DNA of 49,112 nucleotides from a virus. This document shows positions 1-49,112 of the stretch, piece by piece. Every line of letters begins with the position of its first letter. Position 1 is the stretch's first letter. The DNA is taken from IMG/VR virus record IMGVR_UViG_3300033148_003435, positions 1 to 49,112 of that record; one strand, given 5' to 3'. The notes under the pieces are model-generated. The model was not told where the DNA came from and did not search any database. It saw only the letters and a list, made by a program, of their open reading frames with translations. The translations under genes and the position numbers were made by a program.

Positions 1-114
1 CCGAGCCGAGTTCCTCATCGTAGGTCTTGACCGTTCCGGGCCGCTGCCCGCCTCTCGCGCGTTCCGCAATCGCATCGAACGCGCGGACGTTAAGTAAGTC
101 CGGCGACGTAAGCG
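1..114. repeat. Direct terminal repeat, left copy (114 bp)
   Basis: The first 114 bases are identical to the last 114 (48999-49112). The repeat lies inside the 5' part of a tail-protein gene whose reading frame crosses the join, so the simplest reading is a circular or circularly permuted genome opened at an arbitrary point, with the overlap left by assembly. A true packaged terminal repeat is possible but would be unusual within a coding frame. Confidence 0.95.
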
Positions 115-196
115 GCGGTTGCTCACGGCTTGAGGTGAAACGGTCGAGTCCCTTGAGTGGAAAAGCGAAATCGAGTGAATGGCGCTGGCTTTGCAC
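1..196 (-). CDS. Tail protein, N-terminal part (gene continues at 49112)
   Basis: This is the 5' end of the large tail gene whose remainder is at 46273-49112. The minus-strand frame is open from a stop at 242-244 down to position 1, and through the 114-bp repeat into 48998 and below. The best start is a GTG at 194-196 with an AAAGG-type ribosome site about 10 nt upstream; there is no in-frame ATG. The encoded N-terminus contains FPLKGLDRF, then EQPPLTSPDLLNVRAF, then RARGGQRPG, a pattern I associate with N-termini of phage tail or virion proteins. It adds 67 residues ahead of a later in-frame GTG at 48991-48993, giving about 973 residues in total. It follows the 83-residue gene on the same strand by about 20 nt. 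Confidence 0.8.
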   Translation of the reverse strand, partial: MQSQRHSLDFAFPLKGLDRFTSSREQPPLTSPDLLNVRAFDAIAERARGGQRPGTVKTYDEELGS

Positions 197-216
197 GGCT
201 GGCCGCCTTTCTTGTC

Positions 217-468
217 TTAGGCTGCGCCAACCTCGACAAAGTTAGCGGTCGTCGCCGTGCCTTCGTTGATGTAGACCGCATCATTCGCGCCGCCGTCCGT
301 ATGGTGGAAGATACAGCCAGTAGCGTAACCGGCCACTCCACCCGGAACCGTGATCCCGTAGCATTGCAGGATCATCTCTGCGCCATCCCGCCACAGCACG
401 GTCGGCGCGGCCACCGCTACCGGCATGACGGCGTTGTCGTGCTGGAACTGCAAATTAGCCCTGCTCAT
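217..468 (-). CDS. Small virion-associated protein, paralog of the upstream gene (83 aa)
   Basis: The ATG is preceded by AAGGAGAGGGACG, a strong ribosome site. The protein closely resembles its upstream neighbour (526-816). Both begin with an xNLQFQHDNA motif, both have PTVLWRDGA and ILQCYG in the first half, and both continue with GYATGCI and YxNEGT near the end. Small proteins with ATGCI and NxGT phrases occur among phage structural modules, but I cannot name the family. The position between connector and tail protein suggests a virion or head-tail junction component. The two copies look like a tandem duplication that has diverged. Confidence 0.7.
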   Translation of the reverse strand: MSRANLQFQHDNAVMPVAVAAPTVLWRDGAEMILQCYGITVPGGVAGYATGCIFHHTDGGANDAVYINEGTATTANFVEVGAA

Positions 469-525
469 CGTCCCTCTCCTTCTCTCGGTAACTCACCATC
501 GTTGTGCAGAACGGGAACGCCCCGT

Positions 526-816
526 CTACATAAGATCAACCGCAACAAAATTTGCGGCTAACGGTGTTCCTTCATTGACGTAAAGCACAGGATTCCACTC
601 GCCATCGCCCCCTCTGTTTTTGCGCGTGTACTGATAGATGCAACCTGTCGCGTAACCAGCTATCGCGCCGAGAACCGCTGTCCCGTAGCACTGCAAGATG
701 TTCCCCGCACCATCACGCCACAAGACAGTCGGCGTACCCGAACTGACCGGCATTTGAGCGTTGTCATGTTGAAACTGTAAATTCCGCCTGTTCATCGGTC
801 GCTGCTTTCTCTTCAT
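526..816 (-). CDS. Small virion-associated protein, tandem paralog (96 aa)
   Basis: Paralog of the 83-residue protein at 217-468. The first ATG (816) overlaps the connector stop codon as ATGA, suggesting translational coupling. A second ATG at 795 aligns better with the start of the paralog (MNRRNLQFQHDN), so the true start could be either. The middle contains an insertion, YTRKNRGGDGEWNP, that is absent from the paralog. Function unknown; a structural role is inferred from its place between connector and tail genes. Confidence 0.7.
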   Translation of the reverse strand: MKRKQRPMNRRNLQFQHDNAQMPVSSGTPTVLWRDGAGNILQCYGTAVLGAIAGYATGCIYQYTRKNRGGDGEWNPVLYVNEGTPLAANFVAVDLM

Positions 817-1880
817 GTCGGGTCTATGCCGTTGTAGAAGACCGGAACAGATCGCCTCCGGTACATCCCCGGCCTTTCCAACTCATCCGACGCGTCTCCG
901 CAGTACCCCAGACTTTTCGCGCCCTTCGCCCGGTCTCGATCAACGCACGCTTCGAGGTGACGCATGAACGCCGCATAGTGAATTCCCTGGTCGTCGTTCT
1001 TCGCCAACTCCGCATAGTGCAGGCACGCCTCAATGATGCCCATCGCACACTGAAACGCGCCGACCGGGTAGATGTACTGCGGCAGGATTTCGTAAGTGCA
1101 TGTTCCCCCGCTCACGAAGTCACCGGTGACGACAACCTCCGTTGTCGTGACTTCAGCCGACTCCGAAGGAGACGCCGACGCCGACGCCGACGCTGACTCT
1201 TCGCTCTCGGTCACACTGCTCACAACGTAGATGCCCTCAGTCGGCCCATCGGCATTGCTGATGATGATTTTGCAACCGGCTGTCACGTCGGAGAAGTCCG
1301 CCGAGGTGTCCTGGAGCGTGTTATACACCCCGTCGGCATCGGCAATGATCGTGCCCTGGCCGCTGGCAATAGGCGTGTCCAACTTGTTGATCTCGCGTTT
1401 GTATCGGTACTTCAGGGTGCGAGCAAGCGAAGGTGTCGGATAGAACACCGCCTCCCACGTCTGCCCGGCGGCGGTCGTGTATTCCAATGGTCGAATCGCC
1501 ACAATGTCAGGATCGCCGCTCTTGTCGAACTCAGAACGCAAGCGCCGTATGCGCCCCTCGTGGGCCTGAAGAATCTGGTTGACATCGCTCTCGCCAGTCG
1601 CAAAAGTGAAGGGCGCTATCAGGCCGCCGAAGTCGGTCGGCAAGGTGTAGGCATACTCACCCACGAGCAACTCCAACGTCGCTATCGGCGAGAGGTATGA
1701 CCATTCGTGGGGAACTTCTTCGCCCGGCAGCACCGGCGGGTTGAGGAACATCCAGTAGCCGTCGTGGATGCAGATTCGGACGATGGAAAGGGCATCCCCG
1801 GATGGCGCAAGCCCTGTCCCCAGGTATTCGGACACCCGCTCGATAAGGTCCCAGTAGGTCAGTCGGTAATTACTTGCCAT
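813..1880 (-). CDS. Head-tail connector/adaptor-like protein with Ser-Ala repeat insert (355 aa)
   Basis: The N-terminus (YRLTYWDLIERVSEYLG) and the overall length fit the adaptor proteins of short-tailed phages (gp4-like, tail tubular A-like) that sit under the portal. The order portal, capsid, this gene, tail is consistent. Around residues 225-240 is a low-complexity SASASASASPSES segment encoded by an imperfect GACGCC-type repeat at about 1165-1200. It is flanked by TTTEVVV and then a short C-terminal domain (QYIYPVGAFQCAMGIIEAC). The Ser-rich segment resembles the linker in the tail protein and may be a recent expansion. The gene ends in an ATGA overlap with the next gene. The connector call rests on position and weak sequence resemblance. 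Confidence 0.6.
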   Translation of the reverse strand: MASNYRLTYWDLIERVSEYLGTGLAPSGDALSIVRICIHDGYWMFLNPPVLPGEEVPHEWSYLSPIATLELLVGEYAYTLPTDFGGLIAPFTFATGESDVNQILQAHEGRIRRLRSEFDKSGDPDIVAIRPLEYTTAAGQTWEAVFYPTPSLARTLKYRYKREINKLDTPIASGQGTIIADADGVYNTLQDTSADFSDVTAGCKIIISNADGPTEGIYVVSSVTESEESASASASASPSESAEVTTTEVVVTGDFVSGGTCTYEILPQYIYPVGAFQCAMGIIEACLHYAELAKNDDQGIHYAAFMRHLEACVDRDRAKGAKSLGYCGDASDELERPGMYRRRSVPVFYNGIDPT

Positions 1881-1892
1881 GATTCCTTGTCC

Positions 1893-2969
1893 TCAAATGT
1901 TCCGCAGCACGTATCGCCAGAACTCTTCGGATTGCTTGCAGAAGCCCGGCAATCTGATGTCACCAGACGAAACATGCGGAATGGGCGTCCCGGTGGCTTG
2001 CATACCTCTCCTTCGCCCTTCAACAGCATCCGCGAGCCTGTGTTTCATTGTGTGTGTTCTTATTTTGCGGCCCTTCCAATCCACAGCTACGCGAGCCGCA
2101 GATTCTATCTCGTTCAGTCTGTTCCCCGGATGCCACGGCACAGACAACACCATTTCCTCCAAGGCACGCTTTCGCTCTTCTGCGGTCTTGTAGTCCGTCG
2201 CCCAAGCCTCGAAGTCCCACACATTGTCAACGCCAAGGGTCTTACTCAGAAGCACTTCTTCCGACCCCTTTCGCCCGACGACAAGCGGTATATGCGCATA
2301 TCGCGGCCCATAGTAATTCAATGGCCTGCCGATCCATGAGGCCACAATGGGAAAGAGCAACGATTCCATCATGCTCAGACCCAACAAGTCCATTCCCCGG
2401 ATATGCAGTGGCGTTTGCCATGTCATGTAGTCAACAATATGGTCGAATGCGGAAACGATTCGTGCATAGCGCAAAAAGAGAAACGCGCGCTGACGCCACG
2501 CCAGAAGCTCAAGGCTGATCTCGCGCCCCAGGCATTCGTCCACAAATGGCAACGGCATCTGCAACTGCGAAACCATCTTTTCCCAATCCTGCTCGTGGAA
2601 CCGCTTTTCCAGCGCTTTCATTACTGTATAACGAAGCGGGAACAGTTCCGATGCCTTGAACACGATGTCCGGTACGATGTCCAGTAACTCGCACGCCTTC
2701 ATAATGGAGGCTATGGCTTCCCCTTCACGCTTGATGTCTGGTGCAACTTTCGTACCACTGACAGGGCGAATATCGTCCAGCCGGATAGCAAATCGCCACC
2801 CTTGCCGCTTGGCCTCACGAGCACTTAAATGTAGAATCAGAGCATTCGCCAGATGGAGCGGTCCCGTCAGGCCCGGCGGAAAGATCACAGTCGGGTAACA
2901 GTGTTCAACTGGCGGTTCAAGAATACTTCCAACCTCTCCATCAGGTACAAGGAACTCGTCACCCATCAT
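1893..2969 (-). CDS. Glutamyl-tRNA-synthetase-like class I adenylating enzyme, no anticodon domain (358 aa)
   Basis: A class I aminoacyl-tRNA synthetase catalytic core is visible. A HIGH-like motif FPPGLTGPLHLAN lies at about residues 30-42, followed by RLDDIR (63-68), the counterpart of RIEDTD in GluRS/GlnRS. LHIRGMDLL (about 188-196) corresponds to the HVIRGxDLL helix, YAHIPLV to YAHLPLI, and LLSKTLG (240-246) to the KLSKR loop. The length and absence of a C-terminal anticodon-binding domain resemble GluQ-RS-type enzymes, which activate glutamate without charging a normal tRNA. The chosen ATG (2967-2969) follows GGGAGAAAGGCG; longer upstream starts would overlap the methyltransferase gene. 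The last roughly 100 residues are basic and unassigned. The gene closes a five-gene island with two glycosyltransferases, so the product may transfer an activated amino acid to a sugar, lipid or protein, or modify a tRNA. The substrate cannot be read from the sequence. Confidence 0.72.
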   Translation of the reverse strand: MMGDEFLVPDGEVGSILEPPVEHCYPTVIFPPGLTGPLHLANALILHLSAREAKRQGWRFAIRLDDIRPVSGTKVAPDIKREGEAIASIMKACELLDIVPDIVFKASELFPLRYTVMKALEKRFHEQDWEKMVSQLQMPLPFVDECLGREISLELLAWRQRAFLFLRYARIVSAFDHIVDYMTWQTPLHIRGMDLLGLSMMESLLFPIVASWIGRPLNYYGPRYAHIPLVVGRKGSEEVLLSKTLGVDNVWDFEAWATDYKTAEERKRALEEMVLSVPWHPGNRLNEIESAARVAVDWKGRKIRTHTMKHRLADAVEGRRRGMQATGTPIPHVSSGDIRLPGFCKQSEEFWRYVLRNI

Positions 2970-2988
2970 CGCCTTTCTCCCAATGTTG

Positions 2989-3513
2989 TCACACCTTCCT
3001 CCCGATGTACTCGGCCACCGTCTCCTGCGGCCCCCAGTAGACCTTGACAAATCCTACAAACGCATTCCTCATTTCTACATGAGTCGTGAATGGCGAGACA
3101 TGCAACTTGTTCTTGGTGCCGCCCACCTCGATAGGCGCTTGCACGTAAAGATAGCCGCCTGACGCGAGAACACGATAGAATTCCCAGATGGCGGCTGCGC
3201 GATCCTCAATGTGTTCCAATGAGTGACGCGAGAAAACAAGGTCGAAGGCGTTGTCGTGATGGGGCAACTTTTCGGCTGATGCTGTCGCAACGAGCAATCC
3301 TTTCTCTCGCGCCGCGTGCGCAAACGCTTCGACAGGTTCAATTCCAAAAAACTGGGCATGGGGCCAACGCTCTTTCAAGGCCAACATCCCGGCCCCAGCA
3401 TTGCAGCCAATGTCAAGAACACTACCTGTCGGCTTCTGCCCGATTTCGGTCTCGATGCGCTCGGCGGCGGCGATGTAACCGACCGCCATTTCGTCAGGTT
3501 TGCTCACTGTCAT
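2989..3513 (-). CDS. SAM-dependent class I methyltransferase (174 aa)
   Basis: A Rossmann-type methyltransferase. Motif I is VLDIGCNAGAG; the acidic end of strand 2 is FGIEP; SAEKLPHHDNAFDLVFSRHSLEH is the motif III/IV region, given here in two parts (SAEKLP, then FDLVFSRHSLEH); and GGYLYVQAP follows. The pattern matches Methyltransf_11-type small-molecule or glycan methyltransferases rather than DNA methyltransferases, since it lacks an N-P-P-Y motif. The ATG (3511-3513) overlaps the glycosyltransferase stop as ATGA. It lies between a GT4 glycosyltransferase and the GluRS-like gene, so methylation of a glycan or of an intermediate made by this island is the likely role. Confidence 0.85.
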   Translation of the reverse strand: MTVSKPDEMAVGYIAAAERIETEIGQKPTGSVLDIGCNAGAGMLALKERWPHAQFFGIEPVEAFAHAAREKGLLVATASAEKLPHHDNAFDLVFSRHSLEHIEDRAAAIWEFYRVLASGGYLYVQAPIEVGGTKNKLHVSPFTTHVEMRNAFVGFVKVYWGPQETVAEYIGRKV

Positions 3514-4688
3514 CTCGCCATCATCCCCCTGTACTCGTGGATCGCGTCCACCATCTTCGTCGCGTTCCGATGGTCGAACTTCTCCGCCGCCCAGTCGTGC
3601 GTCTTGTCTGCCATTCCTTGCGTTTCCGCAATGTGACGACCCTTTCTGATCGCATCGGCGAGGTCTTCGGGCTTTGTCTCCGGGATGACCAAACCCCAGT
3701 CGTCTTGAACTGTCCCGCACGGTTCGTACTGCGTTGCGCTATGCGGGCAGGCACAATAGTCGAAACTGAATCCCTTGTACGTGACCAGCGGAATCCCGCA
3801 GAGTTGACTTTCGATGAACGGCTGGCCCAAGTTCTCAGCCTTCGAGGGCGATACGTAGAGGTCCATCATCAGGTAAGACCACGGCATGTATCTCCGGTCT
3901 ACCCGCATCCCCCGGAAATGCACGCGGTCACGCAATCCGAGTTGAGCTGCGAGCATCTTCGTGTCTTCCAGCACGTCAAATTCGCTCTTCCCGACGTTAC
4001 CCTTTGGCCCGATCGCCTTGCGTTTGCTCAACCTTGCCGGCTCGTTCGTATGCAAAAAGTAGTGAAGGTCCGGCATCTCCTTGGCAAGTAGAGCCATCGC
4101 CCGCAGTGTGTCGTCGCCCCCTTTGCTGTTCGGCGTGTTGGAGACCGTTCCCATGAAGAACCCGCCATAAGGGATGTTCCAATCCCAACAGAGCCGCCTG
4201 CGGCCTGCCTTCTCGTGCGCGCTAGGCACGTGAAAGAGGTCGGAGTCAAAGAGAGTCGGACAGACGCGCATCTTGTCTCTCGGCACGCCCGACTTCTCAT
4301 ATACGTCAACGCAGTAGGGCGCAATCACGGTCATAAAATGTCTCCGGCAGATGGCCTCTACCGTCCGGTCATGTTCAGCCTTGCGCTCTACGGGGTCCGG
4401 GGCAAAACTCAGATGGGGACACCCATTGCTGCCGTACCACCAGAGACAGGGCACCCCGATGGAGTCGGCGAGTTCCGCAATCTGTATCGGATACCCGCTG
4501 GCACCCTGTATCTGATGCCATGTCCCGCCGAGCACAATGGCGTCCAGATGGCCCAGCGTCTTGTCTTGTAGTTGCTTATACAAGTAGATCGCGCTGACCT
4601 GTTGCACACGATGACCGAGCTTGGTCAGTGCGTAACCGAGTTCGCGCCCCCTTGACGTTGACCCGATAGCGAGCGATTCGCCCTGCAT
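3510..4688 (-). CDS. GT4-family glycosyltransferase (392 aa)
   Basis: A GT-B fold retaining glycosyltransferase. The C-terminal half has the signature SPSKAENLGQPFIESQ with the E-x7-E type acidic pair, preceded by RVHFRGMRVD and followed by GIPLVTYKG. The N-terminal half contains a Rossmann-like LGHRVQQVSA start. The ATG at 4686-4688 follows AGGAG at good spacing; an in-frame ATG 18 bases upstream lacks a ribosome site. The stop overlaps the methyltransferase start. It would transfer a nucleotide-activated sugar in the host cytoplasm; donor and acceptor are unknown. It belongs to the 1.9-6.6 kb island inserted between head and connector genes. Confidence 0.88.
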   Translation of the reverse strand: MQGESLAIGSTSRGRELGYALTKLGHRVQQVSAIYLYKQLQDKTLGHLDAIVLGGTWHQIQGASGYPIQIAELADSIGVPCLWWYGSNGCPHLSFAPDPVERKAEHDRTVEAICRRHFMTVIAPYCVDVYEKSGVPRDKMRVCPTLFDSDLFHVPSAHEKAGRRRLCWDWNIPYGGFFMGTVSNTPNSKGGDDTLRAMALLAKEMPDLHYFLHTNEPARLSKRKAIGPKGNVGKSEFDVLEDTKMLAAQLGLRDRVHFRGMRVDRRYMPWSYLMMDLYVSPSKAENLGQPFIESQLCGIPLVTYKGFSFDYCACPHSATQYEPCGTVQDDWGLVIPETKPEDLADAIRKGRHIAETQGMADKTHDWAAEKFDHRNATKMVDAIHEYRGMMAR

Positions 4689-4727
4689 GTCAATCTCCTG
4701 TCTCATTCAAACTTGGAATCTGTAACG

Positions 4728-5504
4728 TCACGGTTTTATTTTCCTGTTGCGTGCCTTCATGGAGTCCTTCAGATCGAACGGAAGACCTACGATAACGTCC
4801 TTGAAACCAAGTCCCTTGGCATAGACTCTCGATCCGGCATCAAGACCTTTCTGATAACCGGCGCCACACCAAATGTTCATGCGCTGAAGCCACTGTTGCA
4901 AACGTGCGACGGTGAAACCCGGATACTCTTTTGACCAGTCGTGCCTCACAAACTTCTCAGACCAAAAGGGCAATGCTGGATCGCCAAAAGCGTACCCGAC
5001 CAGATCATGGCCGCCGAGACAGAATATCTGTGTGTCTCGAAGGGAATGTTGCAGGGAGAAAGTCCGCATGTCGTAGAGAAGCGGATAGTACGAGAGCGAG
5101 CAAACCCATTCATACCCCATGCGCTCCGCATCGTCGAGGTAATCCTGGGCCAGAAGAGCATCGCCGTAAAACTCCCCCTTGTCCCCATTCGCCAGCGCCA
5201 ATTTCGTTGTGAGTTTCATCACTCGTCCAAGTTGCTCAAGATCATTAGAAAACTTCGGACTGGAAAGATGCTCTGTAAGCTGGCGAGATTGCGACCTGGC
5301 CGGGATGTAGCAATAGCCGAGAATGAATTCGAGACCTAATCCCTTACAAACCTCAGCAATCTTAGTGACCTTCGAGGGGACTTTGGGGCCGGGTATCAGA
5401 AGATACAACCCGCGAATGCCCTGTTTGGCGACGGCCGCTATCTTCTGATACAACCCATGCCAAGATGCCCTGATCTGAAAGTAGGCATACACGTTGTTGT
5501 TCAT
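4728..5504 (-). CDS. Unknown protein of the glycosyltransferase island, possible TIM-barrel fold (258 aa)
   Basis: I do not recognise a family with confidence. Alternating hydrophobic strands and helices suggest a barrel: VYAYFQIRASW, then GIRGLYLLIPG, then GLEFILGYCYIPA, YEWVCSLSYYP and IFCLGGHDLVGYA. Several acidic and aromatic residues at strand ends resemble glycoside-hydrolase-like or radical-free TIM barrels. It has many Tyr and Trp, no signal peptide and no membrane segment. The ATG overlaps the stop of the upstream glycosyltransferase (ATGA), so the two are probably translated together. A role in sugar processing is inferred only from context. Confidence 0.7.
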   Translation of the reverse strand: MNNNVYAYFQIRASWHGLYQKIAAVAKQGIRGLYLLIPGPKVPSKVTKIAEVCKGLGLEFILGYCYIPARSQSRQLTEHLSSPKFSNDLEQLGRVMKLTTKLALANGDKGEFYGDALLAQDYLDDAERMGYEWVCSLSYYPLLYDMRTFSLQHSLRDTQIFCLGGHDLVGYAFGDPALPFWSEKFVRHDWSKEYPGFTVARLQQWLQRMNIWCGAGYQKGLDAGSRVYAKGLGFKDVIVGLPFDLKDSMKARNRKIKP

Positions 5505-6580
5505 GCCAACAACTCCTCGTAGATGCCCTCATACGCACGCGCAACCGCCTTGGGACTTGTTCGCCTGACCATCACTTCTCGCCCTGCCTCAAGGCCACTC
5601 GCGTCAACCAACACTTCCCGAATCGCGGCCACCATACCGTCCACGCCAGGCTCGGCAACCTTCACGGCGCCCGCCTCGACGTACCCGGAAAACATCGGCG
5701 AATTCGACACGACAACCGGCGTGCCGGACGCCACGGACAGAACGACCGTGCCGCTCGATGAATGCCACTTGCCCTGATGGTTCAGCACAATCACATCCGC
5801 CCATTTGCACATGGTTTCTATTTCACTGTCGGGGAAAAACCCCTCTTGAAGTTGAACTCGGCCCGCCTTCTCCTGAATCCGCAACTTGTCTCGGGTTTGC
5901 TTTTGCTCGCCTGTCAATACTTCACCCATGATGATGTATCCGATGCCGAAATACTCCGCTTTCAGCTTTTCGACTGCCTCGATAACCTCAAGATGCCCCT
6001 TGTTGCTGCCCATCATCCCCCAAGTCAAAATCCTGGGATATATCCTGCCTTGAGGTTGCTCGGTGCACTGCAAATCAGGATAAGGCAAAGGAACGTATTT
6101 GATGGGCCTCTTCATCGGTATGTGATATTCCACGGCGAGACTCGCCAACGCCTGCACAAGCCCCGGTGTGCCCCCCACAACCTGGTCTATGCACGACAGA
6201 ACCCCCTTGTTCGTCTGCTTGAAAACCGGAACATCAAGAAGAACATGAGCGGTTGCAACTGTTTTGATGCCCAGTTCCAGTGCTACGTCCCGGCCTTTTC
6301 GCAAAGACTTAAATGGAAATAAGGAAGGGTCGAATTGAAGATGAAGAATAGACGCCCCGTGTTCCTTCGCCTTACGAACGCAAGTTTCCATTGCGTCTTC
6401 TTCGCCCCTTCGCCAGCACCGTTCACATCGGAATTCCCCGTTGTTGCTCGGCTCCCCATAGTATTTCGGGGGATGCTCGCCAAGGATAAACACGTCCCCC
6501 TGAAAATGCGGCAGCCAGTAGCTTAAGTGCTTGGCTACGCCGCACGGAATTCCCCAGGGTGTCGCTTGAGCCACCATCAT
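5501..6580 (-). CDS. GT-B glycosyltransferase (359 aa)
   Basis: A GT4-like glycosyltransferase. The start WGIPCGVAKHLSYWL resembles the GGxxxH-type N-terminal loop of GT4 enzymes. TWGMMGSNKGHLEVIEA is the usual FxxxGRxxxxKG counterpart, and the C-terminal half has HSSSGTVVLSVASGTPVVVS with the conserved small-residue helix. A CERCWRRGEEDAMETC segment near residues 53-68 contains cysteines that may bind a metal. The ATG follows GGAGATTGCCGGA. It is the first gene of the island after the 109-residue virion gene. It differs clearly from the other GT at 3510-4688, so the pair probably adds different sugars. Confidence 0.85.
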   Translation of the reverse strand: MMVAQATPWGIPCGVAKHLSYWLPHFQGDVFILGEHPPKYYGEPSNNGEFRCERCWRRGEEDAMETCVRKAKEHGASILHLQFDPSLFPFKSLRKGRDVALELGIKTVATAHVLLDVPVFKQTNKGVLSCIDQVVGGTPGLVQALASLAVEYHIPMKRPIKYVPLPYPDLQCTEQPQGRIYPRILTWGMMGSNKGHLEVIEAVEKLKAEYFGIGYIIMGEVLTGEQKQTRDKLRIQEKAGRVQLQEGFFPDSEIETMCKWADVIVLNHQGKWHSSSGTVVLSVASGTPVVVSNSPMFSGYVEAGAVKVAEPGVDGMVAAIREVLVDASGLEAGREVMVRRTSPKAVARAYEGIYEELLA

Positions 6581-6593
6581 TCCGGCAATCTCC

Positions 6594-6923
6594 TCACATC
6601 GCCAGGATGGTCACTGTTGCATCACTGGCGGCACTGGACGCACCGATATGACTGAAGAAGAGCTTGCTGATCCGCATGGTGCGATCAAATGTCAGGCCAG
6701 CCGCAACCGTGACTGGAATCTCGGCGAGTGTGGTGGCATTCAACTTGACGGTGATCTCGACATCTGTGGTCAGACGAAGATAGACGGAATCACCACCGAC
6801 GTCTCGACCCAAGGCAGCCAAGATGGCCCTGAGATCCAATTCTTGATTCTCGACAAGCATGGGCACGGTGTAAGCGCCGTTGTAGTAGTAATTGTCGCCA
6901 TCAATGAGATTGTCACCTAGCAT
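6594..6923 (-). CDS. Hypothetical virion-module protein (109 aa)
   Basis: A short beta-rich protein with phrases DNYYYNGAYTVPML, VYLRLTTDVEITVKL and ISKLFFSHIGAS. It has no membrane segment or cysteine pairs. An ATG at 6921-6923 has a weak GAGAACG ribosome site; a GTG 12 bases upstream is an alternative. It lies directly after the capsid and decoration-like genes and before the glycosyltransferase island, so a small head or head-completion protein is plausible. No family recognised. Confidence 0.6.
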   Translation of the reverse strand: MLGDNLIDGDNYYYNGAYTVPMLVENQELDLRAILAALGRDVGGDSVYLRLTTDVEITVKLNATTLAEIPVTVAAGLTFDRTMRISKLFFSHIGASSAASDATVTILAM

Positions 6924-6987
6924 GTCCGTTCTCACTCAAGTTGTGGGGACGGGCTGCGGACCGCGCCGCCCGCCCCCTGGAAATCGC

Positions 6988-7767
6988 TTACGTCGCTGCG
7001 TCCGCCGAGGTCGGCGTCACCTTGGGCGCCCACTCGAAGCCATTCCACACCAGGATGTCCTGATCGCCGGCCGCATCGTAGAAACGATGCTCCGGGTCAC
7101 TGGTCTCGTGGTGCGTGATGTTCACGTCCACCTCGTTGCCGGCGGTGAACGTCCCCAGACAGAGGATCGCCTTGTCCTGCTGAGGATACAGACCATCGGC
7201 CAGCGTCCCGACGTGATCGCCGGTGCCGATGTTGACCGTACCGGTGAGGTACGTCACGCCGCCCACCATGACGGTGAACGTCGCGCCGGTTGTCGGCGGC
7301 TCAATCGACTGCACGCCACCCGACTGCGGGCCGTCGTCCGCTTGAACCATCACAACCGCCGGAGTCGCCGTCAGTGTGGCGTCCGTCTCCATCGCGGTCG
7401 CGCTGCCGGCACCGGGGAACCCTGCCCGACCCATGTACCACTGGTCGGCCTGGACGGTCAGCCGGGTCTCGTTCACAACAGAGTTCAAACCCACGAAGGC
7501 CCGGAACATTTCCGAACCCGGCTTGATGATGTCGATGTGACACGGACCCGCCAACCCGGTGACGGACGACGGATGGACCCACCCTGCAAAGTTCTTGCAG
7601 TTGGCGATGGTGGGTTTCTCCACGTTGTACGCGCGCTTCACGTCTTCGTCGGTCGCCGTGCCTTTGTCCGCGTCGTAACAAAGGCAGTACCCTTCAGCCA
7701 AGACCTCCGTGCCGGTGTAGTACGCGCGCTCTACAATCAGCAGCGGCCTTTCCTTTTGAGTCTGCAT
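6988..7767 (-). CDS. Probable virion (head decoration or fibre) protein (259 aa)
   Basis: The ATG at 7765-7767 is preceded by AAAGGAGACGGCA. The protein is rich in Gly, Thr, Ala and Val with a beta-sheet pattern (TLTATPAVVMVQ, FTVMVGGVTYLTGTV), typical of decoration or fibre domains. The C-terminus includes DILVWNGFEW. It lies immediately downstream of the major capsid gene in the same direction, the usual place for a decoration protein. No enzyme motif. The role is inferred from position and composition. Confidence 0.6.
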   Translation of the reverse strand: MQTQKERPLLIVERAYYTGTEVLAEGYCLCYDADKGTATDEDVKRAYNVEKPTIANCKNFAGWVHPSSVTGLAGPCHIDIIKPGSEMFRAFVGLNSVVNETRLTVQADQWYMGRAGFPGAGSATAMETDATLTATPAVVMVQADDGPQSGGVQSIEPPTTGATFTVMVGGVTYLTGTVNIGTGDHVGTLADGLYPQQDKAILCLGTFTAGNEVDVNITHHETSDPEHRFYDAAGDQDILVWNGFEWAPKVTPTSADAAT

Positions 7768-7859
7768 TGCCGTCTCCTTTGGCTTTGGCTCCGTTACGTT
7801 TTTCCGAAGCCGCTGTTTGCGGGAGACCCGGGCATCCACCCAGGCCCCCCGGCCGACTT

Positions 7860-7878
7860 AGCGGGGACCGCCCCCGCT
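7860..7878 (-). other. GC-rich hairpin just downstream of the major capsid gene
   Basis: A perfect 7-bp inverted repeat (AGCGGGG/CCCCGCT, loop of 5) starts five bases after the capsid stop codon. No U-tract follows on the minus strand, so it is not a standard intrinsic terminator. It may stabilise the abundant capsid mRNA or reduce read-through into the 259-residue gene. Confidence 0.35.
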
Positions 7879-7882
7879 TCGT

Positions 7883-9010
7883 TTATGCCACCTTGTTGCA
7901 ACATCCTTGCTGCCTGCGCGACCAGCACAGATAGGCGTACTGGAGGTCCACAAAGGTCGTGAAGACGTTGTGCTGTTCCTTGTCCACGATGGGTTCGCGC
8001 TCGACAAGGTAGAAGTCCTCCAGCACATACGTCTTGAACGAGTTGTGGTTGATCATGTAAACCGGGTCGTACTGACCCGCTTCACCCGCGCCGGTCGAAT
8101 CCAGAATCGGCATGTGAATCAACGGCTGCCGCTTGAACGAAGTCATTCCCATGTACTTCGCCAAGTCGCTGCCGATCTGGTCGTTGCTCTGCCGCATGTA
8201 CTTCTCCAACTTGACAAGGGTCTGCTTGTTCAAGTAGATGCGGTGATTTGCAACGGTGGAGTTCCCGACGAGATCCTTTGCGAGCAACGGACTCTGGAAG
8301 TTGATGCTGTAGAACATCAACGCGAGCTGCTCGATCAGGAAGTCGTTGACCGCGGTGTACGCGGCCTGGTAGGAGCGCCATCTCGGTTTCCCGCCGGTGA
8401 TCGTCACGGTGTTGCTGTTCGCGGTAGCGGGGATGATGCCCCCGACAGCGGTAAACGCAGCAGAGTACATCCCGCCGTAAAACCCGGCGGCCGTGGCTGC
8501 CTGGCCTGCGGCCAGCTTGGGCACCCAGTACGGAAGCCCCAGCGGCGTGAGGTTGTCGCTGTCAACTGCCGGCACCATCCAGGCCCTTGATTCGAGCAGG
8601 TCGGCCAGTGAGACCATGGACGGCCCGCGATTCGTCTTGATGAGCTTGATGAACCCGCGACTCCACATCTCTGCGTTCTGGCCGCTCCGGTTCATCGCCA
8701 CCTCGCTGCGCTCGATATTCCAGTGCGTGTCCGCACGCACCCAATCGGCTTTGAGGGTACTGACCACGTCTACGACTCCAGTTGCCTCGACCTGATAGGC
8801 CCGAACGTGTCGGGCCGCGCCGTTGTCGTCCAGCACCACCTTCTTGGTGATTCTCGTGCCGCCCTCGACTTCAACCTTGTCCTTGGCGAACCACCTGTTG
8901 CAGACTTCGTACTTTTGCAGGTTCGTCTCGAACGGCAACACGTTCTTCGGTAGTGCTTCGGTAGTCGTGGCGAGAAGGTCGAGCATTTCACTGGTTGTTA
9001 CACCAGCCAT
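7883..9010 (-). CDS. Major capsid protein (375 aa)
   Basis: Identified by size, composition and position: it directly follows the scaffold-like gene and precedes a decoration-like gene. The sequence has the helix-plus-sheet pattern of HK97-fold capsids. An N-terminal helix region lies before about residue 60, NTVTITGGKPRWR and HRIYLNKQTLVKLEKYM suggest a long central helix with nearby strands, and VYMINHNSFKTYVLEDFYL is followed by VFTTFVDLQYAYLCWSRR near the C-terminus, a common ending for capsid proteins of this type. The ATG follows AGAGAGAGGCAGACA. It ends with a Cys pair, GCCNKVA. I cannot assign a named capsid family, but no other gene here fits as well. Confidence 0.8.
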   Translation of the reverse strand: MAGVTTSEMLDLLATTTEALPKNVLPFETNLQKYEVCNRWFAKDKVEVEGGTRITKKVVLDDNGAARHVRAYQVEATGVVDVVSTLKADWVRADTHWNIERSEVAMNRSGQNAEMWSRGFIKLIKTNRGPSMVSLADLLESRAWMVPAVDSDNLTPLGLPYWVPKLAAGQAATAAGFYGGMYSAAFTAVGGIIPATANSNTVTITGGKPRWRSYQAAYTAVNDFLIEQLALMFYSINFQSPLLAKDLVGNSTVANHRIYLNKQTLVKLEKYMRQSNDQIGSDLAKYMGMTSFKRQPLIHMPILDSTGAGEAGQYDPVYMINHNSFKTYVLEDFYLVEREPIVDKEQHNVFTTFVDLQYAYLCWSRRQQGCCNKVA

Positions 9011-9038
9011 TGTCTGCCTCTCTCTCTAGGCACGCCTG

Positions 9039-10082
9039 TCACCCGAGAATGCCCATCTCTGTGATCTTCTGCTTCACGGCGTCTACGGCCGCCTGTTCGC
9101 CTTTGACCGGAGCTGCTGGCTTGCGGCTCCGAGGTTTAGCCGAGACCTGCTTGGATCGCTTGACGACTTTCTCTTCGAGTTCCTTGCGTGCCGTTTCCTT
9201 GATCCGATCAGCTTGGAGCAGCGAGAGCGCGTCCTTCCTGCAATCCTCGCGGTTGGTTTTCATCCCGCGTGCTCTGCGGCCCTCATAGATGGCGTTCGCC
9301 TCGTTCCAGAGGGTCATCCGCGCCTGCAATTCAGGACTGTCCTCAGCCATCTCCAAACTGGACCCCTTGCCGTACACATCGCCGTACTGTTCAGTAATGC
9401 CGACAAAGAAGTCTTCCATTGCGTCGAATTCCTTCTGAACGACATCCTGTTCGGCGCGTTCCAGCCTGTCGGCCAGGGCGACGGTATGCTCGCGCAGTTG
9501 ATTCAGTTGCCTTTGCTGCTCCTGAATCATCGCGTCCGCTTCGTCGCTCAAGACCCGTTCGCCGTCCTCACCAAACCGCAACTTCTTCAAGTCAAAGGGC
9601 GTCTTGGCATCGAACGGTTTCGGCTTTTCCGCGTCGTCCTTGTCGTCCACCTTTGCCGCCGGCGGGGGCTTCCCAAGGTCACTGAATCCCCGGCTGATGC
9701 GATCTCTGGCATCGGCAACCTTGCTCAGAATGCCTTCCGCCTGGTCTCCCATCGCCGTAACTTGCTCGTCGGTCAGTCCCATGTACTCAGCAGCATGCTT
9801 CAGCCTCAGTTCCAACTCAGGGGCCTTCGGCTCTTCCTGATCGGGCTTAGGCTCTTCGGTCTTTACGCCCGGCACTTCTTCCGCCGTCTTCTCTGCGGCG
9901 GCGTCTTCGGCCTGCAACTTCGCTGCTTCTTCGTCGTCGCCGACCGGCATCGTCTCCCTGGCCTTGTCGGCCACGGCCTTGACAGCCAGTTCCTCCTGTT
10001 CGCGTTCCTGAAGCTCGGCAGGGGTCATGTCTTCCTGCTCAAGCTCGACCAACTCTGCGTCGGTTGCGTTTTCCAAAACCAT
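9039..10082 (-). CDS. Scaffold-like protein (347 aa)
   Basis: Extremely rich in Glu, Lys, Ala and Asp with long predicted coiled coils (IQEQQRQLNQLREHTVALAD and neighbouring heptads), as in internal scaffolds of capsid assembly. The N-terminal third is strongly acidic and probably disordered, the C-terminal 80 residues are basic (KELEEKVVKRSKQ and PKPRSRKP-like stretches), and scaffolds usually bind the capsid protein through a basic C-terminus. The ATG is preceded by AAGGAG at good spacing. It lies directly upstream of the capsid gene. No protease domain is visible in it. Confidence 0.75.
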   Translation of the reverse strand: MVLENATDAELVELEQEDMTPAELQEREQEELAVKAVADKARETMPVGDDEEAAKLQAEDAAAEKTAEEVPGVKTEEPKPDQEEPKAPELELRLKHAAEYMGLTDEQVTAMGDQAEGILSKVADARDRISRGFSDLGKPPPAAKVDDKDDAEKPKPFDAKTPFDLKKLRFGEDGERVLSDEADAMIQEQQRQLNQLREHTVALADRLERAEQDVVQKEFDAMEDFFVGITEQYGDVYGKGSSLEMAEDSPELQARMTLWNEANAIYEGRRARGMKTNREDCRKDALSLLQADRIKETARKELEEKVVKRSKQVSAKPRSRKPAAPVKGEQAAVDAVKQKITEMGILG

Positions 10083-10160
10083 CGTCCTGCTCCTTCTATG
10101 GGCCGTCCCTCTCGCTCACATGAAGAGGGGTAGTTCCCGAATGGTGTTGCAGGGCGCAAC

Positions 10161-10204
10161 AAAAAAAGCCCGCTCTCCTGTCCTGTGCACAGGAAAACGG
10201 GCTT
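10161..10204 (-). terminator. Intrinsic terminator upstream of the scaffold gene
   Basis: On the minus strand the RNA would form a stem from AAGCCCG (10204-10198) and CGGGCTT (10172-10166), with an inner TCCTGT/ACAGGA stem, followed by a run of seven U (10167-10161). This would end transcripts carrying the portal and small zinc-protein genes before scaffold and capsid, or let a regulated antiterminator control the step-up. The stretch 10083-10259 holds no gene; its 5' portion next to the scaffold carries only the ribosome site. Confidence 0.8.
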
Positions 10205-10259
10205 AGTTCATTACCCTGGGGGCCGTAGGTGATCGGCCTACAACGCCCTGCCAGTCAGT

Positions 10260-10454
10260 TTAGTTTGCTCGCTCTTTCAACCGCCTTTGCATCTCCAATA
10301 TCCGGGGATCAGCCAACAGTTCCGCCCACTCTTCGCAGGCTTGCGTTGCTTCGAGTAAGTCTCTCTGGCTAAACTCAAGCCGGGTTGTCGTTGCCACACG
10401 AAGGGCCGTCCCAACGTCGAGTAACTTCCCGAACAGTTCTGCGTAGTCAGCCAT
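10260..10454 (-). CDS. Hypothetical helical protein (64 aa)
   Basis: The ATG at 10452-10454 starts MADYAELFGKLLDVGTALR. The protein is helical and acidic, with QRDLLEATQACEEWAELL followed by ILEMQRRLKE. The start overlaps the stop of the zinc-ribbon gene above by eight bases. It is the last gene before the terminator at 10161-10204. Function unknown. Confidence 0.55.
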   Translation of the reverse strand: MADYAELFGKLLDVGTALRVATTTRLEFSQRDLLEATQACEEWAELLADPRILEMQRRLKERAN

Positions 10455-10794
10455 CGCCGTACCCCCCGTCTTTATCATGGAACCCACGCGACCGCAAATA
10501 ATTTCGCCGCTGCCCTCGACTTCTGAACGTCGGATTGCCGCGTTTCGAGTATTCGACATCCCCAAGGCCATGCTTCTGGTCAAAGGCACGTTCACGTCTC
10601 ACTTGATTCGGATGGACGCCCAACGCACTCGACTCAACCCCTGTGGCCCATCCTCGCGCGAGCACGTTTGAGCCTGAGATAATCTTACGCGCGAGCACGC
10701 CGTCACTGCACTTGATCGTCCTGGGGCATTTTGCCATCGGGAAGACCCGCTCGACGATCCGCCCGTCCTCTCGCTCGAAGTCGTATAATGGCAT
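10447..10794 (-). CDS. FmdB-like zinc-ribbon protein (115 aa)
   Basis: The start MPLYDFEREDGRIVERVFPM matches the beginning of FmdB-family regulatory or zinc-ribbon proteins common in phages, but the expected cysteine pairs are partly lost (KCPRTIKCSDG keeps two). The C-terminal half is basic, with KRGNPTFRSRGQRRNYL. The start ATG overlaps the stop of the upstream gene as ATGA. Likely a small virion-associated or DNA/RNA-binding protein; the family call is moderate. Confidence 0.6.
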   Translation of the reverse strand: MPLYDFEREDGRIVERVFPMAKCPRTIKCSDGVLARKIISGSNVLARGWATGVESSALGVHPNQVRRERAFDQKHGLGDVEYSKRGNPTFRSRGQRRNYLRSRGFHDKDGGYGDG

Positions 10795-11105
10795 CACTTC
10801 TTCCCCTTGCGCTTGGCCTTCCTTGCGTCGAGAACCTTCTGCGTCTTCCGCATGTTCTTCACTGGAACAATAGCCCCATCCGGCGCGGCTTCAACAGCAT
10901 CCGCATCCTTTTCCGCTTGGCTCTCCTTCGTATGGTCCAGTACCCCCATCCCGCACCAGTAACTCGGCCTGTGGAATTTCCCGTCCGGGTTCACGTGGCA
11001 GCACCCCAACCCGGACTCTTCCGATCCACCGTAAAAGAAACAGTCCCGACAGTAGACCCTCTGCAACTGTGCAACTCCGGTATGGACATGCCGCCTGTCA
11101 GTCAT
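10794..11105 (-). CDS. Cys-rich hypothetical protein, possible metal binder (103 aa)
   Basis: The ATG at 11103-11105 follows GGAAGGAAGGGATGAT. The middle carries YCRDCFFYGG, then GCCHVNPDGKF and WCGMGV, a set of six cysteines and a histidine consistent with zinc binding. The C-terminus is a Lys/Arg tail (KAKRKGKK). Similar Cys-rich small proteins appear near portal and capsid genes in phages. Function unknown. Confidence 0.6.
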   Translation of the reverse strand: MTDRRHVHTGVAQLQRVYCRDCFFYGGSEESGLGCCHVNPDGKFHRPSYWCGMGVLDHTKESQAEKDADAVEAAPDGAIVPVKNMRKTQKVLDARKAKRKGKK

Positions 11106-11106
11106 A

Positions 11107-11256
11107 TCATCCCTTCCTTCCGATGTGCTTCCGCCAGTAACTGAAAGCCACCGCCAAGCGCTGATCCTGGGTCGGATACCGCTTCTGCATCGCCGGGTCA
11201 CTCATAAACCGCCTGATGTACACCCGGCGACTCTCACCCTGGTTTGGCTTTGGCAT
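11107..11256 (-). CDS. Small phage protein between portal and capsid genes (49 aa)
   Basis: A short frame starting MPKPNQGESRRVYIRRF, then MSDPAMQKRYP and QRLAVAFSYWRK, ending HIGRKG. The pattern PKxGES-x-FIxRxMxDPxMxxxFPxxxQRxAVAxSxW is a widespread small phage motif, also found at the N-terminus of prohead proteases. The ATG overlaps the portal 3' end by 23 bases and the stop lies one base before the next ATG. It may guide capsid assembly or be a remnant of a larger head protein. Too short for usual gene callers but well supported by pattern and spacing. Confidence 0.7.
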   Translation of the reverse strand: MPKPNQGESRRVYIRRFMSDPAMQKRYPTQDQRLAVAFSYWRKHIGRKG

Positions 11257-13048
11257 TACCCGTCACTCCGGTGGGATTCTGACGTACTTGCGGCTGCGTC
11301 TTTGTGCGGCCTCCACCGCCCGCAGTCAATCGCGGTGCCTGCCTGCCCGGCGTCTGTGCGCTGGTCTGCCGAGGAGTCGCCGCGCCCTGCTGCTCAAGCC
11401 CGCTCGGCTCCATCGTGATATACAGATCGTCGATCTCCATGATCTGCATTGCCTTCCCGGTCAACTTCGCCAAGACGGGCACGTTGAGCATCGCGCCTTG
11501 CATGGCGCCGATCTGCATGGTCGGCAACACCACACCGTTGAGCCAACCGAGTAACTTTCTGACGTAAGTATCTGGCGTATCCGCCCGAAGCGAGTACGGT
11601 TGAATGTCAATGTTGTAGTCCAGGAAGTCCCCCTCGTCCCGGTCGGCGCTGAAGCGCGTCATTACCACAATGTTCGGGTCAGAGGTCGCCTTGGCAAGCT
11701 CCTGATCCATCATGGGGTCGTTCCACAAGAACCACGCCTTTTTCCGCTGGATCGACCGCACAAGGTTCTCGACCCGGCCCGCCATGTAGTTGATTCGCAC
11801 GTCGGCATTGGCCTGGATACCCGCGAACTCGGTTGCGGTGGCGGCGTCACTCCCGATGCCCCCAAGCTGATCGAGGTTGCCGGCGAGCCGCGAGAAGTCC
11901 TGCCGCAATCCCTGCTGGTAGGCGTAGGAGTTCTCGTTGACCCCGCCCAGGTTGATCTCCCTGAGCCGATCCACGTTGTGAACCTTCACCATCTCGCCGT
12001 CAAAAGCGTTCTGCACCGACTTCGCGTCCTCTTCGGCAGCCCCGTCGTAAGTCACCACGGTCTTCTGCCGGTCGGCTTGCCGCTTGGTCTTGCGCGCCAT
12101 CGCGTTGAGCAGGTCGTCAAGCGCCTGCCATACGTAGGAAGGCGGTAGGTCGATGATGTTGTCGGGCACCGGATGATAACCGAGGATGTCGAAAGGCCCC
12201 TCTTCCGGTCCATCCCATTCGACGACCCGCACCGGCGTGTTGTTGTAGCTCGATCCCTCCAGCGTGATGATGACACCCACTTGCCCGCCCCAGGGGTTAC
12301 TCGGCGGTATCCACAGGTCGATCAGCGTGGTCATGTCCACCACGCGCTCCTGACTGACCTTGCCGGAAAGCTCTCGCGTGTCCTGTGTCCCCATCTGCTT
12401 CGGTGTCCCGCCCATGTCCAGGCTGCCGACGTTCTCGAACATGCCTGAGCGACGAACAAAGTCGGTCGGCAACTCGTAGTAGTGCCCCTCGAACATGGCC
12501 TGCTCGCGCTTCTTGGCGTCCGGATCAACAACATAGTCCGCGAGCGAAATGTAGTCGCAAAACACTTGCCCCGGATCGTGCATGTAGCCGCCCACGGGGT
12601 ACTCGTTGCCGGTCGGACAAAGCCCGGTTCTGAAGATCGCCGGCCCGAACATGCTCGCTACCACGCCTTCAAGCAGCGTGGCCGCGAAGTCGATCTCCTT
12701 ATCGAGATGGTTCAGGGCTAATTCAAAGTCGGTGCAGAATGGCCGCAGTTCCCCGCTCCGGGTCCGCACCCAGTTCTTGGGGTTCTGGTTCACGAGCAAC
12801 GGCACCAGCGTTGCGACGGCGAGGTACATCTGGTTCATGGGCCGCGCCTTCATGGGCGAGTCCCCGTAGAGCGCGCCCACGTACCGCTGCACGCCTGCCT
12901 TCTGCTGCCGGCGGAATTTGTCCATCTTGGAGTCCGCGCGGATGATGCTCTGGCGCAGCCGCTCGACGAACTGAAGCTCGGCACCGACAGCGGACGCCCT
13001 GCGCGGATCAAGAAGGCCCTCGACGACTCTGTTTGTTTGGGCTACCAC
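11234..13048 (-). CDS. Portal protein (604 aa)
   Basis: A GTG start with GGAGGA upstream. A portal fold is indicated by the long helical N-terminal region with KARPMNQMYLAVATLVPLLV, PIFRTGL-type strands, WVRTRSGELRPF, and the central tail of helices QALDDLLNAMARKTKRQ. SDAATATEFAGIQANADVRI is a typical portal stretch before the crown. The C-terminal 70 residues are Gly/Pro/Gln-rich and disordered (GGGGRTKTQ). Length and location between terminase and scaffold fit a portal of a short-tailed phage. It would form the dodecameric ring through which DNA is packaged and ejected. Confidence 0.88.
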   Translation of the reverse strand: MVAQTNRVVEGLLDPRRASAVGAELQFVERLRQSIIRADSKMDKFRRQQKAGVQRYVGALYGDSPMKARPMNQMYLAVATLVPLLVNQNPKNWVRTRSGELRPFCTDFELALNHLDKEIDFAATLLEGVVASMFGPAIFRTGLCPTGNEYPVGGYMHDPGQVFCDYISLADYVVDPDAKKREQAMFEGHYYELPTDFVRRSGMFENVGSLDMGGTPKQMGTQDTRELSGKVSQERVVDMTTLIDLWIPPSNPWGGQVGVIITLEGSSYNNTPVRVVEWDGPEEGPFDILGYHPVPDNIIDLPPSYVWQALDDLLNAMARKTKRQADRQKTVVTYDGAAEEDAKSVQNAFDGEMVKVHNVDRLREINLGGVNENSYAYQQGLRQDFSRLAGNLDQLGGIGSDAATATEFAGIQANADVRINYMAGRVENLVRSIQRKKAWFLWNDPMMDQELAKATSDPNIVVMTRFSADRDEGDFLDYNIDIQPYSLRADTPDTYVRKLLGWLNGVVLPTMQIGAMQGAMLNVPVLAKLTGKAMQIMEIDDLYITMEPSGLEQQGAATPRQTSAQTPGRQAPRLTAGGGGRTKTQPQVRQNPTGVTGNAKAKPG

Positions 13049-13051
13049 TTC

Positions 13052-13240
13052 TTATTCCTCCGGTGGCCTGGGTAGCGGCATCCAGTGGGTGACAGTAAGT
13101 CGATTGAGCTGGTTCTTGTCAGCGGGTCGCCAGAGATTATGCCCGTCATAACCGTAAACGTACACATCTGTCATAAGGCCCAGAACCAAAACCGGCTCGC
13201 CCGGGGTCGGCATCCCTTCCTTGACGCTGTTCCACGCCAT
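13052..13240 (-). CDS. DUF551-family small protein (62 aa)
   Basis: Short protein whose ending VTHWMPLPRPPEE and start WNSVKEGMPTPGEPVLV match the DUF551 family, frequent in phages and of unknown function. The start ATG lies one base after the stop of the 76-residue gene. It is followed by the portal ribosome site. Confidence 0.85.
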   Translation of the reverse strand: MAWNSVKEGMPTPGEPVLVLGLMTDVYVYGYDGHNLWRPADKNQLNRLTVTHWMPLPRPPEE

Positions 13241-13241
13241 G

Positions 13242-13472
13242 TCAATCCCCCCCCGCAGCGCCGAAGGAATTAGTATCGATAACTCTCGGCCCCCCCCCCG
13301 CAGCGCCGAAGGAATTAGTAGCGATGACTCTCTGCCGAACGGTAGGGTATCCCACAGCCCTAACAGCCGCCTCGGCCTCTATGGCCTCTATAAGCTGGCG
13401 TTCCTTGCGCCAGCGCTCTCGGTCTGAGACACATAGCCGCTCAGGCGCGTCTGGTGCAGTTATTACTCTCAT
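13242..13472 (-). CDS. Hypothetical protein with an internal 15-residue duplication (76 aa)
   Basis: The ATG at 13470-13472 follows GGGGAG. The first half is basic and helical (DRERWRKERQLIEAIEAEAA). The C-terminus contains two tandem copies of a 15-residue unit: VIATNSFGAAGGGPR, then VIDTNSFGAAGGD. The DNA repeat is about 45 bp (13246-13290 and 13291-13335), including runs of 8 and 10 C, so copy number or run length might also reflect assembly or slippage. Located between the terminase nuclease and DUF551 genes. Function unknown. Confidence 0.55.
   Translation of the reverse strand: MRVITAPDAPERLCVSDRERWRKERQLIEAIEAEAAVRAVGYPTVRQRVIATNSFGAAGGGPRVIDTNSFGAAGGD
13246..13335. repeat. 45-bp tandem repeat, two copies
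   Basis: Two near-identical 45-bp units in frame inside the 76-residue gene. Core shared block CGCAGCGCCGAAGGAATTAG then TA(T/G)CGAT(A/G)ACTCT. The preceding C-run differs in length (8 and 10). Confidence 0.85.
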
Positions 13473-13473
13473 C

Positions 13474-14511
13474 TCAATCTCCCCATCTGTCTCTACTCCG
13501 CCGCTGAATCTTCGCCTGCTGCGCACGCCAGGCCATTGACTTGACCGGTATCTTCCGCCGCGTCTCAGCCTCGTACTTCGGCATGTCCAGACATGCACGA
13601 TACGCCAATGCACAAGCCACAACCAAGTCACCATGCCGCTCCCGCACCTCGACCGGCAGATTGGCCCGTTGCTGGTGCGTGATTCGCCCGCTCTCGTCGT
13701 AGATGTACTGCTGATGCTGCTGGATGGTCGTCATGCTGTGGAGGATGGTCCGGTCGTGCTGGATGGCGTCCATCCACTTCCCAAACAGGTAGGGCGACGT
13801 GGACTCCCCGCCCGGCCAGCCGTAGTTCTTCGCCTCGTACTCCGTGGTCTGATCGACGACCTTGGAGCGCCACACCCGCATGTACCCGCAGTCGTCCATG
13901 ATCGACCGCAGGACGGTGATCCCGTGCATCTTGCGCACGCAGCAGATGAGACCCTTGTTGAAGTACGTCGCCATCGCCACGGCCAGCCGGCCCAGGTCGG
14001 TAGGCCTGATGCGGTTCGACGCGAACTCGGCGCACTGCTCCCGGTTGTCCACGAAGAAGACCTGAATGGTCGAGTCCGACTGCCCCACGCCCTCGCCTAC
14101 GTCGATACCCAGCCCGCAGGAGCGCAGGACGTGCTTGGTATCTTCGGGCAGCCCCGTCGGCTGGGTGTCCGGTGCCAGGTACACGCGAATCGGCCCGTCA
14201 TCCTTGCGAACCAGCGGCCCCTTGTCGCTGTCCGGCTCCCACGCCATACAATAGGCCGGGTTGATCGCCCGCTTGCGTTGTCGGTCAGTCCACTCAGGAT
14301 TAAAGACCGGCATCCCCGCCTGTGCTCCAAAGTCCCGTTCGTACTCCTTGCGCCACCGCCAGCCAGGGAGCGCCTTCTTCTCGGCGGCAATGACATCCGG
14401 CGTGAAGGCTACCGGATCAGCCTCATAGCCGAGGTCCACCGCGACGAACCCCGTCGAGGTAGGCCGCGCACTCAGGCCAGGCATCAGGACTGTCGGGGCT
14501 TCGATCAGCAT
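13474..14511 (-). CDS. terL (nuclease part): Large terminase, C-terminal nuclease part as a separate gene (345 aa)
   Basis: The protein starts where a terminase linker would: DLGYEADPVAFTPDVIA then WRKEYERDFGAQAG matches the stretch just before the nuclease domain of large terminases. The RNase H-like nuclease has CGLGIDVGEGVGQSD with a catalytic Asp (D137), VFFVDNREQ, and the late RHGDLVVACALA with the second acidic residue. The ATPase part is a separate gene at 14935-15621, with two small membrane genes between. The ATG at 14509-14511 overlaps the upstream membrane gene's stop. Together the two genes probably make the packaging motor; each half lacks the motifs of the other. Confidence 0.85.
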   Translation of the reverse strand: MLIEAPTVLMPGLSARPTSTGFVAVDLGYEADPVAFTPDVIAAEKKALPGWRWRKEYERDFGAQAGMPVFNPEWTDRQRKRAINPAYCMAWEPDSDKGPLVRKDDGPIRVYLAPDTQPTGLPEDTKHVLRSCGLGIDVGEGVGQSDSTIQVFFVDNREQCAEFASNRIRPTDLGRLAVAMATYFNKGLICCVRKMHGITVLRSIMDDCGYMRVWRSKVVDQTTEYEAKNYGWPGGESTSPYLFGKWMDAIQHDRTILHSMTTIQQHQQYIYDESGRITHQQRANLPVEVRERHGDLVVACALAYRACLDMPKYEAETRRKIPVKSMAWRAQQAKIQRRSRDRWGD

Positions 14512-14639
14512 GGTTCGTGATCCTTCGGCTTGGGCGGGTAGGAACGGCAACGATGCACGGTGCAAAGGTACTCAAAGATGAAGATGACAACCATGCCCAG
14601 CAAAATGCCAATGCACACTGTAAGTATGTTCCCGATCAT
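14505..14639 (-). CDS. Small single-span membrane protein between terminase halves (44 aa)
   Basis: An ATG overlapping the upstream stop as ATGA. The protein is almost entirely one transmembrane helix, GNILTVCIGILLGMVVIFIF, followed by CTVHRCRSYPPKPKDHEPC with three cysteines. It overlaps the start of the nuclease gene. A holin-like, antiholin or membrane-anchored packaging partner are all possible; the position is unusual. Confidence 0.65.
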   Translation of the reverse strand: MIGNILTVCIGILLGMVVIFIFEYLCTVHRCRSYPPKPKDHEPC

Positions 14640-14935
14640 GCGCTCTGCTTCTCCTTCTCGGGGTAACGGCCGCACGCTGCGTCGGCACATAGCGGGCCTA
14701 CGCCTTCGGGTGTCCATCGGCCAGAGGTTCCGATTGGAACGCCACAAGTGATGCAGTTCATCGGTTCGCAGTACGGCTCCGGCGGGTTCCGCTCCTTGTC
14801 CGGCTTGCCCGGCCCTGCTTCACGATACCAATGAATCCGCATCTTGGGCGAAGTCAACAGGTACTTGAGCATGCACAGGAACAGCATGCAAAGTAGCAGG
14901 CCAACGATGAAGCCGAGAATCTGGTCTGGAGGCAT
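14636..14935 (-). CDS. Membrane protein with C-terminal zinc-ribbon-like motif, between terminase halves (99 aa)
   Basis: Start ATG at 14933-14935 overlaps the ATPase stop (TGATG). The N-terminus is a transmembrane helix (ILGFIVGLLLCMLFLCMLKY), then a basic linker. The C-terminal half carries MNCITCGVPIGTS and LCADAACGRYP, a four-Cys ribbon. Adjacent to a second membrane peptide (14505-14639), which suggests a pair. Function unknown; a holin/antiholin-type or packaging-membrane role is speculation. Confidence 0.65.
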   Translation of the reverse strand: MPPDQILGFIVGLLLCMLFLCMLKYLLTSPKMRIHWYREAGPGKPDKERNPPEPYCEPMNCITCGVPIGTSGRWTPEGVGPLCADAACGRYPEKEKQSA

Positions 14936-15621
14936 CACGCATACTCCCCAATGTCGTCAAGAAACAGGTGCTGGAAAAAGCCTGGATTCGCGGTCGATAA
15001 CGCCACGAACCAGCCGCCGCCACGGATGCACGGCTGCGCGGCGACATAGGCGTCTGAGAACTCGTCTTGAAAGCCGCACTCGTCGCTCAACACGCCGGAA
15101 GCCGTCCGCTGCCTGATGATCGCAGCGCCCTGCGGGATCGCCCACAGGGTTGAATTGTTGTCCAGGAACTCGATCCGGTTGTAGATCATCTTCACCCGCC
15201 CCATCAGCCGCGGTGCGGGCAGGTGTTCGAGGATGAACTTCGCACGGCCCAGGAGGCCATCGCCCGTCACCGGGTCGCCGATTGCATCCTCTTCCCGCTT
15301 CGATTGCAGCATGATAAGCCGGCCGGAATGAAACATCGCATCCCACAGCGCCAAGGCCGTGAACAACCAGGTCATCAGCATTTGGCGTGACTTGGCAATG
15401 ACGAGCTTCGGGTTGTGCTCCCACAGACGCACGATGAACTGCACGTGTCGGCGCTCCCAGGGAAACGGCTTGATCGGATGCTCTTGGTCGTGCTGGTCGC
15501 ATGTCGTTACGAAATACCTCAAAAAATCAAGCGGGTCAGTCCGAGCTATTTCCCATCTCTGGTTCACCCGGTCCTGCTCCGTCACCGTCAACTGTTGGAT
15601 CAATGCGTGCGGCATGGGCAA
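14935..15621 (-). CDS. terL (ATPase part): Large terminase, N-terminal ATPase part as a separate gene (228 aa)
   Basis: Large terminase ATPase: AKSRQMLMTW at residues 76-85 is the Walker A-like adenine/phosphate region (KSRQxGxTT in relatives). GVLSDE (176-181) is Walker B with its catalytic Glu, and ALSTANPG (217-224) is motif III. It ends at FFQHLFLDDIGEYA, where the relatives continue into the linker and nuclease, which here is the separate gene 13474-14511. The start is a TTG at 15621 with GGAG upstream or an ATG at 15615; both overlap terS by about 80 bases, and a later GTG (15567) is possible. Confidence 0.85.
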   Translation of the reverse strand: MPMPHALIQQLTVTEQDRVNQRWEIARTDPLDFLRYFVTTCDQHDQEHPIKPFPWERRHVQFIVRLWEHNPKLVIAKSRQMLMTWLFTALALWDAMFHSGRLIMLQSKREEDAIGDPVTGDGLLGRAKFILEHLPAPRLMGRVKMIYNRIEFLDNNSTLWAIPQGAAIIRQRTASGVLSDECGFQDEFSDAYVAAQPCIRGGGWFVALSTANPGFFQHLFLDDIGEYA

Positions 15622-16027
15622 GTGCTCTCCGTTGCTGGTCGGTCATGTTCTCCCAGTCGAGGCCAAGGCCGCCCTGGACATCGACCGCGGTACGGCTCTT
15701 GGGGGCGTACTTCTCGTCGTAGCGCTCCAAGAGCAACTTGCGGTCTTGAGGGCTGCCCCCGGTCTTGGATGAGGGTTTGTCACTGGACGCAGCTCGCATA
15801 GCGGCAGCGAGTACGCGAGGTCGTTGACGTGCAAAGTACCGATCCACCTGGGCGTCAAACCAGCGTGTAAACTCAGGATTGTCGAACCACAGGTAGTAGG
15901 TCCGGCGTGCAATCCCGATAGCTTCGCACATGGCCGTCACGGTCTCCCCATAACCGTGCTCATGGAAATAGGCTACCGCTTGCTGTTGATGGTCATTCGG
16001 CGTCCACTTTGCGCAGTTCTTTGCCAC
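15536..16027 (-). CDS. terS: Small terminase subunit (163 aa)
   Basis: The GTG at 16025-16027 has AAGGGCG upstream. An N-terminal HTH region includes HQQQAVAYFHEHGYGETVTA and AIGIARRTYYLWF (residues about 11-45). DRKLLLERYDEKYAP in the middle is typical of phage small terminases with a phBC6A51-type HTH. The C-terminus is a Gly/Asp/Pro-rich tail. It binds the packaging site and starts the late operon, being preceded by the promoter at 16110-16138. Its 3' end overlaps the ATPase gene. Confidence 0.8.
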   Translation of the reverse strand: MAKNCAKWTPNDHQQQAVAYFHEHGYGETVTAMCEAIGIARRTYYLWFDNPEFTRWFDAQVDRYFARQRPRVLAAAMRAASSDKPSSKTGGSPQDRKLLLERYDEKYAPKSRTAVDVQGGLGLDWENMTDQQRRALAHAARIDPTVDGDGAGPGEPEMGNSSD

Positions 16028-16044
16028 CGCAAACGCCCTTAACC

Positions 16045-16082
16045 AAAAAAACCCCCACCCCCCTGAACCAGAGGTGGAGGTT
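16045..16082 (-). terminator. Intrinsic terminator in the late leader (tR'-like)
   Basis: On the minus strand AACCTCCACC (16082-16073) pairs with GGTGGGGGTT (16059-16050) with one mismatch, followed by seven U (16051-16045). It lies about 20 bases downstream of the inferred start of the promoter at 16110-16138 and about 20 bases upstream of terS. It would end a leader RNA of about 60 nt unless antiterminated. Confidence 0.75.
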
Positions 16083-16109
16083 GACCGGTAGCCCTGTCCT
16101 GATGATAGA

Positions 16110-16138
16110 CTAATATCACATGAAAATGCGTTTGTCAA
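16110..16138 (-). promoter_or_regulatory. Sigma-70-type late promoter upstream of terS
   Basis: On the minus strand a TTGACA -35 (16138-16133), a 17-base spacer, and TATTAG -10 (16115-16110). It lies between two intrinsic terminators, so it is insulated from the early operon and immediately followed by a leader terminator. It probably drives all late genes. The -10 is imperfect (4 of 6). Confidence 0.7.
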
Positions 16139-16144
16139 GTCAAG

Positions 16145-16178
16145 AAAAAAGAGGGTGCCGTATTACAGGCACCCCCTC
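16145..16178 (-). terminator. Intrinsic terminator at the end of the early operon
   Basis: On the minus strand GAGGGGGTGCC (16178-16168) pairs with GGCACCCTC (16159-16151) with a two-base slip, followed by U6 (16150-16145). It ends transcription of the early operon after the 131-residue gene. Confidence 0.75.
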
Positions 16179-16210
16179 GCAACATCGCACACGCGCAAGC
16201 TCTCGCCTGC

Positions 16211-16606
16211 CTATGTGGCACACTCACCCATCTCCATCGCCTCACGGCACTCGGCGCGGGTTTTCGGCTCGGCGTCCTTGATGTCAGCCAGCATCCGTTT
16301 CGCCCCCATCGCCCGCATTGCGGACCGGTCATCCCGCTCGCGTGCCTTGACGATCTCACGCGCATCAACCGGGGTCACGAGGTCCTGAGTCTCGAACCAT
16401 GCGAGACTCTCGTTGTCGAGCTTATAGACGCTCGGCAGGCCGTTGGCCCCCTTGAGTCGTGTCGGCATGGCGAGGTAGAATTCGTTGTCGAACTTGAACA
16501 GGTCGCCAGCCTTCAGTTGCCCGAAGCGTTTACGCCGGCTCTCATGTTTTCTCAGCGGCTTCGGCTTTTTGTTCGATACTTTGAGCGTGGTTTTGAACCG
16601 TGGCAT
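16211..16606 (-). CDS. Hypothetical protein, last early gene (131 aa)
   Basis: The ATG follows AAGGAGTGACTG. Basic N-terminus (KVSNKKPKPLRKHESRRKR), then a compact middle (LFKFDNEFYLAMP and VYKLDNESLAWFE) and a helical, charged C-terminus. No recognised family. Being directly upstream of the early-operon terminator and the late promoter, it is a candidate for a late activator or antiterminator (a Q-like role), but only position supports this. Confidence 0.6.
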   Translation of the reverse strand: MPRFKTTLKVSNKKPKPLRKHESRRKRFGQLKAGDLFKFDNEFYLAMPTRLKGANGLPSVYKLDNESLAWFETQDLVTPVDAREIVKARERDDRSAMRAMGAKRMLADIKDAEPKTRAECREAMEMGECAT

Positions 16607-16609
16607 CAG

Positions 16610-17077
16610 TCACTCCTTTCTTGGAATTGGCAACAGTTCGACCCCCACCACCAAGCGGGGCCGCCTTGAATACCACTTTTCGATAGAGAGGTTGACGACT
16701 TGCCGATCATCACCAAAGGCCACAGTGCTGAGAGCATCCAGAACGAGCTTCACGATATTGTCCAGATCGGGCCGTTTCGTGACTCGCATTTGTTCGGCTA
16801 GCGCCCTCTCGCGCCACCACGCGGGCTTTGACTTCGGCACTGAGAAAAACGCTTGAATAGCGACCAGCACCGGCCCCCCATACGGGATATGCTCGCGGTT
16901 TCCGTCCGCTTCTTCTGAGAACGCAAGGCGGATCAACGCTTCGCGCGGTTCGTTTTCCTTCGCCTTGAATTGCCGAATGTTCCCGGCCTTGTCCCGAAAA
17001 CTGCGGTGCCTTGCCTTTCCGTGTGGTTCGCCGAGCACAGTGAAGGTGTATTGCGCGACTGGCTTGTTATTCATCAT
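16610..17077 (-). CDS. rusA: RusA-like Holliday junction resolvase (155 aa)
   Basis: The C-terminal half shows the RusA signature KRPDLDNIVKLVLDAL followed by FGDDRQVVNL, with the acidic residues that bind metal. The N-terminal part (TFTVLGEPHGKARHRSFRD) is the usual first strand. It would resolve branched recombination or replication intermediates before packaging. Two in-frame ATGs start it (MMNN); the first overlaps the DnaC-like gene's stop. Neighbours are replication genes, as in many temperate phages. Confidence 0.9.
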   Translation of the reverse strand: MMNNKPVAQYTFTVLGEPHGKARHRSFRDKAGNIRQFKAKENEPREALIRLAFSEEADGNREHIPYGGPVLVAIQAFFSVPKSKPAWWRERALAEQMRVTKRPDLDNIVKLVLDALSTVAFGDDRQVVNLSIEKWYSRRPRLVVGVELLPIPRKE

Positions 17078-17745
17078 CGCTGGCCCCTCCTGTCCTTCCC
17101 CTTCAACGTAACTACAACCAGACTTGACAGCCTCGACGCTATTCTCGGCTCCCAGGCGTCAATCTCTTCAAGCGTGAGGTTCGTCGTTACGACCGTCGGC
17201 AGCATCGCGCCCAGTCGGTAGTCCAGAACCCGGTACAGCGCAGAGAATGACCAGTCGCTTTGCTTCTCGGCGCCGAGGTCGTCCAAGACAAGCCGTTCCG
17301 CATGCTGATACGATTTGACGATCCATTCCTCTGTTGAAGCCCGAGTATCCGAAAAGGTCTCCTTGATCCGCGCCAGGTACTCGGGCACAGTGAGAAACGC
17401 CGCCCTCATCTCCTCATATCCTGGATATAGGCCCTGCGTGATTTCAGGGCTGGCCCATCCGTGTTCGACCCAGCACCGCAGGATTGCCACCGCAAGGTGT
17501 GTCTTGCCTGTGCCGGCCGGTCCGAGCAGTAAGTATCCGTCCTGCGCGTTGCATTGCCCCAGACTACCTTGAATGCCTTCCGCGAAGTCCTGCAATCGAG
17601 CATTCGAGAAGCGAAGAGGCACGCCCACCCTGGTCAGCACTGACGGCTCAACCTCAAACCTCGAAGGTCGTTCCGATCCCGTCGAATTTGCCTTTCTGCT
17701 CGTCTGCTGCTGCGTATCTGCGAGAGCCTTTCCGAGACCTTCCAT
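17074..17745 (-). CDS. dnaC-like: DnaC/IstB-type helicase loader ATPase (223 aa)
   Basis: Walker A GPAGTGKTH at about residues 75-83, Walker B LVLDDLG at 152-158, and a VVTTNL sensor-1 strand at about 185-190, in the DnaC/IstB order. The chosen ATG (17743-17745) has AAAGGAATG upstream; an ATG 21 bases earlier (17766) lacks a clear site. Either way it overlaps the 3' end of the initiator-like gene by about 92-113 bases in another frame. It should load the host DnaB helicase at the phage origin together with the upstream initiator. Confidence 0.88.
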   Translation of the reverse strand: MEGLGKALADTQQQTSRKANSTGSERPSRFEVEPSVLTRVGVPLRFSNARLQDFAEGIQGSLGQCNAQDGYLLLGPAGTGKTHLAVAILRCWVEHGWASPEITQGLYPGYEEMRAAFLTVPEYLARIKETFSDTRASTEEWIVKSYQHAERLVLDDLGAEKQSDWSFSALYRVLDYRLGAMLPTVVTTNLTLEEIDAWEPRIASRLSSLVVVTLKGKDRRGQR

Positions 17746-18502
17746 CGCGCATTCCTTTACCTTCATCCTGTGATCGTGCCATCCAGTTTGCTAAGAATTT
17801 TGGTCTGTCCCGCTTTCGACGAGAAGGATTGGCAACTTCCCACGTATGGGCGTTTGCCGTTTGCTGTACTACGTCAATACCTGGATTCGCCATTTTCAGA
17901 GCGGGGAATAGTTCAGGCCATGCCTTGATGAGCTTTTTGTCTATCTCATAAAGAAAGAGCCCTTTCAATTCCTTGGGGATAGGCAGTGGTTCGGGGACGG
18001 ATTTTTCCGGCTCCGAATTCCCCCCTGGGGGGGTAAGGGGGGGATTAACATCAACAGGAACGGAAGAGGAAAAAGAAGAAGAAGAAGAAGGGGGCGGTTT
18101 TTGGCCTGTGACAGAGGCGTGACCAGTTCTACGTTCTCGCTCCCTCTGTTTCCGCAACCTTGCTTCCTCACGGGCTTTATATCTGCGTGACAAGCGGCGG
18201 CATGTGATTGTGACATTATTGTGACAGTCGCGTGACACTATCCCGATTTTTCGCGCCTCTATAACCCCGATAATGCGTGACACTTCGCGGACAGAGCACC
18301 CCCAAAACTGAGCGAAGCCTTTTAGCGTGTCTGTGACATTACCGCCGTTTGCCTTGTCGCGCCACATGATGGGGAGAATCTTTGCACACCATGCGCCGCG
18401 AGTTGCGAGGTCGGCCCCCTGAAGTTCCTGGTCGCCAAGAATCTCGTTCGGATAGACTGCCTCGCTCACGCCTTTGTAGATGCCGGCCATCCGCTGTTTC
18501 AT
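17654..18502 (-). CDS. Replication initiator-like protein (282 aa)
   Basis: ATG preceded by AAAGGAAG. The first 110 residues look like a winged-helix protein of phage replication initiators: GADLATRGAWCAKIL and CSVREVSRIIGVIEARKIG. The middle has a basic stretch (REEARLRKQRERERR), a Ser-rich linker and a Pro-rich segment. The C-terminal 120 residues (LKGLFLYEIDKKLIKAWPEL, WMARSQDEG) may contact the helicase loader encoded next to it. The order initiator then DnaC is the standard phage replication module. No origin repeats were seen inside it, but the Ser-rich region is encoded by GAA-rich DNA. Confidence 0.65.
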   Translation of the reverse strand: MKQRMAGIYKGVSEAVYPNEILGDQELQGADLATRGAWCAKILPIMWRDKANGGNVTDTLKGFAQFWGCSVREVSRIIGVIEARKIGIVSRDCHNNVTITCRRLSRRYKAREEARLRKQRERERRTGHASVTGQKPPPSSSSSFSSSVPVDVNPPLTPPGGNSEPEKSVPEPLPIPKELKGLFLYEIDKKLIKAWPELFPALKMANPGIDVVQQTANAHTWEVANPSRRKRDRPKFLANWMARSQDEGKGMRDGRSRKGSRRYAAADEQKGKFDGIGTTFEV

Positions 18503-18517
18503 GTCATAGGCTTCCTT

Positions 18518-18880
18518 TCAGGACGTTTCGGTATCAGGTTTCTGCTCGCCGCCGTCGCCCTTCTGCCGGGCGATCAGTTCGCGCCTGCGCTGCCGGAAAT
18601 CGTCATTCGCCTTCTTGCGCTCCTCGGCCAGCTTGCGAAGCTCGGCCTTGCGTTCGAGCTTGGCGTCATGCGCTTGCTGTAGGCAGTTAGGGCAGATCGT
18701 CTCCGTCACCGGCGGGCGCTCGTGCTTTTTCGGGTTGAAGCGGTGGCGCTGGATATGCCAGCCTTCACTAACGATACCCGCGACCGCGGCTTTGCGACTC
18801 GGCGCGCGGGACTCAAACGTCTTCGGGCACTCATCACACATCACATTTGCGACCACCTCGACACGGATAGACAAACTCAT
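18518..18880 (-). CDS. Hypothetical zinc-finger protein (120 aa)
   Basis: The ATG follows AAAGGAGTCTGGC. Two CxxC pairs, MCDECPK near residue 15 and ICPNCLQQ near 62, form a likely zinc-binding unit. The C-terminal half is a charged helix (LERKAELRKLAEERKKAND). It could bind DNA or a replication protein; the neighbours are replication and methylation genes. Confidence 0.65.
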   Translation of the reverse strand: MSLSIRVEVVANVMCDECPKTFESRAPSRKAAVAGIVSEGWHIQRHRFNPKKHERPPVTETICPNCLQQAHDAKLERKAELRKLAEERKKANDDFRQRRRELIARQKGDGGEQKPDTETS

Positions 18881-18895
18881 GCCAGACTCCTTTCC

Positions 18896-19195
18896 TCAAA
18901 ACAAAGACCCTTGCACGCCGCAAGGAACCGGAACATCCCACGTCAACGCGCGCCGGCCAGAGACAGGGCACTGCACCGCAGAGCCACGCCGAACCCGCCC
19001 GGCAGCCTCGAGCTCAGGCAGCCGGCGAGCGACGACGTACCTGTCGAGATGCGCGCACGCGGCCAACTCCATCGAGGTGCGCCTGCCGAAGCGCCTCAGC
19101 GCGGCGAGCACAAGCGCTTGCTGAGTCCGTGCGACACCCGTGCGCTCGATCTGGCGCGCGGCCAGGTGGCTCGTGTGCGGGTCAGTATTTCTCAC
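18896..19195 (-). CDS. Winged-helix DNA-binding protein (99 aa)
   Basis: GTG start at 19193-19195 inside the end of the methyltransferase gene. MRNTDPHTSHLAARQIER at the N-terminus, ALVLAALRRFGRRTSMELA as helix-turn-helix, and RYVVARRLPELEAAGRVRRG as recognition helix and wing form a common phage wHTH family. The C-terminus (CPVSGRRALTW) contains a single Cys and a Trp. A regulator of the early or replication genes is possible. Confidence 0.7.
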   Translation of the reverse strand: MRNTDPHTSHLAARQIERTGVARTQQALVLAALRRFGRRTSMELAACAHLDRYVVARRLPELEAAGRVRRGSAVQCPVSGRRALTWDVPVPCGVQGSLF

Positions 19196-20261
19196 TCTTT
19201 GCAACGACCAGCACTTCCTCAAAATCAATGGGTGGACTGCCGCGTTTTTCTGCCAATCTACGGAAGAAACTCTTACGTTCAGTTCTCTCAACATGCTCGT
19301 CGCCGAATAATGTCTTGTGGCGCTTTTCTTTCACCAGCATTGCCCGGATGCGTTCGCTCGGCTCGAAGCCCAAGTGTTGTAGAAGCGTCCAGGTCTGCCC
19401 TGGCAGGTCTACGATCTTGCCCCCCTTGATGTATGACTTGACGACCACGGCCATGACGCCGCCAGGCTTCAGCGCGAGTAGGCATTGCCGGTAGACCTGG
19501 GACGTTGCCTCCCAGTAGGAATCGCCCTTGTCTTTGAGCGCGCCAATCTGCCCTGCCGTCGCGCCGTATCGCATCTCGTGCATCGAGGCGCCTTGGACGC
19601 CATGCCGACTTCCCGCCGGCGCATCACGTTCAGGCCGGCCCGCCTTCTTCCAGTCAATCCCCGACTCGCCGGAATTCACGGAATCGGCGTATGGCGGAGA
19701 GGTCAAGACAGCCGCAAGGTCGCCAACAGGCAATGTCTCAATGTTCCCATCCATTCGTTCTGCCCCGGTGCCTTGGTATGTCCGTTGTCCGACTTTATCC
19801 GCGCCGTCGGCGCCATAGCCTTTTTTGTTGATGCCTCCGCCGGATGAATAACCTTGCGTGAATGGGGGGCTTGTCACGATGGCGCCAGCACCTTTGACAA
19901 CCGTCGCGAATTGTCTCGAATCACCTTGTACCAGAACTGGAAACGGGTCCCCCATGTGCTCCCAGGCGCGGCGGTGAAGGTTTATATTCTGTTTGCCGAG
20001 TTCCACAAACTCAGCTTCCAACTCAACACCAATCCAGCGTAAGCCGTAACTCGCCGCGACAATCCCACCGCAAGCGACACCCCCGAACGGGTCGCCCAGG
20101 AGGTCCCCCTGTTTCCACCAGCCTTGAGCCAACCCGTGCTTGATAATGCGGCGAATCAGACTAGGCGCAAACTTCGCAGGATGCCGAAATGCAGCGTCTA
20201 CGATCTGCCCTTTCCAGGACCCCTCATAGCAGCCATGCCAGATTGTTGTATCCAGCCTCAA
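19182..20261 (-). CDS. DNA N4-cytosine/N6-adenine methyltransferase (359 aa)
   Basis: Amino-methyltransferase with FxGxG-type motif I as LGDPFGGVACGGI (DPFGG at about 57-61) and two SPP motifs: TSPPF at 130-134 and TSPPY at 187-191. Two such motifs in one chain are unusual but also seen in some phage and archaeal DNA methyltransferases. LALKPGGVMAVVVKSY is motif VIII-like. The TTG at 20261 overlaps the upstream stop as TTGA and has GGAGAG before it; a longer N-terminus would overlap the 69-residue gene. No matching restriction enzyme is seen, so it probably protects phage DNA or marks it for regulation. Confidence 0.85.
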   Translation of the reverse strand: MRLDTTIWHGCYEGSWKGQIVDAAFRHPAKFAPSLIRRIIKHGLAQGWWKQGDLLGDPFGGVACGGIVAASYGLRWIGVELEAEFVELGKQNINLHRRAWEHMGDPFPVLVQGDSRQFATVVKGAGAIVTSPPFTQGYSSGGGINKKGYGADGADKVGQRTYQGTGAERMDGNIETLPVGDLAAVLTSPPYADSVNSGESGIDWKKAGRPERDAPAGSRHGVQGASMHEMRYGATAGQIGALKDKGDSYWEATSQVYRQCLLALKPGGVMAVVVKSYIKGGKIVDLPGQTWTLLQHLGFEPSERIRAMLVKEKRHKTLFGDEHVERTERKSFFRRLAEKRGSPPIDFEEVLVVAKSEKY

Positions 20262-20467
20262 GCCGCGCTCTCCTTCCTCGCGTTCGGGTTCACGTCGTAG
20301 AGGACGCACCAATCGTGCGGGCTTCGCTGTGACCGATGCGGATAGCCGAATTCGTGCGCCCAGTCTTTGTCGTACTTCATACATACGAGCACTTTCATGG
20401 GGAGAATCAACCGCAGATAGGCGCACGTTCCGCAGCACAGCGGGATGCCGGGGTCAGGGCCGGTCAT
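20258..20467 (-). CDS. Cys-rich hypothetical protein (69 aa)
   Basis: The ATG at 20465-20467 follows AGGAGG and overlaps the upstream stop as ATGA. Carries CCGTCAYLRL near the start and VCMKYDKDW, then DWCVLYD near the end, which may coordinate zinc. It leads directly into the DNA methyltransferase. Function unknown. Confidence 0.6.
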   Translation of the reverse strand: MTGPDPGIPLCCGTCAYLRLILPMKVLVCMKYDKDWAHEFGYPHRSQRSPHDWCVLYDVNPNARKESAA

Positions 20468-21171
20468 GGCTTGGCCTCCTTGCAAATGATTGTGAACTGT
20501 TCGCGTTGCCATGTTCGACACCTAACAGCGTTACGACTTACCGTATGATAGAAATTGTGTGCCGGGGAAATGGCTGAGATGATTTCCAACCCCTCCGGCG
20601 TTTTGATGCAGTCCCCTACCCCCGGGATCGCGGGCTTGGTGACGGTGAGCAATTTTGTCTCGCGCATTATGGGTTTTCGCAGACTGTGATATATTGAGTC
20701 TGGCCAGACGACAAGTGCTTCATCGTCAAGAACAAATAGCACGTGACCGCCTTCGTCAATCTCACAGCCCGCCTCGACCTTCCAGTCGTGCGCGGGTTTG
20801 GGCTTCTTCTCCGGCTCGCATGGTTGCCAGTGGAGCCGCACCTGACAACCGACACATGGCCCTTGCTCAAAAGGTACGGTCTCATACTGGCAGCCCTGGC
20901 AAGTGTGTCGTAGTTCGGCCTCCGGCTCGATTTCCTCGATATCAACGACCTTGAGAGTCCCATTAGGCAGACGGTCGATTGTCACCTTGCATGTCTTGTC
21001 ATCACCTGGCTTGCCATAGTCCACGTAGACGCGCCGCTCTTGCTCCTTGTGGTATGCGCGGAAGGCAGCCTCGAACATTCTGTAAACCATCTCGTGTTTG
21101 TTTTCCCACTCTTCACACGGAATCAGGCCCGACATTGCCTTCAACGCCGCTTCAATATCATGCTCGTGCAT
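20464..21171 (-). CDS. Hypothetical protein with Cys-rich centre (235 aa)
   Basis: The ATG at 21169-21171 is preceded by AGTG; a GTG precedes it. An N-terminal helix (EMVYRMFEAAFRAYHKEQ) resembles the small phage domain with MVxRxxEAAxxAxYxxQ. The middle has CQGCQYE and PCVGCQVRLHWQPCEPEKK, a four-Cys zinc site. The C-terminal half is a beta-rich domain of unknown fold. It might be a fusion of two phage small-gene domains. Function unknown. Confidence 0.55.
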   Translation of the reverse strand: MHEHDIEAALKAMSGLIPCEEWENKHEMVYRMFEAAFRAYHKEQERRVYVDYGKPGDDKTCKVTIDRLPNGTLKVVDIEEIEPEAELRHTCQGCQYETVPFEQGPCVGCQVRLHWQPCEPEKKPKPAHDWKVEAGCEIDEGGHVLFVLDDEALVVWPDSIYHSLRKPIMRETKLLTVTKPAIPGVGDCIKTPEGLEIISAISPAHNFYHTVSRNAVRCRTWQREQFTIICKEAKP

Positions 21172-21271
21172 CACTTCCCCTTTCTCGCAATTCGACAGGA
21201 GGCGAGACGCCCACCGGAATCGAACCGGTCGCGCTTAGGTCGCCAGCCTCTGGGCCTCTACCTCCTGTCAT
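21158..21271 (-). CDS. Possible small ORF in a structured region (37 aa), uncertain
   Basis: The frame starts with ATG at 21269-21271, overlapping the stop of the C5-methyltransferase-like gene as ATGA, and its stop overlaps the next gene by 14 bases. Such coupled overlaps are the rule in this operon, which supports it. The protein is Gly/Pro-rich (GGRGPEAGDLSATG) and the DNA contains a strong hairpin with a tRNA T-arm-like loop, so it could instead be a structured RNA or both. Confidence 0.25.
   Translation of the reverse strand: MTGGRGPEAGDLSATGSIPVGVSPPVELRERGSDARA
21194..21269 (-). other. tRNA T-arm-like structured element closed by a 9-bp stem
   Basis: A 9-bp inverted repeat (GACAGGAGG/CCTCCTGTC, 21194-21202 and 21261-21269) encloses ACCGG-TTCGATT-CCGGT on the minus strand, the same stem and loop as a tRNA T-arm, and a small GGCG/CGCC hairpin. 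A whole cloverleaf cannot be drawn: no D-arm or anticodon arm pairs properly and the T-arm is too far from the closing stem. It may be a tRNA remnant, a mimic or a decayed attachment site. Confidence 0.4.
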
Positions 21272-21891
21272 TTTCCAGTTCTCAGATTGACACCGTTCCA
21301 ATTTGCCTCAAAAACAGCCCTTGCGAATCCTCTAGGTGTTATCGACCGACGGTCAGCCCGCTCTGGTGATGGGGGCATAGCCCAGATAGCTTGCTTACAC
21401 GTAGTGGGCTTAGTAGTGACTGTAGGGGGTGGCATTACAAAGCCATTGCCGCTCCAGATACAAGTCCGCTTCTGATACAATTCGCCGTATTGCCACGGCT
21501 GAAATGTTGCTGACGCCTTTCCAAGAACTTGGCTTAGTCTACCCACAGGGTTTTCTAGCATCCAAGGGACGCTATACCAATGACACAGCTGCCAGCACGC
21601 ATCAACGAGTTTGAGTGCGTCAATCCATAGACGCACCCGCTTGGCTTGCCAGTCCCTTGCCCCGCTACCAGCCAGATGAGTACACGGCGGAGCCGCGAAT
21701 ATAATCAGCGGGTCGGGCAAGTCATATGGTGTAAGCGAGCGCACATCGGCCCATCGGTATATAATATTCCCCTCCCTTTTGTTCTGGCGAATACTATGCT
21801 GCAAATCCAGACACATGCACGGATACCCCGCCATTGCCCACGGCTGTACCATTACACCTGTTTTGTCACACAAACTGATAACGGTATTCAT
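21268..21891 (-). CDS. C5-cytosine-methyltransferase-like phage protein (207 aa)
   Basis: IIFAAPPCTHLAGSGARDW carries the Pro-Cys motif of C5-cytosine methyltransferases (catalytic Cys). WMLENPVGRLSQVLG contains the ENP(V) motif VI, and FQPWQYGELYQKRTCIW is the following conserved block. Relatives form a short phage family related to Dcm enzymes; the target-recognition and motif IX-X parts are reduced, so activity may be limited. The ATG at 21889-21891 overlaps the upstream stop. The C-terminus NLRTGK recurs at the end of the upstream Lar-like protein. Interaction with the N4/N6 methyltransferase nearby is not implied. Confidence 0.7.
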   Translation of the reverse strand: MNTVISLCDKTGVMVQPWAMAGYPCMCLDLQHSIRQNKREGNIIYRWADVRSLTPYDLPDPLIIFAAPPCTHLAGSGARDWQAKRVRLWIDALKLVDACWQLCHWYSVPWMLENPVGRLSQVLGKASATFQPWQYGELYQKRTCIWSGNGFVMPPPTVTTKPTTCKQAIWAMPPSPERADRRSITPRGFARAVFEANWNGVNLRTGK

Positions 21892-22067
21892 TTTCCAGTT
21901 CTCAGATTGCCCTTGTTCCAGGCCATGATTGCGCCGCGTTTGGTTTTGCGGATTGGGCCAGTCCAACATCCAACTTTACAACACGCCACATAAACGGTCG
22001 ATATGTCCCAGGGAAATATTTTTGCTTCACTTCCACACCGGCACTGCTTCGGCTCAGGTTTCGCCAT
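21888..22067 (-). CDS. Lar-like zinc-ribbon protein (59 aa)
   Basis: Start at 22065-22067. QCRCGSEAKIFPW near the N-terminus, then VACCKVGCWTGPI, and ending in AIMAWNKGNLRTGK, matches the restriction-alleviation (Lar) pattern of CPFCGSxA, CxxCxxxGP and AIxAWN, although several cysteines are shifted. It may act on the host restriction enzyme or be a generic zinc ribbon. It lies just before the C5-methyltransferase-like gene. Confidence 0.65.
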   Translation of the reverse strand: MAKPEPKQCRCGSEAKIFPWDISTVYVACCKVGCWTGPIRKTKRGAIMAWNKGNLRTGK

Positions 22068-22275
22068 GACACTCTCCCGGTTTCTCTTCTTGCACATGAT
22101 AATTGTGTTCCCCGCAATCACAGGGAACCTTGTAACCGGCCTTACAATCGCCAAAAGGGCCGCCGCAAGGTGCTACGTCGCCAAGTAGACAAGCGCAGTC
22201 GGCGTCTCCATCGTACAGCCCATCATATCCATGTTCTGTCAGCCATTCCGCCACGATGTCCTCGACTGTTTTCAT
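22054..22275 (-). CDS. Cys-rich phage accessory protein (73 aa)
   Basis: Starts MKTVEDIVAEWLTEHGYDGLY, followed by CACLLGDVAPC, GDCKAGYKVPCDCGEH. This is a common small phage protein family with a Cys-rich ribbon and a helical start. Function unknown. Its stop overlaps the next small zinc-protein's start. Confidence 0.7.
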   Translation of the reverse strand: MKTVEDIVAEWLTEHGYDGLYDGDADCACLLGDVAPCGGPFGDCKAGYKVPCDCGEHNYHVQEEKPGECHGET

Positions 22276-22514
22276 GTCAATTTCCCTCCGCTTTTGATTC
22301 GACGTAGCGCGTCCTGGATATCCTCAAGGCAATCCGCTGACCAGACCGTATCGTCGCCCGGATAAAAGCAGAATTGCCTCCAGGGGCCGTACCATTTCAG
22401 CACGCCGATACAGTTCCCTGAGTGACAATTCATCACGTGATAGTCTGGGGTTTTGCGCTTGCCCTCCACGGGCTGCTCTTCAACGGTAAGATGCGTGTAG
22501 ATAAACCCACTCAT
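22272..22514 (-). CDS. Small phage accessory protein (80 aa)
   Basis: Short protein with HVMNCHSGNCIGVLKWYGPW and FYPGDDTVWSADCLEDI, a frequent accessory family in phage early regions. Function unknown. ATGA overlap with both neighbours. Confidence 0.6.
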   Translation of the reverse strand: MSGFIYTHLTVEEQPVEGKRKTPDYHVMNCHSGNCIGVLKWYGPWRQFCFYPGDDTVWSADCLEDIQDALRRIKSGGKLT

Positions 22515-23188
22515 TCTTTTCCCTCCGTCCTCTTGAGAAATTCGATGACAAATACCCAGGGATTTAATTCCCAGCCATAGCCTCGTTTGGCGTTGATGGA
22601 ATCCCAGAGTCCCCAGAACTTCCCCCTCATTTGGTGAACACTTAGCGCGTGGCCTTCATATCCTCGACAGTCCACACCTTCGGCTGGAATGTCTCGAAGC
22701 GTAGCAATCTCCTGCACGCGCTCGACGCGGACACCAGTGACTTCCAGGGAAATGCGAGAGGCCCAACGGGGCATGTGGATTGAGGGCCGCCATTTGCCAC
22801 GTGTCTCGCTGCGTAATCCTTCCAGATTACGCACAGATGAATCCGCCCGATACCAGAATGCTGAATTTTTCCCAGTCAGGCGAGGAGGGTCTTTATCTAG
22901 GCATTTGTATGTAGCCCAAGTTTCCCGCACCCAGAGAAAATCTCCGGGGACTCCGTAGGGGCAGGTGAAGCATGTCGGGTATGTATCAGTCGGATGCGCG
23001 GGGTCGAAAAACGCAAAGTCTCGATCTGTCCACGAGGGATGGCTCGGACGTTTGCCCTGAACCCAGGATGACGGAAGGTTGCGAATCACACGCCGCGTCT
23101 GGGTTTTTCTCCCGCCCTGAATCGCCCGCACCATATCGCCCTTGAACAGAATCGGATGCCACTTGCGCTGGATTCGTGTCGGGGTCAT
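22511..23188 (-). CDS. ASCH-like domain protein (225 aa)
   Basis: PILFKGDMVRAIQGGRKTQ and TRRVIRNLP at the N-terminus, YGVPGDFLWVRETWATYK, and HMPRWASRISLEVTGVRV are typical of ASCH-superfamily phage proteins, which have a PUA-like beta barrel and probably bind modified nucleic acid. No catalytic pair is obvious. The N-terminal extension is basic. The ATG overlaps the stop of the next gene up. A role in RNA or modified DNA recognition fits the two methyltransferase genes nearby, but this is inference. Confidence 0.75.
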   Translation of the reverse strand: MTPTRIQRKWHPILFKGDMVRAIQGGRKTQTRRVIRNLPSSWVQGKRPSHPSWTDRDFAFFDPAHPTDTYPTCFTCPYGVPGDFLWVRETWATYKCLDKDPPRLTGKNSAFWYRADSSVRNLEGLRSETRGKWRPSIHMPRWASRISLEVTGVRVERVQEIATLRDIPAEGVDCRGYEGHALSVHQMRGKFWGLWDSINAKRGYGWELNPWVFVIEFLKRTEGKE

Positions 23189-23358
23189 TCCACGACCTCC
23201 CTGAACTCGACGACGTGACAGTATGCACCTTTTTCCTCGAAGTCCATGCTATCTACTTCAGCTTGCGCCTTCTTTCGGTCATAATAGAATGGCAATGAGA
23301 AGGCCGCACTACCATCCTTATTCACATATTTAACGCGGTAGATTGATTCAGACATCAT
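23185..23358 (-). CDS. Hypothetical small protein (57 aa)
   Basis: ATGATG start at 23358, overlapping the stop of the 30-residue gene; an ATG 15 bases further up exists but would extend into it. The sequence has ESIYRVKYVNKDGSAAFS and QAEVDSMDFEEKGAYC, an alpha/beta pattern. Function unknown. Confidence 0.6.
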   Translation of the reverse strand: MMSESIYRVKYVNKDGSAAFSLPFYYDRKKAQAEVDSMDFEEKGAYCHVVEFREVVE

Positions 23359-23447
23359 GCCCTCGCTTTCCATTTTCCAGTAATGCTTCGCCTTTGATTG
23401 ACTACATCTTCTAGCGCGTCGAGGAGTTCAATTTCGTCGGGCGTCAT
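23355..23447 (-). CDS. Small helical protein (30 aa)
   Basis: A 30-residue frame, MTPDEIELLDALEDVVNQRR then SITGKWKARA, with GGGAGAAGCC before its ATG at 23445-23447. Its start overlaps the 60-residue gene's stop as ATGA, and its stop overlaps the next ATG pair, exactly the coupling of its neighbours. It is acidic and helical at the N-terminus and basic at the C-terminus. Too short for most gene callers. Confidence 0.55.
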   Translation of the reverse strand: MTPDEIELLDALEDVVNQRRSITGKWKARA

Positions 23448-23626
23448 GGCTTCTCCCGTACAGGAAATCTCACAATAACCTTGTCGTCATGTGTCCATTC
23501 GTGCCGCCCCGCATGGCTCGCGGGCAACATGCAGGTTGCGCTTGGGGCGAGATAATGCCTAGCCCATTCAGCGGTGCCGAACTCAAACTGCTCATGGTAA
23601 TCAGCCCAACATCTACTCGGTGGCAT
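23444..23626 (-). CDS. Hypothetical protein (60 aa)
   Basis: ATG at 23624-23626 follows GGGAACTGGG. MPPSRCWADYHEQFEFGTA, then CMLPASHAGRHEWTHDD with two His and Cys that could bind a metal. The C-terminal FPVREKP echoes the FPVRENW ending of the 92-residue protein upstream, suggesting related termini. Function unknown. Confidence 0.5.
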   Translation of the reverse strand: MPPSRCWADYHEQFEFGTAEWARHYLAPSATCMLPASHAGRHEWTHDDKVIVRFPVREKP

Positions 23627-23891
23627 CCCAGTTCTCCCGCACGGGAAATTTATGCACCGGCCATGGGCCATATCGGGTCTCGGCCACCTTTGACACGGCC
23701 CATGCGACCTCCACAGTCAGCCGTGTTGTTTCGTACCGCCGCCATACGAGGTACAGGAACAACCTGACGCGCCGGATGCGCCAGTACCACCAGGGCCGCA
23801 CTTTTGCCCAGACCCACAGGCCGCCGATGTCCGTCTGCGCGAGCGCGGTTCCCCAGTAGATCATGCGTGGGGATTCGATCTTACTCGCCAT
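23613..23891 (-). CDS. Aromatic-rich hypothetical protein (92 aa)
   Basis: ATG at 23889-23891 with GGAGGAGAGCG before it. The N-terminal half is rich in Trp, Tyr and Arg (WVWAKVRPWWYWRIRRVRLFL). Hydrophobic, aromatic runs suggest membrane-surface contact. Ends FPVRENWDATE. Function unknown. Confidence 0.5.
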   Translation of the reverse strand: MASKIESPRMIYWGTALAQTDIGGLWVWAKVRPWWYWRIRRVRLFLYLVWRRYETTRLTVEVAWAVSKVAETRYGPWPVHKFPVRENWDATE

Positions 23892-24081
23892 CGCTCTCCT
23901 CCAAGCAAGCCTCAAGCCATTTGTAATGACAACGTTGGCAGGCACGGTGCAAATGTTCATGCTCAATTTTTAGCCAGCAGCTATCCAGCGGTTGCCCTGT
24001 CTTGCAATAGTAAGTCCTGACTTCATCATGCCCGCACTTCGGGCACTTTGCGTTTGGATCATACGGGGGCAGCTTTTTCAT
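23881..24081 (-). CDS. Zinc-ribbon protein (66 aa)
   Basis: CPKCGHDEVRTYYC near residue 13 and ACQRCHYKWLEACLEE near 49 form a two-pair zinc ribbon, with His in between. Likely nucleic-acid-binding accessory protein; function unknown. Confidence 0.7.
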   Translation of the reverse strand: MKKLPPYDPNAKCPKCGHDEVRTYYCKTGQPLDSCWLKIEHEHLHRACQRCHYKWLEACLEESDGE

Positions 24082-24404
24082 CGCTTCTCCATTTCAGCCA
24101 AACATCTCCTCGCCGCTTGAATTGCGCACTGGACGCGGGCGGTTTCTAACGGATTGTCAACTTCTTCTGCGCTACCAATTCCGAATGATTCGTCCGATGT
24201 GAGTCCGAGCCGGAGCCATTCTGCCTGTGCGGTTCTGTTATCATACTTGGACGCTCGAAGAATAAGTCCCTTATCGTGCAGCCATCCCTCAAGCCAGGCG
24301 AGGTTTTCGGGGATAGAATTTAGATAGTTATTCCATCGTCCGTGGCAACATTTTCCCCCGCACCTCTCGACGACCTCGGCGAGTTCGGCCTGTAGGTCAC
24401 TCAT
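24078..24404 (-). CDS. Hypothetical protein (108 aa)
   Basis: ATG at 24402-24404 just after the upstream stop. SDLQAELAEVVERCGGKCCH, then GRWNNYLNSIPENLAWLEGW, and a helical C-terminus VQCAIQAARRCLAEMEKR. Several cysteines cluster near residue 15. Function unknown. Confidence 0.5.
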   Translation of the reverse strand: MSDLQAELAEVVERCGGKCCHGRWNNYLNSIPENLAWLEGWLHDKGLILRASKYDNRTAQAEWLRLGLTSDESFGIGSAEEVDNPLETARVQCAIQAARRCLAEMEKR

Positions 24405-24406
24405 TG

Positions 24407-24667
24407 TCAGTCCTTCCACGAGTCCAGATATGCTTTGATTGTCGCTGGCAAGAATACATTTGCTGTCGGCCAACCGTGCTCTGTTTCTGCAGAGATGCCT
24501 TTACGGTCGAGCCAAGTTCGATAATGATGTAAAATATCCCTCGTGCGTGGTGACGATCCTGTTTCGCGGTGCAGATACGCAGCCAGTGCTTCCGCGTCTT
24601 GAAGGCATATAGAACAGCCAGGCTCTTCGCAGTTGACATGCCGCTGAATTGGTAGATCATTTGGCAT
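24407..24667 (-). CDS. Hypothetical protein with small Cys cluster (86 aa)
   Basis: Starts MPNDLPIQRHVNCEEPGC, followed by CLQDAEALAAYLHRETG and HHYRTWLDRKGISAE, helical. A short Cys pair near residue 13-20 may bind a metal. Overlaps the coiled-coil gene above by 11 bases. Function unknown. Confidence 0.5.
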   Translation of the reverse strand: MPNDLPIQRHVNCEEPGCSICLQDAEALAAYLHRETGSSPRTRDILHHYRTWLDRKGISAETEHGWPTANVFLPATIKAYLDSWKD

Positions 24668-25175
24668 CGGCTTTCTCCTTCAACGCGGTAAGAGCATCTT
24701 GAATGTATTCGACGGCATATCCATTCTCGATATACCATTCGTTGCAGCATTTTATTAGGGCTTCGGTGTTTACAACAGCGCCTTGCAACACTTCTTTAGT
24801 CTTAGCAAGCGTAGCCCTCAGCGCATCCCGCTCGGCCTTCAGCTTTTTCACCTCAGCCTCAGCAATAGCTCGTCTCAATTCTGCGTCTGCGGGATCAGCG
24901 GTGCTGCGTGGGGTCAGCGCGTCTCGAACCACGGATGCCTGGGCCTCGCGCATAGCACAGAATGATTCGCGCATACACTCGATCTCACTCTTCGCTTTGG
25001 CAACTTCTTTGTGCGCTCGGTCCAACTCCGCGTTGACAGCGGTCGAGAGCCGCACAGCTTCGGCATCATAGTCGGCCTGAGCCTTAGCGAGTTGCGCTTC
25101 GAGTTCGCGGATGCGGCAGGTTGGGCAAGGGGTATTCTCGTCGATGTAATGCGCTTTGCACGTTCGATATGGCAT
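24657..25175 (-). CDS. Coiled-coil protein with N-terminal zinc motif (172 aa)
   Basis: Starts MPYRTCKAHYIDENTPCPTC, a small Cys site, then a long amphipathic helix rich in Ala, Glu and Lys (RELEAQLAKAQADYDAEAV and KKLKAERDALRATLAKTKE). The C-terminus includes CNEWYIENGYAVEYIQDAL. Resembles phage accessory coiled-coil proteins of unknown function. Confidence 0.6.
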   Translation of the reverse strand: MPYRTCKAHYIDENTPCPTCRIRELEAQLAKAQADYDAEAVRLSTAVNAELDRAHKEVAKAKSEIECMRESFCAMREAQASVVRDALTPRSTADPADAELRRAIAEAEVKKLKAERDALRATLAKTKEVLQGAVVNTEALIKCCNEWYIENGYAVEYIQDALTALKEKADAK

Positions 25176-25192
25176 CACCTACCTCCTAAAAG

Positions 25193-25780
25193 TTATCCAG
25201 ATAATCTAAGCTGGCTTGGCAGTCGGCCTGTACCTTTTCGCAGATTACACCTTGGATGTGTGACGGCAACGTTCCTGTAACTATGCTCACCGCCCATTGA
25301 CAAAGACAGCAAATGGTCGAGATGCCAGTTTTTGGGATCAACCTTCTTTCCGCAAAGATGACACTTGCCCTTATCTCTGCGAAATATATAGTCTCTATCA
25401 ATCTTCTCAACAACTGGTGCATTTTGTTTTCGCGCCCTTCGCCGTGCCCATCTTTCCCGGAGTTGCTCTGGATGTGCCGCACTCCATCGTCGTGTATATT
25501 CACGGCTTGCCTCTGGAGATGGGCGATACGTCGATTTGCGTTGCCGTTGGTATTTGAGCATAGATTCGCGGTGATTTCTGTAATATCGTTTCCCATATTC
25601 TTTGCAAGCCTCTAGGTGTGCTTCCCGCCATTGTGCCTTTTCAGCACGGGAACATATCTTACATTTCCGAAAACGGTATCCAGTTGCGAGTTTGTAAAAC
25701 TCTGTGTCATTCTTGTGTTGATTGCATTTGACGCAGAGAACCTTGCTGCCATTCTCTCGCATAGCGCCGCAGCCGCTCAT
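25193..25780 (-). CDS. HNH endonuclease (195 aa)
   Basis: The C-terminal domain has CHLCGKKVDPKNWHLDHL, then SMGGEHSYRNVAVTHPRCN, the HNH core with its zinc-binding cysteines and the HxxDH-like catalytic pair. The N-terminus carries another two-Cys cluster (CVKCNQHK, KCKICSRAEK), followed by a basic helical stretch. ATG at 25778-25780 follows GGGAGGACTGAA. The gene is locally AT-richer than its neighbours by eye and is bordered by a long inverted repeat (25797-25861), as expected of a free-standing mobile nuclease. A homing or packaging-linked role cannot be separated here; it is far from the terminase genes, which favours mobile. Confidence 0.85.
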   Translation of the reverse strand: MSGCGAMRENGSKVLCVKCNQHKNDTEFYKLATGYRFRKCKICSRAEKAQWREAHLEACKEYGKRYYRNHRESMLKYQRQRKSTYRPSPEASREYTRRWSAAHPEQLRERWARRRARKQNAPVVEKIDRDYIFRRDKGKCHLCGKKVDPKNWHLDHLLSLSMGGEHSYRNVAVTHPRCNLRKGTGRLPSQLRLSG

Positions 25781-25796
25781 TTCAGTCCTCCCGGCA

Positions 25797-25861
25797 GGCC
25801 GGCCAGGTCGCGGGGCCTATATGTGTACCAGCACTCCCTTCACAACCCGCCCTGGCCGGCC
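25797..25861. repeat. 11-bp inverted repeat bordering the HNH gene
   Basis: GGCCGGCCAGG (25797-25807) and CCTGGCCGGCC (25851-25861) are perfect reverse complements with a 43-base loop. They lie between the ERF stop and the HNH ribosome site. No U-run follows. It may be a mobile-element edge, an operator or an RNA hairpin. Confidence 0.55.
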
Positions 25862-25871
25862 CACCTGAAAA

Positions 25872-26864
25872 TCAGTCCTTGAACTCGCGTTTGCACTTCT
25901 TGCAAATGTAACTAAACATGCTTTTGCCCATGCCGACTTCGGCACAGCCGCAATCGGGGCAGATGTGATCCGGCAGGCCCTTCGGCTTCTCTGTCTCTGC
26001 GGGAGCTTCATCATTCAGCCCAAGTTCCTCTGCGGGGCTTTGCGTGCTCTGCGGCGGCTTCCCTGACATCAACGGGTCCGCCGGCGCGGCAGGCGTGGCC
26101 GTTTTCAGTTCGGCCTTTGTCTGTGCCTGGGCGAGCCGGTCGATCAACGTCGCCGCGTGCTCCGCGCTCATGTCGCGCAGCCGCTTGATCCCCGCCGGCA
26201 GGAGGTTGAGTCCAGTGGGCGCCCAGTCCGCCTTCGTGACGCCAAGTCGCTTACAGTGCGCGGTGATCTCGTCCACCTGCCCTGTCGTGATCGGTGCCGG
26301 GCCGCCCGCTGCCGCGCCGTCGTCGTCCTGGTCAGCGGTCGCCAGCCCGAGAGCCGCGAGCAAGGTGTAGCGTTGCAAATAGGTGACGGTGCTGCCCACC
26401 TGCTGTATCGCGTTCTTGTTGCCCGTGTTGTCCGGGGGGCCGGACAGCGTGACAGACTCGCTGTGGCCTTGCTCGTGGGTGATGTGGCAACTCACGGTGA
26501 CGTTGCCGTTCTCCTGCTCAGTGCTCCACGAGACGCTCAGGCCGTGCTGGCCCATCAGCGCGGTGATCTGCTGAATGACCCCGCCAAGCGTGGCGTGCGT
26601 GTAATGTGTGCGGCCCTTGCTGCTTGTGAAGTCCACCACCCCGTCCTTTGCCAAGACTGCGGGTGCCGCCTGCTTGAACAGCGTCATGGCGTGGACATAC
26701 GCCTTCTTGGCCTTGTTGGCCTCCCACCGCTCCTGAAGGTCCATCAGCTTCTCAAGCACGCCAGGGTCCGCCCCCTTCTCCACCGCCAGCGCGAGTATCT
26801 GCGGCGGCGCAAGCACTTCGGCCTCGTGAACGGTCATGGCCTTGGTTGATTCCTGTTCAGTCAT
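25872..26864 (-). CDS. erf: ERF-family single-strand annealing protein (330 aa)
   Basis: Residues 156-184 carry the ERF hallmark GSTVTYLQRYTLLAALG followed by ATADQDDDG. The N-terminal region KAKKAYVHAMTLFKQAAP is also typical. The C-terminus ends in a zinc ribbon with CPDCGCAE and CKKCKREFKD. It would anneal homologous strands during phage recombination. ATG follows AAAGGAGACGCT. It is next to the RecE-like nuclease gene, which supplies resected DNA. Confidence 0.92.
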   Translation of the reverse strand: MTEQESTKAMTVHEAEVLAPPQILALAVEKGADPGVLEKLMDLQERWEANKAKKAYVHAMTLFKQAAPAVLAKDGVVDFTSSKGRTHYTHATLGGVIQQITALMGQHGLSVSWSTEQENGNVTVSCHITHEQGHSESVTLSGPPDNTGNKNAIQQVGSTVTYLQRYTLLAALGLATADQDDDGAAAGGPAPITTGQVDEITAHCKRLGVTKADWAPTGLNLLPAGIKRLRDMSAEHAATLIDRLAQAQTKAELKTATPAAPADPLMSGKPPQSTQSPAEELGLNDEAPAETEKPKGLPDHICPDCGCAEVGMGKSMFSYICKKCKREFKD

Positions 26865-26877
26865 AGCGTCTCCTTTC

Positions 26878-27756
26878 CTATCTTGGCGGACTGGTGTACT
26901 CGTAGGCCCACGCTGGTAGGCCGAAAGCCTCTATGCCAACTGGGTATCCGGGGTACTCGCCCGTCTCGCGGGCCTTCACGAGCTTCTCAAATGCCGCTCG
27001 GTAACGCGCACGGCCTTCGGCGATCACCGGGTCGTCGGCTTCGTGATGCGCGACGAGATACGGTGGCTCCTTCTCGACTGCGAGAAACACGAACCGCCGC
27101 TCGTGGGGTGCAAGGGTGTTCAATCCGTCCAAATACCAAGCCGCCTGCTGGTGGTAATGGAACTTCGCGCATACCCTCGGCCATTCCTCAACCGACGCCT
27201 CGCCCTTCTTGCACGTCTTCAGATCGACAACGAATGTCCAGCCGCCCTGAGAGGTCATCCTGTCCAGCCTCGCCTTGCAGAGTAGCCCCGTTTGCTCGTC
27301 ATTCCAGAGGATTGTGACTTCGTTCTCGCCGTCCGATTTGAGCAGGTCAGCCGCGAGCGGGTGCGCCCAGACTGCATCGCGCATCCCGCAAGCCATGTCA
27401 TATTCGTCACGTGACAGCGAGACGATATGCGGGTATCGAGTTTCCCACTCAGCCTTTGCCGCCTTGCCCTTGTTCGTCCTCAAGTCCCATTTCGGGCAGC
27501 GCGCGTATTCGCGTTTGAATCGCTTCGGCTCGAATACCGCCGTGTGGCAGGCGTCCCCCGTTCGGAATGCGGCGGTCGGCTCCTTCGGATGCAGCATCGC
27601 CTCTCGCGCCTCCGCCGGGGTGTGCGCCCACTGTTTGAGCAAGCTATTGTTGACAGCATTGATCGCCTGATACTCGATAAACGAGATGTCGGGGTATTTC
27701 CCCGGCCCCAGGGCGGTCTCCGCTTCAGGCGGCGCGAGAGTTGCGGTTGTCATCAT
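26878..27756 (-). CDS. PD-(D/E)XK exonuclease, RecE/YqaJ-like (292 aa)
   Basis: HTAVFEPKRF at residue 71, ENEVTILW at about 144, KARLDR with D165 and VVDLKT at 176-181 are the PD-(D/E)XK active-site elements. FHYHQQAAWYLDGL is the QxxxY motif of the recombination nucleases. The N-terminal NAVNNSLLKQWAH is common to the RecE C-terminal domain. Start is an ATGATG pair after AGGAGGCC. It would resect double-strand ends, with ERF annealing the single strands. Confidence 0.85.
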   Translation of the reverse strand: MMTTATLAPPEAETALGPGKYPDISFIEYQAINAVNNSLLKQWAHTPAEAREAMLHPKEPTAAFRTGDACHTAVFEPKRFKREYARCPKWDLRTNKGKAAKAEWETRYPHIVSLSRDEYDMACGMRDAVWAHPLAADLLKSDGENEVTILWNDEQTGLLCKARLDRMTSQGGWTFVVDLKTCKKGEASVEEWPRVCAKFHYHQQAAWYLDGLNTLAPHERRFVFLAVEKEPPYLVAHHEADDPVIAEGRARYRAAFEKLVKARETGEYPGYPVGIEAFGLPAWAYEYTSPPR

Positions 27757-27762
27757 GGCCTC

Positions 27763-28143
27763 CTACTTGATCGAGTGCAGCTCGATCTTCCCGAGCGCGT
27801 CGTTCCAGGTCGCGCGAATTTCCATGTCCTGCGCGAACAGGGGCATAGCGCTGATGAAGGTGTTCAGTTCTTCAATCGGCTTGCGTATCTGCGCGATCAA
27901 CGACCTGATGACCTTCACGCCCTCCTGATGGTGAATCACATCGCGGGGCTTCTCAGCATCGAGCACGGATTCCGAGTGCTTCCGAATGCGGCGTTGTAAC
28001 TCGGAGTAGAAGAGCTGCCACGCCGACGTGTCGGTCATGGCCTTGACTTTCCGCACGACCTCGAGGTTCCGGTCGTAATCGCCCATTGCCTTACGCTTCT
28101 CCTGCGCGTCCACCTTTTTCGCGTCAGCTTTTTTCTCCGACAT
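27763..28143 (-). CDS. Hypothetical helical protein (126 aa)
   Basis: ATG at 28141-28143 after GGAGGTCGTG. Starts with Lys/Asp-rich repeats (KKADAKKVDAQEKRK), then helices (ELQRRIRKHSESVLDAEK, VKVIRSLIAQIRKPIEELN). Directly precedes the exonuclease gene. May be a Gam-like or accessory recombination protein, but no signature is found. Confidence 0.5.
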   Translation of the reverse strand: MSEKKADAKKVDAQEKRKAMGDYDRNLEVVRKVKAMTDTSAWQLFYSELQRRIRKHSESVLDAEKPRDVIHHQEGVKVIRSLIAQIRKPIEELNTFISAMPLFAQDMEIRATWNDALGKIELHSIK

Positions 28144-28169
28144 CACGACCTCCTTTGCTTGTGAAAACC

Positions 28170-28451
28170 TCAGAAACGGTCGAGGGCAGCGTGACACGCT
28201 CGTATGGAGCGCTCGATGTTGCCCAATGCCACTGTGATGTCCCCGCATACTCCGGGAGGCGTCATCTCGGTTGGTTCGGGGGCCTTCGCTATGGGCGACG
28301 CCGGCTCCTCACCGAAAAGCCGGTCGGCCAGTTTTCCCGTTCGCGTCCTGAACTCGGATACCACCTTTGCGACTGTCTGTGCGTGTTGGGCGATTGCGGC
28401 AAAATGCAACTCCTTTGCGTCTGTGCCTTGTGCTACTGGGGCATGTTCCAT
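28170..28451 (-). CDS. Hypothetical protein (93 aa)
   Basis: ATG at 28449-28451 follows GGAGTTTG and overlaps the upstream stop (TGATG). Helical, with AIAQHAQTVAKVVSEFRTRT and ALGNIERSIRACHAALDRF, and a Pro-rich middle (PIAKAPEPTEMTPPG). Function unknown. Confidence 0.5.
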   Translation of the reverse strand: MEHAPVAQGTDAKELHFAAIAQHAQTVAKVVSEFRTRTGKLADRLFGEEPASPIAKAPEPTEMTPPGVCGDITVALGNIERSIRACHAALDRF

Positions 28452-28780
28452 CACAAACTCCTTTCGTCAAGAATTGACTGTCCTTCAACCGCCATTCTCA
28501 GCACGTGCAAAAGCGCGACGATGTGATCGCGACTCGGTAGCCGTGGGATTAATGGAATGCCCGCCGCTTCGTCGAACCAGCGCTTTTCGCGGCTCACAAT
28601 CCAGAACGCCTGATCGACAAGCTCTCTGATTCGCTCGCGGGACATAGGGGGGAGCGCCGACCGAACCGGGGTCTCGTGGCCCTCGGCTGCGGGGGTTGGC
28701 CGGCGCTCTTGGGGAATTGTCTCATGCGTGACCGTAGTTCTCGTCGGGGTCGTTTCGTAAGTCACTTCGGCTTCGCTCAT
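28451..28780 (-). CDS. Hypothetical protein (109 aa)
   Basis: ATG at 28778-28780 overlaps the sigma-like gene's stop. Thr/Glu-rich disordered N-terminus ([17 protein letters not shown]), then a helical C-terminal domain ([20 protein letters not shown], then [15 protein letters not shown]). Function unknown. Confidence 0.5.
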
Positions 28781-29160
28781 TTCATCTGCTCCACCACGAA
28801 TGATCTGAATAATTGCCATTTCGCCGCTTCAGCATCGAGGTCGGCTTGACGTTCCTGTTCGGGAAAATGGTTGCGCGGTTCCGCTTCGATCTCTTCTGTG
28901 TCCACCATAAGTTGTGCTAGGCGAGCCATTCGTACCGGATGTTGGAGCTTGCGTTTCGCCTTGGCTTCAATCTGCCGCACCCGCTCTCGCGTCACACTGA
29001 AGATGCGTGCGACCTCTTTGAGCGTGTAGATGTAACCGTCGCCGATGCCGTAGCGCAGTTTGAGGATCTCGCGTTCACGGTGGGTCAGGGTCTTCAACAC
29101 CGCCTCCATCTTCTCGCGGAGTTCCTGTTCCCAAAGACTTTTTTCAAGAGCGTGGTTCAT
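28777..29160 (-). CDS. Sigma-70 region-4-like protein (127 aa)
   Basis: [20 protein letters not shown] at residues about 23-42, then [18 protein letters not shown] and [15 protein letters not shown], is a textbook sigma-70 region 4 (helix-turn-helix that reads the -35). Region 2 and region 3 are absent; the first 18 residues are a short helix and the last 50 are acidic. It may contact the -35 elements of early or late genes, or the beta flap of RNA polymerase, as an activator, anti-sigma-like appropriator or late regulator. The ATG at 29158-29160 has no strong ribosome site. The upstream 29161-29265 appears non-coding and has no recognised element. Confidence 0.85.
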
Positions 29161-29265
29161 TTGTAAGTCCGAGCGCGGCTGGCCGTGCCGGGTGTGCTTG
29201 CCGGACACCACTGTGGTGCCGTGTTCCCGCCCCAGCACAAACCGCAGCCGCGCTCAGTTCCTCGA

Positions 29266-29616
29266 TCACTTCTTTTCCCTCATGGACATCAACGCAGGAT
29301 TCAACACGCCGCCGGACTCGTTGGCTTTTTCGCCTTCCGTCTGAATTTGCGTGTCGAGATTCCACTTGCGGCGAAATTCGTCGCCCCGCGAGTGACACAG
29401 CGAAACCATGCTTGCCATAGCCCCCGCCATGAAGCCCGTAATGCCGCCCACTCCAGTCTCTTCGTCTGCGCGACAAATGATGTCGTGCGGATCAAAGGCA
29501 TCGCCCTCGTCGAGTATTTCCATCACACGGCGAGCAACTTTGACACAGGCTTCACCATAGTCATCGGTGTTGCTGTCCTGGTACTTCTGCCACTTCTCCT
29601 GATTTGAGATCGGCAT
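29266..29616 (-). CDS. Hypothetical protein (116 aa)
   Basis: Starts MPISNQEKWQKYQDSNTDDY, then EACVKVARRVMEILDEGD and ICRADEETGVGGITGFMAGA. It is a small, mostly helical early phage protein with GAMASMVSLCHSRGDEFRR near the C-terminus. I know similar proteins from phage early regions without known function. Confidence 0.65.
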   Translation of the reverse strand: MPISNQEKWQKYQDSNTDDYGEACVKVARRVMEILDEGDAFDPHDIICRADEETGVGGITGFMAGAMASMVSLCHSRGDEFRRKWNLDTQIQTEGEKANESGGVLNPALMSMREKK

Positions 29617-29628
29617 TGCATCTCTCCT

Positions 29629-29928
29629 TCACTGAAAAACCCTCTTGACCTGCTCCCACACCCACAGCACCCAGAACGCGCACACCATCGCCACGTTCCC
29701 AGCCCGCGAGTTCTCGGCCGACTCCGCATCGGCCTCAGCCTGGACTTCAGGCCAGCAGAGATAGCAGACATTCATGGAGCGCCTCTTGAAGTAGACCCAA
29801 GACATCCAGTTCGTGTTTTGTTCTTCCCCGCAGCACTCGCACGTCGCGTAGTAGTTGAGCGGTCGCGCGAGGTCGTCTGGCGGCTCCAACCGCAGGCTCC
29901 CGTCGTGCTCGTCCATTGGGTGGCTCAT
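29629..29928 (-). CDS. Zinc-binding protein with C-terminal hydrophobic helix (99 aa)
   Basis: ATG preceded by AAGGGAGACGCG. ATCECCGEEQNTNWMSW and VCYLCWPEVQAEADA form two Cys pairs. The C-terminal WVLWVWEQVKRVF is a hydrophobic, possibly membrane-associated helix. Its leader holds the interleaved inverted repeats at 29946-30034. Function unknown. Confidence 0.6.
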   Translation of the reverse strand: MSHPMDEHDGSLRLEPPDDLARPLNYYATCECCGEEQNTNWMSWVYFKRRSMNVCYLCWPEVQAEADAESAENSRAGNVAMVCAFWVLWVWEQVKRVFQ

Positions 29929-29945
29929 CGCGTCTCCCTTAATGC

Positions 29946-30034
29946 GGAACGGGCCTCAGCTGCTGAATGGGGGCTACCACGGTTCATCCAGAGCTTCGGC
30001 CCGTTCCTGATTGTTGTAACGCCGTTGGTAGCCC
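29946..30034 (-). ncRNA. Interleaved inverted repeats: pseudoknot or two-state RNA element
   Basis: Four arms in the order A-B-A'-B'. A (29946-29955, GGAACGGGCC) is the perfect complement of A' (29998-30007), and B (29971-29982) pairs with B' (30022-30034) over 9 plus 3 bases with one bulge. Loops are about 15, 15 and 14 bases. The interleaving allows an H-type pseudoknot or two alternative hairpins. It lies in the 118-base gap before the 99-residue gene's ribosome site, transcribed on the minus strand. Alternative folding could regulate that gene; the DNA could also be a protein-binding site. Confidence 0.5.
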
Positions 30035-30047
30035 GCGAAATCACGAA

Positions 30048-30311
30048 TCACTCCTCCATCGCACTCCGAGCCAACTCAATCGGCCCACCCCATACCGCGG
30101 CCTCCGGGGCTTGCGCTTCCTCGGCGAGGTCTGTCGCCTCGTCTTTTCTCATTTGGAGCCAGCCCCGGAGGTCGTCCGGGTCAATTCGGTAGGTTCCCCG
30201 CGGTCGTAGCTTGCAGGCGGGGAGAATTCCGTCTCGGATGAGTTCACGAACCTGATTGGGGTGGTAATGCAGGATTTTGGCGACTTCTGCGACGGTTAGC
30301 AGGGGTTTCAT
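30048..30311 (-). CDS. HTH_17 (excisionase-like) DNA-binding protein (87 aa)
   Basis: LLTVAEVAKILHYHPNQVRE and LIRDGILPACKLRPRGTYR, then IDPDDLRGWLQ, is the MerR-like winged helix of HTH_17/excisionase proteins. The ATG overlaps the upstream stop as ATGA. Acidic C-terminus. Candidate excisionase or early regulator. A second protein of the same type is at 30601-30894. Confidence 0.8.
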   Translation of the reverse strand: MKPLLTVAEVAKILHYHPNQVRELIRDGILPACKLRPRGTYRIDPDDLRGWLQMRKDEATDLAEEAQAPEAAVWGGPIELARSAMEE

Positions 30312-30604
30312 GCTTCCTCCCTTGCCGGTGCCTCGGTGACCGCTCCGCGTCGATTCTGTGACCGTTTCGCCGCTCCTGAGCGCTCTGCTGGCAAGAAATC
30401 GACCTGTTGGCCCTGCCGGGCGGCCCTTTCCGGTCCCATCCCGAATCGCCAAGGGTAATGCCAGCATTGCGGAGAGGTACAGAGTGCGACTTCCGCCGAT
30501 TGATAGCCCATACATTCGAGGCAGTGATTGCGCACTGCGTGAGCCAGTGTGGGGATTTCGCCGGGTCTTCGTGGGCGTCGGTGGATACCTCTCGTTCGTT
30601 TCAT
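30308..30604 (-). CDS. Zinc-ribbon phage protein (98 aa)
   Basis: ATG at 30602-30604 overlaps the upstream stop. AVRNHCLECMGYQSAEVALC followed by TSPQCWHYPWRFG matches a common phage small-protein family with a four-Cys ribbon and a WxxRxG ending. C-terminus basic (GAAKRSQNRRG). Function unknown. Confidence 0.65.
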   Translation of the reverse strand: MKRTRGIHRRPRRPGEIPTLAHAVRNHCLECMGYQSAEVALCTSPQCWHYPWRFGMGPERAARQGQQVDFLPAERSGAAKRSQNRRGAVTEAPAREEA

Positions 30605-30894
30605 CTTTTTGTGCCCCCCTTGCCGATGAATCGCCTGATCTCGTCCGGGTGGAACCTGATCTGCCGGCAGACCCGAACGGCCTTCAGGACGCGGGCCTTC
30701 TCCATCCGGCGGACAGTTCGCTCGCCGACGTTGAGCATCCTGGCGACTGCGGGGATGGTCAGCAGTTGACACAATGGAACTTGACAGGACTCCGTTTGTG
30801 GGGTAGGCTTCCTGACGGCCTCGGCTTCAGGGATAGCCCGACGGCGGTTATGCGGCAATGAGGCTACGAATTCGCTCGGCTCCTGCGATTCCAT
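30601..30894 (-). CDS. HTH_17 (excisionase-like) regulator, first early gene (97 aa)
   Basis: ATG at 30892-30894 preceded by TAAGGAAAACACA; a TTG 18 bases upstream is an alternative. The last 50 residues, LLTIPAVARMLNVGERTVRR, then EKARVLKAVRVCRQIRFHPD, form an HTH_17 domain. The N-terminus is Pro-rich and disordered. First gene after the early promoter, so a Cro-like switch protein or excisionase. Confidence 0.75.
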   Translation of the reverse strand: MESQEPSEFVASLPHNRRRAIPEAEAVRKPTPQTESCQVPLCQLLTIPAVARMLNVGERTVRRMEKARVLKAVRVCRQIRFHPDEIRRFIGKGGTKR

Positions 30895-30944
30895 TGTGTT
30901 TTCCTTAGCCAAGGTGGGAGAAAAGAAAATGAGCGCGACGGGAG

Positions 30945-31085
30945 TGTCAACCTGTCAGAAGGCCGGAGCTTCCTGGAGGGGGGCTCCCGTCGGCGCCCAA
31001 GTTGCTTTCGGTTTGATCTGGCTTGGTTCATGTCCAGCCTTTCAGGTTGACAAGATAAGTATAGTGTAATTCTCAGACTTGTCAA
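30945..31085. promoter_or_regulatory. Repressor operator region with inverted half-sites
   Basis: TTGACAAG (31047-31054) and CTTGTCAA (31078-31085) are perfect complements 23 bases apart. TGTCAACCT (30945-30953) and AGGTTGACA (31044-31052) are a second perfect pair about 90 bases apart. The half-sites overlap the -35 of the early promoter. These are candidate binding sites for the S24 repressor, possibly with looping. A GGAGC/GCTCC hairpin (30965-30987) lies in the early leader. Confidence 0.55.
31058..31085 (-). promoter_or_regulatory. Strong sigma-70 early promoter
   Basis: Minus strand TTGACA (31085-31080), 16 bases, TATACT (31063-31058): 6/6 and 5/6 matches. It points into the early operon whose first gene starts at 30894, leaving a leader of about 155 nt. 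The -35 coincides with an operator-like half-site, so the repressor would block it. A plus-strand promoter for the repressor is not clear; a TATAGT (31060-31065) has no good -35. Confidence 0.75.
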
Positions 31086-31108
31086 GGGAAAAATCGGATT
31101 ATTTTTTG

Positions 31109-31753
31109 ATGAGGGCCGTAACTCCGGCAATGGCAAAGGCTTCTGGGCAGAAAAAATCTGGAGAAATTTCAAGAAGGCTCTCGGAATTAGCCGATTTTAT
31201 CGGCACAGTAGCGGAGCTTGCCCGCCGATCAGGCGTCAAAGATGCGACCATTCGAAATGCGATCAAGAAGGGCGGTGCGATTTCCTCAGAGTCTTTACGA
31301 CTTGTTGCCCTTGGCAGTGGCTGCTCCGCTCACTGGCTACTCCACGGCACCGGCGAGATGTTCGCCTCTGAATCTGCCCCCAACAGCATCCCCGTCTTGG
31401 CGACCGCCAGCGGCGCCGACTTCTCAGGCGTCTGCTCCATTTCAACCGACAGCGAGCAGTTCGATGAATCAGAAACTCTGCCCGGAGACTTGCATCTTGT
31501 CCGCGTTCATGGTAATTCCATGAGCAATGTCGCCCATGATGGGCAGCATGTTTTCTGCACGCACGAGCAACCGAAGAATGGAGACCTGGCGGTGATCGAG
31601 ACGGTGGACGACGAGCTGATGTTCAAGCGGCTCTATTTCACCGACGACCACGTGCTCTGTATCAGCGTCAATGTGGACCCGCGTTACCGCCCGATCCTGC
31701 TCAAGAAGTCACAGGTTCGCCGGATGAGGAAGGTCTGGGGAGTGAAATTTTAG
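31109..31753 (+). CDS. CI/LexA-type phage repressor with S24 peptidase domain (214 aa)
   Basis: HTH near residues 30-56 (FIGTVAELARRSGVKDATIR). The C-terminal S24 domain has VRVHGNSMSN with the catalytic Ser137 and LMFKRLY with Lys173, the usual Ser/Lys dyad spacing. The protein should keep lysogeny by blocking the early promoter, and may self-cleave on DNA damage. An ATG at 31130 is an alternative start. It diverges from the early operon and is followed after 11 bases by the coiled-coil gene. Confidence 0.88.
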   Translation: MRAVTPAMAKASGQKKSGEISRRLSELADFIGTVAELARRSGVKDATIRNAIKKGGAISSESLRLVALGSGCSAHWLLHGTGEMFASESAPNSIPVLATASGADFSGVCSISTDSEQFDESETLPGDLHLVRVHGNSMSNVAHDGQHVFCTHEQPKNGDLAVIETVDDELMFKRLYFTDDHVLCISVNVDPRYRPILLKKSQVRRMRKVWGVKF

Positions 31754-31764
31754 GAGGGCACGCG

Positions 31765-32361
31765 ATGAAGGCAAAAGATTTTAGCATTGCCGTTGTTGTC
31801 CTTGTGGGCCTGCTTGCCGTGAGTGCCTTTTCTGAGACGCGCAAGGAAACCGAGGAACAACTGGAGAAGGTCCGAGAGGCCCAACTTGAAAAAGAGAAAA
31901 AGCTGGAGGCTGCTCGGAAGTGGCTCGAATCGCGCCGTCCAAGCGCGAAGGAACTCAAGAGGCGAAAGCAAGTCAGGAGGAAACAAGAAAAAGAGATCGA
32001 GGTAGCGCGAGAGAAACGTATTGAAGCGGCGCGGAAGCGTGCCAGACAGTTGGCAGCTATGCGGGCTGAAAGGAAAAAAAAGGCTCGTGAAAGGCAAAAG
32101 ATCGCTCGCGCAAAGGCGCGCCGGGAGGAGGCCGCACGGCGCCGCGCACATGCGGCGGCGATGAAGCGCCAGGCTGAGAACGATGAGAGGATATTCAAGT
32201 TATGGCTGATCTACCGCCAACAGGAGCTTGATGCACGCGCCTTGCAACCCCGGCAGGTGATTATTACTCCTCATCCTCGCTCTATACGTCACGACTTTTT
32301 AGAGGAAGCGGTTCTTGAAGAGCAACTAGAATGGTTCAGACGGCAGCCGGGTCGTTGGTAG
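31765..32361 (+). CDS. Membrane-anchored basic coiled-coil protein in the lysogeny operon (198 aa)
   Basis: ATG preceded by TAGGAGGGCACGCG, immediately after the repressor stop. The N-terminus (FSIAVVVLVGLLAVSAFSE) is a signal or membrane anchor. The rest is a long helix very rich in Arg, Lys, Glu and Ala (RRKQEKEIEVAREKRIEAAR). Expression with the repressor would be in the lysogen, so a superinfection-exclusion or host-modifying role is plausible, but no family supports it. The basic helix could bind nucleic acid or phospholipid. Confidence 0.6.
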   Translation: MKAKDFSIAVVVLVGLLAVSAFSETRKETEEQLEKVREAQLEKEKKLEAARKWLESRRPSAKELKRRKQVRRKQEKEIEVAREKRIEAARKRARQLAAMRAERKKKARERQKIARAKARREEAARRRAHAAAMKRQAENDERIFKLWLIYRQQELDARALQPRQVIITPHPRSIRHDFLEEAVLEEQLEWFRRQPGRW

Positions 32362-32465
32362 AAATCGCCCGTTTCCTTGGTGCCTTGGCCTTGTTCGCCC
32401 TGCTCGGCGCGGGCGCTTACGCCTTCATCGTCGAGTGGTGGGGGAAGAAGAAGCGGATGCGGTAA
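32331..32465 (+). CDS. Small membrane protein (44 aa)
   Basis: ATG at 32331 with GAAGAG eight bases upstream, overlapping the end of the coiled-coil gene. FLGALALFALLGAGAYAFIV is one transmembrane helix, followed by EWWGKKKRMR. It could be the membrane partner of the coiled-coil protein. Small enough to be missed by gene callers. Confidence 0.6.
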   Translation: MVQTAAGSLVEIARFLGALALFALLGAGAYAFIVEWWGKKKRMR

Positions 32466-32605
32466 CTGGTGGCGCTCGGTGGCGGCATGGCTTCAAAGAC
32501 ACAGGTGCGCTTCGTATAAGTCCATTGACGACCGTGCGGAAAGAACTAGCGCAATCTGGCACAACCCTGTACGGGCTACACACTTAGACCCCACAAACTT
32601 GCGAA

Positions 32606-32646
32606 TCACACCCATGAGGTCACAGGTTCGAGTCCTGTATCGCCCA
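32606..32646 (+). other. attP: attP: 3' half of a tRNA-Val(CAC) gene
   Basis: The sequence from the anticodon loop (T-CAC-A, anticodon CAC), through CCATG and AGGTC, to the T-arm ACAGG-TTCGAGT-CCTGT and the acceptor end ATCGCCC-A matches the 3' half of a tRNA-Val gene. The 5' half is absent and pairing upstream fails, so this is not a complete tRNA but the segment shared with the host. It lies 43 bases before the integrase start, the usual attP position. Integration here would restore the host tRNA gene. Confidence 0.8.
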
Positions 32647-32689
32647 CACGCTTTATGACAATCGCTGGTGGCTCTGGTGGCTCTAAGGC

Positions 32690-33760
32690 ATGCGAAAACC
32701 GAGGATGCGTAGGCGTCGGCGCCCCGACAAGCATGGCCGGCGACCGTACTACATACGCTTCGAGGTCAAGGGCAAACGAACCTACTTTGATCTTGGCCCG
32801 GACAAAGACGCGGCGGCCGCCAAGGGCGAAGAGATTCTGATTCGCCACGGACGGGCCATCGCACGCATCGCGCAAGTCTCTGCCGGCAAGGTCAAGACGG
32901 TTCGTCAACTCTGCGACACGTACCTGACGGAGCGCAAGCCGGAACTCACGCCGGGGTATCACGCGAGCCTCACGTGGCTCATCCGCGCGCTGTGTGATTT
33001 CGAGGGAACCGAGGGGCCGATAGGCGATTTGACCGTCGATGATGCGAAGGCAGAGCATCTTCAGGAATTTCTCGAAACTCGACGGGTACGGGGATGGAGC
33101 CTGAAGACAGTCCAACACGCGACGACCGCTGCAAAATCGGTGATGAGGTGGGCAGAAGACCGCGACCGCATCGCAAAGAACCCCTGGCGCATTGTCAAGG
33201 CGAAACGTCCGCCGCGCATAGCCCGCCGCGTGTTGTCCCCGGCAGAAGTCGAAGAGGTGGTCAAGGCGGGGCTATCCCCTCGCTCAAGGCTGCTCTTCGA
33301 GCTTCTGTACCTGACCGCGGCCCGCCCGTCTGAGTTGGTTCGCGCGAAATGGAGCGAGGTCGATCTGGTTCAACGGCAGATTGTCCGGCTGGAACACAAG
33401 ACGGCCCGCTACGGTAAGCCGCGTGTGATCCATTTGCCGAAGCGTGCGGTTGAACTGCTGAAGGGAATCCAGCGGGCAAGCTCGCCGCTGGTCTTTCCGG
33501 GCCGGAATGGGAAGGTGCTCGACAGTTCCGCCATCCGCCACGCCTTCAACCGGGCCAAGGCTGCGCTGCCCCCCGCGAAGCAGGAACAGTACGCCGATGT
33601 GACGCCCTACACGTTCCGCCACAGCCGAGCCACGCACCTGATTCAGAACGGCGTTGACCCGGCGACGGTGGCCGCGATTCTGGGGAACACGCCCTCGATG
33701 GTGCTCGATCGCTACGCCTGGCCGGCGGCGGCGCATGTGCGGAAGGCGCTGGAACTCTAA
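32690..33760 (+). CDS. int: Tyrosine-type integrase (356 aa)
   Basis: Catalytic residues visible: Arg212 in TAARPSELVRAKW, PYTFRHSRATHL (Arg310) and Tyr342 in LDRYAW. The classical first His of the HxxR box is Tyr307 and the late His is Asn333 (LGNTPS), substitutions that occur in some tyrosine recombinases. The N-terminus is a basic arm-binding segment (RKPRMRRRRRPDKHGRR), the middle a SAM-like domain. It follows the attP in the same orientation and should integrate the phage into the host tRNA-Val gene. Confidence 0.92.
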   Translation: MRKPRMRRRRRPDKHGRRPYYIRFEVKGKRTYFDLGPDKDAAAAKGEEILIRHGRAIARIAQVSAGKVKTVRQLCDTYLTERKPELTPGYHASLTWLIRALCDFEGTEGPIGDLTVDDAKAEHLQEFLETRRVRGWSLKTVQHATTAAKSVMRWAEDRDRIAKNPWRIVKAKRPPRIARRVLSPAEVEEVVKAGLSPRSRLLFELLYLTAARPSELVRAKWSEVDLVQRQIVRLEHKTARYGKPRVIHLPKRAVELLKGIQRASSPLVFPGRNGKVLDSSAIRHAFNRAKAALPPAKQEQYADVTPYTFRHSRATHLIQNGVDPATVAAILGNTPSMVLDRYAWPAAAHVRKALEL

Positions 33761-34164
33761 GCCTTGCGCTTCTTGATTACCTTGTCCTTGCGCCGGTTAT
33801 CCCACACGAGGCCGAGCGCGGCAATTTGCATCATACCGCCAACAGCAGCACCAGCACTGATCGGGTCTCCACGTGCCGCAGACATCGCAAACCCGCCAGC
33901 AATCTCCACAATCTTCGCCCGCAACTCAGCCTTCCGTTGCAACTCGGCCTGGGCAATCTCAACCTCCTCGGCCTTCGCCTCAAAGTCAGCCTCGATCTGC
34001 ACCCATTCACGCTGAAGCTCCTCAGCCGTCACCGTTGCCTGTGGGTCCAGGAGGCTCCGAACCTTCGGCTGGCAGCCCACGAATGCGACACAGACAACCA
34101 GCCCGATCACCAGCGCAATCGCCAGATAGCGATTGTGGTCGATGGCCTTCTTCAACTTCTCCAT
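33757..34164 (-). CDS. Membrane protein with lipobox-like N-terminus (135 aa)
   Basis: ATG with AAAGGAG upstream. After HNRYLAIALVIGLVVCVAF the sequence VGCQP resembles a lipobox, then LQREWVQIEADFEAKAEEVE is a coiled coil, and the C-terminus has GGMMQIAALGLVW. Spanin-like or a virion-membrane protein are possibilities. It converges on integrase with a four-base overlap. It is last in the late operon. Confidence 0.5.
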   Translation of the reverse strand: MEKLKKAIDHNRYLAIALVIGLVVCVAFVGCQPKVRSLLDPQATVTAEELQREWVQIEADFEAKAEEVEIAQAELQRKAELRAKIVEIAGGFAMSAARGDPISAGAAVGGMMQIAALGLVWDNRRKDKVIKKRKA

Positions 34165-34179
34165 CACGATCTCCTTTCC

Positions 34180-34554
34180 TTACATCTTGGACAGTGCAAA
34201 AATCGCCAGTGCGACTATAATCGGAACGGCAAAACTTATGGCGATGAACTTCCAGAACTTCTTCGACATGATCTCAAGATGCCGACAGCCGGTAGTCTCG
34301 CCCTTCATCACCAGATCGTGTTCGGTCTTCAACGCTACAAAAGCCCCATTCGCGCTCGCCTGCAAGTCGGCAACCCGATCAATGGCATGGCCCAACTCGA
34401 TCATTGCGAGGCGGTCTCGGGAAACCCCATCGAAGTCCGCCACAGCCTTGCGTGCCACGGAGCCGGTCGGCCCTTCCTCGTCGAATGCCCTGAGTAGATG
34501 TTGGGCGTTGTCGATCCCGAGGATGCGTGTCATTTTGTCGGCTGTTGAACTCAT
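34180..34554 (-). CDS. Tail-anchored membrane protein (124 aa)
   Basis: ATG follows GGAGATCAAC. Soluble helical N-terminal part (NAQHLLRAFDEEGPTGS), then a single C-terminal transmembrane helix FWKFIAISFAVPIIVALAIF. Could be a pinholin, lysis regulator or virion-membrane factor. Function unknown; last genes before the integration module often include lysis genes. Confidence 0.5.
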   Translation of the reverse strand: MSSTADKMTRILGIDNAQHLLRAFDEEGPTGSVARKAVADFDGVSRDRLAMIELGHAIDRVADLQASANGAFVALKTEHDLVMKGETTGCRHLEIMSKKFWKFIAISFAVPIIVALAIFALSKM

Positions 34555-34563
34555 GTTGATCTC

Positions 34564-37500
34564 CTACCATGTGCCTCGGCTGATGCCGGGTTTCTTGGGC
34601 TTCACAAAGGCTGTGCCTGTAACGTACTTCCGTGCAATGGCGATCATCTGCTTTCTGATCCTTGCCTTTTCGTCGTCGGTTTGAGCTTTCTGAAGTTGCC
34701 GACGCTGCTTCGAGAGACGGGCAGCATCACGTCGCATCTGTTTGACGCCGTGGGAACGCTCCCTTGCCTTCAGATATTCCTTTGTGTCGCCACGTTCCCG
34801 CGCCCGTTTGGCTTTCTGCTGGGCCTGCTCACGCTTTTCCAATTCGTCATAGAAAGCGTCGAGGCTTGCCGGGGTGTACTTGTAACTCTTGGATACCAAG
34901 GTGCCGAATGGAAGTAGGCTCGTGTCGGGCGCTTCTTCGCCTGTCCCCTTCGCAATCATCTTGTCCAGTGCCGCAGTAGCCATTCTTCCAATGCCGCCAG
35001 TGCTGCCCCGAACTGCGTGTTCCACCATGAGCGGTGACAGGCCGGTCATTTCTCCAACATGCTTCGCCGCAAGGCTTGTCGTCTTACGGTAACGCTCTTC
35101 CGGTGGCAGCCGTTTCATCCATTCCGACTCGATAGGTCTACCGGTGAAGGCGTTGTAATTCGACATGAGTTCCATAGGAATACGCATTGCCTGCGGGAAA
35201 AGGTTACTCGGCCCCAGCCCGTCAGCGACATTCTTGATGGCTTTCTCGCCGGCCGGACCTTGCTTGAAAGCAAACCGCTCCAGAGCGAGAACAGGCAGAT
35301 AGCCGAAGAGAATCCCAAGCTCGAACGGTTTCGGGATTCGGAACAGAAGCCCATCCTTCTTCGCCTTCCCATCCAGCCCCGGCAGCTTGAAGTGCCAGAA
35401 AAACATCTTTTCCCAGCCCGCGACCTCTCCATAGTCGTCATCATCCCGCATGTAGAGATGCAGGAGCAGGCTCGGAATGGTGATTGCAGCCGCCGTCCGC
35501 AAGTAGAACTTCTTCGGATCTCGGCGCATTGAACGCGCCATCTTGTCCCACCCCTGAATCCAGGGATTGAAGAACGGCGTAATTCTTGACCAAGTTTTCA
35601 GGTTCGATCCCTGCCGGCTGAAGTCCATCAGATCGCGGGCCTCGAAGACCGCCAAGGTCCGCATGTCGCGTTCTGTCCAGCCCTTTGGCTTTTTCTCGCC
35701 CTTGATGATCTGCGCGACTTGGCCGAGCCGCGTTGCGCTCTCACCAGCCTCCATGAGCAGCCGCATAAGACGGAACGGATGGGTGATGACCGTTTTGAGG
35801 AAGTTCGGCTTTGCGAGCGCCTTCTTGAGTTCCTTCTGTAAGCTATCGACATCGTACCGCGCTGTCCCCGCGTATGGCCCGCCTTCGCCCTCAAAGATTC
35901 GCACAATCTCGTCGGTCTTCACATCATCCTTGACAAGCCGAATCACGCCCATGACGGTTCGCAACGGATGAAAGCCGTAGTTCGTGACTACGGCTGCCGC
36001 CATCGGGTCACGCAGAATGTTCCGAATCATAAAGGACGGATCGAGGATCACGCCCGCCCTGAGCAGGTGCGCCGGCTGCGCGAGAATCCGAACAAGCGCA
36101 CCCGCGACTTCCTCATTCATCCCCTCGACGGCTCTGAAGATTTGCGGATGAAGTTGATAGAGCTGGATTTTGCCGCCGACGAAGATCGGGACAATGTTCT
36201 CTTTCATGGAGCCGCGTCGGAGCGGCTGGAAACTGAGCACGAGTTGTTGGGCCAATGTCTCTGCTTCCAGTCCTTCAATCTCCGGCATCTCCGCGCCCGT
36301 TTCGGCGAGGAGCTTGTGGAGCCGTTCAATGATCTGTCCGACCTGAGCCTTGATCGGATACATCTTTTCGGGGACTCGCTCCATGAGCCAGCCAGCGCCC
36401 TTCTTTCTCGACAACGAAGCCATCGCCATCATTACCCGGTTTTTGTCTGTCGCTTGAATCAACATAGATGTGCTCTGAATGATGTTCTGGAGCGGGCTGT
36501 AGATCGGGCGCTGAGAGCCTTTGAGCCGTTTGACGACTTCGCCCTGGACAAGCCCGCGTCTCATCCCCCGGCCCTTCGCTCCTGCGGGTTCTCCGAAACC
36601 GGCCTCCATGACACGATAGAACGGCACGTAATTCTCGTAGAGTTTCCGCCACACCTTCGCCGTGTCCTCGGCGATATATCCGCCGTCAATCGCATATTGG
36701 AGGATGCGGTTCTGGTACGCCATGAGTCGCTTGAGCACTGGCGCATACTGCTTGTCAAACTGCTCGACGACGGCTCGGATGTCCGCACGCTCAAAACCGT
36801 GTTGCTTCCCGACCTTCTCAAGCTCAAGCGCGTGTTTGGCGGCAATGTAGGCGTCGAAGTCCTCAAGCTGTTTCTGATCCCCGGTGATCTCCGACAGGGC
36901 CTCCTTCAGGCTCGGCCCGTTGACGTTCCCGGTATGGAAGTCCATCGTCCCCCGATTGACAAAGTGCATGACCTTCCCGAAGATGCCCCGGATCATTCGG
37001 GCAAGGACGTAGGGGTTCTGACTTGGCCGAGTCTTCCACCACTTCTCGCCCGTCGCTTCGGTCACGAACTGAGCAATGGGATGGAGGTCGTCTACGAGGC
37101 TCCTGTATGCCTGATGAATTGCGCCAAAGCCAGGTTCCTTGGCCTTCGGCTCTTCACGAATAATGTGTGTGTTCATCCGTTGCAGCGGCGTGAGATTCTG
37201 GTAGGTTGCGTACATGCGCTGCGCTTCATCGAGAATCTGCGCCACGTCGGGGTTCTCTTTGAGGACTTCGGCGAGTCGTTTACTGAACTTCGGGGCGAAC
37301 TTCTGCGCTTGGGCCGGGTTCGTCAGATAAAGCCTGAAGAACTCAGCAACCCCTTCATCCCGAATCTGCCACTTGCGGTAGGACTCTAGCGATGTGGGCT
37401 TGCCGAGTGGGATCAATTCATTGTCGAACGGCTGCTTTCCCTTCCGGTACTTCCTGCCCTCGAAGCCGGAAGAGAGATTGAAACGCTGGTCGAGGGCATG

Positions 37501-40500
37501 GCCGACCTCGTGGGCGGCCACCGCGACATCGTGTGACCCCTTCAGCCGAATCACCTTTGGCCGAACCTTGAAGATGCCAAGCGCCCGTTCGCGGAACCGC
37601 CGATGCCGTATGGGGAGACCGAGCTTCTCGGACAGGAACGTGAGAATATCACGGCGGCCCACGAGTTTCGGTTCGCGCTCAAGGCCAGCCAGTTCGAGTT
37701 CGGGCGCTGGGCCTGCCATTGCAGGGGCTTCCTTCTCCCGCGCGATCCCCGGCTTCTTGGGCTTTATCTTGCGGCGACGAAAAGCGGCAGGCTCTGGGAA
37801 TGGTCTAACCGCGACGGCATCCTTCACGTCGGCGGGAGCTTTCTCCAATGCGGCGGTAAGATAGACGGGCTTGCCTTTACTCATGCCCACAACCACTGTA
37901 GGTTCCTTCGGCATTTTAGCTACACGCCATTCGTCGATACCTAAGTTGCGCTCGGCCCATACAATCCGTTTGGGGTCTACTGGCGTATTCCCCATCATCA
38001 CAAAGTAGTCAGTCGTGTCGGGTTCCGATGCCTGAATAACCCGTGGGCGCACTACAGGCAGGGCGTGTTTCATCGCCGTAGATACGGTGGACTCCATGGT
38101 CGTGGCAGTTGTGCTTGTTGGATATTGCGGCCATGGGTTCGCTTCGCCCCTGACGATGTTCGTGCCCTCGCTCCACCAATCGCCCTGTTGGTATGCCATG
38201 TTGGCGTCTAAATGCGTGGGAGCTTTGCCTACATAGCGCTTGACAGGTTTTAGAATATCTTCATGTAGTACCACTCGCACCTGCTGCCCAGCAACTAGTT
38301 TTTCAGGGTCAAGGCCAAGAAACTCCGGCTTGAGCACATAACGTTTACCCTTAGCTTGGAATACGAGTTTCGGCGTGGCAGTCTTTTCGGGCTTGGTGTC
38401 GAGCGCCTTTCCATCCTGTGCCCTAATGGTCAACGGCCCGAACTTCCGCACCTCAACAGTGAATACCGGGTTCTCTTCAAACTCCGGCATCAAGCGTATG
38501 AACTTCTTGAACCATGTTTGAATAGTACGGGCACGCCCTAGACGTGTAGCAGGCACGTCAAATGGAGGCATCTCCTTGAGTTTCGCAACGTCCACAGTAA
38601 TCTCAGGCGGGGCGGTAGGCTTCGCCTCGACGGCTTCCTTCTTCTCCCGCTCCAGGCCGGGCTTGGGCGGCCCCACCTTCTCAGCCGCTTCCGGCTTCGC
38701 GGCGGGCTTGGCGTATTTCTTGGCAAGATCGGGAAATTCTTCTATCAACTTCCCGACACTTTCGCCACGGCGCAACTTTTCCTCGATAATTCTGCGGCGT
38801 CCTGCCTTGCGCCATTCCACGCCTTGCTTTGCTCTCACGATCGCGCCGTAACGCTTATCCCATGCTTGCTGTGCCCGCAGTTGCGTATCTTGTTTGAGAG
38901 CCGACGCATGGGGGTTGACTAATGGACGTGGTGGTATTGCACCCTTTGGTTCCTCCGCAGGCGGCGCTGCGGGCTTCTCAGGCGCTTCGGCAGCGGGGGG
39001 TGGCTCTACTACCTTCTTTGCCTCGGCCTTCTCAGCCTCAACCTGCCGCTGGGCCTCCGCAACGAGCATCTGGCGGGTGCGCTGCATCCGTATATTCGGG
39101 AAACTCTTCCTGGAGGGTTCCAGCGTGGCGATCTTGGCCCGCTCTTCCGGCGGGAGTTTGCTGACGATGCCCTTGATCTGCTCAGGTGTCCAGACGCGCG
39201 GGGGCGGACGGGGAGTCACTGGCGGGGCTTTCTCAGCACGCCCGGCCCTTCTTGCGGCCATTGAAAGACCGCCACGCACGGCGGCAGGCGCGACAAATAT
39301 CCCAAGTTCAACGAAGGACTGCTCAAGGTCGGGCACTGCTGCGGCCAACCTTGAGAAGATCGTGCTCTTGTCTGCGTCAAGCCCAAAGTCTTCAACGCCC
39401 AGGACGGCACGCATCCCGTCGGCTAACCGCTCTTCGGCAATCTCTTCAATGACGCCGTGGTAGCCCAACTTCTGCAATGCCTTGTCATATGGCAGAGCTT
39501 TCCCGCTGCTGTTCCAGATGCGCCTCAGTTGGTCTTGCAGGCGACTGGCAAGTTTCCCCACGCCCGGCGTCTTGGAGATAACCTTTCCAGCCCCCTTGGT
39601 GAGATGCCGGCCAGCCACCTCGGACATGGCTTCGATGGTCGTTGTGGCAAGAGCTTTCCATGCGGCCTCAAACGGCCCCTTCGAGTTCTTCTGAATGTAT
39701 TGCCCCTCTGGCCCCAAGGCGACATCGCCAAGTCGCTTTTCGGCAAAAGCCCTGGCGGCGCGTCCGCTCATGGTGGTTGTGGCCCTCGCCAACCCGCCCG
39801 CAGTCCAACCAGCCCCTTTGACCGCAAGCCGTCCAACGCCACGTCTAGCGTACTTCCCAAGCACCTTACGGCCAAGTTTCCGTGCACCGATCCGAGCAAG
39901 ACTTGCAACGCCGCCACTCCAAATGAACTCGGCCATGTACGGCAGCATGTCTACTATGCCCTCGGAGATTTTGGCCGGGATCGAACGGTTCGCCAATCGC
40001 TCGTTTTCCTCGATGAAGCCCCAATAGACCTCCTCGGCTTCAACAAATTTGCGGTCATTGAATTCGGCCTTGCCGGACTGAACGTCCTTGAGATAGTCCA
40101 CCGCCTTCTTGACTTCCCAGATGTCATGCGCCACCTTGAAACCACCGGCTATCGGCACTGCGGCCGCAATGTCCTTTTGCGCGAAGGACTCCCTAATCGT
40201 TCCGAATCGTTTGTCCCGGTTGAACAGTTTGTCCCCAAAGGTCGGCTCCGGCGCTTGGACGATGAATTCTCCGGGTGTACCGGGCGGCGGGACCCCACGC
40301 AACTCGGCCTCCATCTCTTCCCGTATCGTGTCGATGTGAACAGGCGGCGGCTGCTCTTCCGAAAGGATGGTCTCTGCGGTCGGAACTCGCGCTGGAGGTA
40401 AAGGTTCACGAGGAATGCGGCGCGACGTGAACTCCGGCACTGCCCCCAAGTCCGCCTCCATCTCGCCGCGCATGGCCTCCATGTCAAAGGCAGGTGCCGC

Positions 40501-40611
40501 TTGCTCTACATCGATCTGTAGACCGGCCCGCCGAGCCAACTCAACCGTGCTCAATTCGTCGGGCATCTTTAGCCCGGCCTGTCGCGCAAGTTCTGTGGTG
40601 CTTATTGCCAT
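34564..40611 (-). CDS. Giant virion-associated protein with metalloprotease motif and LPD38-like region (2,015 aa)
   Basis: A very large polyvalent protein. The N-terminus holds two related TELARQAGL/VELARRAGL repeats, then disordered Pro/Glu-rich segments. AAHEVGHALDQRFN near residue 1037 is an HExxH zinc-metallopeptidase motif. The region after 1500 (ILRDPMAAAVVTNYGFHPLR, then ITPFFNPWIQGWDK near 1689) matches the large polyvalent-protein domain LPD38 found in phage internal/ejection proteins. Such proteins are usually packaged in the capsid and ejected with DNA, and include lytic or protease activity. No lytic transglycosylase motif was seen. The length exceeds most internal virion proteins. 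Its ATG overlaps the upstream stop. Confidence 0.75.
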   Translation of the reverse strand: MAISTTELARQAGLKMPDELSTVELARRAGLQIDVEQAAPAFDMEAMRGEMEADLGAVPEFTSRRIPREPLPPARVPTAETILSEEQPPPVHIDTIREEMEAELRGVPPPGTPGEFIVQAPEPTFGDKLFNRDKRFGTIRESFAQKDIAAAVPIAGGFKVAHDIWEVKKAVDYLKDVQSGKAEFNDRKFVEAEEVYWGFIEENERLANRSIPAKISEGIVDMLPYMAEFIWSGGVASLARIGARKLGRKVLGKYARRGVGRLAVKGAGWTAGGLARATTTMSGRAARAFAEKRLGDVALGPEGQYIQKNSKGPFEAAWKALATTTIEAMSEVAGRHLTKGAGKVISKTPGVGKLASRLQDQLRRIWNSSGKALPYDKALQKLGYHGVIEEIAEERLADGMRAVLGVEDFGLDADKSTIFSRLAAAVPDLEQSFVELGIFVAPAAVRGGLSMAARRAGRAEKAPPVTPRPPPRVWTPEQIKGIVSKLPPEERAKIATLEPSRKSFPNIRMQRTRQMLVAEAQRQVEAEKAEAKKVVEPPPAAEAPEKPAAPPAEEPKGAIPPRPLVNPHASALKQDTQLRAQQAWDKRYGAIVRAKQGVEWRKAGRRRIIEEKLRRGESVGKLIEEFPDLAKKYAKPAAKPEAAEKVGPPKPGLEREKKEAVEAKPTAPPEITVDVAKLKEMPPFDVPATRLGRARTIQTWFKKFIRLMPEFEENPVFTVEVRKFGPLTIRAQDGKALDTKPEKTATPKLVFQAKGKRYVLKPEFLGLDPEKLVAGQQVRVVLHEDILKPVKRYVGKAPTHLDANMAYQQGDWWSEGTNIVRGEANPWPQYPTSTTATTMESTVSTAMKHALPVVRPRVIQASEPDTTDYFVMMGNTPVDPKRIVWAERNLGIDEWRVAKMPKEPTVVVGMSKGKPVYLTAALEKAPADVKDAVAVRPFPEPAAFRRRKIKPKKPGIAREKEAPAMAGPAPELELAGLEREPKLVGRRDILTFLSEKLGLPIRHRRFRERALGIFKVRPKVIRLKGSHDVAVAAHEVGHALDQRFNLSSGFEGRKYRKGKQPFDNELIPLGKPTSLESYRKWQIRDEGVAEFFRLYLTNPAQAQKFAPKFSKRLAEVLKENPDVAQILDEAQRMYATYQNLTPLQRMNTHIIREEPKAKEPGFGAIHQAYRSLVDDLHPIAQFVTEATGEKWWKTRPSQNPYVLARMIRGIFGKVMHFVNRGTMDFHTGNVNGPSLKEALSEITGDQKQLEDFDAYIAAKHALELEKVGKQHGFERADIRAVVEQFDKQYAPVLKRLMAYQNRILQYAIDGGYIAEDTAKVWRKLYENYVPFYRVMEAGFGEPAGAKGRGMRRGLVQGEVVKRLKGSQRPIYSPLQNIIQSTSMLIQATDKNRVMMAMASLSRKKGAGWLMERVPEKMYPIKAQVGQIIERLHKLLAETGAEMPEIEGLEAETLAQQLVLSFQPLRRGSMKENIVPIFVGGKIQLYQLHPQIFRAVEGMNEEVAGALVRILAQPAHLLRAGVILDPSFMIRNILRDPMAAAVVTNYGFHPLRTVMGVIRLVKDDVKTDEIVRIFEGEGGPYAGTARYDVDSLQKELKKALAKPNFLKTVITHPFRLMRLLMEAGESATRLGQVAQIIKGEKKPKGWTERDMRTLAVFEARDLMDFSRQGSNLKTWSRITPFFNPWIQGWDKMARSMRRDPKKFYLRTAAAITIPSLLLHLYMRDDDDYGEVAGWEKMFFWHFKLPGLDGKAKKDGLLFRIPKPFELGILFGYLPVLALERFAFKQGPAGEKAIKNVADGLGPSNLFPQAMRIPMELMSNYNAFTGRPIESEWMKRLPPEERYRKTTSLAAKHVGEMTGLSPLMVEHAVRGSTGGIGRMATAALDKMIAKGTGEEAPDTSLLPFGTLVSKSYKYTPASLDAFYDELEKREQAQQKAKRARERGDTKEYLKARERSHGVKQMRRDAARLSKQRRQLQKAQTDDEKARIRKQMIAIARKYVTGTAFVKPKKPGISRGTW

Positions 40612-41588
40612 GACATTCCGTTTGCCTCAAGAAGTTGCCGTGCTTCTTCGTCACCAGCACGGGCGCGTTCTTTGAGTTGCCCCATCGCTTCTTGTTTCTG
40701 AGTGATTCTGACTTGTTCCTCTACGATCTCTAGGGCTTTCTTGAAAGCAGCCTTGCGAGGCATGTTCGCAAACTCTGCGCCAAACTCGCCTTCCCGCAAC
40801 TTCTCTGCGATGGCATTCGCGGCCGTGATCTTTTGAGAAGTGCTCAACGGTGGCTTCTCCGGCTTCTCCTCCTCCGACACGATGCCACGGTCCTGTACGA
40901 TCTGGCCCGTCTGCGGGTTGAAAACAACTTGGTGTGTCTCGCCATCTGGGAAGAGCATTTCTTTAACTTGGAATCCCAGCCGCTGTGCCTTCTTTGGCAA
41001 CCCAAGCTCGACCTGTTTCTGCATGACAGCTTGCTTGCGCTGCTCAGGGGAGAGTTTCGGGTCTTTGGCTATCGCATCCTCAAAGGCCACCAACTCTTCA
41101 TGCTTCTTGATAAGACGCTTCCGCTGGGTTTCCTCAAGGGCCTCTTCGAGTTCGACCTTCTTCTTGAATTCGGACTCCAACTGTTCAAGGCGGCGCTCGC
41201 CCGCGCCGGCCCGCCATTCCTGTTCACCTTCATAGCGCAGATCAAGAACCTGTTGCCGCTCCTGCCGTTTCTTCTCCAAGGTCTGCCGCCACGACACGTC
41301 AGCCGCGCGCCCTTCCTGCTGAATCCCGAACCGCCGCAGATTCTCAGCCCGCCCCTGCTCGTAGCGTTCAAGGCTCGTCTGGTAACGGCGCTGCCCCTCA
41401 GCCTCACGCCGCTCCTGGCCTTCGCGCTGCATTTGGAACGTCGCCGCTTCCCGCAAGCCACCCAGGAACGCCGCCCGCAGTTTCGGGTTGTTCATCCAGG
41501 CGGGCATCTCGCCGCCGCCCTGCCGCTGTGGAGGTCGCTTCCGGGCCTTGCCCGGCGGGCCTATTCGCATGACTGTTGATTTTCCCAT
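40602..41588 (-). CDS. Coiled-coil virion-associated protein (328 aa)
   Basis: Long charged helices rich in Gln, Glu, Arg (RYQTSLERYEQGRAENLRR, EQLESEFKKKVELEEALEE), then a C-terminal part with SQKITAANAIAEKLREGEF. Located directly upstream of the giant protein with a ten-base overlap, as internal virion protein pairs often are. Probably an internal virion or scaffold-type partner; no family recognised. Confidence 0.6.
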   Translation of the reverse strand: MGKSTVMRIGPPGKARKRPPQRQGGGEMPAWMNNPKLRAAFLGGLREAATFQMQREGQERREAEGQRRYQTSLERYEQGRAENLRRFGIQQEGRAADVSWRQTLEKKRQERQQVLDLRYEGEQEWRAGAGERRLEQLESEFKKKVELEEALEETQRKRLIKKHEELVAFEDAIAKDPKLSPEQRKQAVMQKQVELGLPKKAQRLGFQVKEMLFPDGETHQVVFNPQTGQIVQDRGIVSEEEKPEKPPLSTSQKITAANAIAEKLREGEFGAEFANMPRKAAFKKALEIVEEQVRITQKQEAMGQLKERARAGDEEARQLLEANGMSWQ

Positions 41589-41598
41589 CGGTTCTCTC

Positions 41599-42120
41599 CT
41601 ACCGGTACGACAGTGTGACTCGTTGCTTTCGCGGCCTCTGCGGCCTGTTCATCTCGGCGAACATCCGCTGGAACCATTCCGGGACATTGCCGCCCATCTG
41701 ACTCATGCCCATCGTCCGGCCAAGGCTCCTTGCGCCGGCCACGTCCATCTCGGGTTCAGGCATCATGCCCGGCGTGAGTCTCATGGCCTGGCCGGCAATG
41801 CGTCCGCGCATGGAAGCGATGTCCCGGCCTGCTTGACGTCCAATGCCGCTCATCACGTTCCCTGCCACGGTGCTGCCTGACATACCGCTACTGATGAGCC
41901 GCTGCATCTCGCGGCCCCTGGTGACACCCGCTTGCTCCAGGATGTCGGCCTTCATGCCCTGCCTGAGTTCGTTGAAGATTCTCTGATAGGTGTTCCACCG
42001 GTCCCCGCCGCCCTGAATGGTGACGGCAGGGCCGGAGGGAAGGTTCTGGTTCGGCAGGGGTCGCCGGGGTGCTCTTCCCCGCGACCGAAATGGACTGAGG
42101 TTTCTCTGAACTATCGCCAT
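41599..42120 (-). CDS. Virion-associated protein (173 aa)
   Basis: ATG at 42118-42120 with GAGGAGGGCGGATC before it. Gly/Arg/Met-rich with ISSGMSGSTVAGNVMSGIGR and MAEMNRPQRPRKQRV, resembling small internal proteins. Its 5' neighbour is the 11-bp repeat array. Function unknown. Confidence 0.55.
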   Translation of the reverse strand: MAIVQRNLSPFRSRGRAPRRPLPNQNLPSGPAVTIQGGGDRWNTYQRIFNELRQGMKADILEQAGVTRGREMQRLISSGMSGSTVAGNVMSGIGRQAGRDIASMRGRIAGQAMRLTPGMMPEPEMDVAGARSLGRTMGMSQMGGNVPEWFQRMFAEMNRPQRPRKQRVTLSYR

Positions 42121-42136
42121 GATCCGCCCTCCTCTG

Positions 42137-42191
42137 GGTAACATTGAGGTAGCATGCAGGTAACATCCACGTAGCATTCAGGTAGCATTAG
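42137..42191. repeat. Five 11-bp direct repeats upstream of an internal virion gene
   Basis: Five consecutive 11-base units, consensus GGTARCATNCA (minus TGNATGYTACC): 42137-47, 42148-58, 42159-69, 42170-80, 42181-91. One unit per helical turn. They sit in the gap before the 173-residue gene and overlap the stop of the 78-residue gene. Possible binding array for a regulator, or an iteron-type replication or partition site. Confidence 0.8.
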
Positions 42192-42424
42192 AGTTCTCCA
42201 TACACCGTCTGAAAGAACCGGCGAAGCTCGCTCGCCGTCTTCACATTTCCATGCGCCGCAGTGCCGGGGTTCTCCTGGACCCAAATCCTGCAATTCCGGT
42301 TGTGCTCAACAAGGCTGTACGCGCCGGGGTCAATCGCGCTGGCCGGGTGCTCGGTCAGCAGCATCCGCCATGCTCGCTTGAACCAAGTCGCGTCGTGCGC
42401 GTTCAGGCTGATCGCTGTTGCCAT
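42188..42424 (-). CDS. Hypothetical protein (78 aa)
   Basis: ATG at 42422-42424, overlapping the glycosyltransferase end by 22 bases. Starts MATAISLNAHDATWFKRAWR, with CRIWVQENPGTAAHG and a helical C-terminus. Function unknown; last gene before the repeat array. Confidence 0.5.
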   Translation of the reverse strand: MATAISLNAHDATWFKRAWRMLLTEHPASAIDPGAYSLVEHNRNCRIWVQENPGTAAHGNVKTASELRRFFQTVYGEL

Positions 42425-43167
42425 AGGAAATGAGCTTTCTCTATTGCTGCATAAATCTTGCCAGCTTGTGCCTCTTGACAAACATCTCCCGCATTGGCGT
42501 TTGCGAGCTTCTTGACAATGCTTTCAAGTTCGTCAATCGTCTTATAGTGAATGACCGGCCAGTCCCACGCCCACCCCACATCCGGCGCGATAACCGGCTT
42601 GTTCCCTGCAATCGCCTCCACAACGCACATCGGGCCGCCTTCGTTTGTCGAAAGCACGAGCACATAATCCGCGTCGCTGTAGAAAGCGGGCATTTCCTTG
42701 AACCGCAGGCCGCCGCCGCTGAAGATGATTTGTGCATTCGGAATACTGAAAAGCCTTTCTATAATGTCGAGTCGTTTTCGATTGGCTTCGGCCTGCCTTC
42801 CGACTACGCCAAACACCACGGGTCCGGGCACGCAGAATTGAGGATCAATCCCCGGACCGATTACATGAGTCTTTTCAGCCGGAAGTTGCTCTGCGGTTTT
42901 CTTCGACATGGCGATACACAAGTCCGCGTCTCTCGCGGCCACATCGAACATTTTCTGCCACGCGGGGCTGCTGCGATAATGCGTGAAGTACACGACATCG
43001 TATGTCGCCGTCTTCCCCCGGAACTGGTCGTAAGGTAAATAGAGATTCACGTCGGCGTTCTTGTCAATCCCAGGCCCAATCGAACAATCAGACCAATGCC
43101 GTTGCCAGCCTTCGGCGATGCGTCGTAACACCCAATGCTTGTCCTTGCAGACTATCCGTATCTTCAT
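42403..43167 (-). CDS. GT-B glycosyltransferase (254 aa)
   Basis: Short GT4-like enzyme. IRIVCKDKHWVLRRIAEGWQ at the start, FGVVGRQAEANRKRLDI as the UDP-binding loop region, and VLSTNEGGPMCVVEAIAGN with the Glu signature of the C-terminal domain. The ATG overlaps the fusion glycosyltransferase stop as ATGA, so the two are co-translated. The shortness (no full N-terminal domain) may reflect an atypical acceptor domain. Confidence 0.8.
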   Translation of the reverse strand: MKIRIVCKDKHWVLRRIAEGWQRHWSDCSIGPGIDKNADVNLYLPYDQFRGKTATYDVVYFTHYRSSPAWQKMFDVAARDADLCIAMSKKTAEQLPAEKTHVIGPGIDPQFCVPGPVVFGVVGRQAEANRKRLDIIERLFSIPNAQIIFSGGGLRFKEMPAFYSDADYVLVLSTNEGGPMCVVEAIAGNKPVIAPDVGWAWDWPVIHYKTIDELESIVKKLANANAGDVCQEAQAGKIYAAIEKAHFLWQQRSA

Positions 43168-45731
43168 GCCGGTTTTCCCTGTGTTGCCAACTTCTTCCAC
43201 TGGCCGCTGCTCATAAAAGAATGCCTGCCGACAACGATATATCGTCGTGCCAGTTCCTTCGATGCTCGGATAGAATGATGCTTGTCGCCCACATAGGCCA
43301 AAGTCATCTGATCGCGGCAGGTCCATTTGAGTATCATCTGCCACCAGTCCGCCATCGTCTCGATACAGCGTTGCTCATTGTGCGCGCGGATGAGACAGTT
43401 GTTTTCAAGGAAGGCGTTCCCGTTCGGGCTATACCCGACGCTCTTGTACCAGCTCAAAAGTCTCTGAAGAACCGCCGGGTCCTCTCGGTGGCACCGCAAG
43501 ACGTTGGCGGCCTCATCGAATACCGTCTTTGATCTCGGATGAGCGAACCCGGAAATGGGCGTTTCCCCAAGGGGTTCCGACATGGCGAGCGCAGCAACCG
43601 GCCCGCAGATGCGGATTGAGCCATCTACCCATACCGAACGGTTCACCTCTGGAAAAAACTCGTGCGCTTTCACCTTGAAGCGTTTGGCATTCAGGTTCGG
43701 GTTGTCGGAATCGCCGGGAACGTAACGCACGTCCCAGAGGCTCGATCTTTGATCTTTGTCATCTGTAAAGCACACATATCGAGCGTTCTTCTCAATACAC
43801 AGCGGCGTTTTCAGCGTGTCCTTCCCGCCATAGATTGCCGTGTAAACCACAACAGGAGGCGGTCGTTTTATCCCCCTCCTATTAGCTCTCCTCAGTGCCC
43901 GGACAGAGATACGCCGGTGGTGTGTCGTTTTCACGTCATGCGTGCATCCGAGTATCCAACCCTTTGCCCTAAGCCGACTCGATGCGTGCTGGTCTATTGC
44001 CAGTTCACGAGCACGAGGTACTTTCCACTCAATTCCGCGCAATGAGATCGTCTTGAAGACGGTAAACGACCATGAGCAATGCCTCTGATTCTGCCGCAGT
44101 CCATCCCCAAGAGGAACACTGAATCGTTCCGTCATAAGGGGGCCGAGCCTGCGCCCGCTGGGTGTGCGGTAAATGCCTTCCATACAGCAGACCTTCTGGG
44201 GTGCGCGTTTCAACATCGCAAGCAACTTCTCCGGTTGCCCGCGGTCAATCCATACGTCACTTTCGACGAACAGAATATACGGCGTCCGGCATTCCTTGAG
44301 AGCCAGTTCATAGAGCCGGTTCAGCCGTGGGGGTCGCCCGCCCGTTACTTCAAGAATGCGAAATCCCATGCCGTGTATCTCGTTCTTGAATGTTGGCTCA
44401 GCATAATCAACCGGAGCGAGCTTGATCGCATCTGGCAGGGCAGCACAGACTCGCTTCAACGCCTCTCGGTTAATCTTTTCGGTTTTCTTATCTGGTGCAT
44501 AAATCGCCGTCACAACCGTAAGCTCTTTTGCACACTCGAACATCCTGAGAACCCCCGCGACTTTCGCGGGATCGGCGCACTCCGCTATCGAGAGTTGCCG
44601 CGACAGCATGTGCGCCATGAACCGCTTGACACGGTTGCCATCGATCTCCTTCGGCCCTTTCACCGCCCCGCGAATCGTCTGGAACTCGCTCGTGACGCCG
44701 TTGCCTGTGAACCAGCCCTTGCCCAGCGTCACCACCGGCGTACCCGCGAGCATCGAGGTAAACACCACCGTCGAGTTGACCAGAACCACGTGCTGCGCGT
44801 TGACAACCAACCAGGCCATGAGATTCTCATTCATCGCCTTCGGGATCAGCTTGTACGACCCCTCGTGTTTCGCCGGGATATTCGACAGGTCCACCTTCTT
44901 GTCTTCGGGATGCGGCTTGACCACAACGAACTTGCCGAGGTTATACGCTTCACGGATGATCTCCTTCGCCACGCGCGTCATGCTCCGGCGCTTTGGCACA
45001 CTGTCGTTCAGCAAGACGGAATCCTTGGTATTCTGGAGGCACAGGAAGATGAACTCCTTCGGCACGCCTTCGGGAGCCGTTGCCTTGGTGGCCTGTTCGT
45101 GAATCAGGTCGTGCAGTTCGCCAACCTTCGCCATCTGCGCGTCGGCCAATGCCCTGTAATGACCGTTCGCTTCGAGCCGGTCGAGACTCCGCACGATTTC
45201 GCTTTCAGCGTTCTCGCCTTTCGGATCGAAGATCACCGCCCCGTAGTGCGGCCAGACGCCAAAGTCAACATACAAGGTCGGAATCTTCCGCGCCGCAATG
45301 GCCTTGCGAACCTCGCTGCCCCACTCTCCGAACAGCCGTTGCCAGCCGACGTACAGGTCGGTCTCTTTGTCCGCGATGCACTTGATCGCGTCGTCCTTCC
45401 ACGATTCGCTTGGGCTATCGCTGCCACGGATAATCTTCACGACGTTGTGGCCGAGTTGCTCGAAAGACTTGATAAGGTTCCGCATCGAGCTTTTCTTCTG
45501 CCCCCACGGCAGCACGAGTATCTTCAGCGGCTTTGTCCTTCTGTAATACTCACAACTGCGACACTTCGTATGCCAGACCTCATGCTTACGTTTTGCACAA
45601 AGGAATATCTCAACCTTTCCGCAACACGACTTCTTTTCTTCCCGCAAGGTCTCCCCACGGTAAACACACCTTTCGGGGCGTTGAGATATGTCAAGAACCG
45701 TCTTTGCGCGTTTGAAAAACGTACTGGGCAC
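43164..45731 (-). CDS. Three-module glycosyltransferase fusion (855 aa)
   Basis: Module order: an N-terminal zinc-knuckle-like Cys cluster (about residues 22-60, CVYRGETLR, SCCGKVEIFLC, KCRSCEYY). A KpsC/LpsZ-like region follows at about 70-390, with VVVKPHPEDK (271-277) and NSTVVFTSMLAGTPV (319-333). A GT-A-like domain (about 403-620) begins ELTVVTAIY, with ESDVW (490-494) as a DxD-like metal site. Last comes a C-terminal domain (about 630-800) of the TOD1/MUCI70 (DUF616) type: YTAIYGG, CFTDD (654-658) and WVDGS (701-705). Start is a GTG with GAGGA upstream. It probably adds several sugars to a glycan; donors unknown. The combination in one polypeptide is uncommon in phages. Confidence 0.8.
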   Translation of the reverse strand: MPSTFFKRAKTVLDISQRPERCVYRGETLREEKKSCCGKVEIFLCAKRKHEVWHTKCRSCEYYRRTKPLKILVLPWGQKKSSMRNLIKSFEQLGHNVVKIIRGSDSPSESWKDDAIKCIADKETDLYVGWQRLFGEWGSEVRKAIAARKIPTLYVDFGVWPHYGAVIFDPKGENAESEIVRSLDRLEANGHYRALADAQMAKVGELHDLIHEQATKATAPEGVPKEFIFLCLQNTKDSVLLNDSVPKRRSMTRVAKEIIREAYNLGKFVVVKPHPEDKKVDLSNIPAKHEGSYKLIPKAMNENLMAWLVVNAQHVVLVNSTVVFTSMLAGTPVVTLGKGWFTGNGVTSEFQTIRGAVKGPKEIDGNRVKRFMAHMLSRQLSIAECADPAKVAGVLRMFECAKELTVVTAIYAPDKKTEKINREALKRVCAALPDAIKLAPVDYAEPTFKNEIHGMGFRILEVTGGRPPRLNRLYELALKECRTPYILFVESDVWIDRGQPEKLLAMLKRAPQKVCCMEGIYRTPSGRRLGPLMTERFSVPLGDGLRQNQRHCSWSFTVFKTISLRGIEWKVPRARELAIDQHASSRLRAKGWILGCTHDVKTTHHRRISVRALRRANRRGIKRPPPVVVYTAIYGGKDTLKTPLCIEKNARYVCFTDDKDQRSSLWDVRYVPGDSDNPNLNAKRFKVKAHEFFPEVNRSVWVDGSIRICGPVAALAMSEPLGETPISGFAHPRSKTVFDEAANVLRCHREDPAVLQRLLSWYKSVGYSPNGNAFLENNCLIRAHNEQRCIETMADWWQMILKWTCRDQMTLAYVGDKHHSIRASKELARRYIVVGRHSFMSSGQWKKLATQGKPA

Positions 45732-46261
45732 TATAGTGTCCTCAGTTCCTTGGCCTCACTCGACGTTACAAAGCCATTGTCCTCAGCGAGCGTTGCTATC
45801 TTATCCTTTACTACCGATACAGGATCACAACCCTCAACATTACTCTTTGCCTTTTGCAGTTGCCTGTCCAACATTTCAGCAAGCAAATCCTGCGCCCCAA
45901 GATCACCGCTAGCCGTTCGATACTTGATAAATGCATCGCCGACATTGACGGGGTTCGGCCCTTGATATAGTGGACAGTCTCCCCCAATCAACCTGCTCCT
46001 GAGAGACTGCTTATAGAGTGACGCGAAGAACGGGCTGGTCTCTACCAGTTTAATCGCGTCTGCTTGCGACGGCGTTCGCGTCTTTGCCCCCGGTTCAAGT
46101 TGCGGCACATCAGCATCGTTCCACGCCTTACCACCGATACAGTATTCGCAGATTTTGCCGCCGTTTGACACGGTAAAATCACAAGCGACACATAATACAA
46201 GACAAATTGCGCCCTCACCATCCTTAGCCGAACTTCTATTCTGCTCATAAGGACAATGCAA
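45731..46261 (-). CDS. Cys-rich hypothetical protein of the second glycosyltransferase island (176 aa)
   Basis: A TTG at 46261 after GAGGAGAAGAAA gives MHCPYEQNRSSAKDGEGAIC; a TTG 27 bases upstream is possible. The N-terminal part has CLVLCVACDFTVSNGGKICE followed by YCIGGK, a five-Cys cluster; the C-terminal half is helical (AEMLDRQLQKAKSNVEGC). Located between the tail protein and the glycosyltransferase fusion, overlapping the latter's start. Could be an acceptor or adaptor for the glycosyltransferases; no family recognised. Confidence 0.55.
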   Translation of the reverse strand: MHCPYEQNRSSAKDGEGAICLVLCVACDFTVSNGGKICEYCIGGKAWNDADVPQLEPGAKTRTPSQADAIKLVETSPFFASLYKQSLRSRLIGGDCPLYQGPNPVNVGDAFIKYRTASGDLGAQDLLAEMLDRQLQKAKSNVEGCDPVSVVKDKIATLAEDNGFVTSSEAKELRTL

Positions 46262-46272
46262 TTTCTTCTCCT

Positions 46273-49112
46273 CTACGAAAAAGCGCAAGTGTCCGAAGCG
46301 TAATCATAGACAAGAGCCGGCCCACTACCGAGATCGCCGCAATGGCTTATACAGTGCTTTGTTGAAGCATCTACATCAGTAAGTTTAGCGGTCTGATTGT
46401 AGGTGCAAAGTCCAGTGATCTCTTTGCAGTCCATAACACCACAGCAATCGGCGTGTGGGGGGTCGCTGCAAGGTTCATTCCGTGTACCGATCCCAGGCGA
46501 CGGATATACCCAACAATCTCCACAGCATTCAGAAGGATCAGGGCCAGTCGGGCTTGGCGAGCCAGAAGCTGGTACTGACGCCGACGCTGCCGATGCCGAT
46601 TCTGGCGATGCAGATGCCGGTGACTCTGTTGCTGGCGAACCTGACTCTGGCGATGCGGAAACCGAAGAGCCGGATGGTGAAGCACTGCTGCCGGATGGCG
46701 AAGCCGAACTCGCCGACGCTGATTCTGTTGCCCCTGGAATGTCACTGGACCATTCAGAAGTAGATACGGTTGGCGTAGGCGTCGGACTTTGGGTTGGCGT
46801 AGGTGTCGGGCTGGGCGTAGGTGTCGGGGTAGGACTTGGGGTCGGCGTCGGCGTCGGTGATTCCGTCGGCGGCTCTGTTGGCGTCGGCGTTGGACTTGGC
46901 GTCGGCACAACAACCGGCGGCGTCTCCTCGTCGCCCACTTCCAACGGCACAGCCGGGTCGGAGATCGGTTCAAGCAACCGGCGCCCCTGGCCCATGCGTA
47001 CAATCCCGCCGAGCACGCTCCGCCCGAACATCTTCTCAATCGCCCAGGTCTCATCGGCCCGGTCGTTGCCGAGTTTGACGCAGACCGATCCCCCGCGCAA
47101 CCGGCGTCGAATCGGCATCTTCAGGCCGTCTTTCTTCCAGGTGCCGGTTATCAAGGGGACTGCATGAACGGCCTCCTCGTGTGTGTCGGCGAGCTTGACT
47201 TCGTAGTCCACGCTGTCGGTCCCCAAGCCGAGCGCAGCCTGAATCATCTGGAACACGCCCTCATGGTCGTCACGGCCCGCAACGCGCTGAGGGGCATACT
47301 TGACAAAACTCTCAATGGCGGTGTCGTCGTCGTTCAACGCCGCCGTCTCGAAGTTGCGGATATACCCGTCGCGCCCGCCCATGAGCAACTTGCGGTAGCG
47401 CACGCTGTCGGCGTGGTAGTCGAGTACTGCAGTCGGCCCGTGGTCGTTGGGCATCTGATCGGGGAAATACCCATCCGTCCGGCTGTCGTAGAACCAATGC
47501 CGACTCACACCGTCAAGCCGGGTCGTAACGAAGATGCAAACGCCGAACCGTGGCCCGTCCCATTCCAAGAAGACCTCGTAGGCTTGCGTGTTGATGTCGC
47601 TGAGTTCCTTCGGCACCCGTAGTGGACTCAACGGTTCCGGCTGTTGGCCCGCCCTCATGCGATAGAGGCCGTTCCGGCCCATGAAGTAGATCGTGCCCTG
47701 CGGGTCGTGACACCATGCGAACTTGTCGAGGATGCCGGTCTTGTAAGTCACGGCGTCGAGTTGGCCCCCAGCCTTCGGGTCGCCGCGCATCATCCAGATT
47801 GAACTGATGCAGCCGAAAATCAGGTAGTCGTCACTGTAGGGGACAAGGGCCTTGATCTCTTCGCCGAGTTGCCCGGCGTTCGCCAGAGTCCCGGCCACCG
47901 CACCGAGGGCCGTCGCGTCGGTATAATCCCAGTCACGTGGGTCGTCCACGTGACTCATGTACCATTCGCGGTCAGCCGTCGCAGGTGACGCGAGAACGAT
48001 TCGGTTCCGGTACAGGCAGATCAGCCTCGAATGCTGCGGACACGTCCCCTTCGCAGGACTCGCCGTCCATTCGGCCACGCTCTCATCTGCCGGGTTGTAG
48101 ACCAGCGGAACGGAACTGCCGCCGTAGTCGGCGATATAGAGCCTGCCACCCTGTTCCTGGGCCATGAAGGAGTGTTGGGCCGAGACAACGGCGTCCGGGT
48201 CGGTGAGACGTGTGAGGACGCCGGGCGTCTGTTCTGCGTACAACCTGCCGCCCACACCGGCCACAAGGCGCGTCTCGGCCTCGGTGGACTCGCCGGTAAT
48301 CAATAACCCCGTACAACGCCAGTTGTCCATCATGTTCGTGTAGATGCCAAGTTGCGTCATCCCGATACCGACACGCAACCCGGCCTGGGCCGCGATAGTG
48401 CCTGTCCAGATGATCGTCTCGTCCAGACGCACCGTGACCACATTGCCGAGTATCTCCATGCTGAAGAGCACCCGCGTCACGCCGGAGCCGAAGTTGCCGC
48501 TGGTGAGCGAATACGTCGTCTTGACGCCGCCGACATAGACGTTCAACTCGCCGCCGTAAACGAAGTCTGTCCCCTGCGTGAGCATCAGCCGCGCGTCAAC
48601 GCCGTCGGTGTAGATGTTCGGGGCGGCGTCGTCCATGCGTGCGTACAGGTGCATGACCGCTTCGTACCAGGGCAGACCCTCGTGCCGCTCAAGGTCGATA
48701 TGGAGCTTGTACGTGTTGGCATCGGACAGGCCGAGCAACTGCCGGGAGTTCGCCGCCGACTGTCCGAACCCGCTGCACCATACCCGCTCGGCCTGCACCC
48801 GCAGACTGTGACTGAACCAACTGCCCTCGGTCCATCCGGTGCCGAGCGTGAGCGAGTTCGCGCGGTTGAAATTGTCCTCGTCCACGCCGAGGTAAGTGTC
48901 TGCGGCTTTAGACCTTGTGACTTGGGACAGCATCCGCACAACGGTGGCGTGTGCCGACCCAGCCCCTATCGTGGGACTGGGCGATGCAGACACGTCCTCC
49001 GAGCCGAGTTCCTCATCGTAGGTCTTGACCGTTCCGGGCCGCTGCCCGCCTCTCGCGCGTTCCGCAATCGCATCGAACGCGCGGACGTTAAGTAAGTCCG
49101 GCGACGTAAGCG
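46273..49112 (-). CDS. Large tail protein (about 973 aa) with Ser/Pro/Thr-rich and Cys-rich C-terminus
   Basis: Main part of the tail gene, interrupted by the window edge; its start is at 196 (GTG). The body is rich in beta-type sequence, as in tail or receptor-contacting proteins, and includes phrases such as WYMSHVDDPRDWDY and IYFMGRNGLYRM, the latter resembling a propeller-type repeat. From about 46.92 to 46.75 kb (minus) it encodes a long Pro-Thr/Ser linker. This is followed to about 46.56 kb by a Ser/Ala/Pro-rich stretch, then a C-terminus of about 80 residues with more than ten cysteines (CCGDCW, CCGVMDC). The linker DNA is a GGCGT/GGTGT-type near-repeat. The next gene downstream (45731-46261) starts just inside the window end of this one. 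The role is inferred from position after the connector gene; no adsorption or depolymerase domain is recognised. Disulfides and glycosylation are speculation. Confidence 0.75.
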   Translation of the reverse strand, partial: LTSPDLLNVRAFDAIAERARGGQRPGTVKTYDEELGSEDVSASPSPTIGAGSAHATVVRMLSQVTRSKAADTYLGVDEDNFNRANSLTLGTGWTEGSWFSHSLRVQAERVWCSGFGQSAANSRQLLGLSDANTYKLHIDLERHEGLPWYEAVMHLYARMDDAAPNIYTDGVDARLMLTQGTDFVYGGELNVYVGGVKTTYSLTSGNFGSGVTRVLFSMEILGNVVTVRLDETIIWTGTIAAQAGLRVGIGMTQLGIYTNMMDNWRCTGLLITGESTEAETRLVAGVGGRLYAEQTPGVLTRLTDPDAVVSAQHSFMAQEQGGRLYIADYGGSSVPLVYNPADESVAEWTASPAKGTCPQHSRLICLYRNRIVLASPATADREWYMSHVDDPRDWDYTDATALGAVAGTLANAGQLGEEIKALVPYSDDYLIFGCISSIWMMRGDPKAGGQLDAVTYKTGILDKFAWCHDPQGTIYFMGRNGLYRMRAGQQPEPLSPLRVPKELSDINTQAYEVFLEWDGPRFGVCIFVTTRLDGVSRHWFYDSRTDGYFPDQMPNDHGPTAVLDYHADSVRYRKLLMGGRDGYIRNFETAALNDDDTAIESFVKYAPQRVAGRDDHEGVFQMIQAALGLGTDSVDYEVKLADTHEEAVHAVPLITGTWKKDGLKMPIRRRLRGGSVCVKLGNDRADETWAIEKMFGRSVLGGIVRMGQGRRLLEPISDPAVPLEVGDEETPPVVVPTPSPTPTPTEPPTESPTPTPTPSPTPTPTPSPTPTPTQSPTPTPTVSTSEWSSDIPGATESASASSASPSGSSASPSGSSVSASPESGSPATESPASASPESASAASASVPASGSPSPTGPDPSECCGDCWVYPSPGIGTRNEPCSDPPHADCCGVMDCKEITGLCTYNQTAKLTDVDASTKHCISHCGDLGSGPALVYDYASDTCAFS
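48999..49112. repeat. Direct terminal repeat, right copy (114 bp)
   Basis: Exact copy of positions 1-114. Removing one copy leaves about 48,998 unique bases. On the minus strand the sequence above 49112 continues at position 115, which restores the start of the large tail gene. Confidence 0.95.

Follow-up and report, generated by a model that had tools for sequence, protein, structure and literature searches.

The window (the whole viral stretch of 49,112 nucleotides that we analyzed, IMG/VR record IMGVR_UViG_3300033148_003435) carries a cassette of five genes on its minus strand, all of them present as an earlier note on this DNA had listed. These genes encode a GT-B, family GT4-type glycosyltransferase (GT1; positions 5501 to 6580), a 258-aa protein (gene 4; 4728 to 5504), a second GT-B glycosyltransferase of GT4 type (GT2; 3510 to 4706), a small S-adenosylmethionine (SAM)-dependent methyltransferase (2989 to 3513), and a protein resembling a miniature glutamyl-tRNA synthetase (mini-GluRS; 1893 to 2969). 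Both glycosyltransferases passed the Pfam cut-off for PF00534 (E = 4.7e-10 for GT1 and 1.5e-10 for GT2), and the methyltransferase matched Methyltransf_11 (E = 1.5e-19), in agreement with the two GT-B enzymes and the small-molecule-type methyltransferase originally proposed. The best NCBIfam match of GT2, a weak one, was MshA of mycothiol synthesis. Translational coupling through ATGA overlaps, which the earlier note had ascribed to all five genes, was seen at two of the four junctions (5504/5501 and 3513/3510). At each of the remaining junctions the genes are separated by about 20 nt, and one of these gaps contains a Shine-Dalgarno sequence. The description of gene 4 as barrel-like found no confirmation, since the protein gave no match in Pfam, NCBIfam, or PHROG, its single-sequence AlphaFold model of alternating strands and helices was of low confidence (pLDDT 42), and it showed no profile similarity to the barrels related to glycoside hydrolase family 42 (GH42-like) of sister cassettes. 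A single-sequence pattern scan for gene 4 returned no relatives.

Downstream, the cassette is bounded by a probable head-tail adaptor (813 to 1880, minus strand) with an SU10_adaptor-like match below the cut-off (E = 6.5e-4), and upstream by three minus-strand head-region genes spanning 6594 to 9010 (6594 to 6935, 6988 to 7839, and a probable major capsid protein at 7883 to 9010). The proposed place between head and connector genes is thus backed by the weak adaptor match, with the window capsid and portal genes assigned by position only. We compared the gene order around the window capsid with that in two further contigs, L215 and L217, to whose capsid proteins the window capsid protein has no detectable similarity. 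In L217, only ∼0.3 kb separates the capsid gene from an SU10 adaptor gene, and this interval holds no cassette, which suggests that the cassette is accessory cargo. The same phage carries a second glycosyltransferase cluster (42403 to 45731, minus strand), consisting of a GT4 gene (42403 to 43344) and a multidomain protein (43164 to 45731) with Capsule_synth and TOD1/MUCI70 domains; the TOD1-type part of the latter resembles the gene that lies immediately upstream of the mini-GluRS of contig L089, described below (E = 1.7e-20). No tRNA genes were found in the phage, and no queuosine genes were recognized among the window genes tested. The synthetase-like, glycosyltransferase, and gene 4 proteins matched no PADLOC defense family, and the methyltransferase gave a generic match only.

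The open reading frame of the synthetase-like gene was listed from a TTG at 3050, and the likelier start is the ATG at 2969, which follows GGAGAAAGG and gives a protein of 358 aa. Its core (residues ∼27 to 275) contains a HIGH-type motif, HLAN (39 to 42), followed by RLDD (63 to 66), IRGMDLL (190 to 196), and SKT (242 to 244). The HIGH histidine (His39), both RLDD aspartates, IRGxD, and the SK pair (242 to 243) are thereby retained, and the HIGH glycine is lost. The profile matches were below the cut-offs, with E = 1.2e-3 for PF00749 (tRNA-synt_1c) and 26.7 bits (E = 3.3e-6) for the model of glutamyl-Q tRNA(Asp) synthetase (GluQRS), TIGR03838, the cut-off of which is 276.7 bits; scores were likewise far below the curated NCBIfam cut-offs for GluRS and glutaminyl-tRNA synthetase (GlnRS). 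Judged by the NCBIfam equivalog score, the protein therefore does not belong to GluQRS. An alignment with Escherichia coli GluQRS and GluRS found nothing. Structure prediction, which the earlier note had suggested as a check, did yield the expected fold: the AlphaFold core was modeled in blocks at pLDDT 80 to 97, and GluRS or GluQRS accounted for each of the best 29 Foldseek matches in the PDB (lowest E = 2.8e-8). As modeled, the protein has the Rossmann core and the HIGH- and KMSKS-type motifs of a class I E/Q-type aminoacyl-tRNA synthetase. Also as proposed, there is no anticodon-binding domain, the core being followed by a low-confidence tail of ∼80 residues (279 to 358). The zinc cysteines of GluQRS (101, 103, and 119) and its pocket residue Tyr172 are absent. 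We conclude that the gene encodes a class I E/Q-type synthetase core that lacks the zinc knuckle and is strongly diverged from GluRS.

Single-sequence pattern scans for relatives of this protein, as well as tblastn of the protein against isolate phages, returned nothing. A scan of IMG/VR with hand-written degenerate DNA patterns for the motifs, on the other hand, detected relatives of ∼230 to 256 aa in 13 contigs. All of these are short, none has an anticodon domain, and, like the window protein, they lack the zinc cysteines and Tyr172. A second degenerate pattern with [DE]D added no new member in IMG/VR, and neither of the two motif scans found a closer relative of the window copy there. Plasmids gave no match, tblastn of a family member against isolate phages gave distant GluRS-type matches only, and a genome scan for the family returned alphaproteobacterial GluQRS among the matches listed. 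Relatives of the window phage identified by terminase carried no mini-GluRS, in a search run without a positive control.

On sequence, these proteins make up a previously unnamed family of stand-alone mini-GluRS cores, and the window gene is not a singleton. The family formed a separate group in the tree (support 87/94); the window protein may join it, with a support of only 77/85 and on a very long branch of 4.45 changes per column. The phage-family profile scored the window protein at 34 bits, compared to 7 to 15 bits (values of 15, 13, and 7.5) for the GluQRS, GlnRS, and jumbo-phage GluRS profiles built here. Since 2,000 shuffled versions of the window protein scored no higher than 4.9 bits, the match is not due to chance. 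Family-invariant residues present in the window protein include H39, D66, D180, R191, G192, E202, and S242; it deviates from the invariant columns at the arginine of the TRF motif (Ile29) and at HxGH (HLAN), the other 17 columns being invariant. The family as a whole keeps the glutamate-pocket residues of GluQRS (Arg9, Ser/Thr13, Glu/Asp45, and Arg190; residues from PMC12736043). The window copy does not keep all of them, having Ile29 in place of Arg9 and Gly33 in place of Ser13, so that an altered specificity is quite possible. Scores of the family were far below the curated NCBIfam cut-offs for GluRS, GluQRS, and GlnRS (ten members had 60 to 91 bits with the GluQRS model against a cut-off of 250). 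The GluQRS score of the window protein is not far under its 34 bits with the phage profile.

The neighborhood of the mini-GluRS is similar across most of the family contigs longer than 15 kb, in which its neighbors encode glycosyltransferases and GH42-like proteins and, in many cases, all components of a sugar ABC transporter. A Pfam glycosyltransferase lay within 6 kb of the gene in seven of eight such contigs (one match was below the Pfam cut-off), compared to none of 16 control phage contigs with GlnRS/GluRS-type genes, controls that differ in size and type. GH42-like proteins adjoined the gene or were found within 5 kb in 6 of the 13 family contigs. Sugar ABC transporter genes were seen in L089, L091, L094, L096, L097, and L029 (Pfam-tested in L091) and are in several cassettes of the ribose type, with ATPase, permease, and binding protein. 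Some cassettes contain further genes, namely, an aminotransferase in L094 and a nucleotide-sugar dehydratase-like gene in L097. The window cassette has neither a GH42-like nor a transporter gene; its methyltransferase resembles that of L097 (E = 3.1e-6), and its GT2 resembles the GT4 enzyme of L090 (E = 2.7e-6). The clade of L092 and L095 showed no recognizable glycosyltransferase near the gene, and L087 and L088 had none nearby by Pfam. The exact five-gene order of the window was not seen in other contigs; what recurs is the synthetase core inside glycosyltransferase islands of unrelated phages. In L089 and L091, the cassette has capsid genes on one side and head-completion genes on the other; in L029 and L094, it precedes connector-type genes. 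The capsid-to-connector position is thus observed in the best-resolved contigs and matches the placement in the window; it is not common to every family contig. The neighborhood described here recurs in about a dozen unrelated uncultured phages; counting against a special link to the synthetase, phages often carry glycan clusters.

That such mini-enzymes recur in sugar-gene cassettes is a hint that phages couple amino acids to sugars. On fold and neighborhood only, the enzyme may activate an amino acid for glycan decoration. In the mechanism that we propose, ATP would be bound by the HxxN and SK motifs and an amino acid would be adenylated without tRNA, for the family probably an acidic one such as glutamate. 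The neighboring glycosyltransferases would make a sugar that then accepts the aminoacyl group on a hydroxyl or an amine, and the product would be an amino-acid-decorated glycan, either on the virion or at the surface of the host, or a conjugate in soluble form. We see close to an even chance that the window gene is a diverged member of this zinc-free GluRS/GluQRS-type core family that acts as a tRNA-free aminoacyl-AMP ligase, joining an amino acid to a sugar. Comparable chemistry is known from MshC, a cysteinyl-tRNA synthetase (CysRS) paralogue that joins Cys to GlcN-Ins (PMC9437257, PMC2922099), and from GluQRS, which transfers Glu to a cyclopentene diol. MshC may serve as a mechanistic model in being a tRNA-free class I core that couples an amino acid to an amino sugar in a pathway with a GT4 glycosyltransferase; it differs in its derivation from CysRS rather than GluRS, its known acceptor, and its cellular pathway. 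GluQRS (YadB) shares with the phage proteins the single GluRS catalytic core without anticodon domain, the HIGH, R-[ED]-D, RG-D, and SK motifs, and, in the family, the Arg9/Ser13/Glu45/Arg190-type pocket, but it resides in a cellular locus and not in a glycan cassette. Bacterial GluRS and GlnRS catalytic domains (PF00749) have the same fold and catalytic motifs and provided the top Foldseek matches, whereas the window protein is very diverged and without tRNA-reading domains. Clusters for virion glycosylation in tailed phages, e.g., mycobacteriophages, likewise have glycosyltransferase genes near head genes, but no synthetase-like enzyme, GH42-like protein, or sugar transporter appears in the descriptions that we found.

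The very long branch of the window copy, together with its pocket and HIGH glycine losses, means that it may now use a different substrate or be inactive. That it is a degenerating or repurposed remnant of a family active elsewhere is unlikely but deserves consideration: the missing Arg9, Ser13, and HIGH glycine and the lack of a closer relative in the two IMG/VR scans would fit, but the gene has an uninterrupted reading frame, a Shine-Dalgarno sequence, and a place in a tight operon, the core is modeled confidently, and the catalytic motifs are kept, a selective retention that is rare in pseudogenes. A GluQRS-like modifier that would glutamylate queuosine or another base of host tRNA, tuning translation during infection, appears rather improbable. 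By NCBIfam, no other single-domain enzyme is as close as GluQRS, most of its glutamate pocket is kept in the phage family, and it also activates Glu without tRNA and has no anticodon domain (PMC9437257). However, the absent zinc site, the low GluQRS scores (27 bits for the window protein against 277), and the company of glycan genes, with no queuosine gene recognized among the window genes tested, make this function less likely.

We give a small chance to a soluble sugar-amino-acid conjugate instead of a surface glycan, that is, a mycothiol-like or opine-like molecule imported through the sugar ABC transporter that sister cassettes encode. The ribose-type transporters and the MshA match of GT2 favor it, but that match reflects generic GT4 similarity, the window cassette has no transporter, and its position among virion genes suggests late expression. 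A conventional minimal glutamyl- or glutaminyl-tRNA synthetase sustaining translation would explain the GluRS fold and motifs and is very improbable given the missing anticodon and stem-contact domains, the uniformly short family, scores that fall far short of the cut-offs for GluRS and GlnRS, and the lack of a phage tRNA gene. HipA-type kinases modify the serine of the KLSK motif of GluRS, and both the window protein and all family members examined retain the SK serine; a decoy for such host enzymes attacking GluRS is nonetheless hardly to be expected, since the catalytic motif includes this serine in any case, the surrounding operon is one of glycan synthesis, and the synthetase-like proteins matched no PADLOC defense family.

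Returning to the amino acid:sugar ligase, synthetase paralogues outside translation are known in cells (MshC, GluQRS, and PoxA), and we know of no described phage with aminoacylated-glycan chemistry. Our literature searches, with subscription papers and preprints mostly outside their coverage, found neither a translation-independent synthetase paralogue from a phage glycan cluster nor a description of the combination of synthetase and glycan cluster. In our reading, the family is carried by uncultivated tailed phages in accessory glycan-gene cassettes, typically in the head-gene region. More broadly, and with considerable doubt, phages might repeatedly have acquired a GluRS-derived, tRNA-independent amino acid:sugar ligase and kept it in a head-region cargo slot, together with its glycosyltransferases, sugar importers, and GH42-like enzymes, to make aminoacylated glycans. 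These might coat the virion, alter the surface of the host, or serve as a conjugate imported for private use. The small single-domain enzymes of the family offer direct test systems for tRNA-free aminoacyl transfer. Their recurrence in a dozen unrelated phages together with glycan genes and sugar transporters, often placed alike among the late genes, points to a decoration chemistry of virions or hosts that is as yet unexplored.

The positions given earlier for the five cassette genes of the window were confirmed, all on the minus strand: the synthetase-like gene (1893-2969), a SAM methyltransferase gene (2989-3513), a glycosyltransferase gene (3510-4706), gene 4 (4728-5504) and a further glycosyltransferase gene (5501-6580). 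Pfam supported the methyltransferase and assigned both glycosyltransferases to the GT4 type. The ATGA coupling claimed for all five genes by the earlier note held at two of the four junctions, which are ATGA overlaps, whereas the other two are gaps of ∼20 nt. The synthetase-like gene probably starts at ATG 2969, preceded by GGAGAAAGG; this start was preferred to a TTG at 3050. Gene 4 had been described as barrel-like, which could not be confirmed, since it had no match in Pfam, NCBIfam or PHROG, gave a poor single-sequence structure model and had no detectable relationship to the GH42-like proteins of sister cassettes in other viral contigs. Third-position GC was 0.59 to 0.72 in the cassette genes versus 0.80 in the probable capsid and portal genes of the window, and this lower value fits acquired cargo.

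Elsewhere in the window, an integrase (32690-33760) and an S24-type repressor (31079-31753) suggest that the virus is a temperate phage, and a polyvalent protein of 2015 aa with an LPD38 domain is encoded at 34564-40611. The large terminase (13474-15621) is apparently split, its ATPase part (14935-15621) and its nuclease part (13474-14565) flanking a small ORF (14636-14938); in a related contig, L004, an HNH-like ORF separates the terminase halves. Two tandem small ORFs at 217-816 (83 and 96 aa), with the near-repeated NLQFQHDNA..VLWRDGA..ILQCYG, apparently encode duplicated virion accessory proteins.

The motifs reported for the synthetase-like protein (HLAN, RLDD, IRGMDLL and SKT) are real. 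Its PF00749 match (E 1.2e-3) lies below the Pfam cut-off, and TIGR03838, the model for GluQRS (glutamyl-queuosine tRNA(Asp) synthetase), matched at E 3.3e-6 but with 26.7 bits against a cut-off of 276.7. An AlphaFold2 model from 33 aligned sequences (pTM 0.72) was confident in the core and of low confidence in the tail from about residue 279. The closest PDB structures were those of GluRS (2cfo, E 2.8e-8), and GluQRS 4a91 also matched (E 6.1e-7); overall TM-scores were only ∼0.45, partly because the tail is poorly predicted.

No relatives of this protein were returned by ordinary searches (single-sequence patterns, a GluQRS/GluRS alignment and tblastn against isolate phages). Scanning viral contigs with the DNA pattern P...G.LH[hydrophobic][GA]...R[hydrophobic]DD, its spacing fixed as in the fold, yielded 81 stretches, mostly GlnRS or GluRS-like genes, among which proteins of ∼230-256 aa formed a distinct set. 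With an alignment of six of these (A2), we found 13 contigs carrying a family of truncated, stand-alone GluRS/GluQRS-type cores, referred to here as mini-GluRS. Among PDB structures, those of GluRS and GlnRS were the strongest matches to the family profile (lowest E 1.9e-21), with GluQRS a weaker one (5.2e-9). Since members reached at most 91 bits against equivalog models with cut-offs of 250 and more, and matched in PHROGs only parts of two longer uncharacterized families (493 and 553 positions), the family has no name in the libraries searched. It was not found in plasmids or, with one member as query, in isolate phages; the matches listed by a scan of genomes included alphaproteobacterial GluQRS. 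Other short GluRS-like proteins of phages (∼270-330 aa; contigs L006, L007, L011, L015, L023, L028 and others), which carry an APSPTG motif, make up a second group that is separate from mini-GluRS in the tree.

By sequence comparison, the window protein (358 aa) is probably a strongly diverged member of this family. It scored 34.1 bits against the family profile across the full core, versus 14.8, 13.3 and 7.5 bits against profiles of jumbo-phage GluRS, alphaproteobacterial GluQRS and GlnRS made in the same way, and 2,000 shuffled versions reached a maximum of 4.9 bits against the family profile. It agrees with the family at 17 invariant columns, one of which is E202 in the TExxLY motif specific to the family. 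The tree groups it with the family (support, 77/85), but its branch is 4.45 changes per column long.

In GluQRS, glutamate is contacted by Arg9, Ala11, Ser13, Glu45, Tyr172 and Arg190 (PMC12736043). The alignment retains Arg9, Ser/Thr13, Glu/Asp45 and Arg190 in all 12 complete family members, a pocket that would fit an acidic amino acid; none of the 12 has the Tyr172 or the zinc cysteines of GluQRS. At the pocket positions, the window protein carries Ile29, Gly33, Asp65 and Arg191, retaining the alpha-amino contact and one arginine, and the loss of the other arginine and of the Ser suggests that its amino acid may differ. Adenylation by class I enzymes requires the HIGH-type histidine and the SK lysine, and both are present in the window protein (the histidine as His39).

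A Pfam glycosyltransferase match lay within 6 kb of the gene in 7 of the 8 family contigs longer than 15 kb (that of L097 falling below the Pfam cut-off), compared to 0 of 16 control contigs with GlnRS/GluRS-type genes, whose positions were taken from the A2-alignment search. The clearest neighborhood is that of L091, where terminase, portal, head genes, a capsid-position gene and a decoration gene are followed by GT4, GT2, mini-GluRS, two GH42-like proteins, an ABC ATPase, a permease and a sugar-binding protein, and then by head-completion and tail genes, including one for a tape-measure-like protein. In L089, which has a TOD1-type glycosyltransferase in common with the second glycosyltransferase cluster of the window (E 1.7e-20), a Pfam-confirmed phage capsid gene precedes the cassette and connector-type genes follow it; the cassettes of L029 and L094 likewise run up to such genes, the latter additionally containing a DegT aminotransferase and GT17. 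GH42-like genes exceeded the Pfam cut-off in 6 of the 13 family contigs, and the protein directly downstream of mini-GluRS in L087 and L088, two contigs where Pfam detected no nearby glycosyltransferase, resembles them, yet is not recognized by Pfam. Near mini-GluRS in L092 and L095, which form one sister clade (95/96), no recognized glycosyltransferase was found; unassigned proteins lie directly 3' of the gene (L095:5516-6571 and L092:10718-11294). No tRNA genes were found in the window or the family contigs.

Complete ribose-type sugar ABC transporter genes (L091:13380-15955, L029:3679-6268, L094:10693-13294 and L096:4111-7613) sit inside the phage structural gene block, and the GH42-like proteins adjoining them share the N-terminal motif M-F---DE-I-ILMD. 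A different sugar transporter, with a binding protein and two permeases, occupies the same cassette position in L089 (11721-14954). Adjoining mini-GluRS in L090 (7051-8931), a GT4 glycosyltransferase is fused to an FkbM-type methyltransferase, echoing the separate glycosyltransferase and methyltransferase genes of the window.

The analysis establishes the fold, the truncation, the conserved motifs, the family and its gene neighborhood. We propose that mini-GluRS would adenylate an amino acid with ATP, without tRNA, and that the aminoacyl group would then pass to a sugar hydroxyl or amine; the product may be soluble or may decorate either the virion or the host surface. MshC, the CysRS paralogue of mycothiol synthesis, activates cysteine and transfers it to glucosaminyl-inositol in a tRNA-free manner (PMC9437257, PMC2922099), and GluQRS activates Glu without tRNA before transferring it to queuosine (PMC9437257). 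The sugar importers in sister cassettes are not explained by a pure virion-decoration model. Since the window gene is an outlying member, confidence is lower for this copy in particular. The synthetase-like gene in a glycan cassette, which the earlier note had linked to glycan decoration, is real and wider in occurrence than first noted; mini-GluRS is a new family in a new context, and the function predicted for it is plausible.
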